Part shown: piece after piece, positions 1 through 64,000 of the stretch
Layout: every line of letters begins with the position of its first letter
Numbering within the stretch: position 1 is the first letter of the stretch
NCBI RefSeq assembly: GCF_003173715.1
Contig: NZ_CP029550.1
Span: 5,565,501 to 5,629,500, forward strand
From: Methylobacterium durans
Lineage (GTDB): Bacteria; Pseudomonadota; Alphaproteobacteria; Rhizobiales; Beijerinckiaceae
Length of the DNA: 64,000 nucleotides
Direction of reading: 5' to 3'
The notes under the pieces: generated by a model
Told to the model about the DNA's origin: nothing
The model's database searches: none
Seen by the model: the letters and a program-made list of their open reading frames with translations, nothing else
Translations under genes and position numbers: made by a program

Positions 1-285
1 CAGAACGTCCCGACGCCGCTTGGAGCCGGACACGATCGCGGTCAGCGTCTCGGGCCGAACCTCGCGCACTGCCCTCAGGCTGCCCGCGCCCTGCATGCCC
101 GGCATGGCCAGGTCGAACAGGGCCAGGGCGACGTCGTCGCGGCGACCAAGATGCTCGATGGCCTCATCTAGGGAGCCGGTCTCGATCACCTCCGTGAAGC
201 CGAGCCGGTTCTGCAGGATGGCCCGCAATGCCATGCGGAAGAACTCGTCATCATCGGCAACGAGGGCGACCTTTGTGTCCGTCAT
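1..285 (-). CDS. Response regulator receiver domain (partial, runs off the window start)
   Basis: Reading from an ATG at 285 leftwards gives 95 residues of a CheY-like receiver domain; the rest lies outside the window. The acidic cluster (Asp11-Asp13) and the phospho-acceptor Asp58 in the context LFDLAMPG are intact, and the Ser near residue 87 fits the conserved Ser/Thr. The gene is divergent from the hybrid kinase that starts at 430, with 144 bases between them, so it may be a partner of that kinase. The output domain cannot be seen. The spacing and sequence would fit a LuxR/NarL-type regulator, but that is a guess. Confidence 0.8.
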   Translation of the reverse strand, partial: MTDTKVALVADDDEFFRMALRAILQNRLGFTEVIETGSLDEAIEHLGRRDDVALALFDLAMPGMQGAGSLRAVREVRPETLTAIVSGSKRRRDVL

Positions 286-429
286 GGTGCCGCTCGTGCA
301 AACTCCAACAACAGGGCAGCCTCGACCTTAAAGCCACACAATTCGGCTGCAACTCCGTCGTTGGAGCTAAAAGGCTTGGCCGGCTGCGGCAACAGCTTGG
401 CCCGCTTCCGACTAGAGGGGCGATAGAAC

Positions 430-2460
430 GTGCAACAGGACGATGAGGAACAGCGGCGGCTGCGTACCCTTGAGGGCTACTGCATCCTCGACACGCCGCC
501 CGAGGAGAGCTTCGACCGGGTGGTCGCGCTGGCACGCGCCTTGTTCGATGTGCCGGTCGCCTTCGTCAGTTTCGTGGACGAGCACCGACAGTGGCTCAAA
601 GCACGGCAGAACCTCAAGGTCAGCGAAACTCCGCGTGGCATCGCCTTCTGCAGCCACACGATCCGGTCGCCGAACGTCCTGGTCGTCCCCGACGCCACAC
701 GCGACCCGCGCTTCCTCGACAATCCTCTTGTGACAGGGGAACCGAAGATCCGCTTCTATGCGGGCGCACCGATTACCGCCCCCGCCGGAGAACGCTTGGG
801 CGCCGTTTGCCTGATCGACTACGTGCCTCGTCCGGCGCTGAGTGAGACCGAGCGCGAGAACCTGGCACGTCTCGCTGCCATCGTCATGGACGAGCTGGAG
901 CTTCGCCGTGAGCTTGTCGCCCGGCGCGAGGTTGAGTCGGAACTGCGGTCTGCCCGTGCCGCCGCGGATGTGGCCAACGAAGCCAAGTCCGACTTCTTGG
1001 CCAACATGAGCCATGAGATCCGCACGCCGCTGAATGGCATCTCGGGCTTCACGCAGCTGCTCCTAGCCAACCCCGATTTACCCGCGGAGAGCCGCCGCCA
1101 CGCCCAACTGATCGACAGTGCTGCCTCGGCGTTGCTGACGGTGGTCAACGACATCCTGGACTTCTCCAAGCTGGCGGCCGGCAAGCTCGACCTCGATCTG
1201 AACCCGCTGCCGATTGAGGCCCTGATCGACAACAGTCTCTCCATCGTGCGGCACAGCGCCGAGGAGAAGGCGCTCGACCTTCAGGTGCGTGTGGATCCGC
1301 GCGTACCCGCCGCCGTCTTCGGCGACCGGGCCCGTCTGCAGCAGATCCTGCTGAACCTGCTCAACAACGCCATCAAGTTCACCCATGCCGGTTCGGTCAC
1401 ACTGGAGGTCGAAGTCGAGGCCGAGCTGGATGACCGCTACGAACTGCGTTTCCTCGTGCGGGACACCGGCATCGGCATCAGCTCAGAGGTGCAGCAGAAG
1501 TTGTTCGAGCGCTTCTCGCAGGCGGATGTCTCGACCTTTCGCAAGTTCGGCGGCACAGGTCTCGGCCTGGCGATCTGCAAGAGCCTGATCGACCTTATGG
1601 GTGGCCAGATCGGAGCGGAGGGCATCCTGGGTGAGGGCTCGACCTTCTGGTTCAGGCTGGCTTTGGCGCGAGCCGAGCTGGAGGCGGCTGCGGCGGTGCT
1701 GGAGGAGGGGGGTATCCAGCCAAGTGGCCGCCGCGCTCGTGTTCTCCTAGTCGAGGATCTTGAGCTGAACCAGGAGATCGCGCGCCGCTTCCTGGAAATG
1801 GCTGGGCACCACGTGGATGTCGCCTCCGACGGCGCCGAGGCTATCCAGGCCGTCCAGAGCGCGGCCTACGATGTGGTGCTGATGGACGTGCAGATGCCGG
1901 TGCTCGACGGCATCGCGGCGACGGAGGCGATCCGGCGCCTGAATAGCCCTGCGCGGGATGTGCCGATCATCGCTCTGACGGCGAACGTGCTCTCGCAGGA
2001 GGTGAACCGATGCCGGCAGGCTGGCATGAACGGACATGTCGGCAAGCCATTCCGAGCAGCCGAGTTGGTCGCGGCTGTCGATCGCTGGTCCAAGAACGCC
2101 GCAGGAGAAGCCCCGTCAGCAGCTGCAACCCCACCGCAGGTTGATCTCGATGAGGGCACTCTCGCGGAGCTGACAGAACTCTTGGGCGCGGAGAAGACGC
2201 GCGAGTACGTGCAGCGCCTGGATCGTGAGATCGAGGCCTTCGCCGCGCTCTCGAAGTCGGAGCGGCTCGATCCCAGCGCGCTGACGAAAGCCGCCCATGC
2301 CCTCGTTTCTCAAGCTGGGCTCCTGGGCTTCGCAGCGCTCTCAAGCGCTTGCAGCGCACTGGAGGAGGCTTGCGCCGGAACAGAGTACAGGCGGGCTTAC
2401 GAGGCTGCGTTAGCGTGCGCGGAACGGGCGCGGATGAGGGCACGAGCACGCCTCAAATAG
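430..2460 (+). CDS. Hybrid sensor histidine kinase (GAF-HisKA-HATPase-REC-Hpt)
   Basis: A 676-residue cytoplasmic kinase with no membrane segment. An N-terminal GAF-like domain (about 15-160) precedes a short coiled linker. The HisKA box has His195 in SHEIRTPLNG, followed by an HATPase_c domain with an N box (LLNLLNNAIKF) and G boxes (DTGIGI, GGTGLGLAI). A receiver domain around 435-560 carries the phospho-acceptor Asp near 486 in LMDVQMPVLDG. The last 110 residues contain AAHALVSQAGLLG, which looks like a histidine phosphotransfer domain. Phosphate would flow His-Asp-His to an outside regulator. The start is a GTG at 430. The divergent receiver protein at 1-285 is a possible target; the signal sensed by the GAF domain is unknown. 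Confidence 0.9.
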   Translation: MQQDDEEQRRLRTLEGYCILDTPPEESFDRVVALARALFDVPVAFVSFVDEHRQWLKARQNLKVSETPRGIAFCSHTIRSPNVLVVPDATRDPRFLDNPLVTGEPKIRFYAGAPITAPAGERLGAVCLIDYVPRPALSETERENLARLAAIVMDELELRRELVARREVESELRSARAAADVANEAKSDFLANMSHEIRTPLNGISGFTQLLLANPDLPAESRRHAQLIDSAASALLTVVNDILDFSKLAAGKLDLDLNPLPIEALIDNSLSIVRHSAEEKALDLQVRVDPRVPAAVFGDRARLQQILLNLLNNAIKFTHAGSVTLEVEVEAELDDRYELRFLVRDTGIGISSEVQQKLFERFSQADVSTFRKFGGTGLGLAICKSLIDLMGGQIGAEGILGEGSTFWFRLALARAELEAAAAVLEEGGIQPSGRRARVLLVEDLELNQEIARRFLEMAGHHVDVASDGAEAIQAVQSAAYDVVLMDVQMPVLDGIAATEAIRRLNSPARDVPIIALTANVLSQEVNRCRQAGMNGHVGKPFRAAELVAAVDRWSKNAAGEAPSAAATPPQVDLDEGTLAELTELLGAEKTREYVQRLDREIEAFAALSKSERLDPSALTKAAHALVSQAGLLGFAALSSACSALEEACAGTEYRRAYEAALACAERARMRARARLK

Positions 2461-2574
2461 TTAGGCATCAACTACGTGAAATTCACCGCAGATATCTACA
2501 TTCGCCACGTAGATGCGCCGAGTCATTTTCCCATATTATTGCCTATACAGGACATCGTCAGGCCGAGAAATGCT

Positions 2575-2592
2575 TCGAACCAGATCGTTCGA
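2575..2592. promoter_or_regulatory. Short dyad upstream of the second kinase
   Basis: TCGAAC, six bases, then GTTCGA form a perfect 6-bp inverted repeat 130 bases ahead of the kinase gene at 2722. It could be an operator, but the arms are short and there is no independent support. The rest of the 260-base gap holds no convincing gene. Confidence 0.2.
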
Positions 2593-2721
2593 GCCCTCAA
2601 GACCTTGAATTGTTGCACAAGCAGCAGCTTGCAATGTGAGCTCGCTCGCTGCCGGAAGCGCGTTGGTCCCTCCGTAAATGCATGGTACGCAACCGAGGCT
2701 TAGCTGTAGGGAGCACCGAAC

Positions 2722-4779
2722 GTGCGCCGAGGCCTCGTTCTTCTCGCTCTCGCGGCTCTTCTCCCGCTCATCCTGCTCGCCGCTGGCCTGTCGTTCTTCT
2801 TCCTACGGCAGCAGCAAGCCGCAATGCGAACGGAAGCAGTCCACTACGTCGAGCAGATGCTCGGCAGCGTGGAGCGCGAGCTGTTCACGCAGATCGAGCT
2901 TCTCAGGGTGCTCGCTCAGTCGCCGCTCCTCGACGGCGAGCAGCCAAACCTCGCCGCCTTCCACGACCTTGCCACACGTTTTCAGGGGCAGTTGCCGCTT
3001 TGGCACCGCATCATCTTGGCCGACACGGAGGGACGGCAAATCGTCAAGACAGGCGTGCCATTCGGGGCACCTCTGTCGTTCGTCGTCGATGAGAAAAGCT
3101 ACCGCAGGCTCATCGAAACAGGCGAGCCCACTATCGGCGACATCTCGGGACCAGGCCAGCCCAGCAGTGGTCCACGCCGCGCGAGCTTCCGCGTACCCGT
3201 GCTGCGCGAGGGTAAGCTTCGCTTCGCGCTGACCGGAGTTGTGTCCACCGAAGGGCTGTCGAGATTGCTGGCGCCAGCTGGACTGGATCCGAACTGGCGT
3301 CCGTTCCTGGTCGACAACTCTGACCAGATCGCCGCCCATCTGCGCACGCCAGAGCTGGTTGGCCGAGTGGCAACGCAGCCCGCGATCCAGGCACGCGCGA
3401 CTGGCACATCAGGCGTGTACGAGGGGCTCTCACCGGCTGGCGAACCGATCATGACGGCCTTCCGCAAGTCCGATCGCACGGGCTGGTCCGCTCATGTCGC
3501 TATCCCGCTCGCGCTCTACAACCAGCCGCTGACACGCGCGCTCTGGATCGTGAGCATTGCCGGGTTTGCAGCCCTGTGCCTAACGGTCGTGTTCGCGCTC
3601 CTGTTGAGGCGGGAGATGCAGGACATGCGGGAGGAGACCCTCCTGCACGAGCGTGCAGTCCGCATGGAGGCGCTCGGCCGTATGACGGGCGGCGTCGCGC
3701 ACGACTTCAACAACCTGCTGATGGTGATCCTTGGCAATCTGGAGATGCTGCAGCGGCGCATCCAGGAGCCGCGCCTGGAGCGCTACATCACCGCCATCCG
3801 CAAGGCGGCCGAGCGCGGGACGCACCTCACCCGAGAGCTGCTGGCCTTCTCGCGCGGCCAGGCCATGCAGGCCGAGGTCTTGGATCTGAACGAGCGCCTG
3901 ACCAGCACCTTGGCGATGATCAAGCAGTCGGTGCGCGGCGACATCGTCGTGGAGACGGATCTCGCACCCGGGCAGCATGTGGTGAAAGTCGACCCTCTTC
4001 AGCTCGATCTTGCGCTCCTGAACATTGCGGCAAACGCACGGGACGCGATGCCGGAGGGTGGACGCCTGCGCCTTGAGACGCGCCGCGCTGCGATCCCCGA
4101 CCGGTCTGGCCGGGAGGGCGTGAAGCTGTCGATCTCTGACACAGGTGGCGGCATCCCAGCTGAGGCGCTGCCGCATGTCTTCGAGCCGTTCTTCACGACA
4201 AAGGAGGTCGGCAAGGGCACAGGTCTGGGGCTCAGCCAAGTCTATGGCTTCGCTAAGGCGTCGGCTGGGTTGGCGGATATCGAGAGCCGCGCCGGGCGCG
4301 GCACGACGGTGGCCCTCTACCTGCCTCTCTCGCAGGAGAGCGTTCCTGCACCAACCCACCAGACCCAACAGAGTACAGCCGCTGGTACCAGGGCCGGTCG
4401 GATCCGTGTACTCTTGGTGGACGACAACGACGAGGTTCGAGCGGTCACAGCGGCGTACCTTGAGGAGGCTGGCTTTCACGTGAGCCAAGCCAACGGCGCT
4501 CGTGCAGGGCTAGACCTGCTCGAGAGCAGCACCGACCTGCTGGTGAGCGATCTTGTGATGCCGGGCGGTATGGATGGTCTGGTCTTGGCGAAGGAAGCAC
4601 GTCGCTTGTGGCCCAAGCTGCCGGTCATTCTCGTCTCGGGTTACAGCACTTCCGCCTCAGCTGCGGCCGAACTCGGGTTCACTCTGTTCATGAAGCCGTT
4701 TGACATGTCAGCGCTCGCCGCCAGTATCCGCAGCAAAGTGGAGCAACCAGAACGTAGCAATCGCTCCGCCTCAGCATAA
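2722..4779 (+). CDS. Membrane-bound hybrid sensor histidine kinase with receiver domain
   Basis: A 685-residue kinase starting at GTG 2722. Residues 8-28 form a first membrane segment, followed by an extracytoplasmic sensor region of about 245 residues (Cache-like by layout) and a second membrane segment near 275-298. The HisKA box is the GGVAHDFNN type with His327, as in two-component kinases of the NtrB/DctB-like hybrid group. The HATPase has DTGGGIP and [11 protein letters not shown]. The C-terminal receiver carries the acceptor Asp610 in [12 protein letters not shown] and the conserved Lys in FMKPF. It would sense an external small molecule and pass phosphate internally. It lies 260 bases after the first kinase in the same direction, probably as a separate unit. 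Confidence 0.9.
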
Positions 4780-4826
4780 CTCGGAGCTGCCCGCCCGATT
4801 GATGTTAGAGTAGCTCCTGAGATGTG

Positions 4827-6269
4827 TTAGCCGCTGATAGGAAGCTGCACGGCCTCAACGCACGCCCGCAGCGCCTTCACATCAGCGCGGCCAGGATACA
4901 CGCCCATCGTCATGCCAAGCGGGCCATCCTCCTTCGAGCGCCCCACTACATCAGCGATCGTCCAGCCAGTGAAGCCAGTAGCGCCATCCTCCAACGCTGC
5001 GAGAGCCTTGCGGATGAACCAGCGGCGGAACGAGTGGAAATCGATGCGCGATTGGCGCACGCCTTCGATCACGTCATCGACCCCTAGTGCACGTCGGTCA
5101 CGAGTGAACGCCTGTGTAGCTGGAGCACCCCGCGGGCGGGCGGGGTTCGTTTGCTCGGGCAACTCGTGAAAGATGAAAGCGGCAGCAGGCTTGCCAGCCG
5201 TACGGCGCGCAATGAGCGTGGCCAGGTCGGGATGGATCGGAACATCGCGAAAGGCGGAGGCTGTCTTGGTGCCAGGAACCTTGATGAGGTCGCCTTTGAA
5301 GTGGCGCACGCGCAACTCGGCAATCTCACCAATGCGCATGCCCGTGAGGGCGGCAACGCGCATCAAATCAGCCAGCAGGGGTTTGGTGATGCCGGCCAAG
5401 AGCGTCGCGACCTCGTCGTCGGTGAAGGGACGCTTGCTCCTATGACCAAGGTCGTGGTCTGAGCCGCGCGTCAGCTTCTTGCGCTTCGCGAGTGATTGTC
5501 CGGACCAAGGGTTTGCTTCGGCATGGCCGCGCTTGTTCATCCACGTCCAGAATGAACGCAGTGCGCCGATGCTCTTGTTCGCGGTGCCCGCGTGGATGCC
5601 GCGAGAGACGAAGCGTTCCTCTACGAACCGGCCGGCCACACGTTTGGTAATGGCTTGAACGGTGGTCGGTGTTTTAGTTTGACGGCACCAGTCGCTGAAT
5701 TCGCGCACGGACTGGCGATAGACGGCTTCAGTGCGCGGCGCGACAGCTGCCTCTTTAAGCCAGGCTTCCACGAGAGGCGCGAAGGGCGCGATGCCGTCGA
5801 AGACGACCTGCTTGAAAAGGTGGGCGTCGCGCGAAAGCCCATCTCGTTCGAGCCTGTCCGCGACAGCCGACGCCATGGAGACGGTGGCGCCACGCTCGTC
5901 GTCGTCTTCCTCCGCTTCGATGAGCCCACGGAAGGCCATGGCGTCTTCAAGTAGGCTATCGTCAGTCGCGACAGCCGCCACAGGCGTGACCGAGCGCCGT
6001 GGGTCGGCCTCTTCGATCTGACGCCGGAGCTTATCGATCACTGCCCATTTGAGGCGGTGCGCGGTCGCAAGATCGGTCGCGGGCAGAGTTTCCTTGAGCG
6101 CGGTCTTGCCGAGGATAGGGCGGATGTGAGCCGGCACGCTGACGAAGACGCGCCAGCGATTGCCATGCTTTTCGAGGTAGCGGCCTGTGGTCTTATGGCG
6201 CCGCTTGATCGACGCTGGTTCTGCCTCTCTTGCCACCGGACTTCCCAGGTTTCTTACCCACGGCACCAA
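4827..6269 (-). CDS. Tyrosine-recombinase integrase
   Basis: A 480-residue phage-type integrase. The N-terminal arm (about 20-90) has the YLEKHGNRWRVFVSVP pattern of DUF6538-type integrases, the core-binding SAM-like region lies at about 165-260, and the catalytic domain is C-terminal. The catalytic residues seen are Arg312 (TGMRIGEI), His412 and Arg415 (FHSFRRWF), and the Tyr458 nucleophile (GVYPGR). All are present, so the enzyme may be active. The start is uncertain by some 20 residues. It is convergent with the kinase that ends at 4779, only 47 bases away. No attachment site or tRNA is visible beside it, so what it mobilises is not clear from the window. Confidence 0.88.
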   Translation of the reverse strand: MVPWVRNLGSPVAREAEPASIKRRHKTTGRYLEKHGNRWRVFVSVPAHIRPILGKTALKETLPATDLATAHRLKWAVIDKLRRQIEEADPRRSVTPVAAVATDDSLLEDAMAFRGLIEAEEDDDERGATVSMASAVADRLERDGLSRDAHLFKQVVFDGIAPFAPLVEAWLKEAAVAPRTEAVYRQSVREFSDWCRQTKTPTTVQAITKRVAGRFVEERFVSRGIHAGTANKSIGALRSFWTWMNKRGHAEANPWSGQSLAKRKKLTRGSDHDLGHRSKRPFTDDEVATLLAGITKPLLADLMRVAALTGMRIGEIAELRVRHFKGDLIKVPGTKTASAFRDVPIHPDLATLIARRTAGKPAAAFIFHELPEQTNPARPRGAPATQAFTRDRRALGVDDVIEGVRQSRIDFHSFRRWFIRKALAALEDGATGFTGWTIADVVGRSKEDGPLGMTMGVYPGRADVKALRACVEAVQLPISG

Positions 6270-6436
6270 CCCCTATGGCTTTGTTGCGAGAGAGAAATCA
6301 AGGGGATCAGACGGTTATGAATTGTCTGATTTCCCCTCCCGTAGGGCGCGCCAATCATTTCAAGCGCTCGGCTCACAATGGAGGGCGCATCTCCCATGAA
6401 CGTCCCGCTCAGCGGCCCCTGCGGCGTGCCCCACCG

Positions 6437-6649
6437 TCACGTACGACCGGAATCTGTCGGCTTGGCATGTTCGATCAGCGCGGACATATCGGTTGGCGCA
6501 CGGAACACCGTGCCGTCGGCCGCCTCGACGTAGACGTTCGCCGCGCCCATGCCGGAGAACGTCATGGCCCTCTCGGCGGCTCTCTGGCCGATCTCATGCT
6601 GCTCCGAGGTCGGGCCCGAGGGCGTCGTGTAGTGAACCGTGTAGGCCAT
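6437..6649 (-). CDS. Small hypothetical protein (70 aa)
   Basis: The start is placed at ATG 6649 because AGGAGAGG lies 5-6 bases ahead of it; an upstream in-frame start would add 25 unlikely residues. The protein has a beta-rich first half (AYTVHYTTPSGPTSEQ) and an FRAPTDMSALIEHA tail, with no signal peptide or membrane segment. The function is not recognised. It precedes the small gene at 6748-6978 on the same strand. Confidence 0.6.
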   Translation of the reverse strand: MAYTVHYTTPSGPTSEQHEIGQRAAERAMTFSGMGAANVYVEAADGTVFRAPTDMSALIEHAKPTDSGRT

Positions 6650-6747
6650 GAGCCTCTCCTGCGCAGCGCTCTGAACTGGACCAGCGGGTGAGCAGGCGCG
6701 GGGTTCCGCGGCGGCAACACCCACGGCAGGGACCCGCAGCCGATCGA

Positions 6748-6978
6748 CTAGAGAATCTTCCGCAGCATGAGTTCCGTGCCTGCCACGCGGAACGCGCCGT
6801 TGTCGATCCGCTCGACGCGCGAGCCGTCCACGAGCGCGTAGCGGGTGAAGCCGTGCGGTCTCATGAAGCCGCCGTGGTTCCGGTTTCGCAGGACGGTCTG
6901 GTACTTCACGACCGTATAGGCCTCGCCATCGGAGCCCAACGCGTCGAATTGGTCGGTCTGCTCGTCCATCGTCGCCAC
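6748..6978 (-). CDS. Small hypothetical protein (76 aa)
   Basis: A soluble orphan of 76 residues. It has the run ALGSDGEAYTVVKYQTVLRN and an N-terminal acidic stretch. The first ATG at 6978 is followed by a second at 6969 that may be the true start. The composition and codon use look coding rather than shadow. No domain is recognised. Confidence 0.5.
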   Translation of the reverse strand: MATMDEQTDQFDALGSDGEAYTVVKYQTVLRNRNHGGFMRPHGFTRYALVDGSRVERIDNGAFRVAGTELMLRKIL

Positions 6979-7106
6979 ACGGTTCGTTGCGGACGCGGGC
7001 GATCTTCTACGATTGGCGCCATTCGCGAAAGTCCGAAGCGGGATCGGCTGGCCGTTCGCGACCGTGCCTGAAGAGCCGAACGATCGATTCGACCGCGATG
7101 CTGCGA

Positions 7107-7895
7107 TCAGACGTGAACGACCGGGCCGATGTTCGAGCGATGCCCGGCGGGCAAGGAGGCCAGATAGTAGCGCGGCGGTTCATAATGCTCCTCGGCCGAG
7201 CCCGGAGCCAGGAACCGGCCTTGAACCAGGTCGCGCCGGACGAAGAACGCATTCACCCCAGCCAAGCAGCAGCCCACAAGGTCGTATCCCTTCTCGGTCC
7301 CGAGCTTGGCAAAGGCGTTCAAACTTGCGCCGAAGTAGTTGGATCCGTCGTGCACCGCACTCGGCGCGTAGGGGACCGAGATCGACAGGGGCGGCAGCCA
7401 CGTCGCGTTGTACTCGATGATGACCACGCGCGGGCGCACATCCGTGATCGCCTTCCAGATCCAGTAGTCGTTGTAGTCGACATCCACGCTGAGGAGATCG
7501 ATCTCCCGACTGCGCGGATAGTGCGCTCCGATGACTGGGTTGATGTTCTCGGCCGTCACGAAAGCGTTCGTCATCGTCAGGGCACCGCTCTCGATCCAGG
7601 ACCGATGCGTGGTCCGGACCGCGGCGCAGGCGGCTTCGTTCGCGTCGATCCACAGGCCGGACCAACCATTCATCAGCAGCCACGACGTGTTGCACTCGAG
7701 CCCGTCGTGGACGCCGAACTCGACGAAGCTCCTGTCGGCGGTTCCGATTCTGCGGAAGATCTCGGCGATGATGCCGTCCTCATCGCTCTGCGAGTACACC
7801 TTGTAGCCGTGCTTGGTCAGGCGCAGGGGATGTCGGTGACGCTCCTGCGCCAGCAGATGCTCCCTTAGTGAAACGAGGTGGGCGAGGGTGTCCAT
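7107..7895 (-). CDS. FkbM-like SAM-dependent methyltransferase-type protein
   Basis: A 262-residue protein. KVYSQSDEDGIIAEIF, then FVEFGVHDGLECNT (motif I, the SAM-binding loop), and IDLLSVDVDYNDYWIW (motif II, acidic) give the fold of FkbM-like and glycan-associated methyltransferases. The C-terminal third (AFAKLGTEKGYDLVGC) also fits that group. Its start is only 10 bases after the stop of the FkbM-type gene at 7906-8568, so the two are probably one transcript. Such pairs often modify sugars or polysaccharides, but no other glycan genes are visible here, so the substrate is unknown. Confidence 0.65.
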   Translation of the reverse strand: MDTLAHLVSLREHLLAQERHRHPLRLTKHGYKVYSQSDEDGIIAEIFRRIGTADRSFVEFGVHDGLECNTSWLLMNGWSGLWIDANEAACAAVRTTHRSWIESGALTMTNAFVTAENINPVIGAHYPRSREIDLLSVDVDYNDYWIWKAITDVRPRVVIIEYNATWLPPLSISVPYAPSAVHDGSNYFGASLNAFAKLGTEKGYDLVGCCLAGVNAFFVRRDLVQGRFLAPGSAEEHYEPPRYYLASLPAGHRSNIGPVVHV

Positions 7896-7905
7896 GGCAG
7901 CCGGT

Positions 7906-8568
7906 CTACGATCGTGCGGGCGCGATGTCGGTGCGCACGTAGATCTGATTGGGGTGGTGCGTCTGCCAGAGTTCGTAGCCGTTCCGCTTCATGTGCTCCT
8001 CGTAAGCTCCGTCGAGGAACAGGTTTTCGATGATCGCCACCTTCGGCCGGTAGCGATCCAGACTGAAGCCCTTCAGCACCTCGACCTCCCAGCCCTCGAC
8101 GTCGATCGCCAGGACATCGATCTTGCTGATTTCGGGCGCATGCTCCCGCATGATCGTGTCGAGCGTGCGCAGCTTGACCCTGACCGGCTCGATCTCGGTC
8201 TTGTCCTCGACCGTCTTCACGACCTCGGCGTAGCGGTCGCGAATACCGAGGGAGGACCAGGACTCGTAGCTGACATCGCCGCCCATGTAGACGGCATCGA
8301 TCGACTTCACGATGTAGAAGACGACCTCGTCCTCGTCGTGGTCGCCGCAGGCGTATTGCAGGATCTCGTGGCCGAGCTTCCGGTGCTCCTCGCAGAAGAC
8401 GGGGTTCGGCTCGACGGCGATGATCGTCCATCCGAGCGACCGGAAGCTCTCGCTGATGGACAGGTAGCTCGGACGTGCGGCACCAACCTCGACCAGGACG
8501 CCGCCTTCCTTCGCGCCGTTGAAGAAGGAAGCCTGGACGAGCTTGTCGACGTCGTGCTCGGCAGCCAT
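7906..8568 (-). CDS. FkbM family methyltransferase
   Basis: A 220-residue class I methyltransferase. GGVLVEVGAARPSYLS is the SAM-binding motif I, with IIAVEPNP placing an acidic residue at the end of strand beta-2. LRTLDTIM followed by IDVLAIDVEGWEVEVLKGF is the signature block of FkbM proteins. Methylation of a hydroxyl on a sugar or lipid carrier is the family's usual reaction; the substrate here is not known. It is the first gene of a two-gene unit with 7107-7895, ten bases apart. Confidence 0.82.
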   Translation of the reverse strand: MAAEHDVDKLVQASFFNGAKEGGVLVEVGAARPSYLSISESFRSLGWTIIAVEPNPVFCEEHRKLGHEILQYACGDHDEDEVVFYIVKSIDAVYMGGDVSYESWSSLGIRDRYAEVVKTVEDKTEIEPVRVKLRTLDTIMREHAPEISKIDVLAIDVEGWEVEVLKGFSLDRYRPKVAIIENLFLDGAYEEHMKRNGYELWQTHHPNQIYVRTDIAPARS

Positions 8569-8662
8569 GCGGGGACGGCCCTATCGCGTGGGAATCGTGA
8601 CGCGACCATAACTTCGCGTCGATCGACCCGACAAGCTCTGCGCAGGCTTGGAGAATGTACCC

Positions 8663-8746
8663 TCAGTCGCTGGCCGCAGCCGCGATCGAGAAGAGCGCCG
8701 CCAGCATGAGGTTGCCGGTCACGAGGAGCGTGAGCAGAGTCAGCAT
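8663..8746 (-). CDS. Possible 27-residue hydrophobic peptide
   Basis: An ATG at 8746 opens a 27-codon frame rich in Leu, Thr and Ala (MLTLLTLLVTGNLMLA...). It would make a single membrane helix. A GAGGCGA stretch lies about seven bases upstream. Its start is 11 bases past the stop of the small membrane ORF at 8758-8937, so the two could be co-translated. It is too short to be sure of. Confidence 0.3.
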   Translation of the reverse strand: MLTLLTLLVTGNLMLAALFSIAAAASD

Positions 8747-8757
8747 CGCGGTTCGCC

Positions 8758-8937
8758 TCAAGCCACGCAGGTCGGGATGATCGAGGCCCGGGGCGCCGGG
8801 CACGAACGGGCCGGCTCGGACATGCTCGCGGTCTCAGTTGCCCGAGCGTCGGGGTGCGCGGAGGTCAAGGCCGGCAGGTACACCGTGCCGACCATGATGG
8901 CGCCGGAGATGACCAAGCGAAGAACGATATCGAGCAT
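8758..8937 (-). CDS. Small membrane protein (59 aa), hypothetical
   Basis: From ATG 8937 the frame encodes an N-terminal hydrophobic segment (LDIVLRLVISGAIMVGTVYL) and a polar, Cys-containing tail. This would be a signal anchor or a lipidless exported peptide. GAGGGG lies about six bases before the ATG. No family is recognised. It is followed at once by the tiny hydrophobic ORF at 8663-8746. Confidence 0.4.
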   Translation of the reverse strand: MLDIVLRLVISGAIMVGTVYLPALTSAHPDARATETASMSEPARSCPAPRASIIPTCVA

Positions 8938-9105
8938 TGTCCGACCCCTCACGCGGCCCTTGGCGACCGTCTGTGGAGCGATGTGTAGAAGCTTTGCCTG
9001 TCCGCGTGATGGCGTGGTTTGTTGCGTGGGCGGCCGAGCTTTCACGCGGACGAGCCCGGAGCATCGGCATGACGCTTCGCGAGCCGCGTTCCGGTCGGCC
9101 CAGGC

Positions 9106-9411
9106 CTATTTCATGTCGCCGCCCGGCGTGGCGAGGAGCGACGGCGGCAGGCTCGCGGCCCCAGGCGCCGAGGGCGGGACCTGCGAGCCGCTGTCGATGA
9201 GGCGCATGTCGTTCGGCTTCATCTTCAGGTGACGCACCAGGATCCTGGACAATCCTCCGACGACGTAGAGCTTGCTCTTCTCGGTCGAGAGCTGCTTGAC
9301 CGCGGCCAGAGCGTCCTCGGGCGTTCGCGTGAGGACCGCATACGTGCGGCGCGGCTGGTGCCTGACGAGGACGGTGACGAGAAAGGCCCTGTAACGCTCG
9401 GCTTTCGGCAT
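9106..9411 (-). CDS. Hypothetical protein (about 101 aa)
   Basis: A soluble protein with the central part YRAFLVTVLVRHQPRRTYAV and a Pro-rich tail. The frame is open upstream to GTG 9474; ATG 9411 (MPKAERYRAF) is preferred because residues before it are poorly structured. It has alternating strand/helix character (TPEDALAAVKQL, KLYVVGGLSRILV). No domain is recognised. It lies just upstream of the Na/phosphate transporter on the map but downstream in transcription. Confidence 0.45.
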   Translation of the reverse strand: MPKAERYRAFLVTVLVRHQPRRTYAVLTRTPEDALAAVKQLSTEKSKLYVVGGLSRILVRHLKMKPNDMRLIDSGSQVPPSAPGAASLPPSLLATPGGDMK

Positions 9412-9564
9412 CGACTGGCAGACCCGGACCTTCCTCGTGCCGATCCCCCGCGCGGGGATCGCGTCATCCGCCACGGCGTCGACGGGGGGAGCCTGCGCCG
9501 GCGGGCGTCCTCCGGCCCGAGCCGGCAGGATCCGGCTCCCGCGCCGCTTCGCGCCGCCCCGGCA

Positions 9565-11229
9565 TCACGACGCGTCCTGCCGTGAGATCCGGCTCGGCAG
9601 GAGCTCGCCGCTCCGCTCCAGCATCGGGTAGGCCGCCGCGGCGACGAGGTGCGAGTTGATCAGCTTGATGTCCCGCAGCAGGTCGAGGTGGAGCGCGCTC
9701 GTCTGCGCCGCCTCGAGCCGCCCGCCGCGCAGGCGCTCGAAATGCTGCGTCGTGGCCTGCGCTTCCGCGTCCCGGAACGCCACCTTCTCGTCGGCGAGAC
9801 GGTGCGCCGTGCGCAGGTCCGTCGTGACGAAGAGCGACGCGGCCGTCCGCAGGTTGGTCGCGAGGCGATCGATCAGCCCGATCAGCGCGGCCTGCTCCTC
9901 CCTGGGGAAGGTCAGGCCGCGCTTCAGCTTCTTGGCCGCGTGCGGCAGCAGGTTGCGGTCGACGATGTCGCCGGCCTGCTCGAGGTTCATGGCGAAGGCC
10001 AGGATCTCGTTCAGGCGCCGGTGGTCGCTCTCGCCGAGCTCGTCCGGGTCGAGCGCGGTGAGATAAGCCTTGATGGCGGTGTTCAGGTGGTCGAGCACGT
10101 CGTCGCGGCGGCGCGTCTCGGCGATGAGCCGCCGGTCGCCCCGCTCCAGCGCGTCCCGGGCGCCCTGCAGCATTTCGCCGAGGACGTCGGCCAGGCGCAG
10201 GGCCTCGCGCGCCGCGGCCCCGAGGGCGACGACGGGCGTCTCCCGCGCGGCCGGGTCGAGGTAGAGCGGACGCGCGGGATCGGCCGGGTCGACGCGCTGC
10301 GGCAGCCAGCGCCGGAGCAGGGCCGCGTAGGGGGTCAGCAGCGGGAAGAACAGGGCCGCCAGGGTCAGGTTGAACAGGGTGTGGAAATCGGCCACCGCGC
10401 GGGCGGGGTCGCCCTCGATCCGCGTCAGGACCGGGCCGACGAGGGGCAGCGCCGCGAGCGCCAGCATGACGCCGGTCACCCGGGTCAGGAAGTTGCCGAG
10501 CGGCAGCCGCTTGGCAGCCGGATCGTCCCCCGACGGCCCCTCGATGAGGGGATTGATCGCGGTGCCGAGGTTGGCGCCGAGCACAAGGGCGAAGGCCGCG
10601 TCCGGCGCGATGACGCCCTTGGCGGCAAGGGACATCACGAGGAGCACGACGGCGACGCTGGAATGGGCAGCCCAGGTGAGGGCCGCCGCGAGGCAGACGT
10701 CGAGGAGGGGCGTCGTGGACACGGCCTTCAGGAGGAGGCGAAGGTTCGGCGCATCCTCGTAGGCCGCCATCAGGGCGAGAAGCTGGTGGAGGGCGAGCAG
10801 CATCAGCCCGAGGCCGATGAACACGCGGCCGAGGTCGTGGGCCCGCGTGCTGGAATCGCGCCGGAACAGCATCACGCCCACGAGGATGAGCGCGGGCGAG
10901 AGGGCGGCGACGTCGAAGGAGAGCGCCTGGACGATGATCGTCGTGCCCACATTCGCGCCGAGCATCACCGCGAGGGCCGGCACCAGCTCGACCATGCCGC
11001 CGGCGGCGAACCCCGCCGTCATCAGCCCGGTCGCGGTGCTGCTCTGGAGGAGGGCGGTGACGCCGATCCCGGCGAGGAACGCCGAGGCGCGGTTGCGCAG
11101 GGCGCTGCCGAGGACGGAGCGGAGATTGGCGCCGAACGCGCGCTGGATGCCCGTCTGCACCATGTGCGTGCCCCACAGGAGCAGCGCGATGGCGCCGGCG
11201 AGGTTGATCAGCGTGAACGAGAAGCCCAT
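9565..11229 (-). CDS. Na+/phosphate cotransporter (NptA/PNaS family) with PhoU-like C-terminus
   Basis: A 554-residue inner-membrane protein. The start is ATG 11229 (MGFSFTLINLAGAIALLLWG); the open frame upstream lacks transporter character. The first 310 residues hold eight or so membrane segments with the duplicated family motifs: LLQSSTATG in the first half with LGANVGT, and SSVAVVLLVMS with LGANLGTAINP in the second. The last 220 residues are helical and PhoU-like (REALRLADVLGEMLQGA, FAMNLEQAGDIVDRN). It would import phosphate with sodium; the PhoU-like tail suggests regulation by phosphate status. It appears to be a single-gene unit. Confidence 0.88.
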   Translation of the reverse strand: MGFSFTLINLAGAIALLLWGTHMVQTGIQRAFGANLRSVLGSALRNRASAFLAGIGVTALLQSSTATGLMTAGFAAGGMVELVPALAVMLGANVGTTIIVQALSFDVAALSPALILVGVMLFRRDSSTRAHDLGRVFIGLGLMLLALHQLLALMAAYEDAPNLRLLLKAVSTTPLLDVCLAAALTWAAHSSVAVVLLVMSLAAKGVIAPDAAFALVLGANLGTAINPLIEGPSGDDPAAKRLPLGNFLTRVTGVMLALAALPLVGPVLTRIEGDPARAVADFHTLFNLTLAALFFPLLTPYAALLRRWLPQRVDPADPARPLYLDPAARETPVVALGAAAREALRLADVLGEMLQGARDALERGDRRLIAETRRRDDVLDHLNTAIKAYLTALDPDELGESDHRRLNEILAFAMNLEQAGDIVDRNLLPHAAKKLKRGLTFPREEQAALIGLIDRLATNLRTAASLFVTTDLRTAHRLADEKVAFRDAEAQATTQHFERLRGGRLEAAQTSALHLDLLRDIKLINSHLVAAAAYPMLERSGELLPSRISRQDAS

Positions 11230-11490
11230 GCTTCGACGCTCTCCTTCCGCGCCGCACCCGGCAGCCGCGATCGCCGCCCCGAGCGCCGGGCCGCGTCGCG
11301 CGTCGGCAGCGGGAGGGTCGCATCGGCTGCTTAGCCAGCTAACACAGCTTGCACCGAACGCTGCACCGCCGACAACAGGCGAACGTCGGGTGCGTCCATT
11401 CCTCAGCCGAAGAACGGATCGGACGGTGCTGTGGCGAAGCGCCGACGACACCGCGTACGACGGGCGAGGGCGTGACCCGCGTCGCGCGCC

Positions 11491-12027
11491 CTAATGTCCG
11501 TGACCGTGGTCATGGCCGCCCTGACCAGGGTCCGCCGCCCGCCCGCCGAGCGCCCGGGCCGCCATGCTCTCGACCGTGAATGCGACCGGCACGCTGCCGG
11601 CCCGCTCGAACGTCAACGTGCCCGCGACCGTCTGCCCCTGCCGCAGCGGCGATTTCAGGCCCGTGAACATCAGGTGATGGCCGCCCGGCTCCAGCGTGAC
11701 CGTCTCGCCCGGCCCGATGGGCAGGCCCGCATCGACGGGGGCCATCCTCGCGATGCCGCCCTCCACGGACTGGCTGTGCACCTCGACGCGCGCGGCCTCC
11801 GCGAAGGTCCCGCCGGTCAGCCGGTCCGGCTCGCGGCCCGTGTTGGTGATGCTGAGATAGCCGCCGGCGACCCGCGCGCCGTTGGGGGTGGCCCGCGACC
11901 AGGGCTGGCCGATCTTCAGCGCATCGGCCGCTCCATCGCGGGCCGCAGCCGGCATCGGGGCGGCGAGCAGGGACAGGAAGCCGAGGGCGGCGAGCGTGCG
12001 GAGGTGCCACGTGGGCGCGATCGTCAT
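11491..12027 (-). CDS. Copper chaperone PCu(A)C family protein
   Basis: A 178-residue periplasmic protein with a signal peptide (residues 1-29, cleavage after AAA). It carries the PCu(A)C Cu-binding set: His84 and Met95 in VHSQSVEGGIARM, then His118 and Met120 in HHLMFTGL. The tail is His-rich (HDHGHGH), which is common in copper chaperones and may bind a second metal. The family delivers Cu(I) to the CuA or CuB site of cytochrome oxidase. Here it is the last gene of a minus-strand group with a TonB receptor, PepSY protein and DUF2946 protein, which points to copper import rather than export. Confidence 0.9.
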   Translation of the reverse strand: MTIAPTWHLRTLAALGFLSLLAAPMPAAARDGAADALKIGQPWSRATPNGARVAGGYLSITNTGREPDRLTGGTFAEAARVEVHSQSVEGGIARMAPVDAGLPIGPGETVTLEPGGHHLMFTGLKSPLRQGQTVAGTLTFERAGSVPVAFTVESMAARALGGRAADPGQGGHDHGHGH

Positions 12028-12103
12028 CCGGGTTCTCCGAGGGTGAGGTGTGCGACGGGCGGGAGCTTCGATGGGTGAGGTTGCGACGGGGGATCGGCTG
12101 GCG

Positions 12104-14467
12104 TCAGAACGACAGCTTCATGCCGCCGACGAAGTTGCGCGGCGCGCCCGCGAACACCGATCCGTTGGTGTTGGCGAGCACGGCGGCCCCGTTCTGCAGG
12201 CCCGTCGCGGCGCTGATCGAGTTCGCGAGGTTCTGGGCCGAGGCCACGTAGGTCCTGTCGAAGATGTTGCGCACCTCGAAGAACAGGTTCAGGCGCTTCG
12301 CGTAGCCGACGAGGTCAGTGGCGTAGTGCAGGTTCAGGTTGACGAGGCTGTATCCCGGCGCCCGCAGCAGGTTGGCGTTGTCGAGGAAGAAATCGTCCTG
12401 GAACACCGTCTCGACGTAGCCCCCGAGCCCCGCGAGCGGCCCCGTCCGCTGCTCGTAGCCGACCCGGGCGAGAAGCTGGTTCGCCGGGACGCCGGGGATC
12501 TTGTTGCCAGCCCGGTCGAACCGGGTGCTGCGGGTGCCGGCGCTCAATTGCTCGACGTAACGCGTGTAGACCTGATCGTCGTAGGTGTAGGCCGCCGTCG
12601 CGCTCCAGCCCGGCGCGAAGGCCCAGGACGCCCCCACCTCGACGCCCCGGTGCTCCGAGGCCGGCGCATTGAAGGTGAAGCTCAGGAGGCCCGCGCCGGG
12701 CGATTGCGTGATCAGCTCGTTGCGGAAGAACTCGTAGAAGCCGGTCACGCTGAGGCGGAGCGTCTCGACGGGCGTCCAGTCGAACCCGACGTCGAAGCCG
12801 AGATTCTCCTGCGTCCGGAGCTGGGTGTTGTTGCCGGGCACGCCCGCCGGCGTGACGAACAGGTTTCCGGCCGACGGCGTGCTGTAGCCCGTCGCGACGC
12901 GGCCCCGGAGCTGCCACGCCTCGCTCGGCCGGTAGAGGAGGGCGAGCTCCGGCGCGACGTTGAGGAAGCTGCGGTTGACGTTGGCGATCGTCGTCGTGGT
13001 GCGCGCCGCCGCGTAGCTGTAGCTCGTGTTGCTGCCGTCGATCGTGGTGTTCTCGGCGCTGATCCCGGCCACCGCGATCCAGCGGTCGCTCAGCTGCACC
13101 TCCGCCCGGGCGCGGCCGCCGAAATTGGCCTGCGTCGTGTCCTGGTCGGCGATCAGCGCGCCGAGGGCGGGGCCTGCCCCGAGCACACGGTTGTAGGTCC
13201 GGCTGAAACTGTCCAGCGTGTTGTAGGCGAGCGCCACGTAGCCGGTGGCCGGCAGCCCGAACAGGTCGCCGCGCCGGGTCACGTCGGACAGGAAGTTGAA
13301 GCCCGGGAAATCGCCGCGGGCCGCCGTGGTGTAGAAGGGCTGGTTGATGTTGCGGTCGTCGAACACGAGCTGCGTGCGCCAGGTCGTGAAGGCGTCGATG
13401 TCGTGCTCCCAGCGCGCGCCGACGATGGTGCGGCGGTCGTCGCGCAGGAACGCGCCCTGGTCCGCCGTCACCGGGACGGTGGCGCCGAAGCGGCCATTGG
13501 CCAGCAGGTTGAAGGTGGTGCAGCCGGCCGCCGCGCTCGCCGCCGTGAGGCAGCCGCGCTGGAAGGGGTTGATCGCGAACTGGTTGAGCGAGGTCCGGCC
13601 CGGCAGCAGCGTGAAGAGCGTGTTGTTGATGATCTTCAGGGTGAAGCGGTTGTCGGGGGTCGGCGTGTAGGTGCCCAGGAAGTTGATCGTCTGCGTGTCG
13701 AAGGAATTGTGGCTGATGAAGCCGTTGCCGCGGGTGTCGCTGGCGAACAGGCTGTACTCGAACGGTCCGCTGAGGCCGCCGATCGCCGTGTAATTGTTGA
13801 GGTAGCCGAAGCTGCCGGCATCGACGCCGACCTCGACGCCGTCGATCTCCGCGCCGCGCCGCGTGACGAAGTTCAGCGCGCCGCCGGTCGCGAAATTGCC
13901 GAAGAACGGCGATTGCGGGCCGCGGAACACGTCGATGCGGTTGTAGGCCCGCGGGTCGGTCAGGTCGAAGCGCGAGGAGCCGTCCGCCTGCGTGACGGGG
14001 AAGCCGTCCTCCAGCACGACCATGTTGCGCGAGACGCCGGTGGCGCGGGCGTTGTTGCCGCGGATCGAGACGACGATGTCGCGCGGGCCGTTGCCCTGGC
14101 GGACAGTCACGCCGGGACTGTTGCGCAGGATGTCCGCCACCGTCGTCGCGGCCCGGTTGTCGATGACGCCCTCGCGCCCGATGCTGGTGACGACCTCGCC
14201 GACGGGCTTGTCGAGGGGCGTCGGGGCGGCGGCGCGCGGCGGGCCGCCGGACGCCCGGCCCGCACCTTGGCCAATGCCTGGGCCGACGCCCTGGCCGACG
14301 CCCTCTCCGTCCCCGGACACGGACAGCTCCTCCAGGGTGACGGCCTCGCCGGACCGGGCCGCCGACTGCGCCTGGGCCGCTGCTGGACCGAGTGGGATGG
14401 CGAGCGGGCCGGCGGCGAGGAGGGCCAGCGCGCGGCTGCGGAGGATCCGGTGACGACGGGAGGGCAT
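12104..14467 (-). CDS. TonB-dependent outer-membrane receptor
   Basis: A 787-residue receptor. A signal peptide (about 1-34) is followed by a Pro/Gly-rich linker. The plug domain begins at about 100 (VGEVVTSIGREGVIDNRAATTVADIL), with IRGNNARATGVSRNMVV and GPQSPFFGNFATGGALNFVT. The beta-barrel follows and ends in MKLSF, with the terminal Phe needed for outer-membrane insertion. It would take up a metal complex using TonB energy. The neighbours (PCu(A)C 76 bases downstream, PepSY gene upstream) make a copper complex the best guess; an iron chelate is the alternative. Confidence 0.88.
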   Translation of the reverse strand: MPSRRHRILRSRALALLAAGPLAIPLGPAAAQAQSAARSGEAVTLEELSVSGDGEGVGQGVGPGIGQGAGRASGGPPRAAAPTPLDKPVGEVVTSIGREGVIDNRAATTVADILRNSPGVTVRQGNGPRDIVVSIRGNNARATGVSRNMVVLEDGFPVTQADGSSRFDLTDPRAYNRIDVFRGPQSPFFGNFATGGALNFVTRRGAEIDGVEVGVDAGSFGYLNNYTAIGGLSGPFEYSLFASDTRGNGFISHNSFDTQTINFLGTYTPTPDNRFTLKIINNTLFTLLPGRTSLNQFAINPFQRGCLTAASAAAGCTTFNLLANGRFGATVPVTADQGAFLRDDRRTIVGARWEHDIDAFTTWRTQLVFDDRNINQPFYTTAARGDFPGFNFLSDVTRRGDLFGLPATGYVALAYNTLDSFSRTYNRVLGAGPALGALIADQDTTQANFGGRARAEVQLSDRWIAVAGISAENTTIDGSNTSYSYAAARTTTTIANVNRSFLNVAPELALLYRPSEAWQLRGRVATGYSTPSAGNLFVTPAGVPGNNTQLRTQENLGFDVGFDWTPVETLRLSVTGFYEFFRNELITQSPGAGLLSFTFNAPASEHRGVEVGASWAFAPGWSATAAYTYDDQVYTRYVEQLSAGTRSTRFDRAGNKIPGVPANQLLARVGYEQRTGPLAGLGGYVETVFQDDFFLDNANLLRAPGYSLVNLNLHYATDLVGYAKRLNLFFEVRNIFDRTYVASAQNLANSISAATGLQNGAAVLANTNGSVFAGAPRNFVGGMKLSF

Positions 14468-14539
14468 GGGGAGCGCTCAATCGAGGGAGTGCGGCCGCGC
14501 GCGATCGCAGCAGCCGGGAATGTCGGGGATCGACGCCGA

Positions 14540-14571
14540 CCGCGGCGGGCTCCGCGCGGAGCCCGCCGCGG
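14540..14571. promoter_or_regulatory. 32-base perfect palindrome between PepSY gene and TonB receptor
   Basis: CCGCGGCGGGCTCCGC and its exact complement are joined with no spacer, giving a 16-bp-arm GC hairpin. It sits in the 109-base gap inside the operon, five bases after the PepSY stop on the minus strand. There is no U-run on the minus strand. It could stabilise the upstream mRNA segment, act as a partial terminator that lowers receptor expression, or be a repeated extragenic palindrome. Confidence 0.6.
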
Positions 14572-14576
14572 CCGCA

Positions 14577-15952
14577 TCAGCGGGCCGGGCGCGCCCGCAG
14601 GGCCTGTGCGCCGAGGTCGACGAGGACCAGGGCGAGGATGACGAGACCGGTGAGCGGGAACAGCGCGCCGAGACCGAGGACGAGGACGCTCACCGTCACG
14701 GCCACGCGCCGGTCGCGCGGCCAGGGCGGCACGCCGAGGCGTCCGGACGGGCGGCGCTTCCACCACATCACCGCAGCCGTCACGGCGAGCAGGAGGGTGG
14801 CGAGGCAGAAGGCGAGCATCGCGAGCTGGTTGGCGCGCCCCCAATGCTCGCCCTTGTGGATGCCGATGCCGTACTGGATCGCCCGGGCCACCCCGCCGAG
14901 ATCGCCGAACCGCACGTCGACCAGCGGCTTGCCGGTGTACTGGTCGAGCGAGATCATCCGCTGCCGGGTCACGTCGTGCGGGTAGGCGGCCGCCGCGAAG
15001 ACGCCCCTGTCGCCCACCGGCAGCGACACCTCGAAGCCGCGCGGCATCCCGAGATCGCGCAGGATCGCCACGGCCTGGCCGAGGCCGATGGCGGGGGCCG
15101 CCGCGGGCTCCGAGAGCGGGACGGGCGCGTCCTGCATCGCCCATCCGGCCGTCGTCAGCATCTCCCGCATCGGCACGTTCGAGACGGCCTTGTCCGCCCA
15201 GAGGGCGCGCGGCTGGCCCACGCCCGCCTCGTTCGACCAGGTCCGCACCTGCTGGCCCCACCAGATCGACCAGGGCAGGCCGGTCGAGGCGAGGAACAGG
15301 AGGCCGGCCCCGGCGACGAAGCCCGTCACCGCGTGGAGATCGCGCCACCACACGCGCCGGCGCGGCGTCTCCCGCAGGCTGATCACGCCGCCGGCCTGCC
15401 GGCGCGGCCACCACAGGTAGGTGCCGGTCACGACCAGGATGATGGCGAACCCCGCCACGACCTCGATCACGCCGTTCGCGACCGGCCCGAAATAGGCGAG
15501 GCTGTGCAGCCGCCGCACCACCATCATGAACTCGTCGTCGCGGGCGACGCGGTCGAGCACGTTGCCATTGTAGGGGTCGAGGTAGACGAGGATCTTCCCG
15601 GCCCCTCGGCCATCGTCACCACGGCCGCGCTCGCGGCATCGACCGGGTCGGTCAGCGCGACCGGCGTGGCGCTCGGCACCGCCTCCGAGGCGTTGAAGAT
15701 CAGCCGGTCCGGGCTCATGGGGGCGGCGGCCTGCGGCGCCACGATCGTCCGGTGGGCGAACAGAGTGGCGTTGATCTCGTCCTTGAACAGGTAGAGCGAG
15801 CCGGTGACCGAGAGCAGGATCAGGAACGGCAGGCAGAGCAGCCCGGCGTAGAAGTGCCAGCGCCAGACGGCGCGATAGACCGCGTCGCCCGACGGGCGCG
15901 CGACGGAGACGGCTTTGAACGCGAGAGCGTCGCCGTCGAGGATGCGTGACAT
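14577..15952 (-). pseudogene. PepSY-associated membrane protein, broken by a one-base frameshift
   Basis: The N-terminal part runs from ATG 15952 (MSRILDGDALAFK) through a membrane segment (FYAGLLCLPFLILLSVTGSLYLF) to about 15600. The remainder continues in another frame (KILVYLDPYNGNVLDRV) with three or four more membrane segments (GFAIILVVTGTYLWWPRR, VTGFVAGAGLLFLAST) and ends at 14577. Adding one G in the GGGG run near 15600 restores AEGAGKILVYLDP, which fits the PepSY family. Family members sit beside TonB receptors and help metal or siderophore reduction or transport in the inner membrane. The break could be real or a sequencing error in a GC run. At 458 residues the repaired length is normal. 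Confidence 0.8.
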
Positions 15953-15992
15953 GGGGGAGGTCCGGGTCTGAGCGATCGGAGAGGCTGATCGG

Positions 15993-16355
15993 TCAGGCGG
16001 CGGGCGGACCTCGTGGGCCGACGGAAGGGTCGGGCGGCGCGCGCGCCCGGATCGGGCCGGCGGCGCGCCAGGGCGTTGGCGCGACCGATGCGGGCGACCA
16101 GAGCACCGTCGCGAAGTCGGAGACGGCCGGCAGCCCGTGCATCGCCTGAGCGAGGGTGCAGCAGGCGTGCTGGTGGCAGGCGGGGCCGCCGTCGCCCGGC
16201 GCGCCCGTACCGTCATGGGCGCAGATGACGTCGCCGGGCAGGGCGGGCGCGAGCGGGGCGAGGCCGCCCAGGAAGGCCTGGAGCAACAGCGCATAGAGCG
16301 CGATCACTCCGATGACCGCGCGACGATGTGCCAGCAGAGGCCGATTCCCGCGCAT
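15993..16355 (-). CDS. DUF2946 family protein
   Basis: A 120-residue protein with an N-terminal membrane segment or uncleaved signal (AVIGVIALYALLLQAFLGGL), then CAHDG and the CHQHACCTLAQA cluster, and a Pro/Arg-rich tail. The Cys/His cluster is typical of DUF2946 proteins, which are found with copper-homeostasis genes and probably bind metal in the periplasm. It is the first gene of the minus-strand group (DUF2946, PepSY, TonB receptor, PCu(A)C); the PepSY start lies 41 bases downstream. Confidence 0.72.
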   Translation of the reverse strand: MRGNRPLLAHRRAVIGVIALYALLLQAFLGGLAPLAPALPGDVICAHDGTGAPGDGGPACHQHACCTLAQAMHGLPAVSDFATVLWSPASVAPTPWRAAGPIRARAPPDPSVGPRGPPAA

Positions 16356-16701
16356 GAACAGGTCTTACGGACAGGCCGCTCGGGACGTCAACGCGCCCGT
16401 GTGGATCACCGGGTCGCCCGCCCGCCGGCGGGCGAAAATTCCCCGTGCCTGTTGCGCGAATGCCCGCGCGCTCCGTCACTTGGCGTACCCCTGGCGTCCC
16501 CCCTGGCGTACCGGCGGGTGCCGGACGATCCGCCGAGGCCCGCCGCCAGCCCGGCTCGATGCTGCGCGGGCAGGTCCGGCCGCCGTCACCCGCCGGTCGG
16601 GTTCGCGACAGCGCCCACCCATGCGCCGGTCGAAGACCAGCCCCTCGCCCGCGGAATTCAGCCAGGATCCATTGCAGCGCGTCCGAGGAATCGTTGCCTA
16701 T

Positions 16702-16720
16702 CGACAAGCCCCCGTTGTCG
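16702..16720. promoter_or_regulatory. Dyad upstream of fdsG: CGACAA-N7-TTGTCG
   Basis: A perfect 6-bp inverted repeat with a 7-base spacer, 85 bases ahead of fdsG. Its layout suits a LysR-type or similar dimeric regulator; the LysR gene at the far end of the operon is the natural candidate. Confidence 0.4.
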
Positions 16721-16765
16721 GCCAACCAGATAGCTTGATTGAACCCGGCCAGCACTCCTGTTCCT

Positions 16766-16788
16766 ATCGGTCTTAGAACGAGACCAAT
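16766..16788. promoter_or_regulatory. Second dyad upstream of fdsG: GGTCT-N7-AGACC
   Basis: The core arms are 5 bp, extended to 8 bp with one mismatch (ATCGGTCT / AGACCAAT). It has the same 7-base spacer as the dyad at 16702, about 66 bases away, and sits 17 bases before the fdsG start. The two could be recall and activation sites of one regulator, although the arm sequences differ. Confidence 0.35.
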
Positions 16789-16804
16789 CTGGGCAGGAAA
16801 ATTC

Positions 16805-17278
16805 ATGCCACGTCACGAGCCGTGGAACGCCGGCCGCGCCGCCGCCATCATCACCGAGCACGCGCATCTCGAGGGTGCGACGCTGCCGATCCTGCACGCG
16901 CTGCAGGAAGCCTTCGGCTACGTCGACGCCGAGGCGGTGCCCCTCATCGCCGACGCGCTGAACCTCTCCCGCGCCGAGGTCCACGGCTGCATCACCTTCT
17001 ACCACGATTTCCGCGGCGCCCCGGCCGGGCGCCGCTCGGTCAAGCTCTGCCGGGCCGAGGCCTGCCAAGCGCAAGGGTCGGAGCGGCTTCACGGCGAGAT
17101 CCTCGCCCGTCTCGGCATCGGTTGGCACGAGACCAGCCCGGACGGTGCCGTCACGGTGGAGCCCGTCTACTGCCTCGGCCTCTGCGCCAACGGCCCGGCC
17201 GCCCTCGTCGACGAGGAGCCGATCGCGCACCTGACCGCCGACTCCCTCACGGCAGCGCTCGCGGAGGCCCGCTCATGA
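16805..17278 (+). CDS. fdsG: NAD-dependent formate dehydrogenase gamma subunit (NuoE-like)
   Basis: A 157-residue soluble [2Fe-2S] protein of the NuoE/24-kDa family. Cys82 and Cys87 (LCRAEAC) with Cys123 and Cys127 (YCLGLC) are the four cluster ligands. The start is ATG 16805, with AGGAAAA six bases ahead; the frame is open upstream to 16739 but those codons lie in the promoter dyads. It overlaps fdsB by four bases (ATGA). In the cytoplasmic complex it passes electrons alongside FdsB on the way to NAD+. In Methylobacterium the same operon is called fdh2. Confidence 0.95.
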   Translation: MPRHEPWNAGRAAAIITEHAHLEGATLPILHALQEAFGYVDAEAVPLIADALNLSRAEVHGCITFYHDFRGAPAGRRSVKLCRAEACQAQGSERLHGEILARLGIGWHETSPDGAVTVEPVYCLGLCANGPAALVDEEPIAHLTADSLTAALAEARS

Positions 17279-18834
17279 GCGTCACGATCACCGTCCCCCG
17301 CGACGCCGTCGCCCTCGGCCTCGGGGCCGACCGGGTCGCCCGCGCGCTGTTCGCCGGCGCCGAGGCCCGCGGCCTCGACGTCGCCATCGTCCGCACCGGC
17401 TCCCGCGGCCTATTCTGGCTGGAGCCGATGATCGAGGTCGAGACGCAGGCCGGCCGCGTCGCCTACGGCCCCGTGACGGTGGCCGACGTCGAGGCGCTGC
17501 TCGATGCCGGGCTCTGCCAGGGCGATGATCACGCTCTACGTCTCGGCGACCCGGAGAAGATCCCCTACCTCGCCCGCCAGCACCGCCTCACCTTCCACCG
17601 CTGCGGCGTCATCGACCCGGTCTCGGTCGCCGATTACCGGGCCCACGGCGGCTACCGCGGCCTGGAGGCCGCCCTGCGGCTCGGGCCGGAGGCCATCGTC
17701 GGCGCGGTCCGCGAGTCGGGCCTGCGCGGGCGCGGCGGCGCCGGCTTCCCAGCCGGCATCAAGTGGAACACCGTGATGCTGGCGCAGGCCGACCAGAAAT
17801 ACGTGGTCTGCAACGCCGACGAGGGCGATTCCGGCACCTTCGCCGACCGGATGATGATGGAGGGCGACCCCTTCTGCCTCATCGAGGGCATGACGATCGC
17901 CGGCCTCGCGACCGGGGCCACGCGCGGCTACATCTACCTGCGCTCCGAGTACCCGCAGGCCTTCCGCACCCTCAAGGAGGCGATCGCGAACGGCGAGCGG
18001 GCGGGCGTCCTCGGGGCCGACGTGCTGGGCTCGGGGCGCAGCTTCCACCTCGAGGTCCGCCTCGGGGCCGGCGCCTATATCTGCGGCGAGGAGACCTCGC
18101 TCCTCGAGAGCCTGGAGGGCAAGCGCGGCATCGTGCGGGCCAAGCCCCCGATCCCGGCGCTCAAGGGCTTCCTCGGCCGCCCGACGCTCGTCAACAACGT
18201 GATGACCTTCACGGCCGTGCCCTGGATCCTGGAGCACGGGGCGGCGGCCTACGCCGCCTACGGCCAGGGCCGCTCGCTCGGCACCCTGCCGATTCAGCTC
18301 GCCGGCAACGTCAAGCACGGCGGCCTGATCGAGTACGCCTTCGGCATCACGCTGCGCGAGGTGATCGAGGATTTCGGCGGCGGCACGCGCTCCGGCCGGC
18401 CGGTCCGCGCCGTGCAGGTCGGCGGCCCGCTCGGCGCCTACTTCCCCGATCACCTCCTCGACACGCCCCTCGACTACGAGGCGATGGCCGCGGCCAAGGG
18501 CCTCGTCGGCCACGGCGGCATCGTGGTGTTCGACGACACCGTCGACATGGCAGCCCAAGCCCGCTTCGCCTTCGAGTTCTGCGCCACCGAATCCTGCGGC
18601 AAGTGCACCCCCTGCCGGATCGGCGCGACCCGCGGGGTCGAGACCATGGACAAGGTCATCGCGGGCATCCGCCCGGCCGAGAACCTCAAGCTCGTCGAGG
18701 ATCTCTGCGAGATCATGACCGACGGCTCCCTCTGCGCCATGGGCGGCCTCACGCCGATGCCCGTGATGAGCGCCATCACCCATTTCCCGGACGACTTTAC
18801 GCGCGGCGGCGACATGCCGGTCGCGGCGGAATGA
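17275..18834 (+). CDS. fdsB: NAD-dependent formate dehydrogenase beta subunit (NuoF-like)
   Basis: A 519-residue flavoprotein. An N-terminal thioredoxin-like NuoE-type segment (about 1-110) is fused to the NuoF core. GLRGRGGAGFPAG at 149-161 is the FMN/NADH loop, YICGEETSLLESLEG lies near 268, and Cys441, Cys444, Cys447 and Cys487 bind the [4Fe-4S] cluster (ESCGKCTPCRIG). It accepts electrons from FdsA and reduces NAD+ on FMN. Start and stop are both tightly coupled: ATGA overlap with fdsG, and 11 bases to fdsA. Confidence 0.96.
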   Translation: MSVTITVPRDAVALGLGADRVARALFAGAEARGLDVAIVRTGSRGLFWLEPMIEVETQAGRVAYGPVTVADVEALLDAGLCQGDDHALRLGDPEKIPYLARQHRLTFHRCGVIDPVSVADYRAHGGYRGLEAALRLGPEAIVGAVRESGLRGRGGAGFPAGIKWNTVMLAQADQKYVVCNADEGDSGTFADRMMMEGDPFCLIEGMTIAGLATGATRGYIYLRSEYPQAFRTLKEAIANGERAGVLGADVLGSGRSFHLEVRLGAGAYICGEETSLLESLEGKRGIVRAKPPIPALKGFLGRPTLVNNVMTFTAVPWILEHGAAAYAAYGQGRSLGTLPIQLAGNVKHGGLIEYAFGITLREVIEDFGGGTRSGRPVRAVQVGGPLGAYFPDHLLDTPLDYEAMAAAKGLVGHGGIVVFDDTVDMAAQARFAFEFCATESCGKCTPCRIGATRGVETMDKVIAGIRPAENLKLVEDLCEIMTDGSLCAMGGLTPMPVMSAITHFPDDFTRGGDMPVAAE

Positions 18835-18845
18835 GGAGCGGTCCC

Positions 18846-21707
18846 ATGGGCCTCATCAAGGAAATCGACTACGGCACGCCGATCCGCGTCAGCGACCAGA
18901 GCGTGACGCTGACCATCGACGGCGTCGCCGTGACCGTCCCGGCCGGCACCTCGGTGATGGCCGCCGCCATGAGCATGGGCACGCAGATCCCCAAGCTCTG
19001 CGCCACCGACTCGCTGGAGCCCTTCGGCTCCTGCCGGATGTGCCTCGTCGAGATCGAGGGACGGCGCGGCACACCCGCCTCCTGCACCACGCCGGCCGAG
19101 GAGGGCATGGTGGTGCGCACGCAGTCGGACAAGATCGCGCGGCTGCGCAAGGGGGTGATGGAACTCTACATCTCCGACCATCCGCTCGACTGCCTCACCT
19201 GCGCGGCGAACGGCGATTGCGAGTTGCAGGACACCGCGGGTCAGGTGGGCCTGCGCGAGGTGCGCTACGGCTACGACGGCGACAACCACGTCAAGCCGAC
19301 CGCCGAGAAGTACCTGCCGAAGGACGAGTCGAACCCGTACTTCACCTACGACCCGTCGAAATGCATCGTCTGCAATCGCTGCGTGCGGGCCTGCGAGGAG
19401 ACGCAGGGCACCTTCGCGCTGACCATCGCGGGCCGCGGCTTCGACTCCCGCGTGGCGGCCGGCCCGACGAACTTCATGGATTCCGAGTGCGTCTCCTGCG
19501 GAGCCTGCGTCCAGGCCTGCCCGACCGCGACGCTCCAGGAGAAGTCGATCCACGAATACGGACAGCCGGAGCATTCGGCGGTCACGACCTGCGCCTATTG
19601 CGGCGTCGGCTGCGCCTTCAAGGCCGAGATGCAGGGCGAGCGCGTGGTGCGCATGGTGCCCTACAAGGACGGCAAGGCGAATGAGGGCCATTCCTGCGTC
19701 AAGGGCCGCTTCGCCTACGGCTACGCCACCCACAAGGACCGCATCACCAAGCCGATGATCCGCGAGCGGATCACGGACCCGTGGCGCGAGGTGACCTGGG
19801 AGGAGGCGATTGCCCGCGCGGCCTCCGAGTTCAAGCGCATCCAGGCGACCTACGGCCGGGACGCGGTCGGCGGCATCACCTCGTCCCGCTGCACCAACGA
19901 GGAGGCCTACCTCGTCCAGAAGCTCGTGCGCGCCGCCTTCGGCAACAACAACGTCGACACCTGCGCCCGCGTCTGCCACTCGCCGACCGGCTACGGGCTG
20001 ATGTCGACGCTCGGCACCTCGGCCGGCACGCAGGACTTCAAGTCGGTGGACCAGTCCGACGTCATCCTCGTCATCGGCGCGAACCCGACCGACGGCCACC
20101 CGGTCTTCGGCTCGCGCATGAAGAAGCGGCTGCGGGCCGGCGCCCGGCTGATCGTCGCCGACCCGCGCCGGATCGACCTCGTGAAGTCGCCTCACATCCG
20201 GGCGGACCACCACCTGCCGCTCAAGCCCGGCTCCAACGTCGCCTTCATCAACACCTTCGCGCACGTCATCGTCACGGAGGGGCTGGTCGACGAGGGCTAC
20301 GTGCGCGAGCGCTGCGAGCACGGCGACTTCGAGTCCTGGGCCCGCTTCATCGCGGAGGAGCGGCATTCGCCGGAGGCGCTGGCCGACGTCACCGGCGTCG
20401 ACCCGGCCGAGCTTCGCGCCGCGGCCCGCCTCTACGCGACGGGCGGCAACGCCGCGATCTTCTACGGCCTCGGCGTCACCGAGCACAGCCAGGGCTCGAC
20501 CATGGTGATGGGCATGGCCAACATCGCCATGGCCACCGGCAACATCGGCAAGGTCGGCGCCGGCGTGAACCCCTTGCGCGGCCAGAACAACGTGCAGGGT
20601 TCCTGCGACATGGGCTCGTTCCCGCACGAGCTCACCGGCTACCGCCACGTCTCGGACGACGCCACCCGCCACGCCTTCGAGGCGCTGTGGGGCGCCAAGC
20701 TCGACGCGGCGCCGGGCCTGCGCATCACCAACATGCTCGACGAGGCGGTCGAGGGCGCCTTCAAGGGCCTGTACATCCAGGGCGAGGACATCGCCCAGTC
20801 CGACCCCGACACGCACCACGTCACGGCGGGCCTGACCGCGATGGAGTGCATCGTCGTGCAGGACCTGTTCCTGAACGAGACCGCGAAATACGCCCACGTC
20901 TTCCTGCCGGGCGCCTCGTTCCTCGAGAAGGACGGTACCTTCACCAACGCCGAGCGGCGCATCAGCCGCGTGCGCAAGGTGATGGAGCCGATGGGCGGCT
21001 ACGGCGACTGGGAGGGCACGGTGCTGCTCTCGAACGCGCTGGGCTACCCGATGAACTATGCCCACCCCTCCGAGATCATGGACGAGATCGCGAGCCTCAC
21101 CCCGAGCTTCACGGGCGTCTCCTACGCCAAGCTCGAGGAACTCGGGTCGGTGCAGTGGCCCTGCAACGAGAAGGCGCCGCAGGGCACGCCGATGATGCAC
21201 GTCGACCGCTTCGTGCGCGGCAAGGGCAAGTTCATGATCACCGAGTTCGTGGCGACCGAGGAGCGCACGGGCCCGCGCTTCCCGCTCATCCTCACCACGG
21301 GCCGCATCCTGTCCCAGTACAATGTCGGCGCGCAGACGCGGCGCACCGAGAATTCGCGCTGGCACGAGGAGGACGTGCTGGAGATACACCCCTTCGATGC
21401 GGAGAGCCGCGGCATCGTCGAGGGCGACCTCGTGGCGCTGGAGAGCCGCTCGGGCGACATCGCGCTGAAGGCGCGCGTCAGCGAGCGGATGCAGCCCGGC
21501 GTCGTCTACACGACCTTCCACCACGCCAAGACCGGCGCCAACGTCATCACCACGGATTACTCGGACTGGGCCACCAACTGCCCCGAGTACAAGGTGACGG
21601 CGGTGCAGGTGCGGCGCACCAACCGCCCCTCCGACTGGCAGGCGCGCTTCTTCGAGGAGGACTTCTCCCTCACGCGCATCGCCAAAGTGCTCGACGCGGC
21701 GGAGTGA
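18846..21707 (+). CDS. fdsA: NAD-dependent formate dehydrogenase alpha (catalytic molybdenum) subunit
   Basis: A 953-residue catalytic subunit. The N-terminus resembles NuoG: a [2Fe-2S] site (Cys52, 63, 66, 80), a His-Cys3 [4Fe-4S] site (His112, Cys116, 119, 125), two ferredoxin clusters (Cys173/176/179/183 and Cys215/218/221/225), then the cluster next to the active site (Cys249, 252, 256, 284). The metal ligand is Cys377 followed by His378 (ARVCHSPTGYG), a cysteine and not selenocysteine. The C-terminus is the bis-MGD domain. It oxidises formate to CO2 with an oxygen-tolerant Mo (or W) centre. The frame is open upstream inside fdsB; ATG 18846 is preferred by the domain start. Confidence 0.96.
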   Translation: MGLIKEIDYGTPIRVSDQSVTLTIDGVAVTVPAGTSVMAAAMSMGTQIPKLCATDSLEPFGSCRMCLVEIEGRRGTPASCTTPAEEGMVVRTQSDKIARLRKGVMELYISDHPLDCLTCAANGDCELQDTAGQVGLREVRYGYDGDNHVKPTAEKYLPKDESNPYFTYDPSKCIVCNRCVRACEETQGTFALTIAGRGFDSRVAAGPTNFMDSECVSCGACVQACPTATLQEKSIHEYGQPEHSAVTTCAYCGVGCAFKAEMQGERVVRMVPYKDGKANEGHSCVKGRFAYGYATHKDRITKPMIRERITDPWREVTWEEAIARAASEFKRIQATYGRDAVGGITSSRCTNEEAYLVQKLVRAAFGNNNVDTCARVCHSPTGYGLMSTLGTSAGTQDFKSVDQSDVILVIGANPTDGHPVFGSRMKKRLRAGARLIVADPRRIDLVKSPHIRADHHLPLKPGSNVAFINTFAHVIVTEGLVDEGYVRERCEHGDFESWARFIAEERHSPEALADVTGVDPAELRAAARLYATGGNAAIFYGLGVTEHSQGSTMVMGMANIAMATGNIGKVGAGVNPLRGQNNVQGSCDMGSFPHELTGYRHVSDDATRHAFEALWGAKLDAAPGLRITNMLDEAVEGAFKGLYIQGEDIAQSDPDTHHVTAGLTAMECIVVQDLFLNETAKYAHVFLPGASFLEKDGTFTNAERRISRVRKVMEPMGGYGDWEGTVLLSNALGYPMNYAHPSEIMDEIASLTPSFTGVSYAKLEELGSVQWPCNEKAPQGTPMMHVDRFVRGKGKFMITEFVATEERTGPRFPLILTTGRILSQYNVGAQTRRTENSRWHEEDVLEIHPFDAESRGIVEGDLVALESRSGDIALKARVSERMQPGVVYTTFHHAKTGANVITTDYSDWATNCPEYKVTAVQVRRTNRPSDWQARFFEEDFSLTRIAKVLDAAE

Positions 21708-21712
21708 GGGGC

Positions 21713-22003
21713 ATGAGCGCGACCTCGCAGATGGACAAGCTCGTCCGCATGGCCAACCAGATCGCCACCTTCTTCCGGTCCTATCCGGAAGAGGAGGCGG
21801 TGGCCGGCATCCACAAGCACCTCGTGGCCTTCTGGACCCCGCGGATGCGGGAGCGGCTGGCCGCCCACGCGCCCGGGGCGGAGGGGAGCCTCGACCCCCT
21901 CGTCGTCGCGGCGATCGGCAGCACGAGCGACAACCCGGGTCCGATCCGGCCGGCCACCTACGATCCGCATCTCCTCGGAGCGGGGGCGAGCGACGCGGGC
22001 TGA
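21713..22003 (+). CDS. fdsD: Formate dehydrogenase delta subunit
   Basis: A 96-residue protein, MDKLVRMANQIATFF then IHKHLVAFWTPRMRERL, which is the FdsD pattern. It starts five bases after the fdsA stop. It is a small accessory or structural subunit needed for an active complex in this family. The chaperone gene fdsC, usually between fdsA and fdsD in other bacteria, is missing here. Confidence 0.92.
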   Translation: MSATSQMDKLVRMANQIATFFRSYPEEEAVAGIHKHLVAFWTPRMRERLAAHAPGAEGSLDPLVVAAIGSTSDNPGPIRPATYDPHLLGAGASDAG

Positions 22004-22101
22004 CCCGATCCGGCAGTCATCGTCATATTGAAGCGGCCGCAGCAGCAGAATACCACCGATGGGCCGCGGGCCCCGCGGCCGTGCGGACTCGGCTCTGGGC
22101 T

Positions 22102-23037
22102 GTGATCGACAAGCTGGACTACCTGCTGGCCCTCGCCCGCGAGCAGCATTTCGGCCGCGCCGCCGAAGCCTGCTCCGTCAGCCAGCAAGCCCTCTCGGCC
22201 GGGATCAAATACCTGGAAAACCGCCTCGGCGTGCAGCTCGTGCAGCGCGACTCGCGCTTCCAGGGCTTCACGCCGGAGGGCGAGCGGGTGCTCGCCTGGG
22301 CCCGCCGCATCATCGCCGACAGCCGCGCCATGCAGCAGGACGTGGCCACGCTCCGGCGCGGCCTGTCCGGGCACCTGCGGATCGCCGCGATCCCGACCGC
22401 CCTCCCGATGGTGGCCGCCCTCACGACGCCCTACCGGACGCGGCATCCCGGGGTCCGCCTGACCATCGAGTCGACGACGTCGGCGGACATCTTCTCGCTC
22501 CTGAAGAACCTCGAGGCCGATGCGGGCCTCACCTACCTCGACAACGAGCCCCTCGGCGACGTCACGGCCATACCGATGTACCAGGAGCATTACTGCCTGG
22601 TCACCGCGGCGGGCGGCCCCTTCTACGATCGGGACGTCGTGACCTGGGCCGAGGTCGCCCAGACCCCGCTCTGCCTGCTGACCCCCAACATGCAGAACCG
22701 GCGCATCATCGACGAGCAGATCCGCAAGGCCGGGGTCGAGCCGACGCCGGCCCTCGAGTCGAACTCGATGATCGTGCTGCTGACGCATGTGCAGACGCTG
22801 CGCTGGGCCAGCGTGATGCCCGCGATCCTGGTCGACGCCCTCGGGGCGCGGGACGATATCCGCGCGATCCCGATCCTGGATCCCGACATCCGGCACGCGA
22901 TCGGCCTCGTCGCGCTCAACCGGGATCCGGCCACGCCCATGGTCACCGCCCTCGTGGGCATCGCCCGCGACGTCGCGCGCACCATCCGCGGGAACGGCGC
23001 GCTGACGTTCGGTCTCCCGCGGCTCCGCGTGAACTGA
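22102..23037 (+). CDS. LysR family transcriptional regulator, probably of the fds operon
   Basis: A 311-residue regulator. The winged helix-turn-helix is at the N-terminus (LDYLLALAREQHFGRAAEAC, then VSQQALSAGIKYLENRLG), followed by a periplasmic-binding-protein-like effector domain. GTG 22102 gives the usual MIDKLDYL start; GTG 22081 would add seven residues. Genes next to fds operons in other bacteria (fdsR) are LysR types that respond to formate. Here it follows fdsD by 98 bases in the same direction rather than sitting upstream. Formate-linked control is an inference from place. Confidence 0.9.
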   Translation: MIDKLDYLLALAREQHFGRAAEACSVSQQALSAGIKYLENRLGVQLVQRDSRFQGFTPEGERVLAWARRIIADSRAMQQDVATLRRGLSGHLRIAAIPTALPMVAALTTPYRTRHPGVRLTIESTTSADIFSLLKNLEADAGLTYLDNEPLGDVTAIPMYQEHYCLVTAAGGPFYDRDVVTWAEVAQTPLCLLTPNMQNRRIIDEQIRKAGVEPTPALESNSMIVLLTHVQTLRWASVMPAILVDALGARDDIRAIPILDPDIRHAIGLVALNRDPATPMVTALVGIARDVARTIRGNGALTFGLPRLRVN

Positions 23038-23115
23038 AGGCCGGCCGCGAACCCCGCACCTCGAGACCGGCCCCATCGCGGGCGGTGCGCGCGAGGATGC
23101 CGGAACGCGCCGGGT

Positions 23116-25020
23116 TCAGCGCTCCTCCTCCGGTCCCGCGACCAGGATCCGGCGATCGCCGGTCCGGCGCGTGAAGCGGATTGCGTCGAGATGCTCGAGA
23201 AGCGGGATCGAGAACTTCCGGGAGATGCCGAGCGCCGCTCCGGCATCCCTGGCCAGGAAGCCGGCCGCGTCCCGCGCGAAGCGCTCGGCGAGCACGGCCT
23301 TGCCGCGCGCGATCGCCTCCCGATGGAACAGGATCGAGCGCTTCTGCACCCGGTCGGTCGTCCGGATCAGCGCGCCGGAGGCGAGGAGATACGTCAAGGC
23401 CTGCGCCCGGCGGATGTCGCGGCCGACCGCCTCGGCCTCGTCGGGCGGGGTGAGGCCGCCCGTCCGGAACAGGGCTTCGAGAGCGCGAACCTGCTCGGTC
23501 TCGTTGCGGGCCGGGTCGAACGCGGCGCGCCGGTAGAGCGCGCCGGCCTGGACGATCTCGCGGCCGGCGACGAGATCCTTCAGGGCTGCGGAGACGACGC
23601 TCTCGTCCTGCCGGACGGCGCGGGAGAGGCGGTCGAGCGGGAGACCGGGATCGATCGGGTGCGCCCGGTGATGCGCATCGAGGGCCGCGATCAGCGCCGC
23701 CCGCAGGTCTGAGAAGGCGGCCTCGCCGACGAAGCGGTCCGCGACCTCGCGGGCGCCGAATTCGGTCAGGCTGCGCCGGACCCGGTCCGGCGCGATGCCG
23801 ACGAGCCGCGCGAGGTCGATCAGGCGGGCCCCTGCGGCGCCCTCCCGGGCGAGGCGCGCCGCCAGGATCTCGCGCGGCCGGCCCTCCGCGATCCGCCGCA
23901 GCTCCGCGAGCGCCCGGGGATCGTGGCGCCGGCGGCGGCGCGAGGCGGGATCGAGGACACGCCCGCCGGCGATGGTGGCAGAGGGCGAGTCGAGGCGCAG
24001 GATGAAGGGCTCGCGCGCCGGCACGGCGATGTCGGCCTCCGCGCGCAATTGCGCCAGCGCCGCCTCGCCGGGCTCCAGCACGTCCCGGTCGAGAAGCCGC
24101 ACGCGTGCCGCGACCTCGCTGGTGCCGAAGAGCAGGCGGCAGGTCGTGCCGCTCGCGAGCGGCCTCGCCCCGGCGACCGCGCTCAGCGCGACGTCGATCC
24201 AGCGCCCGGCCGGCACCAGGTCCGGCACGGCGAGCGCCAGCCCGCGGGACAGGTCCGCCAGCTCGACGCCGCGCAGGGCGACCGCCGTGCGCCGTCCCGG
24301 CTCGGCGCTGCGAACCGCCTGGCCGTGGATCTGCAGGCTACGCACCGTCGCCGTGCGCCCGCCCGGCACGATCTCGACCCCGTCCCCGACGCTCAGGCGC
24401 CCCCGCCGCAGCGTGCCCGTGACGACGACGCCGAAGCCCGGGCGCGGGAACACGCGGTCGATCGGCAGGTAGGGCAGCCCGTCGTCGGCCGCCCGGGGCG
24501 TCGCCGCCAGGAGATCGGCGAGAGCGGCCGATAGATCGGCGATCCCCGCACCCGTCACGGTGGAGGTCGGCACCACCCGGGCGTCCTCGATCCCCGCCCG
24601 CCCGGCGATCGCGCCGGCTTCCGCCGCGCGGGCTGCGAGGATCTCCGCGCCGACGAGATCGCATTTCGTCAGCGCGACGACGCCGCGGCGGACGCCGATC
24701 AGGCGCGCGATGTCGAGGTGCTCGACCGTCTGCGGCTTGATGCCCTCCCGTGCGTCGACCACGAGGAGCACGGCGCGCATGCCCGTGGCGCCGGAGATCA
24801 TCGCCCGCACGAAGCGCTCATGGCCGGGCAGGTCGATCAGGTCGATGGCGCCGCCCGTCTCACCGGCGACGCGCAGCACCGCGAAGCCCGGCACGATGGA
24901 CACGCCGCGCACCTTCTCCTCGGAGAGCCGGTCCGTGTCCGTTCCGGTCAGGGCGCCGACCAGCGAGGTCTTGCCATGATCGACGTGCCCGATCACGCCG
25001 ACGAGGAGAGTTCCGGTCAC
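23116..25020 (-). CDS. selB: Selenocysteine-specific translation elongation factor
   Basis: A 634-residue GTPase. G1 is GHVDHGKT (11-18), the switch I region is SEEKVRGVSI, G3 is DLPGHE and G4 is TKCD. Two beta-barrel domains follow, then the SelB-specific domain III block (REPFILRL...ATIAGGRVLDP) and four winged-helix repeats at the C-terminus (about 380-634). These bind the SECIS hairpin of mRNA. It delivers Sec-tRNA to UGA. No selA, selD, tRNA-Sec or clear selenoprotein gene is in the window, and the nearby FdsA uses Cys. It is convergent with the LysR gene. Confidence 0.93.
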   Translation of the reverse strand: MTGTLLVGVIGHVDHGKTSLVGALTGTDTDRLSEEKVRGVSIVPGFAVLRVAGETGGAIDLIDLPGHERFVRAMISGATGMRAVLLVVDAREGIKPQTVEHLDIARLIGVRRGVVALTKCDLVGAEILAARAAEAGAIAGRAGIEDARVVPTSTVTGAGIADLSAALADLLAATPRAADDGLPYLPIDRVFPRPGFGVVVTGTLRRGRLSVGDGVEIVPGGRTATVRSLQIHGQAVRSAEPGRRTAVALRGVELADLSRGLALAVPDLVPAGRWIDVALSAVAGARPLASGTTCRLLFGTSEVAARVRLLDRDVLEPGEAALAQLRAEADIAVPAREPFILRLDSPSATIAGGRVLDPASRRRRRHDPRALAELRRIAEGRPREILAARLAREGAAGARLIDLARLVGIAPDRVRRSLTEFGAREVADRFVGEAAFSDLRAALIAALDAHHRAHPIDPGLPLDRLSRAVRQDESVVSAALKDLVAGREIVQAGALYRRAAFDPARNETEQVRALEALFRTGGLTPPDEAEAVGRDIRRAQALTYLLASGALIRTTDRVQKRSILFHREAIARGKAVLAERFARDAAGFLARDAGAALGISRKFSIPLLEHLDAIRFTRRTGDRRILVAGPEEER

Positions 25021-25150
25021 AGCGCCGCCATCGCCATCGGTCTCGAAACCCTGCCTTCCTAGCGGCAGCTCCGGTCGCTGCGAAGCGGATTTCGTGTCCC
25101 TCGCGGGAGGGCGCGGACGCAGCGGCGGCGCGGCCCTGCGCCGAGGGCCT

Positions 25151-25357
25151 CTACCCGCGGTCGGTCACTGTGCCGAACACCGTGCGGCGGAACCCCTCGA
25201 AGACCGTGCCCTGGTAGAAGGCGGAGGTGAAGTATCGCTGATCGAACAGGTTCAGGGCGTTCACGGCCAGGGTCACGCCCTGCAGGCTCGGATAGGCGCG
25301 CGACAGGTCGTAGCTGATCGAGGCGTCCACCAGCGCGAAGGCGGGATGTGCCGACAC
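25151..25357 (-). pseudogene. C-terminal fragment of a TonB-dependent siderophore receptor
   Basis: Sixty-eight residues match the last strands of FhuA-like receptors (FALVDASISYDLSRAYPSLQ, LAVNALNLFDQRYF, EGFRRTVFGTV). The frame begins at 25357 with nothing of the barrel or plug upstream, and the end (TVTDRG) lacks the terminal Phe or Trp of a working barrel. It is the remnant of a deleted gene lying between selB and the next small gene. Confidence 0.7.
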
Positions 25358-25413
25358 AGCGGCAAATTAGGGTCTATCCATCGTGTCGTGTCGCCCGGGT
25401 CGCGGCCAGCGCC

Positions 25414-25668
25414 TCAACCGCCCTGGAGGCTCTCGGCGAAGTCGTCCGGCACCTCGCCGAACTGCGCGAGGATCGTCGCGCTCTCAAGCTCGCCCGTCTC
25501 GTCGTCGGCCACGATCCTGAGCGCGGCGGTGCCCGGAAACCGGCCCGCCATCGCCTCCGCCTTCTTCAGGGCGCCGCTCTCGGCCGCGGTCAACTCGCGA
25601 TCGCCCGGGACGAGCCGCTTCCGCTTCAGCACGAAGGTCTGGACCACGTAGCTCGTCCGCATCGTCAT
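25414..25668 (-). CDS. Small hypothetical protein (84 aa)
   Basis: From ATG 25668 (MTMRTSYVVQTFVLKRKRL) the protein has two strands, a helix (ESGALKKAEAMAGRF) and a strand-rich end (TAALRIVADDETGELES). An alternative start is 25662. It is soluble, of mixed charge, and looks like a conserved orphan of this genus. The function is not recognised. Confidence 0.6.
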   Translation of the reverse strand: MTMRTSYVVQTFVLKRKRLVPGDRELTAAESGALKKAEAMAGRFPGTAALRIVADDETGELESATILAQFGEVPDDFAESLQGG

Positions 25669-25767
25669 CGGGCAACATCCTGGGGGGCGCGGCCCGGTCA
25701 CGATCGTCCGGAGCCGCGCGCATCCGATCGCACGGACGGCTTAACGGCGCGAGAGGGGCCTTCAACC

Positions 25768-25998
25768 CTATCTGTGGGTCGGCGGCCGCCGACGCTGCAT
25801 GACGAAATAGATCGCCGCCACCAAGAGGACCGCTGCCAGCACGAACCAGAGCCAGCTGAGACTGACGTCCTGCACCGGCGGACTCGCCGTGGGGGGCTTG
25901 CTCTCCGGGATCGGTGGCGCGGGCTTGGTGTCCTGGGCGAGCGCGGCCCACGCATCGACCAGCAGCAACGTCACGCTCGCAAGAGCCGCTCGCAGCAT
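25768..25998 (-). CDS. Small exported single-pass membrane protein (76 aa)
   Basis: ATG 25998 follows GGGAGATG by a few bases. A signal peptide (LRAALASVTLLLVDAWAALA) comes first, then a Pro-rich stretch (KPAPPIPESKPP), then a membrane helix (LSWLWFVLAAVLLVAAIYFV) and a basic tail. The Pro-rich segment would lie outside the inner membrane. The function is unknown. A GGAAC-N17-GGTT element lies 28-53 bases upstream. Confidence 0.6.
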   Translation of the reverse strand: MLRAALASVTLLLVDAWAALAQDTKPAPPIPESKPPTASPPVQDVSLSWLWFVLAAVLLVAAIYFVMQRRRPPTHR

Positions 25999-26025
25999 CA
26001 GGCATCTCCCTGGCTTCAGGAAGCC

Positions 26026-26051
26026 AACCGGGGCCGGCCGACGCGTGTTCC
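26026..26051 (-). promoter_or_regulatory. Weak EcfG-like promoter ahead of 25768-25998
   Basis: On the minus strand GGAAC (26051-26047), 17 bases, then GGTT. The alphaproteobacterial stress sigma EcfG/RpoE2 uses GGAAC with CGTT at 16-17 bases. One base differs, so this is only a candidate. Confidence 0.3.
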
Positions 26052-26112
26052 GGCCTGGTCCGACGCCTGGGACGACGATCCCCGCACGATGCGCGGGGAC
26101 CCTTGGAAAAAA

Positions 26113-26139
26113 GCCCGCCGCGGCCGGTGCCGGGCGGGC
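26113..26139 (-). terminator. Rho-independent terminator after the repeat-containing secreted protein
   Basis: GCCCGCC and GGCGGGC pair around a 13-base loop. Six A residues precede it on the plus strand (26107-26112), giving a U-run for minus-strand transcripts that end after 26168. Confidence 0.7.
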
Positions 26140-26167
26140 TTCGCGACGGACATGCCGGTCGGCGTGA

Positions 26168-26566
26168 TCAGCAATCGTCGTCCTTCTTGCCAACCTTCTG
26201 GTCCGCGCCCGTATTGTTCATGGCGCCGACGGTGCCGGGGGAGGCCGGCTGCTCGCCGCCCGCGAGGTTCTTGGAGCCCGGGTCGGTGCGGTCCCCCTTG
26301 TTGGCCTGCGCCGTCGAACCCGTGTTCGCGCCCGCCGCTTGGTTCGCGCCGACGTTGTTCATGGCGCCGACGGTCCCCGGCGAGGCCGGCTGCTCGCCGC
26401 CCGCGAGGTTCTTGCTGGATCGATCGGCGTCCGAGCTCTTCGGGTTCGCCGCCTGCTGCTCGGGGCTCTGACCCTTGGTCGAGCCGGTGTTGCAGGGCGC
26501 GGCAAGGGCCGATCCCGCCGTCAGGGCGAGGATGGCGGCGGTGCCGATCAGGGTCGTGACCTTCAT
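26168..26566 (-). CDS. Secreted protein with two near-identical 24-residue repeats
   Basis: A 132-residue protein starting at ATG 26566 after AGGAGGAATCCACC. The signal peptide (1-22, ALA cleavage) leaves a Cys at residue 25; the only other Cys is the very last residue, so a disulfide could close the chain or link two chains. Two copies of SKNLAGGEQPASPGTVGAMN are separated by a Gly/Asn/Ala linker. The mature protein is polar, Asn-, Gly- and Lys-rich and probably disordered. No family is recognised. An EcfG-type promoter sits 37 bases upstream, which would make it a stress-induced envelope protein. Confidence 0.75.
   Translation of the reverse strand: MKVTTLIGTAAILALTAGSALAAPCNTGSTKGQSPEQQAANPKSSDADRSSKNLAGGEQPASPGTVGAMNNVGANQAAGANTGSTAQANKGDRTDPGSKNLAGGEQPASPGTVGAMNNTGADQKVGKKDDDC
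26214..26273 (-). repeat. Direct repeat copy A (60 bp) inside the secreted protein gene
   Basis: This is the C-terminal copy of the 60-bp coding repeat. It matches 26355-26414 almost base for base, with small differences in the Pro-Gly codons. Confidence 0.8.
26355..26414 (-). repeat. Direct repeat copy B (60 bp) inside the secreted protein gene
   Basis: This is the N-terminal copy of the repeat at 26214-26273. The copies are 81 bases apart and in frame, so the protein can gain or lose units by recombination. Confidence 0.8.
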
Positions 26567-26602
26567 GGTGGATTCCTCCTGTCTGATGCAGATGGGGAGG
26601 AA

Positions 26603-26626
26603 AACGCTTCGCTTCGAAGAGGTTCC
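26603..26626 (-). promoter_or_regulatory. EcfG/RpoE2-type stress promoter
   Basis: On the minus strand GGAAC (26626-26622), 15 bases, then CGTTTT. This fits the consensus GGAAC-N18/19-TT published for the alphaproteobacterial general stress sigma factor. The -10 part lies 37 bases ahead of the ATG at 26566. Confidence 0.5.
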
Positions 26627-26730
26627 GCACCGGCTCGATTCCCGGCTACGGCCACGCTAACCCATTCTCGTCGCGATCCCTTGCTCTACGGCTTCCGCCC
26701 GGCGCGACCGGGTCGTCTGGAGTCAAGCTC

Positions 26731-26979
26731 TTGCTGGTACGAACCGCCTTCGCCCTCCTTCTGACCACCGCTGCGGCGGTGGCCGCCCCGAACGGCGCCA
26801 CGCCGACGGATCGCAGCGAGCTGAAGAAGTACTGCACGGGCGACTACTTCACCTATTGCGGCGACCTGGCGCCGGACGGCCCCGAGGTGCAGGCATGCTT
26901 CCGGCAGAACAAGGCCAAGCTCACGCCGAATTGCCAGGCCGCCATCACGGCCTACACCAAGGGCCAGAAGCGGGGCTGA
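26731..26979 (+). CDS. Small secreted Cys-rich protein (82 aa)
   Basis: The start is TTG 26731, with GGAG eight bases ahead; no ATG is available in frame. A signal peptide (1-18, AVA cleavage) is followed by ELKKYCTGDYFTYCGDLAPD, EVQACFRQNK and TPNCQAAI. The spacing of its four Cys residues resembles a single Golgi/GLG1-type cysteine-rich repeat seen in many small alphaproteobacterial secreted proteins. Two disulfides are likely. The role is unknown. Confidence 0.7.
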   Translation: MLVRTAFALLLTTAAAVAAPNGATPTDRSELKKYCTGDYFTYCGDLAPDGPEVQACFRQNKAKLTPNCQAAITAYTKGQKRG

Positions 26980-26994
26980 TCCCGCGGGCGGCGC

Positions 26995-27312
26995 TCACGC
27001 CGGCTCGCCGGATTCCGCGTCCCGGCCGACGATCTCGAGCGTGCGCAGGATCGCGAGGCCGATCGCGTCCGCGTCGGTGCGGCCCTCGGGCGTCGCGGGC
27101 GTGACCGCCACCGCCTCGACCTCGTCGCTGCCGAGCGCGCCGACGAACACCGTGAGGACCGGGCCCTGCGGCTCGGACTCGTCCGCCACGAGCCCGACCC
27201 GGTAGCCCGCCTCCTCGCCGTAGAGGCAGATCGCCTCCGCGGCGCGGCGCGTGTCCGGTGGCGCCTCGGCGCGGCGGGTCTTGCCGAAATCGGGACGGAT
27301 GACGTTGCTCAT
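26995..27312 (-). CDS. Conserved hypothetical protein (105 aa)
   Basis: ATG 27312 starts MSNVIRPDFGKTRR, a start pattern seen in many small Rhizobiales proteins. A helix carrying AAEAICLYGEEAGYRVGLV is followed by strands (GPVLTVFVGAL, VEAVAVTPA) and a C-terminal helix (DADAIGLAILRTLEIV). It is soluble and acidic. No enzyme motif is seen. It is convergent with the Cys-rich secreted protein, 15 bases away. Confidence 0.65.
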   Translation of the reverse strand: MSNVIRPDFGKTRRAEAPPDTRRAAEAICLYGEEAGYRVGLVADESEPQGPVLTVFVGALGSDEVEAVAVTPATPEGRTDADAIGLAILRTLEIVGRDAESGEPA

Positions 27313-27552
27313 TCGCGCGAGCATAGCGCGGCGCGGGACGAGTTCACGGGAAAAAGCGTCGCGCGGCCGGTTCTCCACCCCGGTCGCGGGCCGACGGCTC
27401 GGCGCGCCTCACGGGACCCCCGTCCCGCGGGTGGATTTCCCCCCGGCCCCGACGACGAAGCGGGCGCATTGCGGGAGACACTTAACCGATCCACAACGCC
27501 TTGCCTGCCACAGACGCCGGCGGGGGCGCGTTTCAAGGACATCGGTGGCGTG

Positions 27553-27804
27553 ATGGAACAGGCTTTCCGCACGGCGTGCATCCTCTGCCGCCGCTCCATG
27601 CGGCCGGGATCGGCCTTCGGCGAAGGACGGCACGTCGCCGCCTGGAACGTCGCGGTCTGCGAGCCCTGCCACGACGAGAACCGGGCGGGCCTCAGCCTCG
27701 TGCGCCATCCGCGCCTCGCCGCCTATTTCCGCTCGAAGGGCATCGCAACCGCCGCGGACGGCACCGGCCTCGTCGCCTGGCCCGCGGAGCGCGAGGCCGC
27801 CTGA
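27553..27804 (+). CDS. Small zinc-ribbon-like protein (83 aa)
   Basis: ATG 27553 starts MEQAFRTACILCRRSMRPGS. Two CxxC pairs (CILC at about 10-13 and CEPC near 39) would bind one zinc ion. The remainder is helical and basic (RHPRLAAYFRSKGI). It resembles small Zn-binding orphans of Methylobacterium. It precedes the next Cys-containing gene by 29 bases, and the two probably form a unit. Confidence 0.6.
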   Translation: MEQAFRTACILCRRSMRPGSAFGEGRHVAAWNVAVCEPCHDENRAGLSLVRHPRLAAYFRSKGIATAADGTGLVAWPAEREAA

Positions 27805-27833
27805 GGAACCAGCAGGAGGCCAGGGAGGGCCGC

Positions 27834-28112
27834 ATGGCCGAGTACTGGATCAACGCCTTCCGGCGCTGGGACGGCGCGACGGTGTTCCGGGAATCCGACG
27901 CGACCGGGCGGCCGAACCGGCGCCGGGCCGAGACACCGATGATGTATCAGGGCACCTGCCGGCTGACCTACCGGGTCCGCGTCCGGCCGAGATGCGCCGA
28001 GGCCGCGGCCTGCGGGCGGCGCGCGGACGGGGGGTTCATCGACCTGTCGGGATCCTGTCCCCGCTGCGGCGCGCCGCAGCCCATGGTCTGCGCCGCCGCC
28101 TTCCGCGCCTGA
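27834..28112 (+). CDS. Small hypothetical protein with a CPRCG motif (92 aa)
   Basis: ATG 27834 is preceded by AGGGAGGG. The protein begins AEYWINAFRRWDGATVF, has Cys residues in TCRLTYRV and RCAEAAACGRR, and CPRCGAPQP near the end. The last could pair with the earlier Cys residues to bind zinc. The function is not known. It follows the zinc-ribbon gene by 29 bases. Confidence 0.6.
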   Translation: MAEYWINAFRRWDGATVFRESDATGRPNRRRAETPMMYQGTCRLTYRVRVRPRCAEAAACGRRADGGFIDLSGSCPRCGAPQPMVCAAAFRA

Positions 28113-28214
28113 GCACCGGCCCAGGCGGAAGCGGGTCTGGGTCGGCGAAAAGATGGGTTCCGCCCGGCGCCGCGCGAGCTACCATCCACTCCACAAGAAC
28201 ACGGAGTGGCAGGG

Positions 28215-28421
28215 ATGGAAACGAAGCAGCGCGAGCTGGAGGCCCGCATCATCGCGATCGAGTACAGTCTGCAGGTGATCGTCAACTGCCTGTCTGACCG
28301 CGATTCCCTCGATCGCGGCAAGCTCCTGCGGCTGCTCCGTTCGGCGGCGGAGGAGCCGAATGCCGGCGCCTCGAACCCGAGCGTGCCCGCGGCCCTGGTC
28401 GGGCTCGCCGAACGCCTCTGA
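28215..28421 (+). CDS. Small coiled-coil protein (68 aa)
   Basis: ATG 28215 has GGAG eight bases ahead (GTG 28206 is an alternative). Residues 1-30 (METKQRELEARIIAIEYSLQ) form an amphipathic helix likely to self-associate; the rest is polar. No function is recognised. Confidence 0.55.
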   Translation: METKQRELEARIIAIEYSLQVIVNCLSDRDSLDRGKLLRLLRSAAEEPNAGASNPSVPAALVGLAERL

Positions 28422-28700
28422 ACCCGCCGGTGCGGTTCCGGACGGAGCGGGCGCCGCGATTGACCGGCCCGGCACGGGCGACGGACAACCGGCGACGCGG
28501 CATCCGCCGCACACCTCAAAGGCACCTCGGCCCGCCCGGCCCCGTCCCCTTCGGCCGCGGCGGGCCCTTTCGCCCGCGGCGGCCCCTCTCGCTCGCGGCG
28601 CATCCCGCGCGGTTCGCCGGGGGTACGGAAGGAAACCGGGGTGGGCGCGCGCCTGAACGGGCGGCGACCCTGGCTGTTCTCCTCCTCGAAGGAGAGCGCT

Positions 28701-29138
28701 ATGTCCTTGACCCGCATCGCTTTCACGGCCGCCCTGCTGGCCGCCACGGGCGCGTCGGCCCAGACCGAGGATCAGCCGCGACGCCTCGACGTTCCCTCCG
28801 GCCCCGCGACGAAGCAGCAGCCCGACCTCGACACGCTGAAGCTCGCCAGCGCCCATCGCGAGCGCGCGCAATCGGTGCAGGAGCGCACGAACGGCCTCTG
28901 GCAATCGTGGCTCGTCTCGATCTGCGAGGGCTGCGGGCCGAGCGGGCGGCCTTACCAAGACACCATCCGCAACGACATGGAGCGGAACACCCCGACCTTC
29001 ATGCAGGAGGCGGCGGCCTCCGACCGCGCCCGGATGCGGGCGAGCCGGGCCCTGCCGGCCCAGACCTTCAACCGGCGGATCTACTCGGATCTCTCGACCG
29101 AGACGGTCGCTCAGATCCGTCGCACGCCCGCGCGCTAG
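28701..29138 (+). CDS. Secreted protein, paralogue of 44593-45051
   Basis: A 145-residue protein from ATG 28701, with GGAGAG ahead. The signal peptide (MSLTRIAFTAALLAATGASA) is cleaved before Gln. The mature part has the block LKLASAHRERAQSVQERTNG, then LWQSWLVSICEGCGP with two Cys, and ends RRIYSDLSTETVAQIRR. The same blocks occur in the protein at 44593-45051, about 60% alike by eye. The CEGCG pair could form a disulfide or bind metal. No known domain. This copy is in GC-rich core-like DNA. Confidence 0.72.
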   Translation: MSLTRIAFTAALLAATGASAQTEDQPRRLDVPSGPATKQQPDLDTLKLASAHRERAQSVQERTNGLWQSWLVSICEGCGPSGRPYQDTIRNDMERNTPTFMQEAAASDRARMRASRALPAQTFNRRIYSDLSTETVAQIRRTPAR

Positions 29139-29285
29139 ACCCATCTCCTGATCCCCGGATCCGTCTCGCGCCGGACCGGGGACCGCTCCGGCGGAGGATG
29201 CGCGGGCGAGGCCGCCCGACCGCCAGGGCTGGCCCGCCTTCGCGCACCGGATCGATCCCGCCTCCGGGACGAGGAACGAGATCCG

Positions 29286-29738
29286 ATGGATGCGCTGCCG
29301 GCTTTCCTCGGCCTGTTCGCCACCTCGTTCATCGCCGGCACGTTCCTGCCGTTCCTGCCCGGATCCTCCGAGATGGCCATGGCCGGACTCCTGGCGGCTC
29401 AGGCCGGAAGCCCGGTCGCGATCGTGGCGACGGCCGTCGTCGCGAACGTGACGGGCGCGACCTTCAACTATCTCGTCGGCCGCAACGTCGCGAATCTCGG
29501 CGACCGCCGCTGGTTCCCCCTGTCGCCGGCGATCCTGGAGCGGGCCTCGTCCGGATTCGAGCGGTACGGAATCTGGGCGCTGGCCCTGTGCTGGCTCCCG
29601 ACCTTCGGGGATGCCATCACGGTCATCGCCGGTCTGCTCAAGGCCGATTTCCGCCTGTTCCTGGCCCTGGTCCTCGCCGGGAAATCGTTCGGCCACGGGG
29701 CAGTCGCCCTGGGCCTGACCTGGATCGTCGGATTCTGA
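29286..29738 (+). CDS. YqaA/DedA-like membrane protein
   Basis: A 150-residue protein with four or five membrane segments. It has FATSFIAGTFLPFLPGSSEM, the signature ATVANVTGAT-like stretch (VVANVTGATFNYLVGRNVA), FERYGIWALALCWLPTFGDA and AGLLKADFRLFLALVLAGKS. These match the SNARE-associated/DedA-like YqaA group. Family members affect membrane lipid handling and possibly undecaprenyl phosphate or polyamine transport; the role here is inferred only. Confidence 0.8.
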   Translation: MDALPAFLGLFATSFIAGTFLPFLPGSSEMAMAGLLAAQAGSPVAIVATAVVANVTGATFNYLVGRNVANLGDRRWFPLSPAILERASSGFERYGIWALALCWLPTFGDAITVIAGLLKADFRLFLALVLAGKSFGHGAVALGLTWIVGF

Positions 29739-29773
29739 TCAGCCCCCGCCGCGCGCCCCGGCAGGAATGCGCG

Positions 29774-31096
29774 TCAGCGCGGCCGCAGGGCTGCCAGCGC
29801 GGCCAGCACCTCGGTCATCCTCGGCCGCGTCCCGGCGTCCTCGGAGACGCACGCCGCCTCAAGCGCTCGCATCGCCGCCACGCCCCCGCCGTCCGGCGGG
29901 CAGCGGGCGAGGAGTTCGCCGAGGAGCAGGCCGAAGGCGCGGACCTCGACGCGCTCCAGCGCGGGCGCCACCGGGCCCTCGGGCAGCGCGGAGGCGGCGC
30001 CGAAATCGGTGAGGACCGCCTCGCCGGCAGAGCCGTCCCACAGGATGTTGTGCGCGTAGAGATCCCCGTGCAGGAGCCCGCGCCCGTGGAGATGGGCGGC
30101 GGCCCGCCCCACGGCGGTCGCGAGCGCGTGCGCGATCGAGGCATCGAGGCGCAGGTCCGGATCGTAGACATCGCGGCTGCAGCTCGCGAGGCTCGGCGGT
30201 CCGGCGAGCGGGCGCCAGCGCGCGGGCAGGAGGGGCATCAGGAGGCCCTGCGCCCCCTCGGGGTGACCGGCCAGGCGGCCGATCGCCCCTGCCAGGTTCG
30301 GGTGGGCACCCGCTGCGAGGCAGGCGGCCATCTCCCGCTCGGGCAGGCCGTCGCTCGTCATCGCGCCCTTGAACAGCTTCAGGGCGACCGGCCGCGCGGG
30401 CTCCGGGCTCCCATCCCGCAGGAGCGCGCGATGCACCCGCCCCGAGGCGCCCTCGCCGAGGATCTCGCCCGGCAGGATGTCGGTCCAGGGAACGGCCGGG
30501 GCGGCCGCCGGAGCGATCGCGGGCTCGCAGGGGTTGCCGGCCCAGGAGAGCCAGGCGAGACGCGGCAGGGCGGCGATCCAGGCGGGGAGCGCCGCGATCC
30601 CGTTGGCGGAGAGCCGCACGAGTTCCAGCCGGGCGGCCTGCGCGAGGCTGGAGGGCAGGCTCCGCAGGCGATTTCCCGCCAGCATCAGCTTCTGCAGGTG
30701 CGGGCGCGCCCCGATCGCGTCGGGCAGATCCGCGATCCGGTTGTCGGTGAGCGTCAGCCAGCGCAGGGCAGGCGGCAACGCCTCACCCGGAACCTCGCGC
30801 ATGCCGGTGCCCCGGAAGCCGATCTGGCTGAGGGCCGGACAGTCGCCGAGGACGGGCGGCAGGCGCTCGAACCGGTTGCCCGAGCAGAACAGCACCCGCA
30901 GACGGCGCAGGCGGCTCAATCCCGCTGGAAGCGCGGTGAGCGCGTTGCCGCTGAGGTCGAGAACCTCCAGCGTCTCGGCGAGGCCGAAGATCTCCGGCGG
31001 AACCTCGGTGAGGCCGCCGGTCAGGCGAAGCTCGCGCGTCCCGGAGAGATCGCCGCGGCGAAGCGCCTGGAGCGCGTGGGACGTCTTAGCCTGCAT
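29774..31096 (-). CDS. Leucine-rich-repeat protein fused to a Ser/Thr protein kinase
   Basis: A 440-residue cytoplasmic protein. About seven leucine-rich repeats occupy residues 20-190 (LEVLDLSGNALTALPAGL and similar). The kinase domain follows: Gly loop LGEGASGRV at 213-221, Lys240 in VALKLF, catalytic HGDLYAHN with Asp345 and Asn350, and Asp364 in TDFGAAS. The HRD Arg is Gly, as in some bacterial and RIO-like kinases, but all the residues needed for phosphotransfer are present. The C-lobe is short. The repeat region could bind a target protein. The layout looks eukaryotic and is scattered in bacteria. It stands alone. Confidence 0.82.
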   Translation of the reverse strand: MQAKTSHALQALRRGDLSGTRELRLTGGLTEVPPEIFGLAETLEVLDLSGNALTALPAGLSRLRRLRVLFCSGNRFERLPPVLGDCPALSQIGFRGTGMREVPGEALPPALRWLTLTDNRIADLPDAIGARPHLQKLMLAGNRLRSLPSSLAQAARLELVRLSANGIAALPAWIAALPRLAWLSWAGNPCEPAIAPAAAPAVPWTDILPGEILGEGASGRVHRALLRDGSPEPARPVALKLFKGAMTSDGLPEREMAACLAAGAHPNLAGAIGRLAGHPEGAQGLLMPLLPARWRPLAGPPSLASCSRDVYDPDLRLDASIAHALATAVGRAAAHLHGRGLLHGDLYAHNILWDGSAGEAVLTDFGAASALPEGPVAPALERVEVRAFGLLLGELLARCPPDGGGVAAMRALEAACVSEDAGTRPRMTEVLAALAALRPR

Positions 31097-31358
31097 GGAG
31101 CTTCCGGCGGGCGGGAGGGAGGCGCCCGGAGGCGATGCGTCGGCGTGTCCGTCAAGGCCCCAGTCCGCAAGCCCGGATCCGGTGAGGCCCGGCCGCGCGG
31201 GCCTACCGGAGGGACGCCCTGACGGGATCGACCGGAGTTATAGCAAATGCTTTAAATGTAACAATTGGTATTTCGTTAAACCCATACCCGGGGCATGATC
31301 GACACAACCGATTCGCGCTCGCATTTTTGGATCACGACTTCAGTACAGGAGGCGCGTC

Positions 31359-31535
31359 ATGCTGTCCGGCGTTGGAGTTCCGGAGGAGAGGCTCCTGTCC
31401 GGCGAGGCGCTGATCTCCTCCGCATCCCCGGTCCAGCCTGGATCGGCCGGCGCCCGGGTCCGCGCCCATGTGCGAGCCGTCCTGCGGAAGATCCCGCGGC
31501 TGCCCCTCGCCTCAATCGAGGTGGAGCGTGCTTAG
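31359..31535 (+). CDS. Small ORF (58 aa) with a perfect Shine-Dalgarno site
   Basis: ATG 31359 is preceded by AGGAGG with six bases between. The product (LSGVGVPEERLLSGEALISS...) ends in a basic helix (ARVRAHVRAVLRKIPRLPL). It is soluble with no Cys and no signal peptide. The 260 bases upstream include an AT-rich stretch (31236-31285) that could hold its promoter. Its end overlaps the convergent DUF6894 gene by 24 bases. The function is unknown. Confidence 0.5.
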   Translation: MLSGVGVPEERLLSGEALISSASPVQPGSAGARVRAHVRAVLRKIPRLPLASIEVERA

Positions 31536-31730
31536 GAGGATCCCTGCCTCGTCCTTGATCTCCAGCTGCCAGTCGCCGGCATCGCCCGGCAACTCGCCCT
31601 CCGTCCGGAGTTCGGCGATGGCAGCGAGCGCCTCCACCAGCGCCTGATCGAGATCGTCGGCGACGACGCCCGTCGGATCCTCGATCACGGTCTCGGCATG
31701 CACCAAGCGGAAAAAGTAGCGCTGAGGCAT
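31512..31730 (-). CDS. DUF6894-like small protein
   Basis: Seventy-two residues beginning MPQRYFFRLVHAETVIEDPTG, then an acidic middle helix (DDLDQALVEALAAIAEL) and a strand (WQLEIKDEAGILLSTLHL). This is the pattern of DUF6894 proteins, which are abundant in Methylobacterium and of unknown role. It is soluble. It overlaps the tail of the small plus-strand ORF. Confidence 0.75.
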   Translation of the reverse strand: MPQRYFFRLVHAETVIEDPTGVVADDLDQALVEALAAIAELRTEGELPGDAGDWQLEIKDEAGILLSTLHLD

Positions 31731-32032
31731 CGGTCGCTGCCGAGAGGGTTATTCGTGGTTAGGCAGCAGCCAGGATCGGATCGGCCCTGCGCGCATGAGG
31801 CAATACGGACGGCGTCCTTGTAAAGCCTCCTTCCGGTGGAGCGGACACGCTGCGGCGAGAGCAAAGGGCTTAGCACCCTCTCGGAGACGCGGTACCCGGC
31901 ACGGGCGGCACCGGCGCCGGGGCGGTTCGGCGCATCGGCGCGGGCGCGCCGGGGATCCGGCGGCATCTGCCGGGAGCGGGGGCGGCTCGGGGGCGTTGTC
32001 ACGGGAATGTCCGCTCGGGACCGGAGGAGCAG
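31731..32032. other. Gap of about 300 bases, no gene seen
   Basis: No frame here has a credible start and composition on either strand. It presumably holds the promoters of the DUF6894 gene (minus) and of the gene at 32033 (plus). Confidence 0.6.
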
Positions 32033-32410
32033 GTGGCGGCAAAACTCGCGGATGCGGTGCGGGCGGCCGCCGAGGATGGGCGCGTTCTGGCTCGGGACTT
32101 CCCGGGCGGGGCCGGCCAGGACGAGCTGCCCTTCGCGGTGACGGCCGCGTTCGATGCCCGGGTTCGCGGACAGGTGGAGCGCGATCCGCGGATCGAGGAC
32201 GAGCGGGACCGGGTTCTGATCGCGGCCGTCAAGCTGGCGCAGACACCGCCCGCCGAGGAGCCGGACGGCTTCGTGAAGGCGCGCGCGGGATTGATCGCGG
32301 CGATCGACGCGCTGGAGCGGGCGACCCTGCGCCACGGCATCGTGAGTGCCCGCGGCGCGCGGGCGGGCGGCGGCGCGCCCGGCGAGCGCCTCGCGCAGCC
32401 ATCCGCGTGA
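32033..32410 (+). CDS. Hypothetical helical protein (125 aa)
   Basis: GTG 32033 has GGAGGAGC ahead. The protein is helical with Ala/Glu/Arg runs (AAKLADAVRAAAEDG, FVKARAGLIAAIDALERATL) and a Gly/Arg-rich tail. It has no Cys, signal or membrane segment. It is convergent with the cobalamin-binding-type gene. No family is recognised. Confidence 0.5.
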   Translation: MAAKLADAVRAAAEDGRVLARDFPGGAGQDELPFAVTAAFDARVRGQVERDPRIEDERDRVLIAAVKLAQTPPAEEPDGFVKARAGLIAAIDALERATLRHGIVSARGARAGGGAPGERLAQPSA

Positions 32411-32440
32411 TCGGATCGGCCCTCGGGATCCGATCGGTCC

Positions 32441-33229
32441 TCAGGGGGCCGTCCCGTGCAGGGCGGCGCGCATCGCGTCGAGGCCGTCGGTGAGCGCGGC
32501 GGGACCCGGCTGCAGGATGAGCGCCGACTTGATCTCCACGATCCGGCCCCGGGCCACGGCGGGGATCGCCTCCCAGCCCGGGCGCGCCGCGATGCGCGCC
32601 GGCACGACCTTCTTCCCGCACCAGGAGGCGAGGATGAGGTCGGGCGCGGCCGCGATCACCGCCTCCGGCGCCACGATCCGGTCCCGCGCCGCGGGCGCGC
32701 GGGCGAGATCCGGAAAGACGTCCTCCCCGCCCGCGATCCCGATCAACTCCGAGACCCAGCCGATGCCCGAGATCGGCGGCTCGTCCCATTCCTCGAAATA
32801 GACCCGCGGGCGCGGTCCCGCCCGCGCCGCCGCGGCGATCTCGGCGAGCCGCGCCTCGTAGCCCGAGGCGAGGGCTTCGGCGCGCCCGGGACAGCCGACC
32901 AGGGCGCCGAGCATCCGGATCATCGCGAGGATGCCGGCAACGTCGCGCTGGTTGAAGAGATGCACGGCGATGCCCGCGCGGGCGAGATCGGCCGCGATCC
33001 CCGCCTGCAGGTCGGAGAAGGCGAGGACGAGATCGGGCCCGAGAGCCAGGATCTTCGGCAGGTCAGCGCTGGTGAAGGCCGAGACGCGCGGCTTCTCCCG
33101 GCGCACCTGGGGCGGCCGGACCGCGTAGCCCGAGACGCCGACGATGCGGTCCTGCTCCCCGAGGAGGTACAGGGTCTCGACCGTCTCCTCCGTGAGGCAG
33201 ACGATCCGCTCCGGCGGGAAGCGGCGCAC
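32441..33229 (-). CDS. BtuF-like (cobalamin/Fe-siderophore type) substrate-binding protein
   Basis: A 262-residue class III periplasmic-binding-protein fold: RIVCLTEETVETLYLLGEQD at the start, ILALGPDLVLAFSDLQ, VHLFNQRDV, YFEEWDEPP, GWVSELIGIAGGEDVFP, and DLILASWCGKK. These match BtuF and related ABC-type ligand-binding proteins. No signal peptide is visible, so it may act in the cytoplasm or be anchored by a partner. It starts seven bases after the stop of the membrane-protein gene at 33236, which suggests one unit. No ABC permease or ATPase is nearby. Confidence 0.78.
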   Translation of the reverse strand: MRRFPPERIVCLTEETVETLYLLGEQDRIVGVSGYAVRPPQVRREKPRVSAFTSADLPKILALGPDLVLAFSDLQAGIAADLARAGIAVHLFNQRDVAGILAMIRMLGALVGCPGRAEALASGYEARLAEIAAAARAGPRPRVYFEEWDEPPISGIGWVSELIGIAGGEDVFPDLARAPAARDRIVAPEAVIAAAPDLILASWCGKKVVPARIAARPGWEAIPAVARGRIVEIKSALILQPGPAALTDGLDAMRAALHGTAP

Positions 33230-33235
33230 GCCGCC

Positions 33236-33769
33236 TCAGGCGGCGCGGATGCGCCGCTGCGCGAGGGCGCTCGCCGCCGCCGGCAGGGCGAGCGCGGCCG
33301 CGAGCGTGCCGAGATTGATCAGGAACAGCCGGGCGACGATGGCGGGCGCGTAGGCCTCGGCGCTCCCGGGCAGCACCAGGCCGGCGAGGACGAGGACGGC
33401 CTCGTAGACGGCGAAGGCCGCGAGGAGGGCGGCGAGCGCGCGCGCGACCTTCACGCGCCGCGCGACCGCCGCGGCGGCGGGAACCGCGAGGAGAGCCGCG
33501 CAGCCGATGGCGAGCCCCCAGGCGAGGGCGGACGCGTCCCAGGGATAGCCGAGGAGGCCGAAGCCGACGCCCTGGTTCAGGCACCAGGCCGCCCCGACGC
33601 AGAGGAGCGCGTCCCGGCGCGGCAGCGCGAGCGCGGAGAGGGCCGCCAGGGCCGCGAAGGGCGTCGCGCAGGCGAGGGCGGCGCTGAGGACGATGGAGGC
33701 GACCCCGACGAGGAGGAGCGGGAGGAACCGCGGGGCGGGCAGGGCGGGCGCTTGCTGCGTCATGCGCAT
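33236..33769 (-). CDS. Integral membrane protein (177 aa), partner of the BtuF-like protein
   Basis: Five or six membrane segments rich in Ala and Leu (LLLVGVASIVLSAALACATPF, ALLAVPAAAAVARR, YEAVLVLAGLVLPG). ATG 33769 or 33763 may be the start. Its size and packing resemble small S-component-like or cobalamin/metal-transport membrane proteins, but no signature is clear. Its gene is seven bases ahead of the BtuF-like gene, so a joint role in vitamin or metal-chelate uptake is the best guess. Confidence 0.6.
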   Translation of the reverse strand: MRMTQQAPALPAPRFLPLLLVGVASIVLSAALACATPFAALAALSALALPRRDALLCVGAAWCLNQGVGFGLLGYPWDASALAWGLAIGCAALLAVPAAAAVARRVKVARALAALLAAFAVYEAVLVLAGLVLPGSAEAYAPAIVARLFLINLGTLAAALALPAAASALAQRRIRAA

Positions 33770-33868
33770 CTCTTCGGATCGGATCTTCGGATCGGACGGG
33801 CCAAGGTCCTGGCTCGCCGCATCCTATCGCAGATCGGATCCCGGCGCCTCCCGGCGGCGCGGCGTCCG

Positions 33869-34267
33869 TCAGGTCACCGGAGGGTGCGGCGCGTGCACCG
33901 CCCGGTGCGCCTCGACGAGGATGTCGAGGGGAAGCCACGGCCTCCTCAGGCAGGTCGCGGAATCCGGCAGGTCCACGGTGCAGGTCTCGGGTTCCCGAGC
34001 GGTGACGACGAGGCGGATGCCGGGCCAGAGCTTGCCGACCGCCGCCGCGAGGCGCAGTCCATCCCGCTCGGTGCCGAGCGTGGCCCGGGTGACCAGGAGG
34101 GCGACGTCGTTGCCGCAGCTCTGCAGCACCTCGACGGCCGCCTTGCCGCTCGCACAGGTGATGACGTCGAGTTCCGTCTCCTCCAGGAGCGCCACCGCCC
34201 GCGCGCGCTCGGCGGCGACGCTGTCGACCACGAGAGCCAGGGGCGGCGTGTGGGTGAGGGTGCGCAT
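33869..34267 (-). CDS. Degenerate receiver-domain protein lacking the phospho-acceptor Asp
   Basis: A 132-residue CheY-like fold: LALVVDSVAAERARAVALLE, DVITCASGKAAVEVLQS, DVALLVTRATLG, IRLVVTA, and a CLRRPW end. Of the acidic pair only Asp15 remains. The acceptor position after the third strand is Thr60 instead of Asp, and the conserved Lys before Pro is Arg. It cannot be phosphorylated in the usual way and may be a constitutive or protein-binding pseudo-receiver. Its ATG overlaps the stop of the small gene at 34267-34458 by one base (TGATG), so the two are co-translated. Confidence 0.72.
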   Translation of the reverse strand: MRTLTHTPPLALVVDSVAAERARAVALLEETELDVITCASGKAAVEVLQSCGNDVALLVTRATLGTERDGLRLAAAVGKLWPGIRLVVTAREPETCTVDLPDSATCLRRPWLPLDILVEAHRAVHAPHPPVT

Positions 34268-34458
34268 CACTCCGCGTCCTTCCGCGCCTGTTGCCGCAAG
34301 CGGCGCTTCAGTTCGGCCGCGAGCGTCGTCCATCGTTCCGGGGGACTCTGCGTGAGTTGCGGATCGTAGAGTTCCGCCAATCCGCGCGCGATCCCGTGCA
34401 GCCTGGGGTCAGCGGTAACGTCGGCATTGAACGGGCGACGTGTGCTGCAGTCGCGCAT
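34267..34458 (-). CDS. Small NepR-like protein (63 aa)
   Basis: ATG 34458 is preceded by AGGAAGGA. The pattern IARGLAELYDPQLTQSPPER followed by a Leu-rich helix resembles the anti-sigma factor NepR, where a helix ends LRxxYDxVV, then P(V/I)PDRF and a second helix. The match is by pattern only. It is coupled to the pseudo-receiver gene downstream (TGATG overlap). NepR normally works with the response regulator PhyR; here the partner would be a receiver that cannot be phosphorylated. Confidence 0.5.
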   Translation of the reverse strand: MRDCSTRRPFNADVTADPRLHGIARGLAELYDPQLTQSPPERWTTLAAELKRRLRQQARKDAE

Positions 34459-34507
34459 AAGATTCCTTCCTGGGGGACGCCTTCGCCGTCCTCCCGAATT
34501 CTGGATT

Positions 34508-34522
34508 AACCTGTGACAGGTT
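34508..34522. promoter_or_regulatory. Palindromic operator candidate AACCTGT-G-ACAGGTT
   Basis: A perfect 15-base dyad (7-bp arms, one central base) in the divergent region between the NepR-like gene (starts 34458) and the SGNH hydrolase (starts 34662). It is a fitting site for a dimeric repressor acting on both sides. Confidence 0.5.
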
Positions 34523-34661
34523 TTGATAACCAATGACGCGAGCCGCAGATGGTTTCACCGCGACCGTACCTTACCTTGCGGCGGATGCAGGAACGGGCGA
34601 CCCGCGGCTCCGGGACGAGGCCCTCATCGGGACGGCCGACCGGGATTCCAGCGGAGCAGGG

Positions 34662-35237
34662 ATGACAGTGGAGGGCGTGCCGCGGCCGATCGTCTTCATC
34701 GGCGATTCCATCACCGAAGGCTGGGGCGATGCGCGTCCCGGCCTCTTCGCGGCACACGGCTTCGTGAACCGCGGGGTGGGTGGCGAGACCTCGGGACGGA
34801 TCCGCGCGCGCTTCCGGGCGGATCTCGTCGCGGCGGCAGCACGCGGCGTGCACCTGATGTGCGGGATCAACGACATCGCCGAGGTCGAGGGCCCGGTGCC
34901 GCTCGGCCGGGTCCAGGACAATATCACCGCGATGGTCGCGCAGGCGCGGGACCTGGGGCTGCCCGTCTGGCTCGGCTCGGTCACGCCGGCCGCCGCCATC
35001 GCCTGGAACCCGGAGATCATGCCCGGACCCGCGATCGCGATCCTCAACGCCTGGCTGAAGGATCTCGCCGCGACGGAGGACGCCCGCTTCGCCGATTACC
35101 ACGGGGTGCTCGCCACGCCGTCCGGCGCGCTCCGGCCCGAATTCGGAACGGACGGCGTCCATCTGAGCGATGCGGGCTACCGCGCCATCGAGCCCGTTCT
35201 GCTGGCGGCCCTGCACGGCCGGGACCGCGCCTCCTGA
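34662..35237 (+). CDS. SGNH/GDSL-type esterase or hydrolase
   Basis: Taken from ATG 34662 (GGAG seven bases ahead) the protein has 191 residues; ATG 34533 would add 43 poorly structured residues. Block I is VFIGDSITEGWG with nucleophile Ser15, Gly lies in block II (NRGVGGETSGR), Asn in block III (GINDIAE), and Asp and His in block V (DGVHLSDAGY). The catalytic triad is complete. There is no signal peptide, so it would act in the cytoplasm on an ester or acetyl group of unknown nature. Confidence 0.82.
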   Translation: MTVEGVPRPIVFIGDSITEGWGDARPGLFAAHGFVNRGVGGETSGRIRARFRADLVAAAARGVHLMCGINDIAEVEGPVPLGRVQDNITAMVAQARDLGLPVWLGSVTPAAAIAWNPEIMPGPAIAILNAWLKDLAATEDARFADYHGVLATPSGALRPEFGTDGVHLSDAGYRAIEPVLLAALHGRDRAS

Positions 35238-35374
35238 CGATCCGGCGAGCCGGATCGACCGGGTGCGGGCGCGCCCGAGAGCGCCCGAGAGTTCCCTTGC
35301 CGGGACACGGGCGCGGACCGATAACGGGCTGCCGTGCCGCGGACGCGATCCGCCGGCAGGCGGAGGTCGTCGCC

Positions 35375-35671
35375 ATGGCAGGTTTCCGGCTCTCAGCGCT
35401 CGCGGGCATGCTCGTCCTGGGGTCCGCCGCATCGGCGCAGGACCGCCCCTACACGCCCGCCCTGACCTGCCAGACCGTCCGCGGCCTCGTGGAGCGGGCT
35501 GGCGCCGTGACGCTCTCGACGAGCGCCAACGCCTACGAGCGGGTGCTGCGGACGGGGGGCGCCTGCACCGGCGACACGAGCGCCGCCCCCGCCTTCGTTC
35601 CGGCCCGCGACGACCCGAGTTGCTTTGCCGGTTACCGCTGCCGCCAGCGCAACACCGACACGAGCTACTAG
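35375..35671 (+). CDS. Small secreted Cys-containing protein (98 aa)
   Basis: ATG 35375 has GGAGG eight bases ahead. A signal peptide (MAGFRLSALAGMLVLGSAASA) is cleaved before Gln-Asp. The mature part has LTCQTVRGLVERAGAVTLST, NAYERVLRTGGACT and CFAGYRC, with four Cys that probably make two disulfides. This layout is shared by many small Rhizobiales secreted proteins of unknown role. Confidence 0.7.
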   Translation: MAGFRLSALAGMLVLGSAASAQDRPYTPALTCQTVRGLVERAGAVTLSTSANAYERVLRTGGACTGDTSAAPAFVPARDDPSCFAGYRCRQRNTDTSY

Positions 35672-35875
35672 GTCCGGGGACCGTCCCACCGACGCGGCGA
35701 TCGCGGCGCAAGCCCGGGCCGCCGGGATGCGCGGTGGTGCCGGGCGTTCGGCGGGGGAAGCGATCCCGTCTCGACGGCAGGGCACGAGGCAATCGCAGGA
35801 CACGACGCAATCCACGCAACATTCGACGGGCGCGACGCGATCATCCTGCAACGCGACCGATCTACGACGGGCGGC

Positions 35876-36079
35876 ATGACGAACCGCATCGCCCTGCCCA
35901 TCCGCCTCCTCTGGTGCCCGCTCGCTCTCGGGCTCGCCGTCCTCGCCCTCGGCGTCGCGTGGCTGATCCGGCCGCGCGGGCTCGATTTCGACAGCGAGAA
36001 CTTCCTGTCCTCGGCTCTCGGCGCCATCGGCGTCCTGATGGCGCTCTCGGCGCTGCCTCGGCGCGACGAGGAGGCGTGA
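35876..36079 (+). CDS. Small two-segment membrane protein (67 aa)
   Basis: A basic N-terminus is followed by one long membrane segment (LLWCPLALGLAVLALGVAWLI), a polar loop (RPRGLDFDSEN) and a second segment (FLSSALGAIGVLMALSAL) with a charged end. There is no strong Shine-Dalgarno site. The function is unknown. It is convergent with the TonB-like gene, seven bases away. Confidence 0.55.
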   Translation: MTNRIALPIRLLWCPLALGLAVLALGVAWLIRPRGLDFDSENFLSSALGAIGVLMALSALPRRDEEA

Positions 36080-36086
36080 GCCTCCG

Positions 36087-36470
36087 TCAGCGCCGCCGCG
36101 CCAGATCGAGGGGAAAGCTGAGTTCGGTCGTTCCGTCCTCCGTCAGAAGCTCCGACGGCGGCGGAGCGAAGGGTGCGGCCGCCCGCGCGGCCGCCAGCGC
36201 CCGGGCCTCGAGAGCCGCGGAGCCCGAGCCTCCCTCGACGCTCGCGTCCTTCAGGCTGCCGTCGGCGGCGATGCGGACGCGGATCGTCACCGTCCCCCCC
36301 CGCGAGCGCGGCGCCTCGGCACGGTCGGCCGCGCCGATCCGCGTCACCACCGTCGAGAGCCACTGCCGCACGGCCGCACCGACGGCCGGCTCCGCGCGCA
36401 GCGCCCCCGGCGCGGGCAGGCAGAGAACGACGCAGACGCAGAGGCGGAGCAGCAGCGGGCGCAGGAACAT
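36087..36470 (-). CDS. Secreted TonB C-terminal-domain-like protein
   Basis: A 127-residue protein with a signal peptide (1-26). The mature part matches the C-terminal domain of TonB-family proteins: VTIRVRIAADGSLKDASVEG, ALEARALAAARAAAPFAPPP, then TELSFPLDL. There is no membrane-anchored Pro-rich stalk, so it cannot be a classic energy transducer. It may bind the TonB box region or be a periplasmic adaptor. Confidence 0.68.
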   Translation of the reverse strand: MFLRPLLLRLCVCVVLCLPAPGALRAEPAVGAAVRQWLSTVVTRIGAADRAEAPRSRGGTVTIRVRIAADGSLKDASVEGGSGSAALEARALAAARAAAPFAPPPSELLTEDGTTELSFPLDLARRR

Positions 36471-36804
36471 CTGGGTCTCGGAAGCGGGCAGGGCGGACGG
36501 AGCGTTCCGCGTCCCTCTTCCTGCCTCCGAAAAGGCAGCGGCCTAAGGGCCAAAGGGTGACCATTTGCCGACAGGACGCATCTTGGCGTCACAGATAGCT
36601 CCTTCCGAAGGCAAATGTTCAGCCCGCGAAGTACACGACGAATAGCGCCGATGACCTGCGAAGGATCGATCCGAATATTTTCCAGGCTACGCGCACGAAA
36701 TGCGGCCCTCCAAGCCCGGATTCGGCCATATTGCACCGCAACATAGTGTCGCCGCATTCTCCGACATTTTGCCGGCCCGTCGAAAACAACAACGGGAATG
36801 CAAG
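36471..36804. other. Intergenic region upstream of rlpA
   Basis: These 334 bases are less GC-rich than the surroundings. No gene is supported. Promoters for the TonB-like gene (minus) and rlpA (plus) should lie here. Confidence 0.6.
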
Positions 36805-37185
36805 ATGGTCTCGACCGTCCGCCACGCGCTGTTCACTCTTGCCGTCACGGCCGGGCTCGCCGCCAGCGGCCTCGGCGCCACGGACGCTCAAGCCAGAGGC
36901 GCTCACGCCCAATCCGGCGTCGCCTCTTGGTACGGGCCGGGATTCCAGGGCCGGCGCACGGCGAACGGCGAGCGGTTCAACACGCACGCGATGACGGCTG
37001 CCCACCGCACGCTGCCCTTCGGCACCCGTGTGCGCGTGACGAACAGGACCAACGGACGGTCCGTGGTGGTGCGGATCAACGATCGCGGCCCGTTCGTCGG
37101 AGGCCGCGTCATCGACCTGTCGAACGCGTCGGCCCGCGCCCTCGGCGTCTCGGGAACGGCCCGCGTCAGTCTCGCCCGGCTCTGA
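36805..37185 (+). CDS. rlpA: RlpA-like septal ring lytic transglycosylase (short form)
   Basis: From ATG 36805 the protein has 126 residues: a signal peptide (1-30) and a single double-psi beta-barrel domain. [46 protein letters not shown] and [13 protein letters not shown] are the RlpA blocks; the Asp in NDRGPF and the His in AAHRTLPF are intact. The C-terminal SPOR domain and lipobox of long RlpA proteins are missing, so it is soluble in the periplasm. It would cut peptidoglycan strands without stem peptides. Confidence 0.82.
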
Positions 37186-37195
37186 GGGCGGCGAT

Positions 37196-37223
37196 GCCCT
37201 CTTCCCGCGGGCGGGAAGAGGGC
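37196..37223 (+). terminator. Hairpin after rlpA
   Basis: GCCCTCTTCCCGC and GCGGGAAGAGGGC form a 13-bp perfect stem with a two-base centre, 11 bases after the rlpA stop. There is no T-run, so it may work with the convergent lipoprotein transcript as a two-way stop. Confidence 0.7.
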
Positions 37224-37236
37224 CCCGGTCAACCGA

Positions 37237-37422
37237 TCACTGGCCGGCCGGCTTGTTGGCCGGGGGCGGTGCCGGAGAGGCCGGCGGCGGCGGCGCGGGA
37301 TTCGTCGGTGCCGTCGTCGTGGTGGCCGGCGGGTTGGGCGGCGGAGCCTCGGCCTTCTTCTCGTCCTTGCAGGCCGTGAGGGCGAGCAGGGCGGCCAGGG
37401 GCAGAAGAATCTTCATGCGCAT
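37237..37422 (-). CDS. Small Pro-rich lipoprotein (61 aa)
   Basis: ATG 37422 (or 37416) follows GGAGGAACGC. The signal ends in the lipobox LTAC with Cys18 to be lipidated. The mature chain is DEKKAEAPPPNPPATTTTAP and further Pro/Ala repeats, so it is extended and disordered. It may be a cell-envelope spacer or lysis-type (entericidin-like) peptide; neither is proven. Confidence 0.7.
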   Translation of the reverse strand: MRMKILLPLAALLALTACKDEKKAEAPPPNPPATTTTAPTNPAPPPPASPAPPPANKPAGQ

Positions 37423-37526
37423 GAGCGTTCCTCCGTTCGTCGAGTGAACCCAATCAGGGACGGAAGAACGCCGGGGCGCCGCAAGAGTTCAGCAAAACCG
37501 GTGGAGGAGAGCTTTCCGGCACCGAT

Positions 37527-37808
37527 TCAGGCATCCAGCGGGGCCGGAACGGGCTCCGGACCCGCCGCGGACCGGCGTGGCGCGTGACGGAAATCGCCGA
37601 GGCCCCGCGCCCGGATCCAGAGCTGGTAGGCACGCTCGCGCGCGTTGTAGGCCTGCCGCAGGCGGGATCCGGGCTCGCCCCGCGCCTCCGGGGTGTAGCG
37701 CAAGCGCGCGACGGCCGTCTCGCCGTGGCGCTGGATCATCTCCGCACGCCAAGCCTCGTCGGCCCGGCGAAACAGGATGTCGGTGTTCTGCCGGTTCGCT
37801 GCCGCCAA
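37527..37808 (-). CDS. Hypothetical protein (93 aa)
   Basis: The start is TTG 37808, with GGGAG six bases ahead. The product is helical and basic (DILFRRADEAWRAEMIQRHG, RLRQAYNARERAYQLWIRAR), with a Pro-rich end. It is soluble. The function is not recognised. Confidence 0.55.
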   Translation of the reverse strand: MAAANRQNTDILFRRADEAWRAEMIQRHGETAVARLRYTPEARGEPGSRLRQAYNARERAYQLWIRARGLGDFRHAPRRSAAGPEPVPAPLDA

Positions 37809-37958
37809 GGTCCGCTCCCGGAGATCTCGTCCGCCAGCCGGATGTGCGGCGGCTCACTCCCCTGATCTGGAGCGGGACCGCGCGAAGTCACCGGTGGGGC
37901 GGCCCGGAATCGGCGAGACCCCGGAGGCTCTCAGCTGATGGCTCTCAGCTGGAGCCTC

Positions 37959-38222
37959 TCAGGCAGCGCCCGCGCGGCGGATCGCATCGACGACGGTCTC
38001 GACGAACGCCTCCGCCTCCGCGCCGAGGGAGAGCCGGGTCTCGCTCGCGGTGAGAAGGCCGCGCTGCTCGAGCTCGGCCACCCCGTCCGGGTCGGCCTCG
38101 TGGCCGTGGCCGTCGCGGCGCACCACCGCGGCAACGCGCTCGCCGCTCAGGAAGCGGTGATAGGCGGCGAACGTGAAGATCGAGAGAGCCTTGTCGGAGA
38201 GACCCTGGGTGTTCGTTGCCAT
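37959..38222 (-). CDS. Hypothetical protein (87 aa)
   Basis: ATG 38222 (MATNTQGLSDKALSIFTFAA) lies ten bases from AAGGAG; ATG 38228 adds two residues and is closer. The middle (YHRFLSGERVAAVVRRDGHG) and the C-terminal helix (AEAFVETVVDAIRRAG) suggest a small DNA- or protein-binding fold, possibly winged-helix-like (DGVAELEQRGLLTASE). It appears genus-specific. The upstream region is shared with the RTX gene. Confidence 0.6.
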   Translation of the reverse strand: MATNTQGLSDKALSIFTFAAYHRFLSGERVAAVVRRDGHGHEADPDGVAELEQRGLLTASETRLSLGAEAEAFVETVVDAIRRAGAA

Positions 38223-38228
38223 CGACAT

Positions 38229-38578
38229 CCATCTCCTTGATCCGTCGAGACGCAACGCGGCAGGCCGGCTTCGGGTCCAACGGGTGCAGGCTGTCGTTCC
38301 CCGTTCAGCGAGCACAAACAGAGAAACGCAATAATTCCCGTCTCTATTCGCACAAAATCTGCAGCTTTGCCGTATGTTGCACCTGCTGCGGAGGTCGATA
38401 CATTTTGACGCAGTCTAAAACATGTCGTTCCTGCCGATCGATATCCACACGAAAACCCAACTCTCTTCTTGCAGTGCGGTATGTAAAGCTCAGCTAATCC
38501 ATGTGGAAGCCGACGACTTGCGGAGACCTAGCCTCGCGTGAGGCTGACAGTCAGCTGTCCAGCTTAGGAGCAGCACGC
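38229..38578. other. AT-richer intergenic region upstream of the RTX gene
   Basis: These 350 bases have a clear dip in GC (about 38320-38510). No gene is supported. Such a dip suggests a strong or regulated promoter, or the edge of acquired DNA. A TTGACG at 38404 has no matching -10 at the right spacing. Confidence 0.6.
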
Positions 38579-39667
38579 ATGGCGACGATTTCTGGTACCA
38601 ACGGCCCCGACAACCTGACCGGCACGGCCGCGGACGACATCATCCTCGGTCTTCTGGGCAACGACATCATCACGGACCCGGGCGGGTTCAACCGGATCGA
38701 CGGGCAGGACGGCAACGACACGATCACGGGCGGCAACGACCTCGACTACATCGCCGGCGGCCCCGGCGACGACACGATCTTCGCCCGCGACGGGAACGAC
38801 CAGCTCATCGGCGAGGCCGGCAACGACACCATCTACGGGCAGGCGGGCGACGACTATGCCGCCGGCAATCCAGGGGACGACGTGCTCTATGGCGGCCTCG
38901 GCAACGACTTCCTCGTGGGTGAGGCCGGACGCGACCAGGTCTTCGGCGAAGACGGCAACGATTTCGTCGCCGGCGGCGACGACGACGACGTGCTGGACGG
39001 TGGTGCGGGCAACGACCTCGTCGACGGCGACCTCGGCAACGACACCCTCTTCGGCCGCGCCGGCAACGACGTCCTGTTCGGCGATGCCGGCGACGACCGG
39101 ATGACGGGCGGCCCCGGGGACGACATCCTCGACGGCGCGCTCGGGCGCGATACCGCCGTCTTCGACTTCAGCCTCGCGGGCGCCACGGTCGATGCGCGGG
39201 GCGTGCTCGCCACCGTCGGCGGGTCGAGCGGCACGGACACCGTCAAGAACGTGGAGGTGTTCGAATTCTCCGACCGTACGGTCGTTCAGGGGGACGGCAT
39301 CGTGCTCGTGGACGACCTCTACTACCTCAGCCGGAACCCGGACGTGGCCGCTTCCGGCTTCGACGCCGAGGTGCACTACGCCACCTTCGGCTGGAAGGAG
39401 GGGCGCGACCCGAACGCCTTCTTCGACACGTCGGGCTATCTCGCAGCCTACGGAGACGTGCGGGCGGCCGGCGTCAACCCGCTCGAGCATTACATCAATT
39501 TCGGCTGGAAGGAGGGTCGCGATCCGTCGGCCGACTTCGACACGCGCGGCTACCTCGCGGCAAATCCCGACGTGGCGGCCGCCGGCTTCAACCCGCTCGA
39601 GCATTACCTCGCCTTCGGGGCCGTCGAGGGCCGCGCCGTGGTCAGCGACGGCGTCTTCTTCACCTGA
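38579..39667 (+). CDS. RTX (hemolysin-type Ca2+-binding) protein
   Basis: A 362-residue protein with AGGAG eight bases before ATG 38579. Residues 1-205 are RTX nonapeptides of the GGxGxDxhx type (GGAGNDLVDGDLGNDTLFG), forming a Ca2+-bound beta-roll. The last 130 residues are three copies of a 35-residue unit of the form YLAANPDVAAAGFNPLEHY followed by FGWKEGRDP. No cleavable signal is present, as usual for type I secretion through TolC. No enzyme domain is visible, so it may be a surface layer or adhesion protein. The same repeat unit occurs in the convergent gene. Confidence 0.88.
   Translation: MATISGTNGPDNLTGTAADDIILGLLGNDIITDPGGFNRIDGQDGNDTITGGNDLDYIAGGPGDDTIFARDGNDQLIGEAGNDTIYGQAGDDYAAGNPGDDVLYGGLGNDFLVGEAGRDQVFGEDGNDFVAGGDDDDVLDGGAGNDLVDGDLGNDTLFGRAGNDVLFGDAGDDRMTGGPGDDILDGALGRDTAVFDFSLAGATVDARGVLATVGGSSGTDTVKNVEVFEFSDRTVVQGDGIVLVDDLYYLSRNPDVAASGFDAEVHYATFGWKEGRDPNAFFDTSGYLAAYGDVRAAGVNPLEHYINFGWKEGRDPSADFDTRGYLAANPDVAAAGFNPLEHYLAFGAVEGRAVVSDGVFFT
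39310..39655. repeat. Inverted duplication, left arm (shared RTX C-terminal module)
   Basis: This arm codes the three units with FGWKEGRDP in the plus-strand RTX gene. It matches 39845-40200 in reverse orientation; at 39386-39432 the match to 40076-40117 is nearly exact. The arms are about 190 bases apart, so the DNA could form a large cruciform or recombine by inversion. Confidence 0.75.
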
Positions 39668-39682
39668 TCGCGTCGACAAAAA

Positions 39683-39709
39683 GCCCCGCGGCCGTCGAGG
39701 CCGCGGGGC
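39683..39709 (-). terminator. Terminator between the two RTX genes
   Basis: GCCCCGCGGCC and GGCCGCGGGGC pair across a five-base loop. A five-A run (39678-39682) gives a U-run for minus-strand transcripts; it also follows the plus-strand RTX gene by 16 bases and may stop both. Confidence 0.75.
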
Positions 39710-39837
39710 GAAGTGGTCGGAACGAGACGCAGGGACCTGCTCTCGCCCGGGGATGATGCGCGCCGGCCCGGACCCGGCCAAGGGGCTCCACCCCGCCCAA
39801 AGGGGGCCCCGAGAAGGCGCAGAAGGATTAGTGCCCC

Positions 39838-40733
39838 TCAGCCGAAGACGCCGTCGTCGACCACGGCGCGGCCCTCGGCGGCCCCGTAGGCGAGGTAGTG
39901 CTCCAGCGGGTTCATGCCGGCGGCCGCCACGTCGGGGTTCGCCGCCAGATACGACTTCGTGTCGAAATCGTCCGACGGGTCGCGTCCCTCCTTCCAGCCG
40001 AAGGTGCGGTAATGCTCGAGCGGGTTGACGCCGGCCGCCCGCACGTCGCCGTAGGCGTTCAGATACCCTTCCGTGTCGAAGAAGGCGTTCGGGTCGCGCC
40101 CCTCCTTCCAGCCGAAGATGGCGTAGTGCTCCTCCGCATCGAAGCCGGAAGCGGCCACGTCCAGGTTCCGGCTGAGGTAATGCAGATCGTCGACGAGCGC
40201 GTTGCCGTCGTTCTGGCGCACGATCAGCCCGCCGAAGACGAAGGTCTCGACGGAGGTCGTCTGGACGGACACGTCGCCGATCCCCCCGCCCTCGTCGTCA
40301 TCATCGTCGTCATCGTCGCCGCCGGGGCCGCAGCCTGAACCGGAGCGGCATCGTCATCGTCGTCGTCATCATCGTCGTCATCGTCGCGCGATGAGATCGT
40401 GGCGACCACGCCCCGAGAGTCGATCCTGAGATCGCCGATCGAGGCTCCGAGATTGAGGATGTCGACGCCCGTGCCGCCGTCGAACACGAAGCGGCCGTTG
40501 ACCACGTCGAGCGTGTCGTTGCCGGCGCCGCCGAAGAAGGTCCCGTTCGTGAAGGTCGCGTTCAGGGCCTCGTTGCCGTTGCCGCCGAACACGGTGACCT
40601 GATTGAAGCTGTCGTCGTCGCCGGTGACGTTGAACAGATCGTCTCCGCCGTTGGGATAGATCTCAATCGGATCGTCGTCCTCGCCGATCGTGAAGATTTC
40701 GGTCGCGCTCGTGCCTTGCACCACCCTTGCCAC
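39838..40733 (-). pseudogene. Second RTX-related gene, frameshifted in the Asp-rich linker
   Basis: It begins at GTG 40733 after GGGAGGAA (ARVVQGTSATEIFTIGEDDD). Residues 1-105 hold RTX-like units (FGGNGNEAL, FGGAGNDTLDVV). Then comes a run of Asp (GAC/GAT) codons. After it the frame changes near 40335: one more G in GCGGCCCC would restore AAGPGG and a second Asp run. The remainder (SVQTTSVETFVFGGLIVRQN) ends in the same three 35-residue units as the RTX gene at 38579. The GC-rich break could be real decay or an assembly error. Confidence 0.78.
39845..40200. repeat. Inverted duplication, right arm (shared RTX C-terminal module)
   Basis: This is the reverse-oriented partner of 39310-39655, in the frameshifted minus-strand gene. 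The protein-level match is about 85% by eye, so the copying is fairly recent or the sequence is under gene conversion. Confidence 0.75.
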
Positions 40734-40956
40734 GTATTCCTCCCATCGTCCGGCCAGAAGGCCGCCATCCTGCCGAGAGTAGGCGGGCAAGCACTCTCTG
40801 TTAAGCGCCTAATAAACCCGGACGCGATTGCCTATTTGTCCTGATTATTGTGCCGAAAGGACCCGCCTTCCGGCGGGGAGGCACCGCAACCATTCCGTGG
40901 TGGCGCGCAAGCCCGTTCAACGGCGGAGCGGACGGCTCTCCGGTCGGTCGACAAGG

Positions 40957-41310
40957 GGATGCACACGCACAATGCGTCGGAATATCCGTCGATCCAAGCC
41001 GCCATAGATGCCGCCGAGGGAAACTCAAATGGAGGGGCGGTCTATATTCCGGCCGGCGTCTACCACCTCGAAAACACATTGAGAATTTCAAATTCGGGCC
41101 TGAGCATCTTCGGAGACGGGCCAGACTCCACTATCCACGCGAATGCCAAGCTCACGGCATCAGGGTCGAAAGCGGATCGATGGACCGCTACCGCATCACG
41201 GGCAACGACTTGTCCCGCAACCTGACGAGCGGCCTGTTCGACGAGGGCACGGGTCGCAAGATCGTGCGCGACAACATCGATTGGAGCGACCAAGCGACGT
41301 GGGTTGAATC
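40957..41310 (+). pseudogene. Remnant of a pectate-lyase-superfamily beta-helix gene
   Basis: The first part (EYPSIQAAIDAAEGNSNGGA, VYIPAGVYHLENTLRI, SIFGDGPDSTIHA) is the N-terminal start of a Pectate_lyase_3-type beta-helix. At about 41155 the reading jumps frame and continues with MDRYRITGNDLSRNLTSGLF and IVRDNIDW, which normally ends such proteins. The central helix, some 200-300 residues, is missing. It is a deletion plus frameshift and is no longer functional. Such proteins act on polysaccharides or as phage tail spikes. Confidence 0.7.
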
Positions 41311-41654
41311 GCCGCCCCCGACCGTCAATCCGAGGCCAGAGAGAAGCCGGTTCGGCTGGCCCAGGCGCTGAGACACCGCACGCGCCCGCGGCCGAAGACC
41401 GGAACGCCTGAGGCTCCGTGGCCGGGTATGGAGTGGCTGTGGATCAGCGCCACGCCACGATCCGCATCGAACACGACTTCGCGCACGTCGGGGGAGCTCG
41501 CTTGCGAACGCGAAGAGGGGCGCCGGGTCGGCTCGACCCGCTTCGGAATGGCCGGAACCCGGGCGAACGAAACGCTGCTGTCCAACCCCGGCAAGGACCG
41601 TGTCGAACCGGTCCGAGCAGGATCAGAGAAACGAAGCGAGTTCAGAAGGATAGC
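41311..41654. other. Gap between the lyase remnant and the tRNA-Asn fragment, no gene seen
   Basis: No frame on either strand has a good start and protein-like composition. The region is GC-rich and probably decayed sequence. Confidence 0.55.
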
Positions 41655-41702
41655 TGGCTGCCCGAGTGGAACTCGAACTTACGATGACGCGGTTCACAGT
41701 CG
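41655..41702 (-). other. Decayed copy of the 3' half of tRNA-Asn (possible att site)
   Basis: These 48 bases align without gaps to 50663-50710, the part of the intact tRNA-Asn from the anticodon loop to the CCA end, with 39 of 48 bases identical. The orientation is the same. The 3' half of a tRNA is the standard crossover site left when an element integrates by tyrosine recombinase, so this may be the far end of an integrated island reaching to 50710. Confidence 0.6.
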
Positions 41703-41769
41703 GGGCGATGCGGTTCAGGTCAGGGCGTGCCAATCCAAGGAGAGGCATGACTGCTGCTGACAATGAAAA

Positions 41770-41791
41770 GGCGGGACCCGAAGGCCCCGCC
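41770..41791 (-). terminator. Rho-independent terminator of the gene at 41818-42405
   Basis: GGCGGGACC and GGCCCCGCC pair (one G-U) over a CGAA loop. AAAA precedes on the plus strand, giving UUUU for minus transcripts, 27 bases after the stop at 41818. Confidence 0.7.
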
Positions 41792-41817
41792 TCTTCCCGT
41801 GCCGATCGGAGATCTGA

Positions 41818-42405
41818 TCAGGCCGCGAGCAGGCCGTGCTGCAAGGCAGAGACGATCGGATCGACGACGTCGATCTGGATATGCTGCGATGCGTAGACAG
41901 CCGTGTGATCGGTGTTCGTCTCGGGCAGGGTGATGTCGATCGTCCCTCCCTTGTTGTCGGCGTGGCCATCCAGGCTGCCGTAGCCGAAGTTGAGCGAATT
42001 CTGGGAGAGGTGCGGGTTCGACCCGTCTTCGTCGCCGAGGACGGGGGCTTGCGTATTCCGGTTCACCGAGATGTCGGTGCCGCTGCTGAGGTGCTTCAGG
42101 TCGAAGACGAAGTGCTCGCCGTACCGGTTATTCACTTCGAGCGTGAAGCCCTTGCCGCCATCGGTGACCGTGTTCACGCCGGTGTTGATCGAGAAGTCGA
42201 ACGATATCCCGGAACGATTGGCGTTCGAGCCCTGCTCGCTGTTCAGGCCGTTTTGGATGCCCGAGTCTGCCGTGAAGTGGACGGAGCCATCGTCCTGCAG
42301 CGTACCGACAATTGTGTCGCCGGTCCAATAGCGGACACGCAGGCCGAGCTCGGCTCCCGACGTGGCATCCTTGGTGATCGCCCAGTCGGCCAGACCGCTC
42401 CTCAA
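41818..42405 (-). CDS. Hypothetical extracellular-type protein, perhaps N-terminally truncated
   Basis: From TTG 42405 the protein has 195 residues, rich in Asn, Gly, Thr and Asp (ELGLRVRYWTGDTIVGTLQD, ISFDFSINTGVNTVTDGG, TDISVNRNTQAPVLGDEDGS). This composition is that of secreted beta-rich proteins with no Cys. It begins abruptly (RSGLADWAITKDATSG) without a signal peptide, so either the start was lost or it is exported by type I secretion. GAGG lies seven bases before the TTG. No domain is recognised. A terminator follows at 41770. Confidence 0.6.
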   Translation of the reverse strand: MRSGLADWAITKDATSGAELGLRVRYWTGDTIVGTLQDDGSVHFTADSGIQNGLNSEQGSNANRSGISFDFSINTGVNTVTDGGKGFTLEVNNRYGEHFVFDLKHLSSGTDISVNRNTQAPVLGDEDGSNPHLSQNSLNFGYGSLDGHADNKGGTIDITLPETNTDHTAVYASQHIQIDVVDPIVSALQHGLLAA

Positions 42406-42825
42406 GCATACGCCTCATCCCGCGCCATCGCCGGTGAAGAGGACGCCGGTCCTTTCCTGTTCAGAGCCCCAAGGGCCGATGGCGCCCACCTCACGTTGAC
42501 CGCAGCGTCATCCTTGCAAGTGCTGCTGCAGTCGGGTCGATGGCGGGATTAATACCAAAAAGTCGATTTGCAGCGGATTACATTAGAATTACCTTCAAGG
42601 TGTGGAAACTCAGCTTAAATTCCGGATGCGCGACATCGCACGATCAGATTTGCAAGGTCGATGGCTACTCATTCAGAATGGGCTCTTGGCTGACAAAATT
42701 CTGATGAAAAATATTCGCCACCTGAAATCCAAGCAAGGCAGAAATTTCAGGAGGCGTCATCATCCAGCATAGTTCGTCGATGATCACAACTCTATAATCG
42801 CCAATCTAAAGATGGGGCATGATTC
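42406..42825. other. AT-rich intergenic region ahead of the methyltransferase
   Basis: These 420 bases are strikingly AT-rich from 42540 onwards compared with the window. No gene is supported. A hairpin lies at 42721-42751. The composition continues into the methyltransferase gene and supports foreign origin. Confidence 0.65.
42721..42751. promoter_or_regulatory. Stem-loop CCTGAAAT...ATTTCAGG
   Basis: Eight-base perfect arms around a 15-base loop, 75 bases before the methyltransferase start. It could be an operator or a leader hairpin. There is no T-run next to it. Confidence 0.35.
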
Positions 42826-43887
42826 ATGTACTTGAATAGCGCCTTCTCAAATCAGCGACAAACGCTGCTCCGCTTGAGACGTCAGATTCGACGCTCTGCG
42901 CAGAGATATATTGGGCGATATCCCAATGCTATGGTCGTTACGCTCCTACTGTATAATCTTTGGTGGAAATTACGACACATAGCAGGCCGATCCACGACAG
43001 AAGTCAACGCGCTTGTCAGCGAGTTCGATACGAATGAGGCCTGCGACTACATCGAGGGGAATTTCGCAGGCTACGAACTCGCGGCCGGAACGACGCAGTT
43101 TTCGGGCCGCATGCTGGAGATTGGACCGGGCGGCTCAGCCGGAGGTGCATTGTTAGCGCGGGAAGCAGGCTGTGAAGCCGTCGATTTGGTCGACCGGTTT
43201 GTTGTCGTGGCGGACGAACGCCGAATGTCGGCTGTCTATCAGGAGCTCGCACGCCGCCACAATGTGGAGCAATTTCGGGTCGGACCAAGCTGGAGTAAAT
43301 TCAATCTTTCCGAAATAAGCTGGTTCGAAGGACACTCGGCCGAAAGTTTTCTGTCGCGCTGCGCACGCGAGTCCGCGAATTATTATTCATGGATCGTATC
43401 GACGGCGGTCGTACAAGATCTATACAATCCCTTGTCCGCCCTGCGTGACATGGTCACGTGTTTGAAGCCTGGCGGAAAAATGGTTCATTATATCGATACT
43501 CGAGATCAAGGCTTCTTCTCACAATACAACCATGAGCTGACTTGGTTGACGATTCCGTCTTTTCTTTGGCCCGCCCTGACGCGAGCGTCAGGGGCTCCGA
43601 ATCGGGTGCTTCTCCACCGCTACGAGGCGGTTCTTGCTGAATTGGAACGAAAGGGCCTCATCACGTATAAAATTTTCATAACTGGCCTTTTAGGCAATAC
43701 GTCTCTCGACAAGCGACAAACGCTGGACGACATAAGTGAACATTTATGGGCGCCCCCTTTGGCGGAAGTGGAAGCGAAGAAGGCAGGTTTTGCCAAAGAA
43801 TTTCGACAGGTTCCCTCGAAATACCTGGCGGTGACCTCGTTCGTACTTGTAGTGGAAAAGACGTCTTCAAGTACCAGCTCGAATTAA
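42826..43887 (+). CDS. Class I SAM-dependent methyltransferase, atypical AT-rich gene
   Basis: A 353-residue protein. A basic, hydrophobic N-terminus (VVTLLLYNLWWKLRHIAG) may touch the membrane. The SAM-binding motif I is MLEIGPGGSAGGALLA, followed by AVDLVDRF with the acidic residue of motif II, and DMVTCLKPGGKMVHYIDTRD as motif IV/post-IV. No substrate-specific motif is recognised. Codon and base use are clearly AT-richer than in the neighbours, indicating acquisition from outside. It stands alone between noncoding stretches, like an orphan left from a glycan or lipid cluster. Confidence 0.75.
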   Translation: MYLNSAFSNQRQTLLRLRRQIRRSAQRYIGRYPNAMVVTLLLYNLWWKLRHIAGRSTTEVNALVSEFDTNEACDYIEGNFAGYELAAGTTQFSGRMLEIGPGGSAGGALLAREAGCEAVDLVDRFVVVADERRMSAVYQELARRHNVEQFRVGPSWSKFNLSEISWFEGHSAESFLSRCARESANYYSWIVSTAVVQDLYNPLSALRDMVTCLKPGGKMVHYIDTRDQGFFSQYNHELTWLTIPSFLWPALTRASGAPNRVLLHRYEAVLAELERKGLITYKIFITGLLGNTSLDKRQTLDDISEHLWAPPLAEVEAKKAGFAKEFRQVPSKYLAVTSFVLVVEKTSSSTSSN

Positions 43888-44592
43888 GAAACCCACGCCG
43901 CGGCGATTCCCTCGTCGGGGGTGTGCGTCGCCGCCAGGTTCGACATGCGGTGGCGCATCCTCCGGCGGTGCAACGCCGAACGATGGTGCATGCGGCGGTG
44001 AGACATGCCAGGCGGGCTCGAAAGGAGGTCGTCGGGCTGTCGTCCTCGCGGCTTCATTGCCCCGCCTGACCGGGGAGCGAGCATGAAAAGCCCCGCGAGC
44101 CGTGAGGCTGCGGGGCGAGTGCCGGTCTTGAGCAAGAAGCCGTTCCACCTGCGAACCGAGGGAGGTTCCATGCTGGCGGAACCGCGCCGGGAGGAGCCCT
44201 CCCAGCCCGGCCATCCTGCCATCACACGCCGGCTCGCGAACTCACGCAGGTGAAGCGCGGCGCGAAAAAGTCCCCGTCAGCGATCAGGCGCAGGGCTGGG
44301 TCGGGTGCATCGGGTTCGCGCGCGGCCCGCCGCCAGCTGAGGGGCAGGGGCTCCGGCAGCGCGGCCGCGCCGGACGGGTCGTGGGAGGATCCCGCTCCAG
44401 CCGCCGTGCGGCGTGTGCATGAGAAAGCCCACCGCGGCAGGCGATCCGCCGGGTGGGCCGAGCTGGGTCTCTCGCGCCAGTGAGCTGCCCTCCGAAGACC
44501 GCCGCAGGACGTTGGGCGATCCAATGGCAGCGGTCGGATCGGTCTCGGATCGCACGCATCCACAGTGGCCGAGAGCGACCCGCCGGCCGCCG
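43888..44592. other. 705-base region without a supported gene
   Basis: A hairpin similar to a minus-strand terminator lies at 44090-44116. A 27-codon ORF (44170-44253) has GGGAGG five bases ahead of its ATG (MLAEPRREEPSQPGHP) but is otherwise unsupported. On the minus strand frames around 44222-44560 show fragments such as VGFLMHTPHGGW and LIADGDFFAPRF that suggest a decayed gene broken by frameshifts. Confidence 0.5.
44090..44116 (-). terminator. Hairpin with A-run, candidate minus-strand terminator
   Basis: GCCCCGC, a bulge, GCC and its complement form a GC stem around GTGA. AAAA at 44086-44089 would be UUUU on minus transcripts. It is close in sequence to the terminator at 39683-39709, so the unit may be a repeated element of this genome. 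Confidence 0.5.
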
Positions 44593-45051
44593 TCAACGGC
44601 TCGGAGAGCGCCGGATCTGGTCGATGTTCTCCGTCGTCAGATCGGTGTAGATGCGCCGGCTGTACTCGGACGACGGAAGGCTCCTGTAGGATGCGAGGCG
44701 CGCCGCATCGAAGCTCGTCTCCCCGACGGTGAAGGTCGGGACGTTTCGCTCCTGATCATTCCTGATCGTTTCGCTGTAAGGCTTCATCTTCGGGCCGCAT
44801 CCTTCGCAGACCGAGACCAGCCAGGACTGCCAGAGGCCGTTCGTCCGCTCTTGAACCGTCTCGGATCGCTCGCGATGTGCGGAGGCGAGCTGCATCGTAT
44901 CCAGATCGGTCTGTTGTTTCGTGGGTTGGCCAGATGGGACGCTGCGCTGCAAGTCTTCCCTATTCGGCGATGGATTGGTCAGCGCCGATTGCGCTCCAGC
45001 AGAAGACTGAACACAGAGCAGCGCCAAGCTTGCGATAGCTAGCACACGCAT
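44593..45051 (-). CDS. Secreted protein, paralogue of 28701-29138
   Basis: A 152-residue protein from ATG 45051 with AGGAGATAACC ahead. The signal peptide (MRVLAIASLALLCVQSSAGA) is cleaved before Gln. MQLASAHRERSETVQERTNG, LWQSWLVSVCEGCGPKMKPY and RRIYTDLTTENIDQIRR align with the protein at 28701. The two Cys of CEGCG are kept. This copy is less GC-rich than its relative and lies inside the putative island, so it may have arrived separately. No domain is known. Confidence 0.72.
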   Translation of the reverse strand: MRVLAIASLALLCVQSSAGAQSALTNPSPNREDLQRSVPSGQPTKQQTDLDTMQLASAHRERSETVQERTNGLWQSWLVSVCEGCGPKMKPYSETIRNDQERNVPTFTVGETSFDAARLASYRSLPSSEYSRRIYTDLTTENIDQIRRSPSR

Positions 45052-46267
45052 GGTTATCTCCTAATGAGGGGACAACAGCGCGACCGGGCTGAGGTTCTTG
45101 TGCCTAACCGTACTGCAATTTTCTAATATCAATTGTCATACACAAAGCTCGGTCGACTGACGATGCGGGCTGCGCCTGCCTCCGAGCGCCTTTGCGATGC
45201 CGGTCCGCGCTGCTCCCCAAGCCGCGATCCCTCGCATCGCACGATTCGACATAGCCGACGCGAACCGGCGCGAGCGCTGCATCAACGCAAGAGGGCAGGG
45301 GTGCTGCGACCAGCACCGTCGCCGCCGGCCGCGAGCGCGGAAGCTCCGTCGCCCCCGGCCCGCCCGACCTCGCGCGCCTTGAGCGCGAAGGCGGCCGAGG
45401 CTCATCGGCAGCGATGGGCGAGGAGCAGACGGTGTTTTGCATCCGCCATGGTCTCGCCCTGGCGTGAGGGCACCTCCACCGGAGCGGACGGCTCCTGGCG
45501 CGGGTGGGTGGCTGGAATACGCGGCGACAAGGCCGAGGGCGGCGCCCCTATCAGGCGGCCGTCGTCGACAGTTCAGGCGAAGACAGGGCGAACATCGCAA
45601 GGGCGTAACCTGCCCAGCCCACCGCTTTCGTTGATGTCAGGCCAATGAAGGAACCGGAAATGTACGTAGAGCCGGGCGCAGCCCTCGCTGCGGCCGCCGA
45701 AGCTCTAGGATCAGCGGTACGATGCCCGTAAGCAGATTGCAGCAGAAACACTTCCTTACACAGGTAGGAGCGTTTGCTGACTATCGGCCAGGGGAGTCTT
45801 GACTTGCTGCTACGGTAGGTAGTTGATCTGCGCGACGGGCAGGAGGTGAACTTTTCAAATCTCGCCATGACGCAGGCAGAGGACGCCGAACGATCGATTG
45901 CTGGCGTGTGCTGTCGTGCGCGTGGAGTGGGGCCAAGCTCGAGGCTCAGCGGCCGAGGGGCTGTGCTGACATCCATCATCCGACAGGCGTCGCGAAGATG
46001 AGAGGTCGCTCGAGCGTTTTCGGCGATGTCCTCTGCCGATGAGTCAAGGCCCGCAGGCACGGCCTTGTCCTTCGAGACGATTGTCGCCCCGCGCGCCACT
46101 GCCGAGAACTGCGCGGCGCGTCACGCCTGCAAAGCAAGCCGACGGTCTTCCTGCATGCGGAAGGAATCCGCGTCGGCCGTCGCGCGTTCGCGTGCTGCCG
46201 TGATCGAGACGTGAGCGAAGCCGGTGGGCGGCTGGTGACAGGCGGCAGACATCACGCGGCCCTCCGA
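45052..46267. other. 1.2-kb region without a supported gene
   Basis: Long open frames on both strands have shadow-like composition (Arg/Ser/Ala-rich). Only the far-right end shows some protein-like sequence. A TTGACT at 45799 followed by the small dyad CTACGGTAG recalls a MerR-type promoter, but no -10 or gene follows. The DNA is probably decayed island sequence. Confidence 0.5.
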
Positions 46268-46495
46268 ATGTCGGAGTTCACTGGAATGCAGGACGAGATC
46301 GAGCGGCTGAACGGCGAGATCGCGGGGCTTTGCGAGCACGAACCCGATCGCCGCGTGGCGTTGCACAATCGGCTCTGGCTGCGCATCAACGACGCCGACC
46401 GAGCCATAGCCGAGCTTGGGTTTTGGCTCGCGATCGTGACGGTCCTCTGCCTCGTCGAGGCAGTCGCGATCGGGCTGCTCTGTTGCTTCCGTTGA
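46268..46495 (+). CDS. Small coiled-coil membrane protein (75 aa)
   Basis: ATG 46268 (GTG 46211 upstream is open). It has a charged helix (SEFTGMQDEIERLNGEIAGL), a middle part (RRVALHNRLWLRINDADRAI) and a C-terminal membrane segment (FWLAIVTVLCLVEAVAIGLL). It would be tail-anchored. The function is unknown; small proteins of this shape occur in phage and plasmid regions. Confidence 0.5.
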   Translation: MSEFTGMQDEIERLNGEIAGLCEHEPDRRVALHNRLWLRINDADRAIAELGFWLAIVTVLCLVEAVAIGLLCCFR

Positions 46496-46520
46496 TCTGC
46501 CATCACGCGACGAACCGCCA

Positions 46521-46802
46521 TCACGCGGCCCTCGGCTCGGGTGGCGCGTCACCGTTGGCGGCGGTCGTTCCGAAGATCTCCGGGCAGAGCAGGCGCCCGC
46601 CGATGCCGCGCGCGCCCTCCGTCTTGATCGCGAGACGCGGGGAGACCCGGCAGCCCTTCCTGGCCTCCCGGATCGCGGCCTGAGACGCGCCGCACGCTGC
46701 GGCGCGCTTGGCCCCGGACCCGCGATCCTTGATCGCGGCCTCGACGAGGACGGCCGCCGCATGATTGCATGCCCTCCACGACGCCGCTCTCAGCGCAAGC
46801 AC
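46521..46802 (-). CDS. YdaS/Cro-like helix-turn-helix protein
   Basis: GTG 46802 starts 93 residues, with GAGGGG ahead and the stop of the upstream small gene just before it. AAIKDRGSGAKRAAACGASQ followed by AAIREARKGCRVSPRLAIKT, ending LLCPEIFG, follows the YdaS/Cro pattern: first helix, turn (CGASQAAI), recognition helix, then the SPxLAIxxE...LxPEIFG ending. It would be a small DNA-binding repressor, as in lambdoid cryptic prophages. It supports a phage-like origin of this stretch. Confidence 0.6.
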   Translation of the reverse strand: MLALRAASWRACNHAAAVLVEAAIKDRGSGAKRAAACGASQAAIREARKGCRVSPRLAIKTEGARGIGGRLLCPEIFGTTAANGDAPPEPRAA

Positions 46803-46803
46803 C

Positions 46804-46980
46804 TCACCCCTCAGCCTTGTCGGGCTGCCCCGTCCTGGCGCCCCCGTTCGGATCGGTCGAATCCTCGCCGGCCTCGTCCGGGTCGGTGCGCCCCTGAGGG
46901 GTCAGACGCGGCGCCGCGATGTCGGATTCGTCGGCCTGAGAACGGGGTTGCCGGGGCTTCTTCTCGTCGTCAGCCGTCAT
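46804..46980 (-). CDS. Small acidic protein (58 aa) coupled to the YdaS-like gene
   Basis: ATG 46980 has GGAGAG six bases ahead. The product is acidic, Gly/Pro/Asp-rich and likely disordered (TADDEKKPRQPRSQADESDI, RTDPDEAGEDSTDPNGGA). Its TGA stop at 46804-46806 lies one base from the GTG of the YdaS-like gene, so the pair is translationally coupled. No family is recognised. Confidence 0.55.
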   Translation of the reverse strand: MTADDEKKPRQPRSQADESDIAAPRLTPQGRTDPDEAGEDSTDPNGGARTGQPDKAEG

Positions 46981-47054
46981 GCGCGCTCTCCGATGTCTCT
47001 GTCCAAGCCCAACGCCCCGCCGAAACGACAGTTCGCCGAACGTGGAGCCGCCCC

Positions 47055-47642
47055 ATGAAGCCGAGCACCCTCACCGACACAATCCAGCGGGCCGCGTCGC
47101 TCTCGCGCTGCGGCACCTACCGCTTCACGCTGACCCGCAGGTGGGGCGAGGGCGGTCGCGTCTGCTTCATCGGGCTCAACCCGTCCACGGCAGACCACCG
47201 CATCGACGATCCGACCGTGCGCCGCTGGATCCACTTCGCCCGGGCCTGGGGCTACGGCGGGTTCACGGCGGTGAACCTCTATCCCTACCGGTCCTCCTGC
47301 CCGGACGCGTGCCGCGCGTGGTCGCGATGGGAGGACGACGGCCCGAACCGGCACGTCCGCGACGCCATCCGGGAGAATTGCGGGATCGTGGCGCGCGAGG
47401 CCAGAACCGCCGCGCTCGTGGTGCCCTGCTGGGGCGCCGGCACCTGGGATCCGCACGGGATCGAGCACGTCCTCGAGGAGATCCGGACCGGCGAGGCACC
47501 CTGGCCGGATCTCCACTGCTTCGCGCGCTCGAAGGACGGCTCGCCGGCCCACCCGATGGCCCGCGGCCGCAACCGCATCCTCGACCATGCCCAGCCGGTG
47601 CTCTGGCGCGCCGGATCGCCGAGCGACGGAGCGGCCGCATGA
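47055..47642 (+). CDS. DUF1643 domain protein
   Basis: A 195-residue protein from ATG 47055. CGTYRFTLTRRWGEGGRVCF, IGLNPSTADHRIDDPTVRRW, YGGFTAVNLYPYRSSCPDAC and VVPCWGAG are the DUF1643 blocks. The family is common in phages and mobile regions; its role is unknown, possibly nucleotide- or DNA-related. It is divergent from the acidic/YdaS pair with 74 bases between, an arrangement like a phage control region. Confidence 0.82.
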   Translation: MKPSTLTDTIQRAASLSRCGTYRFTLTRRWGEGGRVCFIGLNPSTADHRIDDPTVRRWIHFARAWGYGGFTAVNLYPYRSSCPDACRAWSRWEDDGPNRHVRDAIRENCGIVAREARTAALVVPCWGAGTWDPHGIEHVLEEIRTGEAPWPDLHCFARSKDGSPAHPMARGRNRILDHAQPVLWRAGSPSDGAAA

Positions 47643-47723
47643 TTCCCGCTCAGCGCAGCACCAGGGGCAAGGGTGAGAGCTGCGGGTCCGTCTCGCCGAT
47701 GCTTGCTCAGTGGGATTGCCGCC

Positions 47724-48017
47724 TCAGTGGGCGTGCGGCGAGGGAAGATCCTCATCGGCCAACGCCGTCTCCACGACGAAGCGCAGATAATCGTCGAGCG
47801 TGCTCAGACTTTGCGTTGGCACTTGCGAAATCGGATATGCGTCCCGGATCAGTTGCAGATCGCGTCTGATGCCCGCCAGCAAAGCGGGCCGGAGATGCGT
47901 GCTGACGTTCGGATTCAGTTGCTCGCAAGCAACAATCAGCGATCCGAGCGCTTTGGACAGAACAACCACGCCGATTTCATTCGCAACCTCAGCGTCTTTT
48001 GCGTCGCAGCGAACCAT
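47724..48017 (-). CDS. Hypothetical protein (97 aa)
   Basis: ATG 48017 (MVRCDAKDAEVANEIGVVVL), with the open frame reaching 48092. It is all-helical (LSKALGSLIVACEQLNPNVS, RRDLQLIRDAYPIS, STLDDYLRFVVETALADE), soluble and acidic. The DNA is AT-richer than the core. No family is recognised. A small helical regulator or phage protein is possible. Confidence 0.5.
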   Translation of the reverse strand: MVRCDAKDAEVANEIGVVVLSKALGSLIVACEQLNPNVSTHLRPALLAGIRRDLQLIRDAYPISQVPTQSLSTLDDYLRFVVETALADEDLPSPHAH

Positions 48018-48207
48018 GACGCCGACTCCAAGTGTGCAAAGCTGTATAATTTTCTTAGGCAACCCCCATATTTCTGTCGAGCACGTAAACATGCTTCGTC
48101 CAATAACGCACGCAATTCACTCATACTTTGTGATTACAGGACACGCGCGCACGCTCAATACTCCACCGCCACCTGCCTGGGAGAGACGGGGCCTTGCGTG
48201 CGGATCG

Positions 48208-48627
48208 TCAGTGTCTGGAACACTCACGTGCTGAGGTGAGCACCTCTTCGCCGGCGGTCTCCCGCGCGATCTGCACCTCGTCGAGCAACCACTGCTCGAC
48301 ATGGGCCGCGTGCGCGGCATCCTCAAGGTTCAGGAGTTCGCAAAACAAATCGTACTTGCCCGCCGGATCCTCGGGCGGCAGTTCCTCTAAAATCGTCAGC
48401 AACTGCCTTGCAATTGAGCGTGATCGCGCCTTGCGACAAGCCAAGGATTGTGAATTTGCCAAAGTACGCACTCCACAAATCTTTGGCACCAGCTGGCGCA
48501 AACCTCCGCGTTTCTTCGATGGCCGCACAATAAAGCCGATTAACTTCCGGCCCTTCGTACCTTTTCGTGCGCTGACCGCGCGCAGGACCGCATGATGCGC
48601 GCACAAGCCCTTCCGTGTCCCGGACAC
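48208..48627 (-). CDS. Possible hypothetical protein, start uncertain
   Basis: The C-terminal 80 residues look protein-like (RSIARQLLTILEELPPEDPA, LFCELLNLEDAAHAAHVEQW). The N-terminal half is basic and Ser/Gly-rich and may not be translated; TTG 48462 or 48444 are later starts without a good ribosome site. No function is suggested. Confidence 0.35.
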   Translation of the reverse strand: MSGTRKGLCAHHAVLRAVSARKGTKGRKLIGFIVRPSKKRGGLRQLVPKICGVRTLANSQSLACRKARSRSIARQLLTILEELPPEDPAGKYDLFCELLNLEDAAHAAHVEQWLLDEVQIARETAGEEVLTSARECSRH

Positions 48628-48666
48628 GCCATCGAAGGCGAAGACGCGCCCGATCGCCGTTCAGGA

Positions 48667-48885
48667 TCACCGTCCCACGGCAATGCCGAGAATGGCGGCC
48701 TCATAATGCGGGAGATCGTCCGCGATCCGGACCATGGCCTGATGATACAGCACGGTGCCAACGACCATGGCGAGGAACAAGGCGGCGCCCACCAGGAATG
48801 GCGTCAAGGCCGCCGCATGACGATCCGCGGTCTGTATGAGGATGCTGCCGATCGCGAATGCAATGAGCCACGTCAGATCGAACAT
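48667..48885 (-). CDS. Small two-segment membrane protein (72 aa)
   Basis: ATG 48885 with GGAG nine bases ahead. Two membrane helices (FDLTWLIAFAIGSILIQTAD and LTPFLVGAALFLAMVVGTVL) join by a short polar turn, with a tail of HQAMVRIADDLPHYEAAILG. The function is unknown. Confidence 0.55.
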   Translation of the reverse strand: MFDLTWLIAFAIGSILIQTADRHAAALTPFLVGAALFLAMVVGTVLYHQAMVRIADDLPHYEAAILGIAVGR

Positions 48886-49043
48886 ATCCGATCTCCGTCA
48901 CTTCAGAGCCTATCCGCTTCTGGGGAAGCGCTACTTGTAGAGACGAGAAGGCGAGGAGGTGTCATCCCTGGGCTGCATGACATGCGTGCGTCCGCGCACG
49001 TGATTGCGAGGGCCGCCCGATGCGCTTGGCGCCCCTCCGGCCC

Positions 49044-49340
49044 TCACCGGTCGCCGCGCTCGCCCCGCAGCTCGGCCCGCACCCGCAGCGCAACGGCGCG
49101 GATCACGTCGCGACCGGTACGGAGCGTCAGCGAGATGTCGCACATCAGGTAGAGCCGCTCCGCGATGACACACTCGATATTCCCGAGCATCAGCCTCGCG
49201 GCGGTCGCGCCCTCGGTCCGATACGTGCGCGCGAGCTCGGAGAGCATCTGCTGCAGAAGGAGCATCGCAAGGCGATCGACGATCGTGTCGGTCGTCGGGT
49301 CGATGGGCCGTCCGCTCTGTTCTGGCAACGCCTGGGCCAT
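49044..49340 (-). CDS. Hypothetical helical protein (98 aa)
   Basis: ATG 49340 (MAQALPEQSGRPIDP) or GTG 49355. The helices TIVDRLAMLLLQQMLSELAR, ATAARLMLGNIECVIAERLY and RDVIRAVALRVRAELRG are amphipathic. It is soluble with two Cys. No family is recognised. Confidence 0.5.
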   Translation of the reverse strand: MAQALPEQSGRPIDPTTDTIVDRLAMLLLQQMLSELARTYRTEGATAARLMLGNIECVIAERLYLMCDISLTLRTGRDVIRAVALRVRAELRGERGDR

Positions 49341-49568
49341 GACCAATGCGATCACAGAAGATGGGAGCCAAAAACAATCTACGTTACGGAGCGGGGACTT
49401 CTCGACCGGCGAACAGGACTACCTCGTTCGGTCTACTCGCCTGATGCCTCCGCCCCATCCCGACGCCGCCCGGGCCGGCGCGCCGGCAAGGGGGGCCGCG
49501 ATGGCGCCCCACCCGGTCATCGTCAGCAATGCGATGCTGCCCACGGCCCTTGGCGGGCAGCGCTCGCG

Positions 49569-49811
49569 TCACATCGCAGGTCCATCCTCCAGCAACCGCC
49601 GCGCAGCCACGACCGCACGGATTGTTTGCGGGCTGAGGCCGCCGGCACGAGCGTGCCCCTCGATCTCGCGCAGACGTTCGAGAAGGACAGGCACAGGTTC
49701 GCTCGCGCCTTCGAGAGCAGCCTGGGCCAGCTTCATGATGAGGCGGCAGAAGGCTTCCTCTTCGAATTCTTCGACGAGCATCGTCATTGAGCTTGCATCA
49801 AGTCTCCGCAT
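49569..49811 (-). CDS. Hypothetical helical protein (80 aa)
   Basis: ATG 49811 starts MRRLDASSMTMLVEEFEEEA, followed by FCRLIMKLAQAALEGASEPV and LLERLREIEGHARAGGLSPQ. The frame is open to 50027 but the upstream part lies in AT-rich promoter-like DNA. It is acidic and helical, with no known domain. Confidence 0.5.
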   Translation of the reverse strand: MRRLDASSMTMLVEEFEEEAFCRLIMKLAQAALEGASEPVPVLLERLREIEGHARAGGLSPQTIRAVVAARRLLEDGPAM

Positions 49812-49998
49812 GGACGGATTTTTATGGCACAATCTGACGATTGCAATCGTACTAAATAACCACCGTAAAATATTATTTTGCTTCGTCTCATCGCCGAGGA
49901 AATCTTGGCCCGCCGACGCCCTCGACATCGGAGCCACAGCGTGAGCATGACCTTCAGCACCGCCGACACGCTCCGCTGCGCCGAACGCGCGGTGCGCC

Positions 49999-50304
49999 AT
50001 GGCTGAGCGGCACGAGCCTGGCCGCACGGCCTACGAGGCGCGCTTCGCCGGCTTTCCGCTGGGCCAGCGCGGCATCGCGCCGGCCTGGGCGGATCTCGGG
50101 CCGGAGGCGCGGGCGATCTGGGCGCGGGTCGAGGGCGCCGTGCTCAGGGATTTCCGGCAGGCCGCCGCGATGCTGATCGATGCCCGCATGGCCGAGACGA
50201 GGGCCCGGTCCGCCGAGGCCGTGAATGAGGCCCTGGAGGCCGAGCGGCGGGCGGACGCGGCGATCAACCGCCTGGAGGCTCTCGCGAAGGGGGAGGACGC
50301 CTGA
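49999..50304 (+). CDS. Hypothetical helical protein (101 aa), phage-like
   Basis: ATG 49999 overlaps the stop of a 19-codon frame beginning at ATG 49948 (MTFSTADTLRCAERAVRHG), giving ATGGCTGA, a coupling style common in phage operons. The product has HEPGRTAYEARFAGFPLGQR and a long helix (VLRDFRQAAAMLIDARMAET, EALEAERRADAAINRLEALA). No family is recognised. Confidence 0.55.
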   Translation: MAERHEPGRTAYEARFAGFPLGQRGIAPAWADLGPEARAIWARVEGAVLRDFRQAAAMLIDARMAETRARSAEAVNEALEAERRADAAINRLEALAKGEDA

Positions 50305-50662
50305 GGCAAGCCCTGGAAGCGGTCGCACGTCTCGCCCTCGTTACAGACGGTCGCCCGCGCGGCCGGAAGGCCGGACGAGGCCTGGAACATGGACAGCCGG
50401 GCAGGGGCGGCGTCGGAAGCCTGCGAGGCGGGCGCCGAGCCGGCCGACGCGATGCGCAGAGCGACGCACGCGCAGATGGCGACGGCGATGATCGACACGT
50501 GCGGAGGAATGGTGCGGTCGAGCCGCGTGGCCGAATTGCGGGCGGCGCGCCGGACGGGTCGCGGGGAGGGCAGAGAGCGCCTCCGGACCATGCGCGGCAA
50601 CAAGCACAGTCACGCGCCTCGACCGTTGGTCGAAGACGTCACGCCAAGTGCCTGAAAAGATT
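50305..50662. other. Gap before tRNA-Asn, no gene supported
   Basis: A minus-strand frame here contains a plausible basic-plus-membrane stretch (PHVSIIAVAICACVALRIAS) starting near 50590, but it continues far into the antisense of the gene at 49999, so it is not called. The tRNA 3' flank lies at the right edge. Confidence 0.45.
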
Positions 50663-50738
50663 TGGCTCCCCGAGTAGGACTCGAACCTACGACAAAGCGA
50701 TTAACAGTCGCTTGCTCTACCAACTGAGCTATCGGGGA
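50663..50738 (-). tRNA. tRNA-Asn (anticodon GTT)
   Basis: Seventy-six bases with encoded CCA. The acceptor stem TCCCCGA pairs with TCGGGGA, the D arm contains AGCTCAGTTGGTAGAGC, the anticodon loop is CTGTTAA, and the T arm is GTAGGTTCGAGTCCTAC. Its 3' half is repeated in decayed form at 41655-41702. Confidence 0.96.
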
Positions 50739-50958
50739 TCGCGGCGGTGTCTCTACACAGCCCGGATGGCGGGCGCAAGAGTGATCGGGCGGCTTGTTTG
50801 ACGATTCCGTCATGAAAATCGGCGGGCGCGGGCCGGAGGGCCATCACCGCGAGAATCACCGTTGCCCAGCGCACCGACCCTCTGCTAGACACCGCCACTC
50901 GCCGGGGCGGCCGCCCGCTCCCGGGGATGCGCCCCCGCTCGCGGGAGCGGCGCCGGAC

Positions 50959-51032
50959 GGCCTCGTGGCGGAGTGGTTACGCAGAGGACTGCAAATCCTT
51001 GCACCCCGGTTCGATTCCGGGCGAGGCCTCCA
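50959..51032 (+). tRNA. tRNA-Cys (anticodon GCA)
   Basis: Seventy-four bases with encoded CCA. The acceptor stem GGCCTCG pairs with CGAGGCC, the anticodon loop is CTGCAAA, and the T arm is CCCGGTTCGATTCCGGG. It lies 220 bases from tRNA-Asn on the other strand. Confidence 0.96.
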
Positions 51033-51201
51033 CCTTCTTTCCCCGCCCCCGTTTCATCCGCGGCGGGTTCCGCCCGGCACGACGTCCTTGCCTTTTGGCG
51101 GCCGATCCTCGAAAAGCCGCCAACCTTGAGCGCCGGTGCCGGCCCGGGACGCGGGCGGGGGCACAATGCGCCGGGGCAGGCAGCGAGGGAAGACGGCCAT
51201 C

Positions 51202-51855
51202 ATGCTCGACTACGCGCAGGCGCGACGCCTCATGGTCGATTGTCAGCTGCGAACCTTCGACGTCAACGACAACGCCGTCCTCGACGCCTTCGACACCATC
51301 CCGCGCGAGCGCTTCGTGCCGCAGGGGCGCGAGGACTTCGCCTATATCGATCAGACGCTGCGCCTCGGCGGCGGGGACGGCGACGCCCGGTTCCTGCCGG
51401 CCCCGATGGTGCTCGCCCGCCTGATCCAGGCGCTCGCGATCCGTCCCGGCACCCGCGTCCTCGACGTCGCCACGGGATACGGCTACGCCGCCGCCCTGAT
51501 GAGCCGGCTCGGCGCCCATGTGGTGGCGCTCGAGGCGGTGCCGGACCTCGCGGCGGCCGCGCGCGAGCGCCTCGCCGGGACGGCCGAGGTGATCGAGGGG
51601 CCCCTCGCCGCCGGCGCGCCCGGTTCCGGCCCCTTCGACGCGATCCTCGTCGGCGGCCGGGTCGAGGTCCGCCCCCAATCCCTCCTCGACCAACTCGCGG
51701 ATGGCGGCCGGCTCGCCTGCGTGATGGGGCGCGAGCGCGCCGCCAAGGCGACGCTGTTCGTGCGCGCGGGCGACGCATTCGGTGCGCGCCCCTTGTTCGA
51801 CGCGTCCGTGCCGGCCCTCTCCGCCTTCGCCGCCGAGGCCGGCTTCAGCTTCTGA
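51202..51855 (+). CDS. pcm: Protein-L-isoaspartate O-methyltransferase
   Basis: A 217-residue methyltransferase. DYAQARRLMVDCQLRTFDVN at the start, then IPRERFVPQG and RVLDVATGYGYAAALMSRLG (SAM motif I). The usual GTGSGY is ATGYGY here. It repairs isoaspartyl residues by methyl esterification; this alphaproteobacterial subgroup always precedes tolC and may have a related role. ATG 51202 is preferred over 51136. TolC follows after 381 bases. Confidence 0.86.
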   Translation: MLDYAQARRLMVDCQLRTFDVNDNAVLDAFDTIPRERFVPQGREDFAYIDQTLRLGGGDGDARFLPAPMVLARLIQALAIRPGTRVLDVATGYGYAAALMSRLGAHVVALEAVPDLAAAARERLAGTAEVIEGPLAAGAPGSGPFDAILVGGRVEVRPQSLLDQLADGGRLACVMGRERAAKATLFVRAGDAFGARPLFDASVPALSAFAAEAGFSF

Positions 51856-52236
51856 CCGCGTTCGCCCGGCACGCTCATTCGATCTGTGGTTGTACAACCG
51901 CGGACGTTCCGCCGCTCCGCGTCGCGCCTCTCCCGAGTTCGTACGTCGCCGGACCGTCGTCGCGAGCGCGCCCGGGCGACCCGCTCGGGGCGCCCTCTGA
52001 CGGGGATAGCGTGGATAAGGACGCCCGCGCCCGCGAGGCTCCCCGCCAAGTGTCGCTTTTATGCGCCACCCCACCGCGATTCTGCCGCCGAGGCCGCCAC
52101 GCCCCTGGGCCCGGGTGCTCAAGCTCGGCTAAAGTTGCATCAGGGCGGACTTGAGCCGGATCGCGCGTAACACCGCGCCGCTTCCGTCACGGAGACGGGA
52201 TCCGGTTCTTTCGAGAAACCGCAAGGGCTGACCGAC
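51856..52236. other. Intergenic region between pcm and tolC
   Basis: No gene is seen. The gap includes the 12-base palindrome at 51888-51899 and presumably the tolC promoter near its right end. Confidence 0.6.
51888..51899. promoter_or_regulatory. 12-base palindrome GGTTGTACAACC
   Basis: A perfect palindrome 33 bases after pcm and 340 before tolC. It resembles the half-site style of TetR or GntR operators, but no regulator is nearby. It may be chance. Confidence 0.25.
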
Positions 52237-53628
52237 GTGAGAGAACGCAAACCTGCGACGCGCCCCAGGCTCCGGCTGGCCGGTCTGACGGTCGCGGCCG
52301 GCCTCGCGGCCATGGACCCGGCCAGCGCCGAGACGCTGGAGAGCGCGCTGTCCCGCGCCTACGGCGGCAATCCGGTGCTGAATGCCGGCCGTGCGGGCGT
52401 TCGCGTCCGGGACGAGGACGTCGCGCAGGCCCAGGCCGGGTATCGCCCGCAGGTCGCGATCTCGGCCGATATCGGCGTCTCGAAGTTCGAGGGCCGGTTC
52501 AGCGGCGCCAACATCAACCAGACGACCCTGCCCGGCGGCGCCGGCATCACCGTCAACCAGACCCTGTTCAACGGCTTCCAGACCGACAACCGCACCCGCG
52601 GCGCCGAATCGCGCGTGCTGCAGGAGCGCGAGACCCTGCGCTTCACCGAGCTGACGACGCTGTTCAACGCCGCCCAGGCGTACATGAACGTCCTCAGCGA
52701 CACGGCGAGCCTGGAGCTGCAGCGCAACAACGTCGAGGTGCTGGAGGAGCAGCTCCGCCAGACCCGCGACCGCTTCAACGTCGGCGAGGTCACCCGCACC
52801 GACGTCGCCCAGGCCGAGGCGCGCCTCGCCGGCGCCCGCGCCAGCGTCAGCGCCGCCGAGGCCCAGCTGCGCGCCAGCATCGGCATCTACCGGCAGGTCG
52901 TCGGCGTCGAGCCGCGCCAGCTCGCCCCCGGCCGTCCCCTCGACCGGTTCGTTCCGGGCAGCCTCAACGCCGCGATCGACATCGGCCTCAAGGAGCACCC
53001 GCAGATCCTGTCGGCCATGCACGCCGTCGATTTCGCGGAGGCGCAGGTCAAGGTCGCGGAGGGCGCGCTCTACCCGACGGTCGGCCTGACCGGTCAGGTC
53101 AACCAGCGCTACGACCAGCAGCTCGCCAACTCGAACGGCGTCACCGCCGCGATCCTGGGGCAGGTGACGATCCCGATCTTCCAGGGCGGCGCCGAGTATT
53201 CCTCGATCCGCCAGGCCAAGGAGACGGTGGGGCAGGCCCGCATCCAGGTCGAGCAGGTCCGCGACCAGATCCGCGCGGCGACGGTCTCGGCCTGGGGCCA
53301 GCTCGAGGCGGCCAAGGCCCGCGTGATCGCCTCGCAGGCACAGGTCCAGGCCAACGAGGTGGCGCTCAACGGCGTGCGCGAGGAGGCCCGCGTCGGCCAG
53401 CGCACCACCCTCGACGTGCTGAACGCGCAGCAGGAATTGCTCAACGCCCGCGTGAACCTGATCCTGGCCCAGCGCGACCGGGTGATCTTCTCCTACGGCG
53501 TCGTCCAGGCGATCGGTCGCCTCACCGCGCGCTTCATCGCGCTGCCCGTGGCCGCCTACAGCGCCAAGACGCACTTCGATCAGGTCAAGGATCTCTGGTA
53601 CGGCGTGCGCACGCCCGACGGCCGCTGA
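52237..53628 (+). CDS. tolC: TolC family outer-membrane channel
   Basis: A 463-residue protein starting at GTG 52237. The signal peptide (1-31, ending PASA) precedes ETLESALSRAYGGNPVLNAG. Two OEP repeats follow, each with long amphipathic helices (RETLRFTELTTLFNAAQAYM; VAQAEARLAGARASVSAAEA; VIASQAQVQANEVALNGVRE). The motif GQRTTLDVLNAQQELLNARV is a TolC signature. The trimer spans the outer membrane and joins type I secretion and efflux pumps; it could export the RTX protein at 38579. The order pcm-tolC-popZ-valS is conserved. Confidence 0.93.
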   Translation: MRERKPATRPRLRLAGLTVAAGLAAMDPASAETLESALSRAYGGNPVLNAGRAGVRVRDEDVAQAQAGYRPQVAISADIGVSKFEGRFSGANINQTTLPGGAGITVNQTLFNGFQTDNRTRGAESRVLQERETLRFTELTTLFNAAQAYMNVLSDTASLELQRNNVEVLEEQLRQTRDRFNVGEVTRTDVAQAEARLAGARASVSAAEAQLRASIGIYRQVVGVEPRQLAPGRPLDRFVPGSLNAAIDIGLKEHPQILSAMHAVDFAEAQVKVAEGALYPTVGLTGQVNQRYDQQLANSNGVTAAILGQVTIPIFQGGAEYSSIRQAKETVGQARIQVEQVRDQIRAATVSAWGQLEAAKARVIASQAQVQANEVALNGVREEARVGQRTTLDVLNAQQELLNARVNLILAQRDRVIFSYGVVQAIGRLTARFIALPVAAYSAKTHFDQVKDLWYGVRTPDGR

Positions 53629-53790
53629 GGCGGACGGCAAGGACGCGCGGCCGGAAGGTATCCCGCGGAAGGTTTCCTGCGGCGAGGATTTGCGCTGGAC
53701 TGTGTCGCGGACAGGCTTGCCGCGGCGCACAGGCGTGAAATACTCGCCCCGACCGTTTCAGATCTCTCACCCCGCCCGAGCGCCGTCCGC

Positions 53791-54381
53791 ATGAGTGCAG
53801 CGAGCCCCAAGACGCAGGACAAGGCGGGCGAACCGTCGATGGAGGAGATCCTCGCCTCCATCCGCCGCATCATCGCCGACGATCAGGCCGCCAAGCCCGA
53901 CGACGAGCCGGCGCCGCGCGCCGCCCCGACGCCTGAGAACGACGACGTGCTCGACCTCGCGGACGTGGCCGAGCCCGTCCGCAAGCCGCAGGCGGCCAAG
54001 CCCACGCCGATCGAGCCGGACCCGATCGACTTCGCCGACGAGCCCCTCGACTTCGACGCGATCGAGGTGGAGCCGGAGCCCGTGCGCGCCGCCGAGCCCC
54101 CGCGCGTGCAGGCGCCCCCGCCGGAGCCGCCGCGGGCCAGCCTGCACGACGCGCTCCTCGACGCGCAGGAGCCGCTGGTCTCGGCCGCGGCCGGCGCCAA
54201 CGTGAGCCAGGCCTTCAACCTCCTCGCCCATACCGTGCTGAGCCAGAACAGCCGGACGCTCGAGGACATCGTCAAGGACATGCTCCGCCCGATGCTGAAG
54301 GCGTGGCTCGACGACAACCTGCCGGTGATGGTCGAGCGCCTGGTCCGCGCCGAGATCGAGCGGGTCTCCCGCGGACGCTGA
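53791..54381 (+). CDS. popZ: Polar organizing protein PopZ (DUF2497)
   Basis: A 196-residue protein. The N-terminal block EPSMEEILASIRRIIADD and the C-terminal block (LLDAQEPLVSAAAGANVSQA, then TLEDIVKDMLRPMLKAWLDD and NLPVMVERLVRAEIERVSRG) are the PopZ signature. Between them is a Pro/Asp/Glu-rich, disordered spacer of about 85 residues. PopZ forms a network at the cell pole that holds ParB and the chromosome origin and recruits cell-cycle proteins. It lies between tolC and valS as in other Hyphomicrobiales. Confidence 0.94.
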   Translation: MSAASPKTQDKAGEPSMEEILASIRRIIADDQAAKPDDEPAPRAAPTPENDDVLDLADVAEPVRKPQAAKPTPIEPDPIDFADEPLDFDAIEVEPEPVRAAEPPRVQAPPPEPPRASLHDALLDAQEPLVSAAAGANVSQAFNLLAHTVLSQNSRTLEDIVKDMLRPMLKAWLDDNLPVMVERLVRAEIERVSRGR

Positions 54382-54470
54382 CCCCCTCATCGCGCGCCCG
54401 TGTTGACGCGGGCGCCCCGACGGGTTGAAAGCGGGCGCTCTCGTCGCCCGCAGGACCGGCCCGTATTCCG

Positions 54471-57194
54471 ATGATGGACAAGACCTTCGATCCCGCCGCC
54501 GTCGAGGCGCGCATCGCCGCCGCCTGGGAGGCGGGGGAGGCCTTCCGGGCCGGGCGCCCCGAGCGGGCCGGAGCCGACCCCTACTGCATCGTGATCCCGC
54601 CGCCGAACGTGACGGGCACGCTCCACATGGGCCACGCCCTCAACAACACGCTGCAGGACATACTCTGCCGGTTCGAGCGCATGCGCGGCCGCGACGTCCT
54701 CTGGCAGCCGGGCACGGACCATGCCGGCATCGCGACCCAGATGGTCGTCGAGCGCAAGCTCGCCGAGACCGGCGCGCCCGACCGCCGGACGATGGGCCGC
54801 GAGGCCTTCGTCGAGCGGGTCTGGGCCTGGAAGGCGGAATCGGGCGGGGCGATCGTCAACCAGCTGAAGCGGCTCGGCGCCTCCTGCGACTGGTCGCGGG
54901 AGCGCTTCACCATGGACGAGGGCCTCTCGGCCGCCGTCCTCAAGGTGTTCGTGGATCTCCACGCGCAGGGGCTGATCTACCGCGACAAGCGCCTCGTGAA
55001 CTGGGACCCGAAATTCCAGACCGCGATCTCGGATCTGGAGGTGCAGCAGGTCGAGGTGAAGGGCCATCTCTGGCACTTCGACTACCCGGTCGTCGACGGA
55101 TCCGGCGCCGAGACGGGTGAGGTCGTCACCGTCGCCACCACCCGGCCCGAGACCATGCTCGGCGACACCGCGGTCGCGGTGCACCCGGAGGACGAGCGCT
55201 ACACGGCCCTCGTCGGCAAGCGCGTGCGCCTGCCCCTCGTCGACCGCCTGATCCCGATCGTCGCCGACGAATATTCCGATCCGGAGAAGGGCACCGGCGC
55301 GGTCAAGATCACGCCGGCGCACGATTTCAACGATTTCGAGGTGGGCCGCCGCCACGGCTGCCGGCCGATCAACATCCTCGATCCGGAGGCCCGCCTCCTC
55401 CTCGACGGCAATGCCGACTTCCTGGCCGAGGCCGCGCCGGAGCCCGAGACGCTGGCGCTGCACGGGCTCGACCGGTTCGCGGCGCGCAAGGCCGTCGTCG
55501 CCCTGATGGAGGCGCGCGGGCGCCTGCGCGCCATCGAGCCGAACACCCACGCCGTGCCCCACGGCGACCGCTCGGGCGTCGTGATCGAGCCCTACCTCAC
55601 GGACCAGTGGTACGTGAACGTGAAGCCGCTCGCCGAGCGGGCGCTCCAGGCCGTGCGCGACGGCCAGACCCGCTTCGTGCCGGAGAATTACGAGAAGATC
55701 TTCTTCCAGTGGCTCACGAACATCGAGCCCTGGTGCATCTCCCGCCAGCTCTGGTGGGGCCACCAGATCCCAGTCTGGTACGACGCGGACGGCGGGATCT
55801 ACGTCGCCGAGAGCGAGGCGGCGGCCGCGGCACAGGCGGAGAAGGCCCGCGGCGGCCCGGTGGCGCTGACCCGCGACCCGGACGTCCTCGACACGTGGTT
55901 CTCCTCGGCGCTGTGGCCGTTCTCGACGCTCGGCTGGCCCGAATCGACGCCCGAGCTCGCCCGCTTCTACCCGACGAACACCCTGGTGACGGGCAAGGAC
56001 ATCCTGTTCTTCTGGGTCGCCCGGATGATGATGATGGGCCTGCACGTCACGGACCGGGTCCCCTTCGACACGGTCTACCTGCACACCCTCGTGCGCGACG
56101 AGAAGGGTGCCAAGATGTCGAAGTCGAAGGGGAACGTGGTCGATCCCCTCGGCCTGATCGACCAGTACGGGGCGGACGCGCTGCGCTTCACGCTGACCGC
56201 GATGGCGGCGCAGGGACGCGACATCAAGCTGAGCCTGCAGCGGGTCGAGGGCTACCGCAACTTCTCGACGAAGCTCTGGAACGCCGCCCGCTTCGCGGAG
56301 CTCAACGGCTGCCGGCTCGATCCGCGCTTCCGGCCGGAGGAGGCGCGATCGGTCCTGAACCGCTGGGCGCTCGGCGAGGCCGCGCGCGCGGTCGCCGAGG
56401 TGGGCGGCGCGCTCGAAGCCTACCGCTTCAACGACGCGGCGGCGGCCGCCTACCGCTTCGTCTGGAACATCTTCTGCGACTGGTACCTGGAGCTCGCCAA
56501 GCCCGTCCTGCAGGGGGAGGGGGCGGATCCCGAGGCCCGGGTCGAGACGCAAGGTACGGTCGCCTTCCTGATCGACCAGATCGCCAAGCTCCTGCACCCG
56601 TTCATGCCCTTCCTCACGGAGGAGCTCTGGGCGATCAAGGGCGCGGGGCTGGAGGGCAGGGGCCTCCTCGCGCTCGCCCCCTGGCCGCAGCTCGACGGCC
56701 TGGCCGATCCCGCCGCCGAGGCCGAGATCGGGTTCGTGGTCGATCTCGTCTCCGAGGTGCGCTCGGCCCGCTCCGAGACGAGCGTGCCGGCCGGCGCCCA
56801 GGTGCCCCTCGTCCTCGTCAACGCCGACGCGGCGGTGCGCGCCCGGATCGAGGCGTGGCGCGACACGCTGCTGCGCCTCGCCCGCCTCTCCGAGATCACC
56901 TTCGCGGAGGCCGCCCCGAGGAACTCCGTGCAGCTCCTCGTCCGCGGCAGCGTGGCCGCCCTGCCGCTCGAAGGCATCGTCGACCTCGACGCCGAGGTGG
57001 CGCGCCTGAGGAAGGAGGCGGCGAAGGCCGAGGGCGAGATCGGCAAGCTCGACGGCAAGCTCGGCAACGCCGACTTCCTCGCCCGCGCGCCGGAGGAGGT
57101 GGTGGACGAGATCCGCGAGCGGCGGGACGCCGAGGCCGCGCGGCTCGCCAAGATCCGGGAGGCGCTGGCCCGCCTGAGCGACGGGACGGTGTGA
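54471..57194 (+). CDS. valS: Valine-tRNA ligase
   Basis: A 907-residue class I synthetase. HMGH at 52-55 is the HIGH box ([18 protein letters not shown]), the editing domain has [10 protein letters not shown] and the large loop at about 220-350, and KMSKSKGN (548-555) binds ATP. The anticodon-binding helical domain and a C-terminal coiled coil ([20 protein letters not shown]) follow. It charges tRNA-Val and removes misactivated Thr. The length is normal for the family. Confidence 0.97.
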
Positions 57195-57384
57195 GGCAGG
57201 GCACGGTTGGGCCGATGCGGATCGAGCCCTCGGCCTGTCCGGGGCGGCTCACCCGTCGCGGCCCGGCCCCGCTCAACCTGACGAAACCGTAATCCCGCCG
57301 CCACGGGCGGGTGAGGCACGCCTCCCTAGGACAGGATCATCGCCCGCAGACGACGCGGCGCCGCCTGCCCCTCGGAGACCCCGG

Positions 57385-58926
57385 ATGACCGACCTGTCCA
57401 CCCCCCAGCCGACCCGCCGCTTCCGTCGCGGTGCCCTCGCCTCCGTCGCGGCCGCCGCCCTGGTGGCCGGCGGGGCCGTCGGTTCGAGCCTCGTGCAGAG
57501 CTCGACCCCCGCCTTCGCGCAGGCCCTGCCCAAGACCCCGATCGAGGCGCCGGAGCATCCGCCGGGCTCGTTCGCCAACATCGTCGACAAGGTGAAGCCC
57601 GGCGTCGTCTCGGTGCGGGTGAAGCTCGACGCCAGCGCCGCGTCCGACGACGATGACGGCCCCGGCCAGGGCCGCGGCCTGCAGAACGTGCCGCCGCAGC
57701 TGCGCGAGTTCTTCAAGCGCTTCGGCCAGAACGGCCAGGGCGGCGGCATGCAGGGCATGCCCCAGCGCCAGGGCCAGCGCGGCGCGGTGGGCTCCGGCTT
57801 CATCATCTCGGCCGACGGCTACGTGGTGACGAACAACCACGTCGTCGACAACGCCAAGACCGTGCAGGTCGTGCTCGACGACAGCCGCACCCTCGACGCC
57901 AAGGTGATCGGCAAGGATTCGAAGACCGACCTCGCCCTCCTGAAGATCACGGACGCGGGCACCTACCCCTACGTCCAGTTCGGCAAGGCGGCCCCGCGGG
58001 TCGGCGACTGGGTGGTGGCGATCGGCAACCCGTTCGGCCTCGGCGGCACCGTGACGGCGGGCATCGTCTCGGCCCGCGGCCGCGACATCGGCGCCGGCCC
58101 CTACGACGACTTCCTGCAGATCGACGCGCCGATCAACAAGGGCAATTCGGGTGGCCCGACCTTCAACGTCAACGGCGAGGTCGTCGGCGTGAACACGGCG
58201 ATCGCCTCGCCCTCCGGCGGCAGCGTCGGCCTCGCCTTCGCGATCCCCGCCGAGACCGTGCAGGCGGTGGTCGAGCAGCTGCGCACGGACGGCAAGGTCG
58301 CCCGCGGCTATCTCGGGGTCCAGGTCCAGCCCGTGACCAAGGACATCGCCGACGGCCTCGGCCTCGACAAGCCGAAGGGCGCCCTCGTCGACCACGCCGA
58401 GAACGGCACGCCGGCCGCCAAGGCGGGCCTGAAGTCGGGCGACGTGATCGAGTCGGTCAACGGCAACGCGGTCAACGACGCCAAGGAGCTGTCCCGCAAG
58501 ATCGCGGGGCTGAAGCCCGGCGCCAAGGTCGAGATCGCCTATCTGCGCGGCGGCAAGCAGGACACCGCGACGATCACGCTCGGCGCGCTGCCGACCGACA
58601 CCAAGGTGGCGAGCCGCGGCGGCGACACCTCCGACGGCCAGCCCCGACTCGGCCTCAGCCTCGCGCCAGCCGCCGATGTCGGCCTCTCCGACGAGGGCGT
58701 GGTGGTGATGGAGGTCGATCCCGACGGGCCGGCGGCCGCCAAGGGCATCGAGCAGGGCGACGTCATCCTCGACGTCGCCGGCCAGAGCGTCACGAAGCCC
58801 TCCGAGGTCGCCGAGCGCATCCGCTCGGCCGAGTCGAGCGGCCGCAAGGCGGTGCTGATGCGCATCAAGAACCAGAAGGGCGTCACCCGCTTCGTCGCGG
58901 TCGCGCTCTCCAAGAGCGCGGGCTAG
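57385..58926 (+). CDS. degP: DegP/HtrA-like periplasmic serine protease
   Basis: A 513-residue protease. A signal peptide or signal anchor ([20 protein letters not shown]) ends at about 46. The trypsin-like domain carries His152 (NNHVVDN), Asp182 (TDLALLK) and Ser255 (GNSGGP). A Gln/Gly-rich LA-loop lies at 97-135. Two PDZ domains follow ([40 protein letters not shown]). It degrades or refolds misfolded envelope proteins. The stop region is duplicated (58910-58943). Confidence 0.93.
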
Positions 58927-58943
58927 CCAAGAGCGCGGGCTAG
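58910..58943. repeat. 17-base exact tandem duplication across the degP stop
   Basis: CCAAGAGCGCGGGCTAG occurs twice in a row (58910-58926 and 58927-58943). The first copy holds the stop codon, so the second is outside the gene and harmless. Confidence 0.9.
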
Positions 58944-59299
58944 TGCGACGCCCGGCCGCGGCGCGGCCGGGCCCGGCTCCAAGTCCTTGTCCGGTCTCGC
59001 GCTTTCCCGCCGGACCGGCCGTCCGTCCGGATGATCGCGCTCTACGCGGGCGTGGCCGATTCGTGATCGCTCCCTCCGCCTCATCCGGGCTCGGGACCGG
59101 CGCCCCTCTTCCGGTCCCTTCCACTGGCGTCGGTCCTCGCGGGCCGGCGCCTTTTTCACGCTCCGGTTGCGGGCAGGGGGCGGGGCAGGGGGCGCGGGCA
59201 ATGGGCACGGGCCTGCCGGGCGCGGACCGGCGGGGCCGGCATGGCCGCGCCGCTCGGGCGCGCCATATGCCGGCCACCGAACCTCTCACGGAGTGTCCC
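58927..59299. other. Intergenic region between degP and the aldo/keto reductase
   Basis: It is GC-rich, with the second copy of the tandem repeat at its left end. No gene is seen on either strand; several CGGGCC-type runs could form hairpins. Confidence 0.6.
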
Positions 59300-60196
59300 A
59301 TGCCCAGCGAGACGCCCTCCAGCAGGAACCCCTCCGGCACCTTCGCCATCGGCGGAGACCTCAGCGTCCACCGCCTCGGCTTCGGCGCCATGCGCATCAC
59401 CGGCCCCGGCATCTGGGGCGAGCCGCCCTCCCGCGAGGCGGCGAAGGCGACGCTGGCGCGGGTGCCGGACCTCGGCATCGACCTGATCGACACCGCCGAC
59501 AGCTACGGGCCCTTCGTCAGCGAGGACCTGATCCGCGAGGTGCTGCACCCGTATCCGGGCCTCGTCATCGCGACGAAGGGCGGCCTCACCCGGCACGGGC
59601 CGGATATCTGGCGCCCGGTCGGCAACCCGGACTACCTGCGCCAATGCGTGCTGATGAGCCTGCGCCGGCTCGGTCTCGCGCGCATCGACCTCTGGCAATT
59701 GCACCGGATCGGCCCCGATTGCCCGCGCGAGGTGCAGTTCGAGGCGATCGCGCGGATGCGCGAGGAGGGCCTGATCCGCCATGTCGGCCTGAGCGAGGTC
59801 TCGGTCGACGACATCGAGGCGGCGCAACGATTCTTCCCCGTCGCCACGGTGCAGAACCAGTACAACCTCGTCGACCGCACCAGCGAAGCCGTCCTCGACC
59901 ATTGCACCGCGCAAGGCATCGGCTTCATTCCCTGGGCGCCGCTCGCCCGCGGGGCGCTGGCCCGCGAGGGCTCGGCGCTCGCCGAGATCGCCGGGCAGCA
60001 CGAGGTCGGCGACGGAGCGGTGGCGCTCGCCTGGCTCCTCAAGCGCTCCCCCGTGATGCTGCCGATCCCCGGAACTGGCGACCCGGAGCACCTCGCCGAC
60101 AACATGGCGGGCGCCGCCCTCACGCTCACGGACGCCGAGTTCGAGGCCCTCGACGGCCAGGGCCGCGCCGCCTGGGAGACGGGAGCGGCCGCCTAG
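59300..60196 (+). CDS. Aldo/keto reductase
   Basis: A 298-residue oxidoreductase from ATG 59300 with GGAG seven bases ahead. The catalytic set is Asp64, Tyr69, Lys93 and His135 ([21 protein letters not shown]). [20 protein letters not shown] and IPIPGT-type sequence ([20 protein letters not shown]) complete the NADP(H) site. It is similar to the YdbC-like group that uses NADPH to reduce aldehydes such as pyridoxal. The substrate is not known. Confidence 0.9.
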
Positions 60197-60244
60197 CCCG
60201 ATTCCTGCATGCGGCACGCGATGCCCCATCGAGACGGAGTGCGC

Positions 60245-60706
60245 ATGCGCGCCGCGAGCCTCATCCCCACTCTCGGCCTTCTGGCCGGCCTGACGCCGAT
60301 GGGCCTTGCGGCGCGTCCAGGCTGGATCTCGGGCACCTACGTCTATGCCGATCTCTGCACGCGCCCCGCGAGCGGCGACCTGTCCGGCCGCCGCATCACC
60401 CTGCGGCGCTCGCCGAACGGGGACGGCCTCGTCTACGAGGTCGGGCAGGGAACGGGGCTCGTGCCCGTGCAGGCCGCGCCGACCGTCGACGACGCGGCCC
60501 GGACCGTCGCCTTCACGGCGCAGACCGAGACGGGGCCGGTCTCCTTCGAGGGCACGCTCTCGGCTGATTCCCTGACGGGCACGCTGAGCGATGCCAGCGG
60601 CGCCCGCCCGCTGCGCCTGACCCGGGTGCTGCGCGCCGTCGCCCCCCGGACCTGTCTCGACCCGGCCGCGAGCGAGACGACCGGCTCCCTGTCGCCGACC
60701 CGCTGA
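60245..60706 (+). CDS. Secreted hypothetical protein (153 aa)
   Basis: ATG 60245 has GGAG six bases ahead. The signal peptide (1-22) is cleaved near LAA-RPG. The mature protein is beta-rich (WISGTYVYADLCTRPASGDL, TVAFTAQTETGPVSFEGTLS) with two Cys, like a small beta-barrel or lipocalin-type fold. The function is unknown. Confidence 0.65.
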   Translation: MRAASLIPTLGLLAGLTPMGLAARPGWISGTYVYADLCTRPASGDLSGRRITLRRSPNGDGLVYEVGQGTGLVPVQAAPTVDDAARTVAFTAQTETGPVSFEGTLSADSLTGTLSDASGARPLRLTRVLRAVAPRTCLDPAASETTGSLSPTR

Positions 60707-60738
60707 CGGGAGGCCGCGGGCGCGCTAGACCACGGGGC

Positions 60739-61239
60739 ATGCGCGCCGCCCTCCTCGCCCTGCCTCTCGTCCTCGCCTGCGCCGGACCGGCCCGCGCCGA
60801 TGCCTGCGACGCGCTCGCCGCGCGGATGATCCGCACCACCGGCGCCTCGATAGCGGGGCGGCAGGGGCCGCTCGCCGTGTTCCGCGCGGCCGATGCCGAC
60901 CGGATGAGCCTCGATTGCCGCAAGCCCGCCCGGCTGGTCCTCGGCTCGCACGAGCGCGAGCCGGACCGCCGCTTCTTCATCCTGGTCGGGCTCGCCGCCG
61001 AGGGTCTTGCCGGCGCCCCCCAGGCGGCGGCGACCGTTCGCGCCCTGCAGTTGCATCAGGATTCGCTCCTGACGGGCGCGCCGCAGGAGGGAATCGTCGG
61101 GCGGGCGCGCCTGCGCTGCGAGACGGGCCCGCGCGCGGACGGCCTCGTTGGGAACCTCTCGGTCTGCGTGCTGCGGCCCCGCGAGCCGGCGATCCTGCGC
61201 AGCCGGGCCGGCCTTTCGTCCGCCGCATCGGCGGGCTAG
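60739..61239 (+). CDS. Secreted hypothetical protein (166 aa)
   Basis: A signal peptide (MRAALLALPLVLACAGPARA) is followed by DACDALAARMIRTTGASIAG, DCRKPARLVLGSHERE and RRFFILVGLAAEGLAG. Four Cys are in the mature chain (two disulfides likely). It lies 32 bases after the previous secreted gene and ten before kdsA, so these could be one transcript. No domain is recognised. Confidence 0.68.
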   Translation: MRAALLALPLVLACAGPARADACDALAARMIRTTGASIAGRQGPLAVFRAADADRMSLDCRKPARLVLGSHEREPDRRFFILVGLAAEGLAGAPQAAATVRALQLHQDSLLTGAPQEGIVGRARLRCETGPRADGLVGNLSVCVLRPREPAILRSRAGLSSAASAG

Positions 61240-61248
61240 ACCGCGCCC

Positions 61249-62118
61249 ATGTCGAGCCCGAACGCCGCCCCTTCCGCCCCGCCAGCGCCGGTCACCGTCC
61301 GCGTGGGCGACGTCGCCTTCGCCAACGACCGGCCCTTCGCCCTGATCGCCGGCCCCTGCCAGCTCGAAGGGCGCGAGCACGCGCTCGAGATCGCCGCCGC
61401 CCTCAAGGAGATGGCTGGGCGCCTCGGCATCGGCCTCGTCTTCAAGGCCTCCTTCGACAAGGCGAACCGCACCTCGGCGGGCTCGGCCCGTGGCCTCGGG
61501 CTCGCCGGGGCGCTCCCGATCTTCGCCGAGATCAAGGAGCGGTTCGGCCTGCCCGTGCTCACCGACGTGCACGAGGCGGATCATTGCGCTGCCGCCGCCG
61601 AGGTGGTCGACATCCTCCAGATCCCGGCCTTCCTCTGCCGCCAGACCGACCTTCTGCTGGCGGCCGCCGCCACGGGCCGCGTCGTCAACGTCAAGAAGGG
61701 CCAGTTCCTTGCCCCCTGGGACATGGCGCACGTCGCCGCCAAGGTGACGGGGACGGGCAACGGCAACGTCCTGGTGACGGAGCGGGGCGCCTCGTTCGGC
61801 TACAACACCCTGGTCTCCGACATGCGCAGCCTGCCCATCATGGCGCAGGTGACCGGCGGCCTGCCGGTGGTGTTCGACGCGACCCACTCGGTCCAGCAGC
61901 CGGGCGGGCAGGGGGCGACCTCGGGCGGCCAGCGGGAATTCGTCGCCGTCCTTGCACGCGCGGCGGTCGCGGTCGGCGTGGCGGGCCTGTTCATCGAGAC
62001 GCATCCCGACCCCGACCGGGCCCCCTCCGACGGCCCGAACATGGTGGCGCTGAGGGACATGCCGGCGCTTCTCGAAACCCTCGGCGCCTTCGACCGGGTG
62101 GCGAAGGGGCGGGGCTGA
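61249..62118 (+). CDS. kdsA: 3-deoxy-8-phosphooctulonate (KDO-8-phosphate) synthase
   Basis: A 289-residue TIM-barrel enzyme: FALIAGPCQLEGREHALEIA, KASFDKANRTSAGSARGLGL, DVLQIPAFLCRQTDLL-like (VVDILQIPAFLCRQTDLLLA), RGASFGYNTLVSDMR, FDATHSVQQPGGQG. Cys37 in GPCQ is where metal-dependent forms have their Cys ligand (E. coli has Asn). It joins PEP and arabinose-5-phosphate to make KDO-8-P for lipopolysaccharide. Confidence 0.96.
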   Translation: MSSPNAAPSAPPAPVTVRVGDVAFANDRPFALIAGPCQLEGREHALEIAAALKEMAGRLGIGLVFKASFDKANRTSAGSARGLGLAGALPIFAEIKERFGLPVLTDVHEADHCAAAAEVVDILQIPAFLCRQTDLLLAAAATGRVVNVKKGQFLAPWDMAHVAAKVTGTGNGNVLVTERGASFGYNTLVSDMRSLPIMAQVTGGLPVVFDATHSVQQPGGQGATSGGQREFVAVLARAAVAVGVAGLFIETHPDPDRAPSDGPNMVALRDMPALLETLGAFDRVAKGRG

Positions 62119-62216
62119 GACGGGCCGAGCCTGGCGCGGACGGCGAGCGCCAGTTTTCGCCGGATGAGGCCGGGTGTCTCCGCAAGGAACGCCTCAGCTT
62201 CGTCCCGGCTTTTCGG

Positions 62217-62241
62217 GGAACGACTTGGCCGCGAGGACGTT
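62217..62241 (+). promoter_or_regulatory. EcfG/RpoE2-type stress promoter
   Basis: GGAAC, 16 bases, CGTT: an exact match to the EcfG consensus of Methylobacterium and its relatives. It ends 38 bases before the ATG of the gene at 62280. Confidence 0.65.
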
Positions 62242-62279
62242 TGAAACTCCAATCGTGTCATCGATCACGAAAGGATATC

Positions 62280-62579
62280 ATGCGCAAGCTCGCACTCATC
62301 TCCGCTGTCGCCCTCTCTGTTGGCGCCATGGCCGCCACCTCTGCCGATGCCCGTCCGCGCGGCCACGGCTACGGCTACGGCCATAATCACGCCTACGGCT
62401 ACGGGAACGGCTATCGCGGCCGCCGCGGCATCGGCACGGGCGCGGCCGTCGGCCTCGGCATCGCGGGCCTCGCCGCCGGTGCGATCGCCGCGGGCGCGAC
62501 GCGTGACGCCTATTACCGCGATGGCTATTACGATCGCGGCTACGGCCCGGGCTACGGCGCCTACGGCTACGGCTACTGA
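62280..62579 (+). CDS. Small secreted Gly/Tyr-rich protein (99 aa)
   Basis: ATG 62280 with AGGA five bases ahead. The signal peptide (1-24, ending ADA) is followed by His/Gly/Tyr repeats (GHGYGYGHNHAYGYGNGYRG), a hydrophobic glycine-zipper-like middle (GTGAAVGLGIAGLAAGAIAA) and a Tyr-rich end. Glycine-zipper proteins insert in or pass the outer membrane. The EcfG promoter suggests stress induction. Confidence 0.78.
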   Translation: MRKLALISAVALSVGAMAATSADARPRGHGYGYGHNHAYGYGNGYRGRRGIGTGAAVGLGIAGLAAGAIAAGATRDAYYRDGYYDRGYGPGYGAYGYGY

Positions 62580-62602
62580 GCCACGCGACAGAGATTGCAC
62601 GA

Positions 62603-62628
62603 GGGCGGCCGGGGTGACCCGGCCGCCC
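62603..62628. terminator. Bidirectional rho-independent terminator
   Basis: GGGCGGCCGGG and CCCGGCCGCCC form an 11-bp perfect stem with a GTGA loop, followed by TTCTTTT. It is between convergent genes (62280 plus and queF minus). Confidence 0.85.
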
Positions 62629-62638
62629 TTCTTTTGCG

Positions 62639-63121
62639 TCAGCGTGCCCGGTAGGGCGGGACGCCCGGATCGGGCAGCCAGACGGATTTCGGAGGCTCGC
62701 CCGTCTGCCAGAACACGTCGATCGGGATGCCGCCGCGCGGGTACCAGAAGCCGCCGATCCGCAGGTAGCGGGGCTCCAGCAGCGTCGTCAGCCGCTTGCC
62801 GATCGCGACCGTGCAATCCTCGTGGAAGGCGCCGTGGTTGCGGAAGCTCGTGAGGTAGAGCTTCAGCGACTTCGACTCGACCAGCCAGCGGTCCGGCACG
62901 TAATCGATCACCAGGATCGCGAAATCGGGCTGCCCCGTCACCGGGCAGAGCGAGGTGAATTCCGGCGCGGTGAAGCGGGCGAGGTAATCCGTATCGACGT
63001 GCGGGTTCGGCACCCGGTCGAGGCGGGCCTCCTCGGGCGAGGTGGGCTGCGGCGTCGCCTGCCCGAGCTGCAGGTCCGACGCGGCCGCGTCGGTGATGTC
63101 GTTCGTCAGGTCGTTCGTCAT
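62639..63121 (-). CDS. queF: NADPH-dependent preQ0 reductase
   Basis: A 160-residue enzyme of the short (unimodular) YkvM type. Catalytic Cys59 and Asp66 are in [32 protein letters not shown] is the QueF motif. It reduces 7-cyano-7-deazaguanine to preQ1 in queuosine synthesis. Start ATG 63121. Confidence 0.95.
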
Positions 63122-63350
63122 GGACCGCCCTATACCCCTCGGGCCGGGTCAGCGCATCCCCGCCCGCCTGCGCCTCATCCCTGCCGAGCCGAAGCCCCCG
63201 CGGGCGCTTGCCCGTCGCTCTCCGTTGACGGATAAGCCCGATCGCCGATTCCCGCGCTTCGGCCTGCGGCGCCCGCCAGCCTGTGGCACCCGCATCGGAC
63301 CGAACCGGGGCTGGACGATTCAGCCCGCCGCCTCGAGAGGGGGACCATAG

Positions 63351-64000
<650 letters not shown>

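Follow-up and report, generated by a model that had tools for sequence, protein, structure and literature searches.

A probable prophage-type relic in Methylobacterium durans, at a tRNA-Asn attachment site that recurs in congeners

In a 64,000-nucleotide stretch of the Methylobacterium durans genome (contig NZ_CP029550.1, positions 5,565,501 to 5,629,500; hereafter the window), the segment 41655..50738, including both attachment sites, is very probably what remains of a prophage-type island, now dead and reduced in size, at a tRNA-Asn gene that serves repeatedly as an attachment site. It is delimited by a pair of att sites, by congener fragments with the same edges and by its GC content. Two sites are present, their edge recurs in congeners, intact integrases stand at the same tRNA gene in relatives, one prophage with structural genes occupies that site, and early-region genes are held in common with phage-like segments. 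The mechanism is of a known kind, and there is nothing new in it. Genomes, contigs and loci used for comparison are cited by handles (such as G021, C126 and L142).

The island-proximal attachment site is the intact tRNA-Asn(GTT) gene at 50663..50738 on the minus strand (ARAGORN; Rfam RF00005, 71.2 bits). It is the sole full-length 100% match for this tRNA in the 6.79-Mb single-contig genome; the remaining full-tRNA-like matches cover part of the query at no more than 84% identity, and wherever ARAGORN read one it was a different tRNA. The att core is the 3' 48 nt of the gene (50663-50710), and the decayed distal site at 41655..41702 (minus strand) is a copy of tRNA-Asn positions 29-76, identified by alignment and by congener fragments with the same edges. 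The first-pass annotation had matched these two segments at 39 of 48 positions, without gaps and in the same orientation, and recomputation returned the same figures. The match starts at the encoded CCA end and stops abruptly after base 48; beside it, only 5 of 28 bases agree with the 5' part of the tRNA, and therefore 41655-41702 is a true part copy. When the 76-nt tRNA was scanned on both strands of the window, the site scored 25.5 and the runner-up place 11.5, and 200 letter-shuffled queries in the same scan reached a maximum of 16. In keeping with the original attribution, tRNA-Asn matches better (39/48) than unrelated tRNAs such as Arg (30/48), Phe (29) and Lys (26); these are best-match placements against 10 other isoacceptors read by ARAGORN from the window and 8 loci of the genome, the parsed tRNAs carrying a few extra letters.

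The same fragment occurs in congeners. When 61 genomes were searched with the tRNA plus its right flank, the matches listed included isolated 48-nt matches to query bases 1-48 in G005, G006, G009 and G025. A follow-up covering 14 genomes at E 1e-6 strengthened the proposal of an att duplication: in eight of them a displaced tRNA-Asn segment lies 3' of an intact tRNA-Asn and shares its contig and its orientation. The distance between fragment and tRNA is 63 kb in G005, 57 kb in G087, 56.5 kb in G125, 35 kb in G025, 23.4 kb in G009, 11.3 kb in G088, 6.5 kb in G073 and 3.0 kb in G083, and 9.0 kb in the window. The fragment stands on a different contig from the tRNA in G006, G070 and G128, as does a second fragment of G087. 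No tRNA-Asn fragment was found at E 1e-6 in G084, G106 or G086, although G084 and G106 have an integrase at tRNA-Asn. The fragments correspond to tRNA-Asn positions 29-76 (28-76 in one G087 copy) and are identical to the tRNA of their own genome (48/48) in all four pairs compared. A complete tailed phage would hardly fit into the islands of 3.0, 6.5 and 11.3 kb.

On the element side of the distal core, the octamer GGGCGATG (41703..41710, plus strand) recurs in congeners: GGGYGATG was exact in four of the nine relatives compared and had one mismatch in the other five, in line with duplicated att sites. In the L139 copy, probably from a contig of G083, GGGCTGAG follows the core instead of the octamer. 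A 22-base pattern over the core edge and the element side, at no more than two mismatches, was present in 11 of 111 genomes of the genus (M. durans included), and its reversed control in 0 of 111; the pattern misses the fragments of G083 and G070. The distal site of G086, one of the 11, is a copy of tRNA-Phe, identical to its own tRNA-Phe over 48/48 positions and followed by GGGTGATGTCATTGATTT, and the integrase relative of this genome adjoins tRNA-Phe. The window agrees with the conserved arm in the first 8 bases only. The 44-nt element-side arm at 41703 scored -0.83 and ranked 59 of 127914 positions, which is not convincing for the arm as a whole, and core plus arm together placed the 41655 site first (40.2 vs 36.5). 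The rest of the arm beyond the octamer is apparently lost in the window.

The initial statement that no integrase is left inside the island proved incorrect. At 50305..50571 (plus strand) lie the last 89 codons of a tyrosine recombinase, a 3' remnant of a divergent 415-aa protein that was found by tblastn, alignment and a DNA match to G021. It corresponds to residues 327-415, about 326 N-terminal residues being absent, and is 76% identical over its length to P0001, the integrase of G021; at the DNA level, the 362 bp that lead up to the tRNA are 84% identical to G021. Where P0001 has Tyr390, the putative catalytic tyrosine, the window has Asp, and the remnant frame has no stop codon at the conserved protein end and reads on beyond it. 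P0001 itself is an ORF directed towards the tRNA 3' end, with a match to the integrase profile phrog_1 (E 3.7e-16), a match to PF00589 (E 7.9e-5, 22.9 bits, under the family cut-off of 27.1) and no match in NCBIfam; integrases of this type did not come to light when six genomes were searched with PF00589 at E 1e-5. In the P0001 alignment R358 and H381 are invariant and R240 and Y390 nearly invariant. We take these four to be the catalytic residues (R...R-H...Y), and with such a catalytic domain P0001 is classed as a tyrosine recombinase. An identical protein is encoded in Methylobacterium oxalidis NBRC 107715 (NZ_BJZU01000063.1). The window remnant has the same place and direction as P0001 in G021, whereas P0001 has its full 415 aa with Tyr390, and its neighbouring DNA differs from the window interior (the assembled 3.3 kb of G021's own site is unlike that interior except for the integrase end).

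The tRNA-proximal 1.5 kb is conserved in G021, G006, G025, G009 and G005; the block is shorter in G073 and the window, and about 150 bp long in G029. Integrase relatives of at least 66% identity occupy 15 loci in 110 genomes, the window excluded (13 of them retrieved with their locus, the other two, in G103 and G073, being partial). Thirteen of the 15 lie 77-135 bp from an intact tRNA-Asn, with G103 counted through the probable contig L140 and G073 having its integrase in two pieces; one is by a tRNA-Asn fragment (G087) and one by tRNA-Phe (G086). Downstream of the 17 more distant integrase loci whose flanks were retrieved (L114-L130) there is tRNA-Gly in nine cases, tRNA-Lys in one and no tRNA in seven.

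The att-duplication reading is further borne out by empty sites for the G009 island, which were recognised at the level of gene order in two genomes, G018 and G026. The 9.7 kb outside the G009 fragment comprises several blocks that are tRNA-adjacent, in the same order, in G018 and G026. Towards the tRNA, these blocks stop about 200 bp short of it in G018 and about 280 bp short in G026, and in G009 they stop about 236 bp short of the fragment; the remaining bases show no clear alignment. Since the outer flank of G009 adjoins the tRNA in these two genomes, the DNA between the G009 fragment and its tRNA is an insertion. In G005, the DNA that flanks the tRNA in G026 sits about 9.9 kb outside the fragment, as might be expected of a tandem array. 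The window's own left flank yielded no empty site, and in G021, the closest relative, the contigs break off to either side of it: the left-flank match reaches window position 40867 near one contig end (the contig ends 214 bp past the matching base, and those 214 bp have no alignment), and the tRNA lies near another contig end.

The interior had been called AT-rich, and the GC content of 41655-50662 is indeed 0.635, against 0.695 and 0.719 in the 9 kb to the left and right, respectively. Of 220 overlapping nine-kb segments 11 are lower in GC, and the lowest of these, starting at 40001, overlaps the island. Two genes named at the outset were recovered by profile searches, namely the DUF1643 gene, a phage-associated cargo gene (47055..47642, plus strand; PF07799, E 1.4e-27; phrog_3230), and a SAM methyltransferase-like cargo gene with an unusual GC3 of 0.57 (42826..43887, plus strand; PF13489, E 6.9e-7), which has a relative in G029 (C17). 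The proposed YdaS/Cro-like repressor, the small ORF at 46521..46802 (minus strand), is weakly supported as repressor-like by a match to the transcriptional repressor profile phrog_35 (E 1.4e-5); window 46515-46748 is common to C126 of G021 (79%, tblastx). The small ORF at 49999..50301 (plus strand, 101 aa) has no PHROG match; its relative in G021 (67% over 94 residues, L142 10227-10508) directly precedes the integrase of a phage-like segment. The stretch 48664..49355, to which no intact gene is assigned, is by sequence match common to phage-like segments of G021 (C104 and partly C126). Two further ORFs belong to no family: one of 152 aa (44593..45051, minus strand), with relatives at a G090 locus (68% over 168 residues) and at L065 of G021, and one of 195 aa (41818..42405, minus strand), taken from the ORF list and without profile matches. 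The left part (41703-45200), with the methyltransferase gene and the ORF related to G090, may be later cargo. In a search that scored at most two candidate places per genome, pieces of the interior were matched in 46 of 110 genomes, the own included, and among the matches listed none exceeded 0.8 kb except the own; the island thus combines foreign composition with content that is patchy among relatives. There were no terminase, portal, capsid or tail genes among the window ORFs scanned, and no relaxase or type IV secretion families among 10 window ORFs scanned with Pfam.

A phage-like relative of the island stands at tRNA-Asn in G125 (C1:2799949-2856619, 56.5 kb), the one island of the relatives to which the structural-gene scan was applied. 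Ten chosen ORFs were compared with PHROG, and eight were named (tape measure, endolysin, terminase, portal, head protease, major head, DnaB-like helicase and integrase), one had unknown function and one had no match; by sequence match, DUF1643 lies at most 0.3 kb from the integrase. The window shares with this prophage the tRNA, the 48-nt core, a homologous integrase and DUF1643. In contrast to G125 with its head, tail, lysis and replication genes, the 9 kb of the island has none that were recognised among the ORFs scanned. Five blocks of the window (45366-45485, 46515-46748, 47016-47648, 49008-49355 and 50002-50283) are collinear with C126 of G021, and three blocks of the interior match C104. 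Blocks were taken from tblastx at a 45-bit limit, at which the reversed control gave 0 blocks in 5/5 loci; tblastx with summed E-values gave many doubtful blocks and was discarded. Besides DUF1643, C126 has genes for a repressor, an Erf-like protein, a RecE-like exonuclease and a different integrase. From this collinearity and gene content, the right-hand part of the island resembles the early region of a phage in shortened form.

It is conceivable, though not likely, that the island has a composite origin, with the distal site left by one element and the integrase remnant by another in succession (tandem or nested) and a patchwork between them; such a reading agrees in outline with the best explanation, and it is the history that differs. 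Although the window shows a single displaced fragment, and the integrase remnant is placed as in a single element, several features of the island and its relatives point in the composite direction. Directly outside the distal att of G005 stands the 3' end of a second, distinct tyrosine recombinase (PF00589), DNA resembling it lies outside the distal att in G125 and G087, and G087 has two displaced fragments. In the window, base composition divides the interior into two parts (GC 0.592 for 41703-45200, against 0.659 for 45200-50300), segments of it find their matches at unrelated loci of G021, G029 and G090, and the most collinear phage-like segment, C126, is the one with a different integrase. 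We consider it rather doubtful that the element was a phage satellite, an integrative conjugative element or another island with the same integrase family. Islands at tRNA-Asn span 3.0 to 63 kb, with only one tested for phage genes, and no phage structural genes were recognised among the window ORFs tested with Pfam and PHROG; however, DUF1643 (phrog_3230) and the small ORF are found, in order, in a segment with a repressor, an Erf-like protein and a RecE-like exonuclease, and 4 of 50,697 phage records contain integrases with 32-44% identity to P0001. Partial tRNA genes occur, and 9 of the 48 positions differ here, but an independent, decaying tRNA-Asn copy with no tie to integration is extremely improbable, as 41655-41702 stops at the same base as the congener fragments and continues into the same octamer, an integrase remnant of the family found at tRNA-Asn is adjacent, and the tRNA 5' part is absent (5/28 matches); this candidate was rejected on the match statistics, the part copy and the tRNA specificity.

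For the prophage-type island that we prefer, the history may be reconstructed as follows. A temperate-phage-type element would have integrated by site-specific recombination into the 3' part of tRNA-Asn, with the tyrosine recombinase probably crossing over around the anticodon stem-loop, to judge from the end of the shared block. Bases 29-76 brought in by the element would have rebuilt the tRNA at one end, leaving the displaced 48-nt fragment 41655-41702 at the other. Later deletion and decay would have removed about 326 integrase codons and, as far as tested, the phage structural genes, and the distal site would have lost 9 of its 48 core bases and most of the recombinase arm. The remnant is presumably no longer self-mobile, and descent from a phage rather than from a satellite seems probable. 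In terms of tRNA islands, the window has an intact tRNA gene and a displaced 3' fragment in the same orientation, and between these copies there is a truncated remnant (50305-50571) and no intact integrase. It is therefore filed as a decayed remnant of a tRNA island and not as a complete one; the combination of intact integrase and att sites that marks a complete prophage is likewise lacking.

A more speculative suggestion, which we regard as rather unlikely, is that the tRNA-Asn integrase is a resident, lineage-bound module that diverges with the host chromosome, its cargo being repeatedly exchanged or deleted with graded scars as the outcome. Pairwise integrase identity roughly tracks that of the neighbouring gene, which from its position and sequence we take to be pcm (Spearman 0.83 over 45 pairs, with a p-value that ignores the non-independence of pairs). 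This comparison had ten rows from nine distinct genomes (G106 = R2-1), and G125 was left out because pcm was not found in its fetched stretch. For the window remnant, the DNA identities of integrase and pcm are 85.8 and 88.1 with G021, 82.0 and 81.2 with G006, 69.3 and 74.9 with G009, and 66.7 and 77.1 with G088, the G088 pair being an example of a loose fit. The trend fits long residence or narrow exchange. Because pcm is linked to the site, selB as an unlinked yardstick was found in only three of eight genomes, and close relatives have empty sites, long residence is offered as a possibility only.

According to the Islander report (PMC4383910), a regenerated tRNA and a displaced fragment mark the ends of an island with a tyrosine integrase, tandem arrays occur and an anticodon-centred attachment class is recorded. 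The window is like these islands in having both end marks, and unlike them in that its integrase is a broken remnant and its fragment is decayed. Because of the broken integrase and the decayed fragment, a filter that requires an integrase might miss the island. Among the titles and abstract openings covered by our literature search, none dealt with this tRNA-Asn attachment site. With the core edges, the octamer on the element side and the integrase family now described for tRNA-Asn in Methylobacterium and its kin, decayed islands are recognisable here even when the integrase is broken. The series from the G125 prophage through the short islands (G088, G073 and G083) to the scars (the window and G029) looks like an erosion record of a tRNA-site prophage.

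At the tRNA-Asn att core, the 48-nt 3' part of the tRNA gene, a second kind of tyrosine-recombinase C-terminus was found adjoining the same sequence in relatives (9583-10641 of L086, about 9360-10032 of L083 and 16113-16595 of L040, all loci of related genomes). In the relative G005, the ORF of this second type matched PF00589 and continued through the att core, and its 5' part overlaps a frame that, judged by eye, resembles a transposase. Similar DNA to the G005 recombinase end was present in G125, G087 and G016, with no Pfam match for the G016 ORF. On the other side of the site, about 18-61 kb separated tRNA-Asn/tRNA-Cys from pcm in G003, G004, G008 and G033, unlike the window, where they were adjacent; from this gene order, the gap appears to be a second insertion or rearrangement point.

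Left of the distal att, a convergent gene pair was observed at 38501-40790, the gene ends being inverted copies of about 366 bp with 87% identity, and this pair was also present in G021, the closest relative. The first gene looks like one for a calcium-binding-repeat (RTX-like) protein, with NCBIfam matches below cut-off. Just beyond the distal att, at 40848-41371, are fragments that on visual inspection resemble a beta-helix protein of the pectate-lyase type.

Elsewhere in the window, selB (23116-25020; TIGR00475 match above cut-off) and a NuoF-like gene (16822-18834) lie in the same region and possibly represent a selenocysteine locus; tRNA-Sec was not found in 15000-30000 (Rfam, E 0.5). About 250 bp of 25411-25670 recurred at several congener loci with 72-80% identity, for example at 8663-8908 and 14021-14277 of L086 and in L085 and L088. 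ARAGORN predicted an 88-nt tRNA-Glu(ctc) at 27628-27715; Rfam did not recognise a tRNA there at E 0.5, and the prediction is probably false.

In G086 (C1:5287114-5306762), a relative of the tRNA-Asn integrase adjoined tRNA-Phe, and the distal site of this island, about 19.6 kb away, was tRNA-Phe-derived at 48/48 positions. This amounts to a change of target within the tRNA-Asn integrase family.
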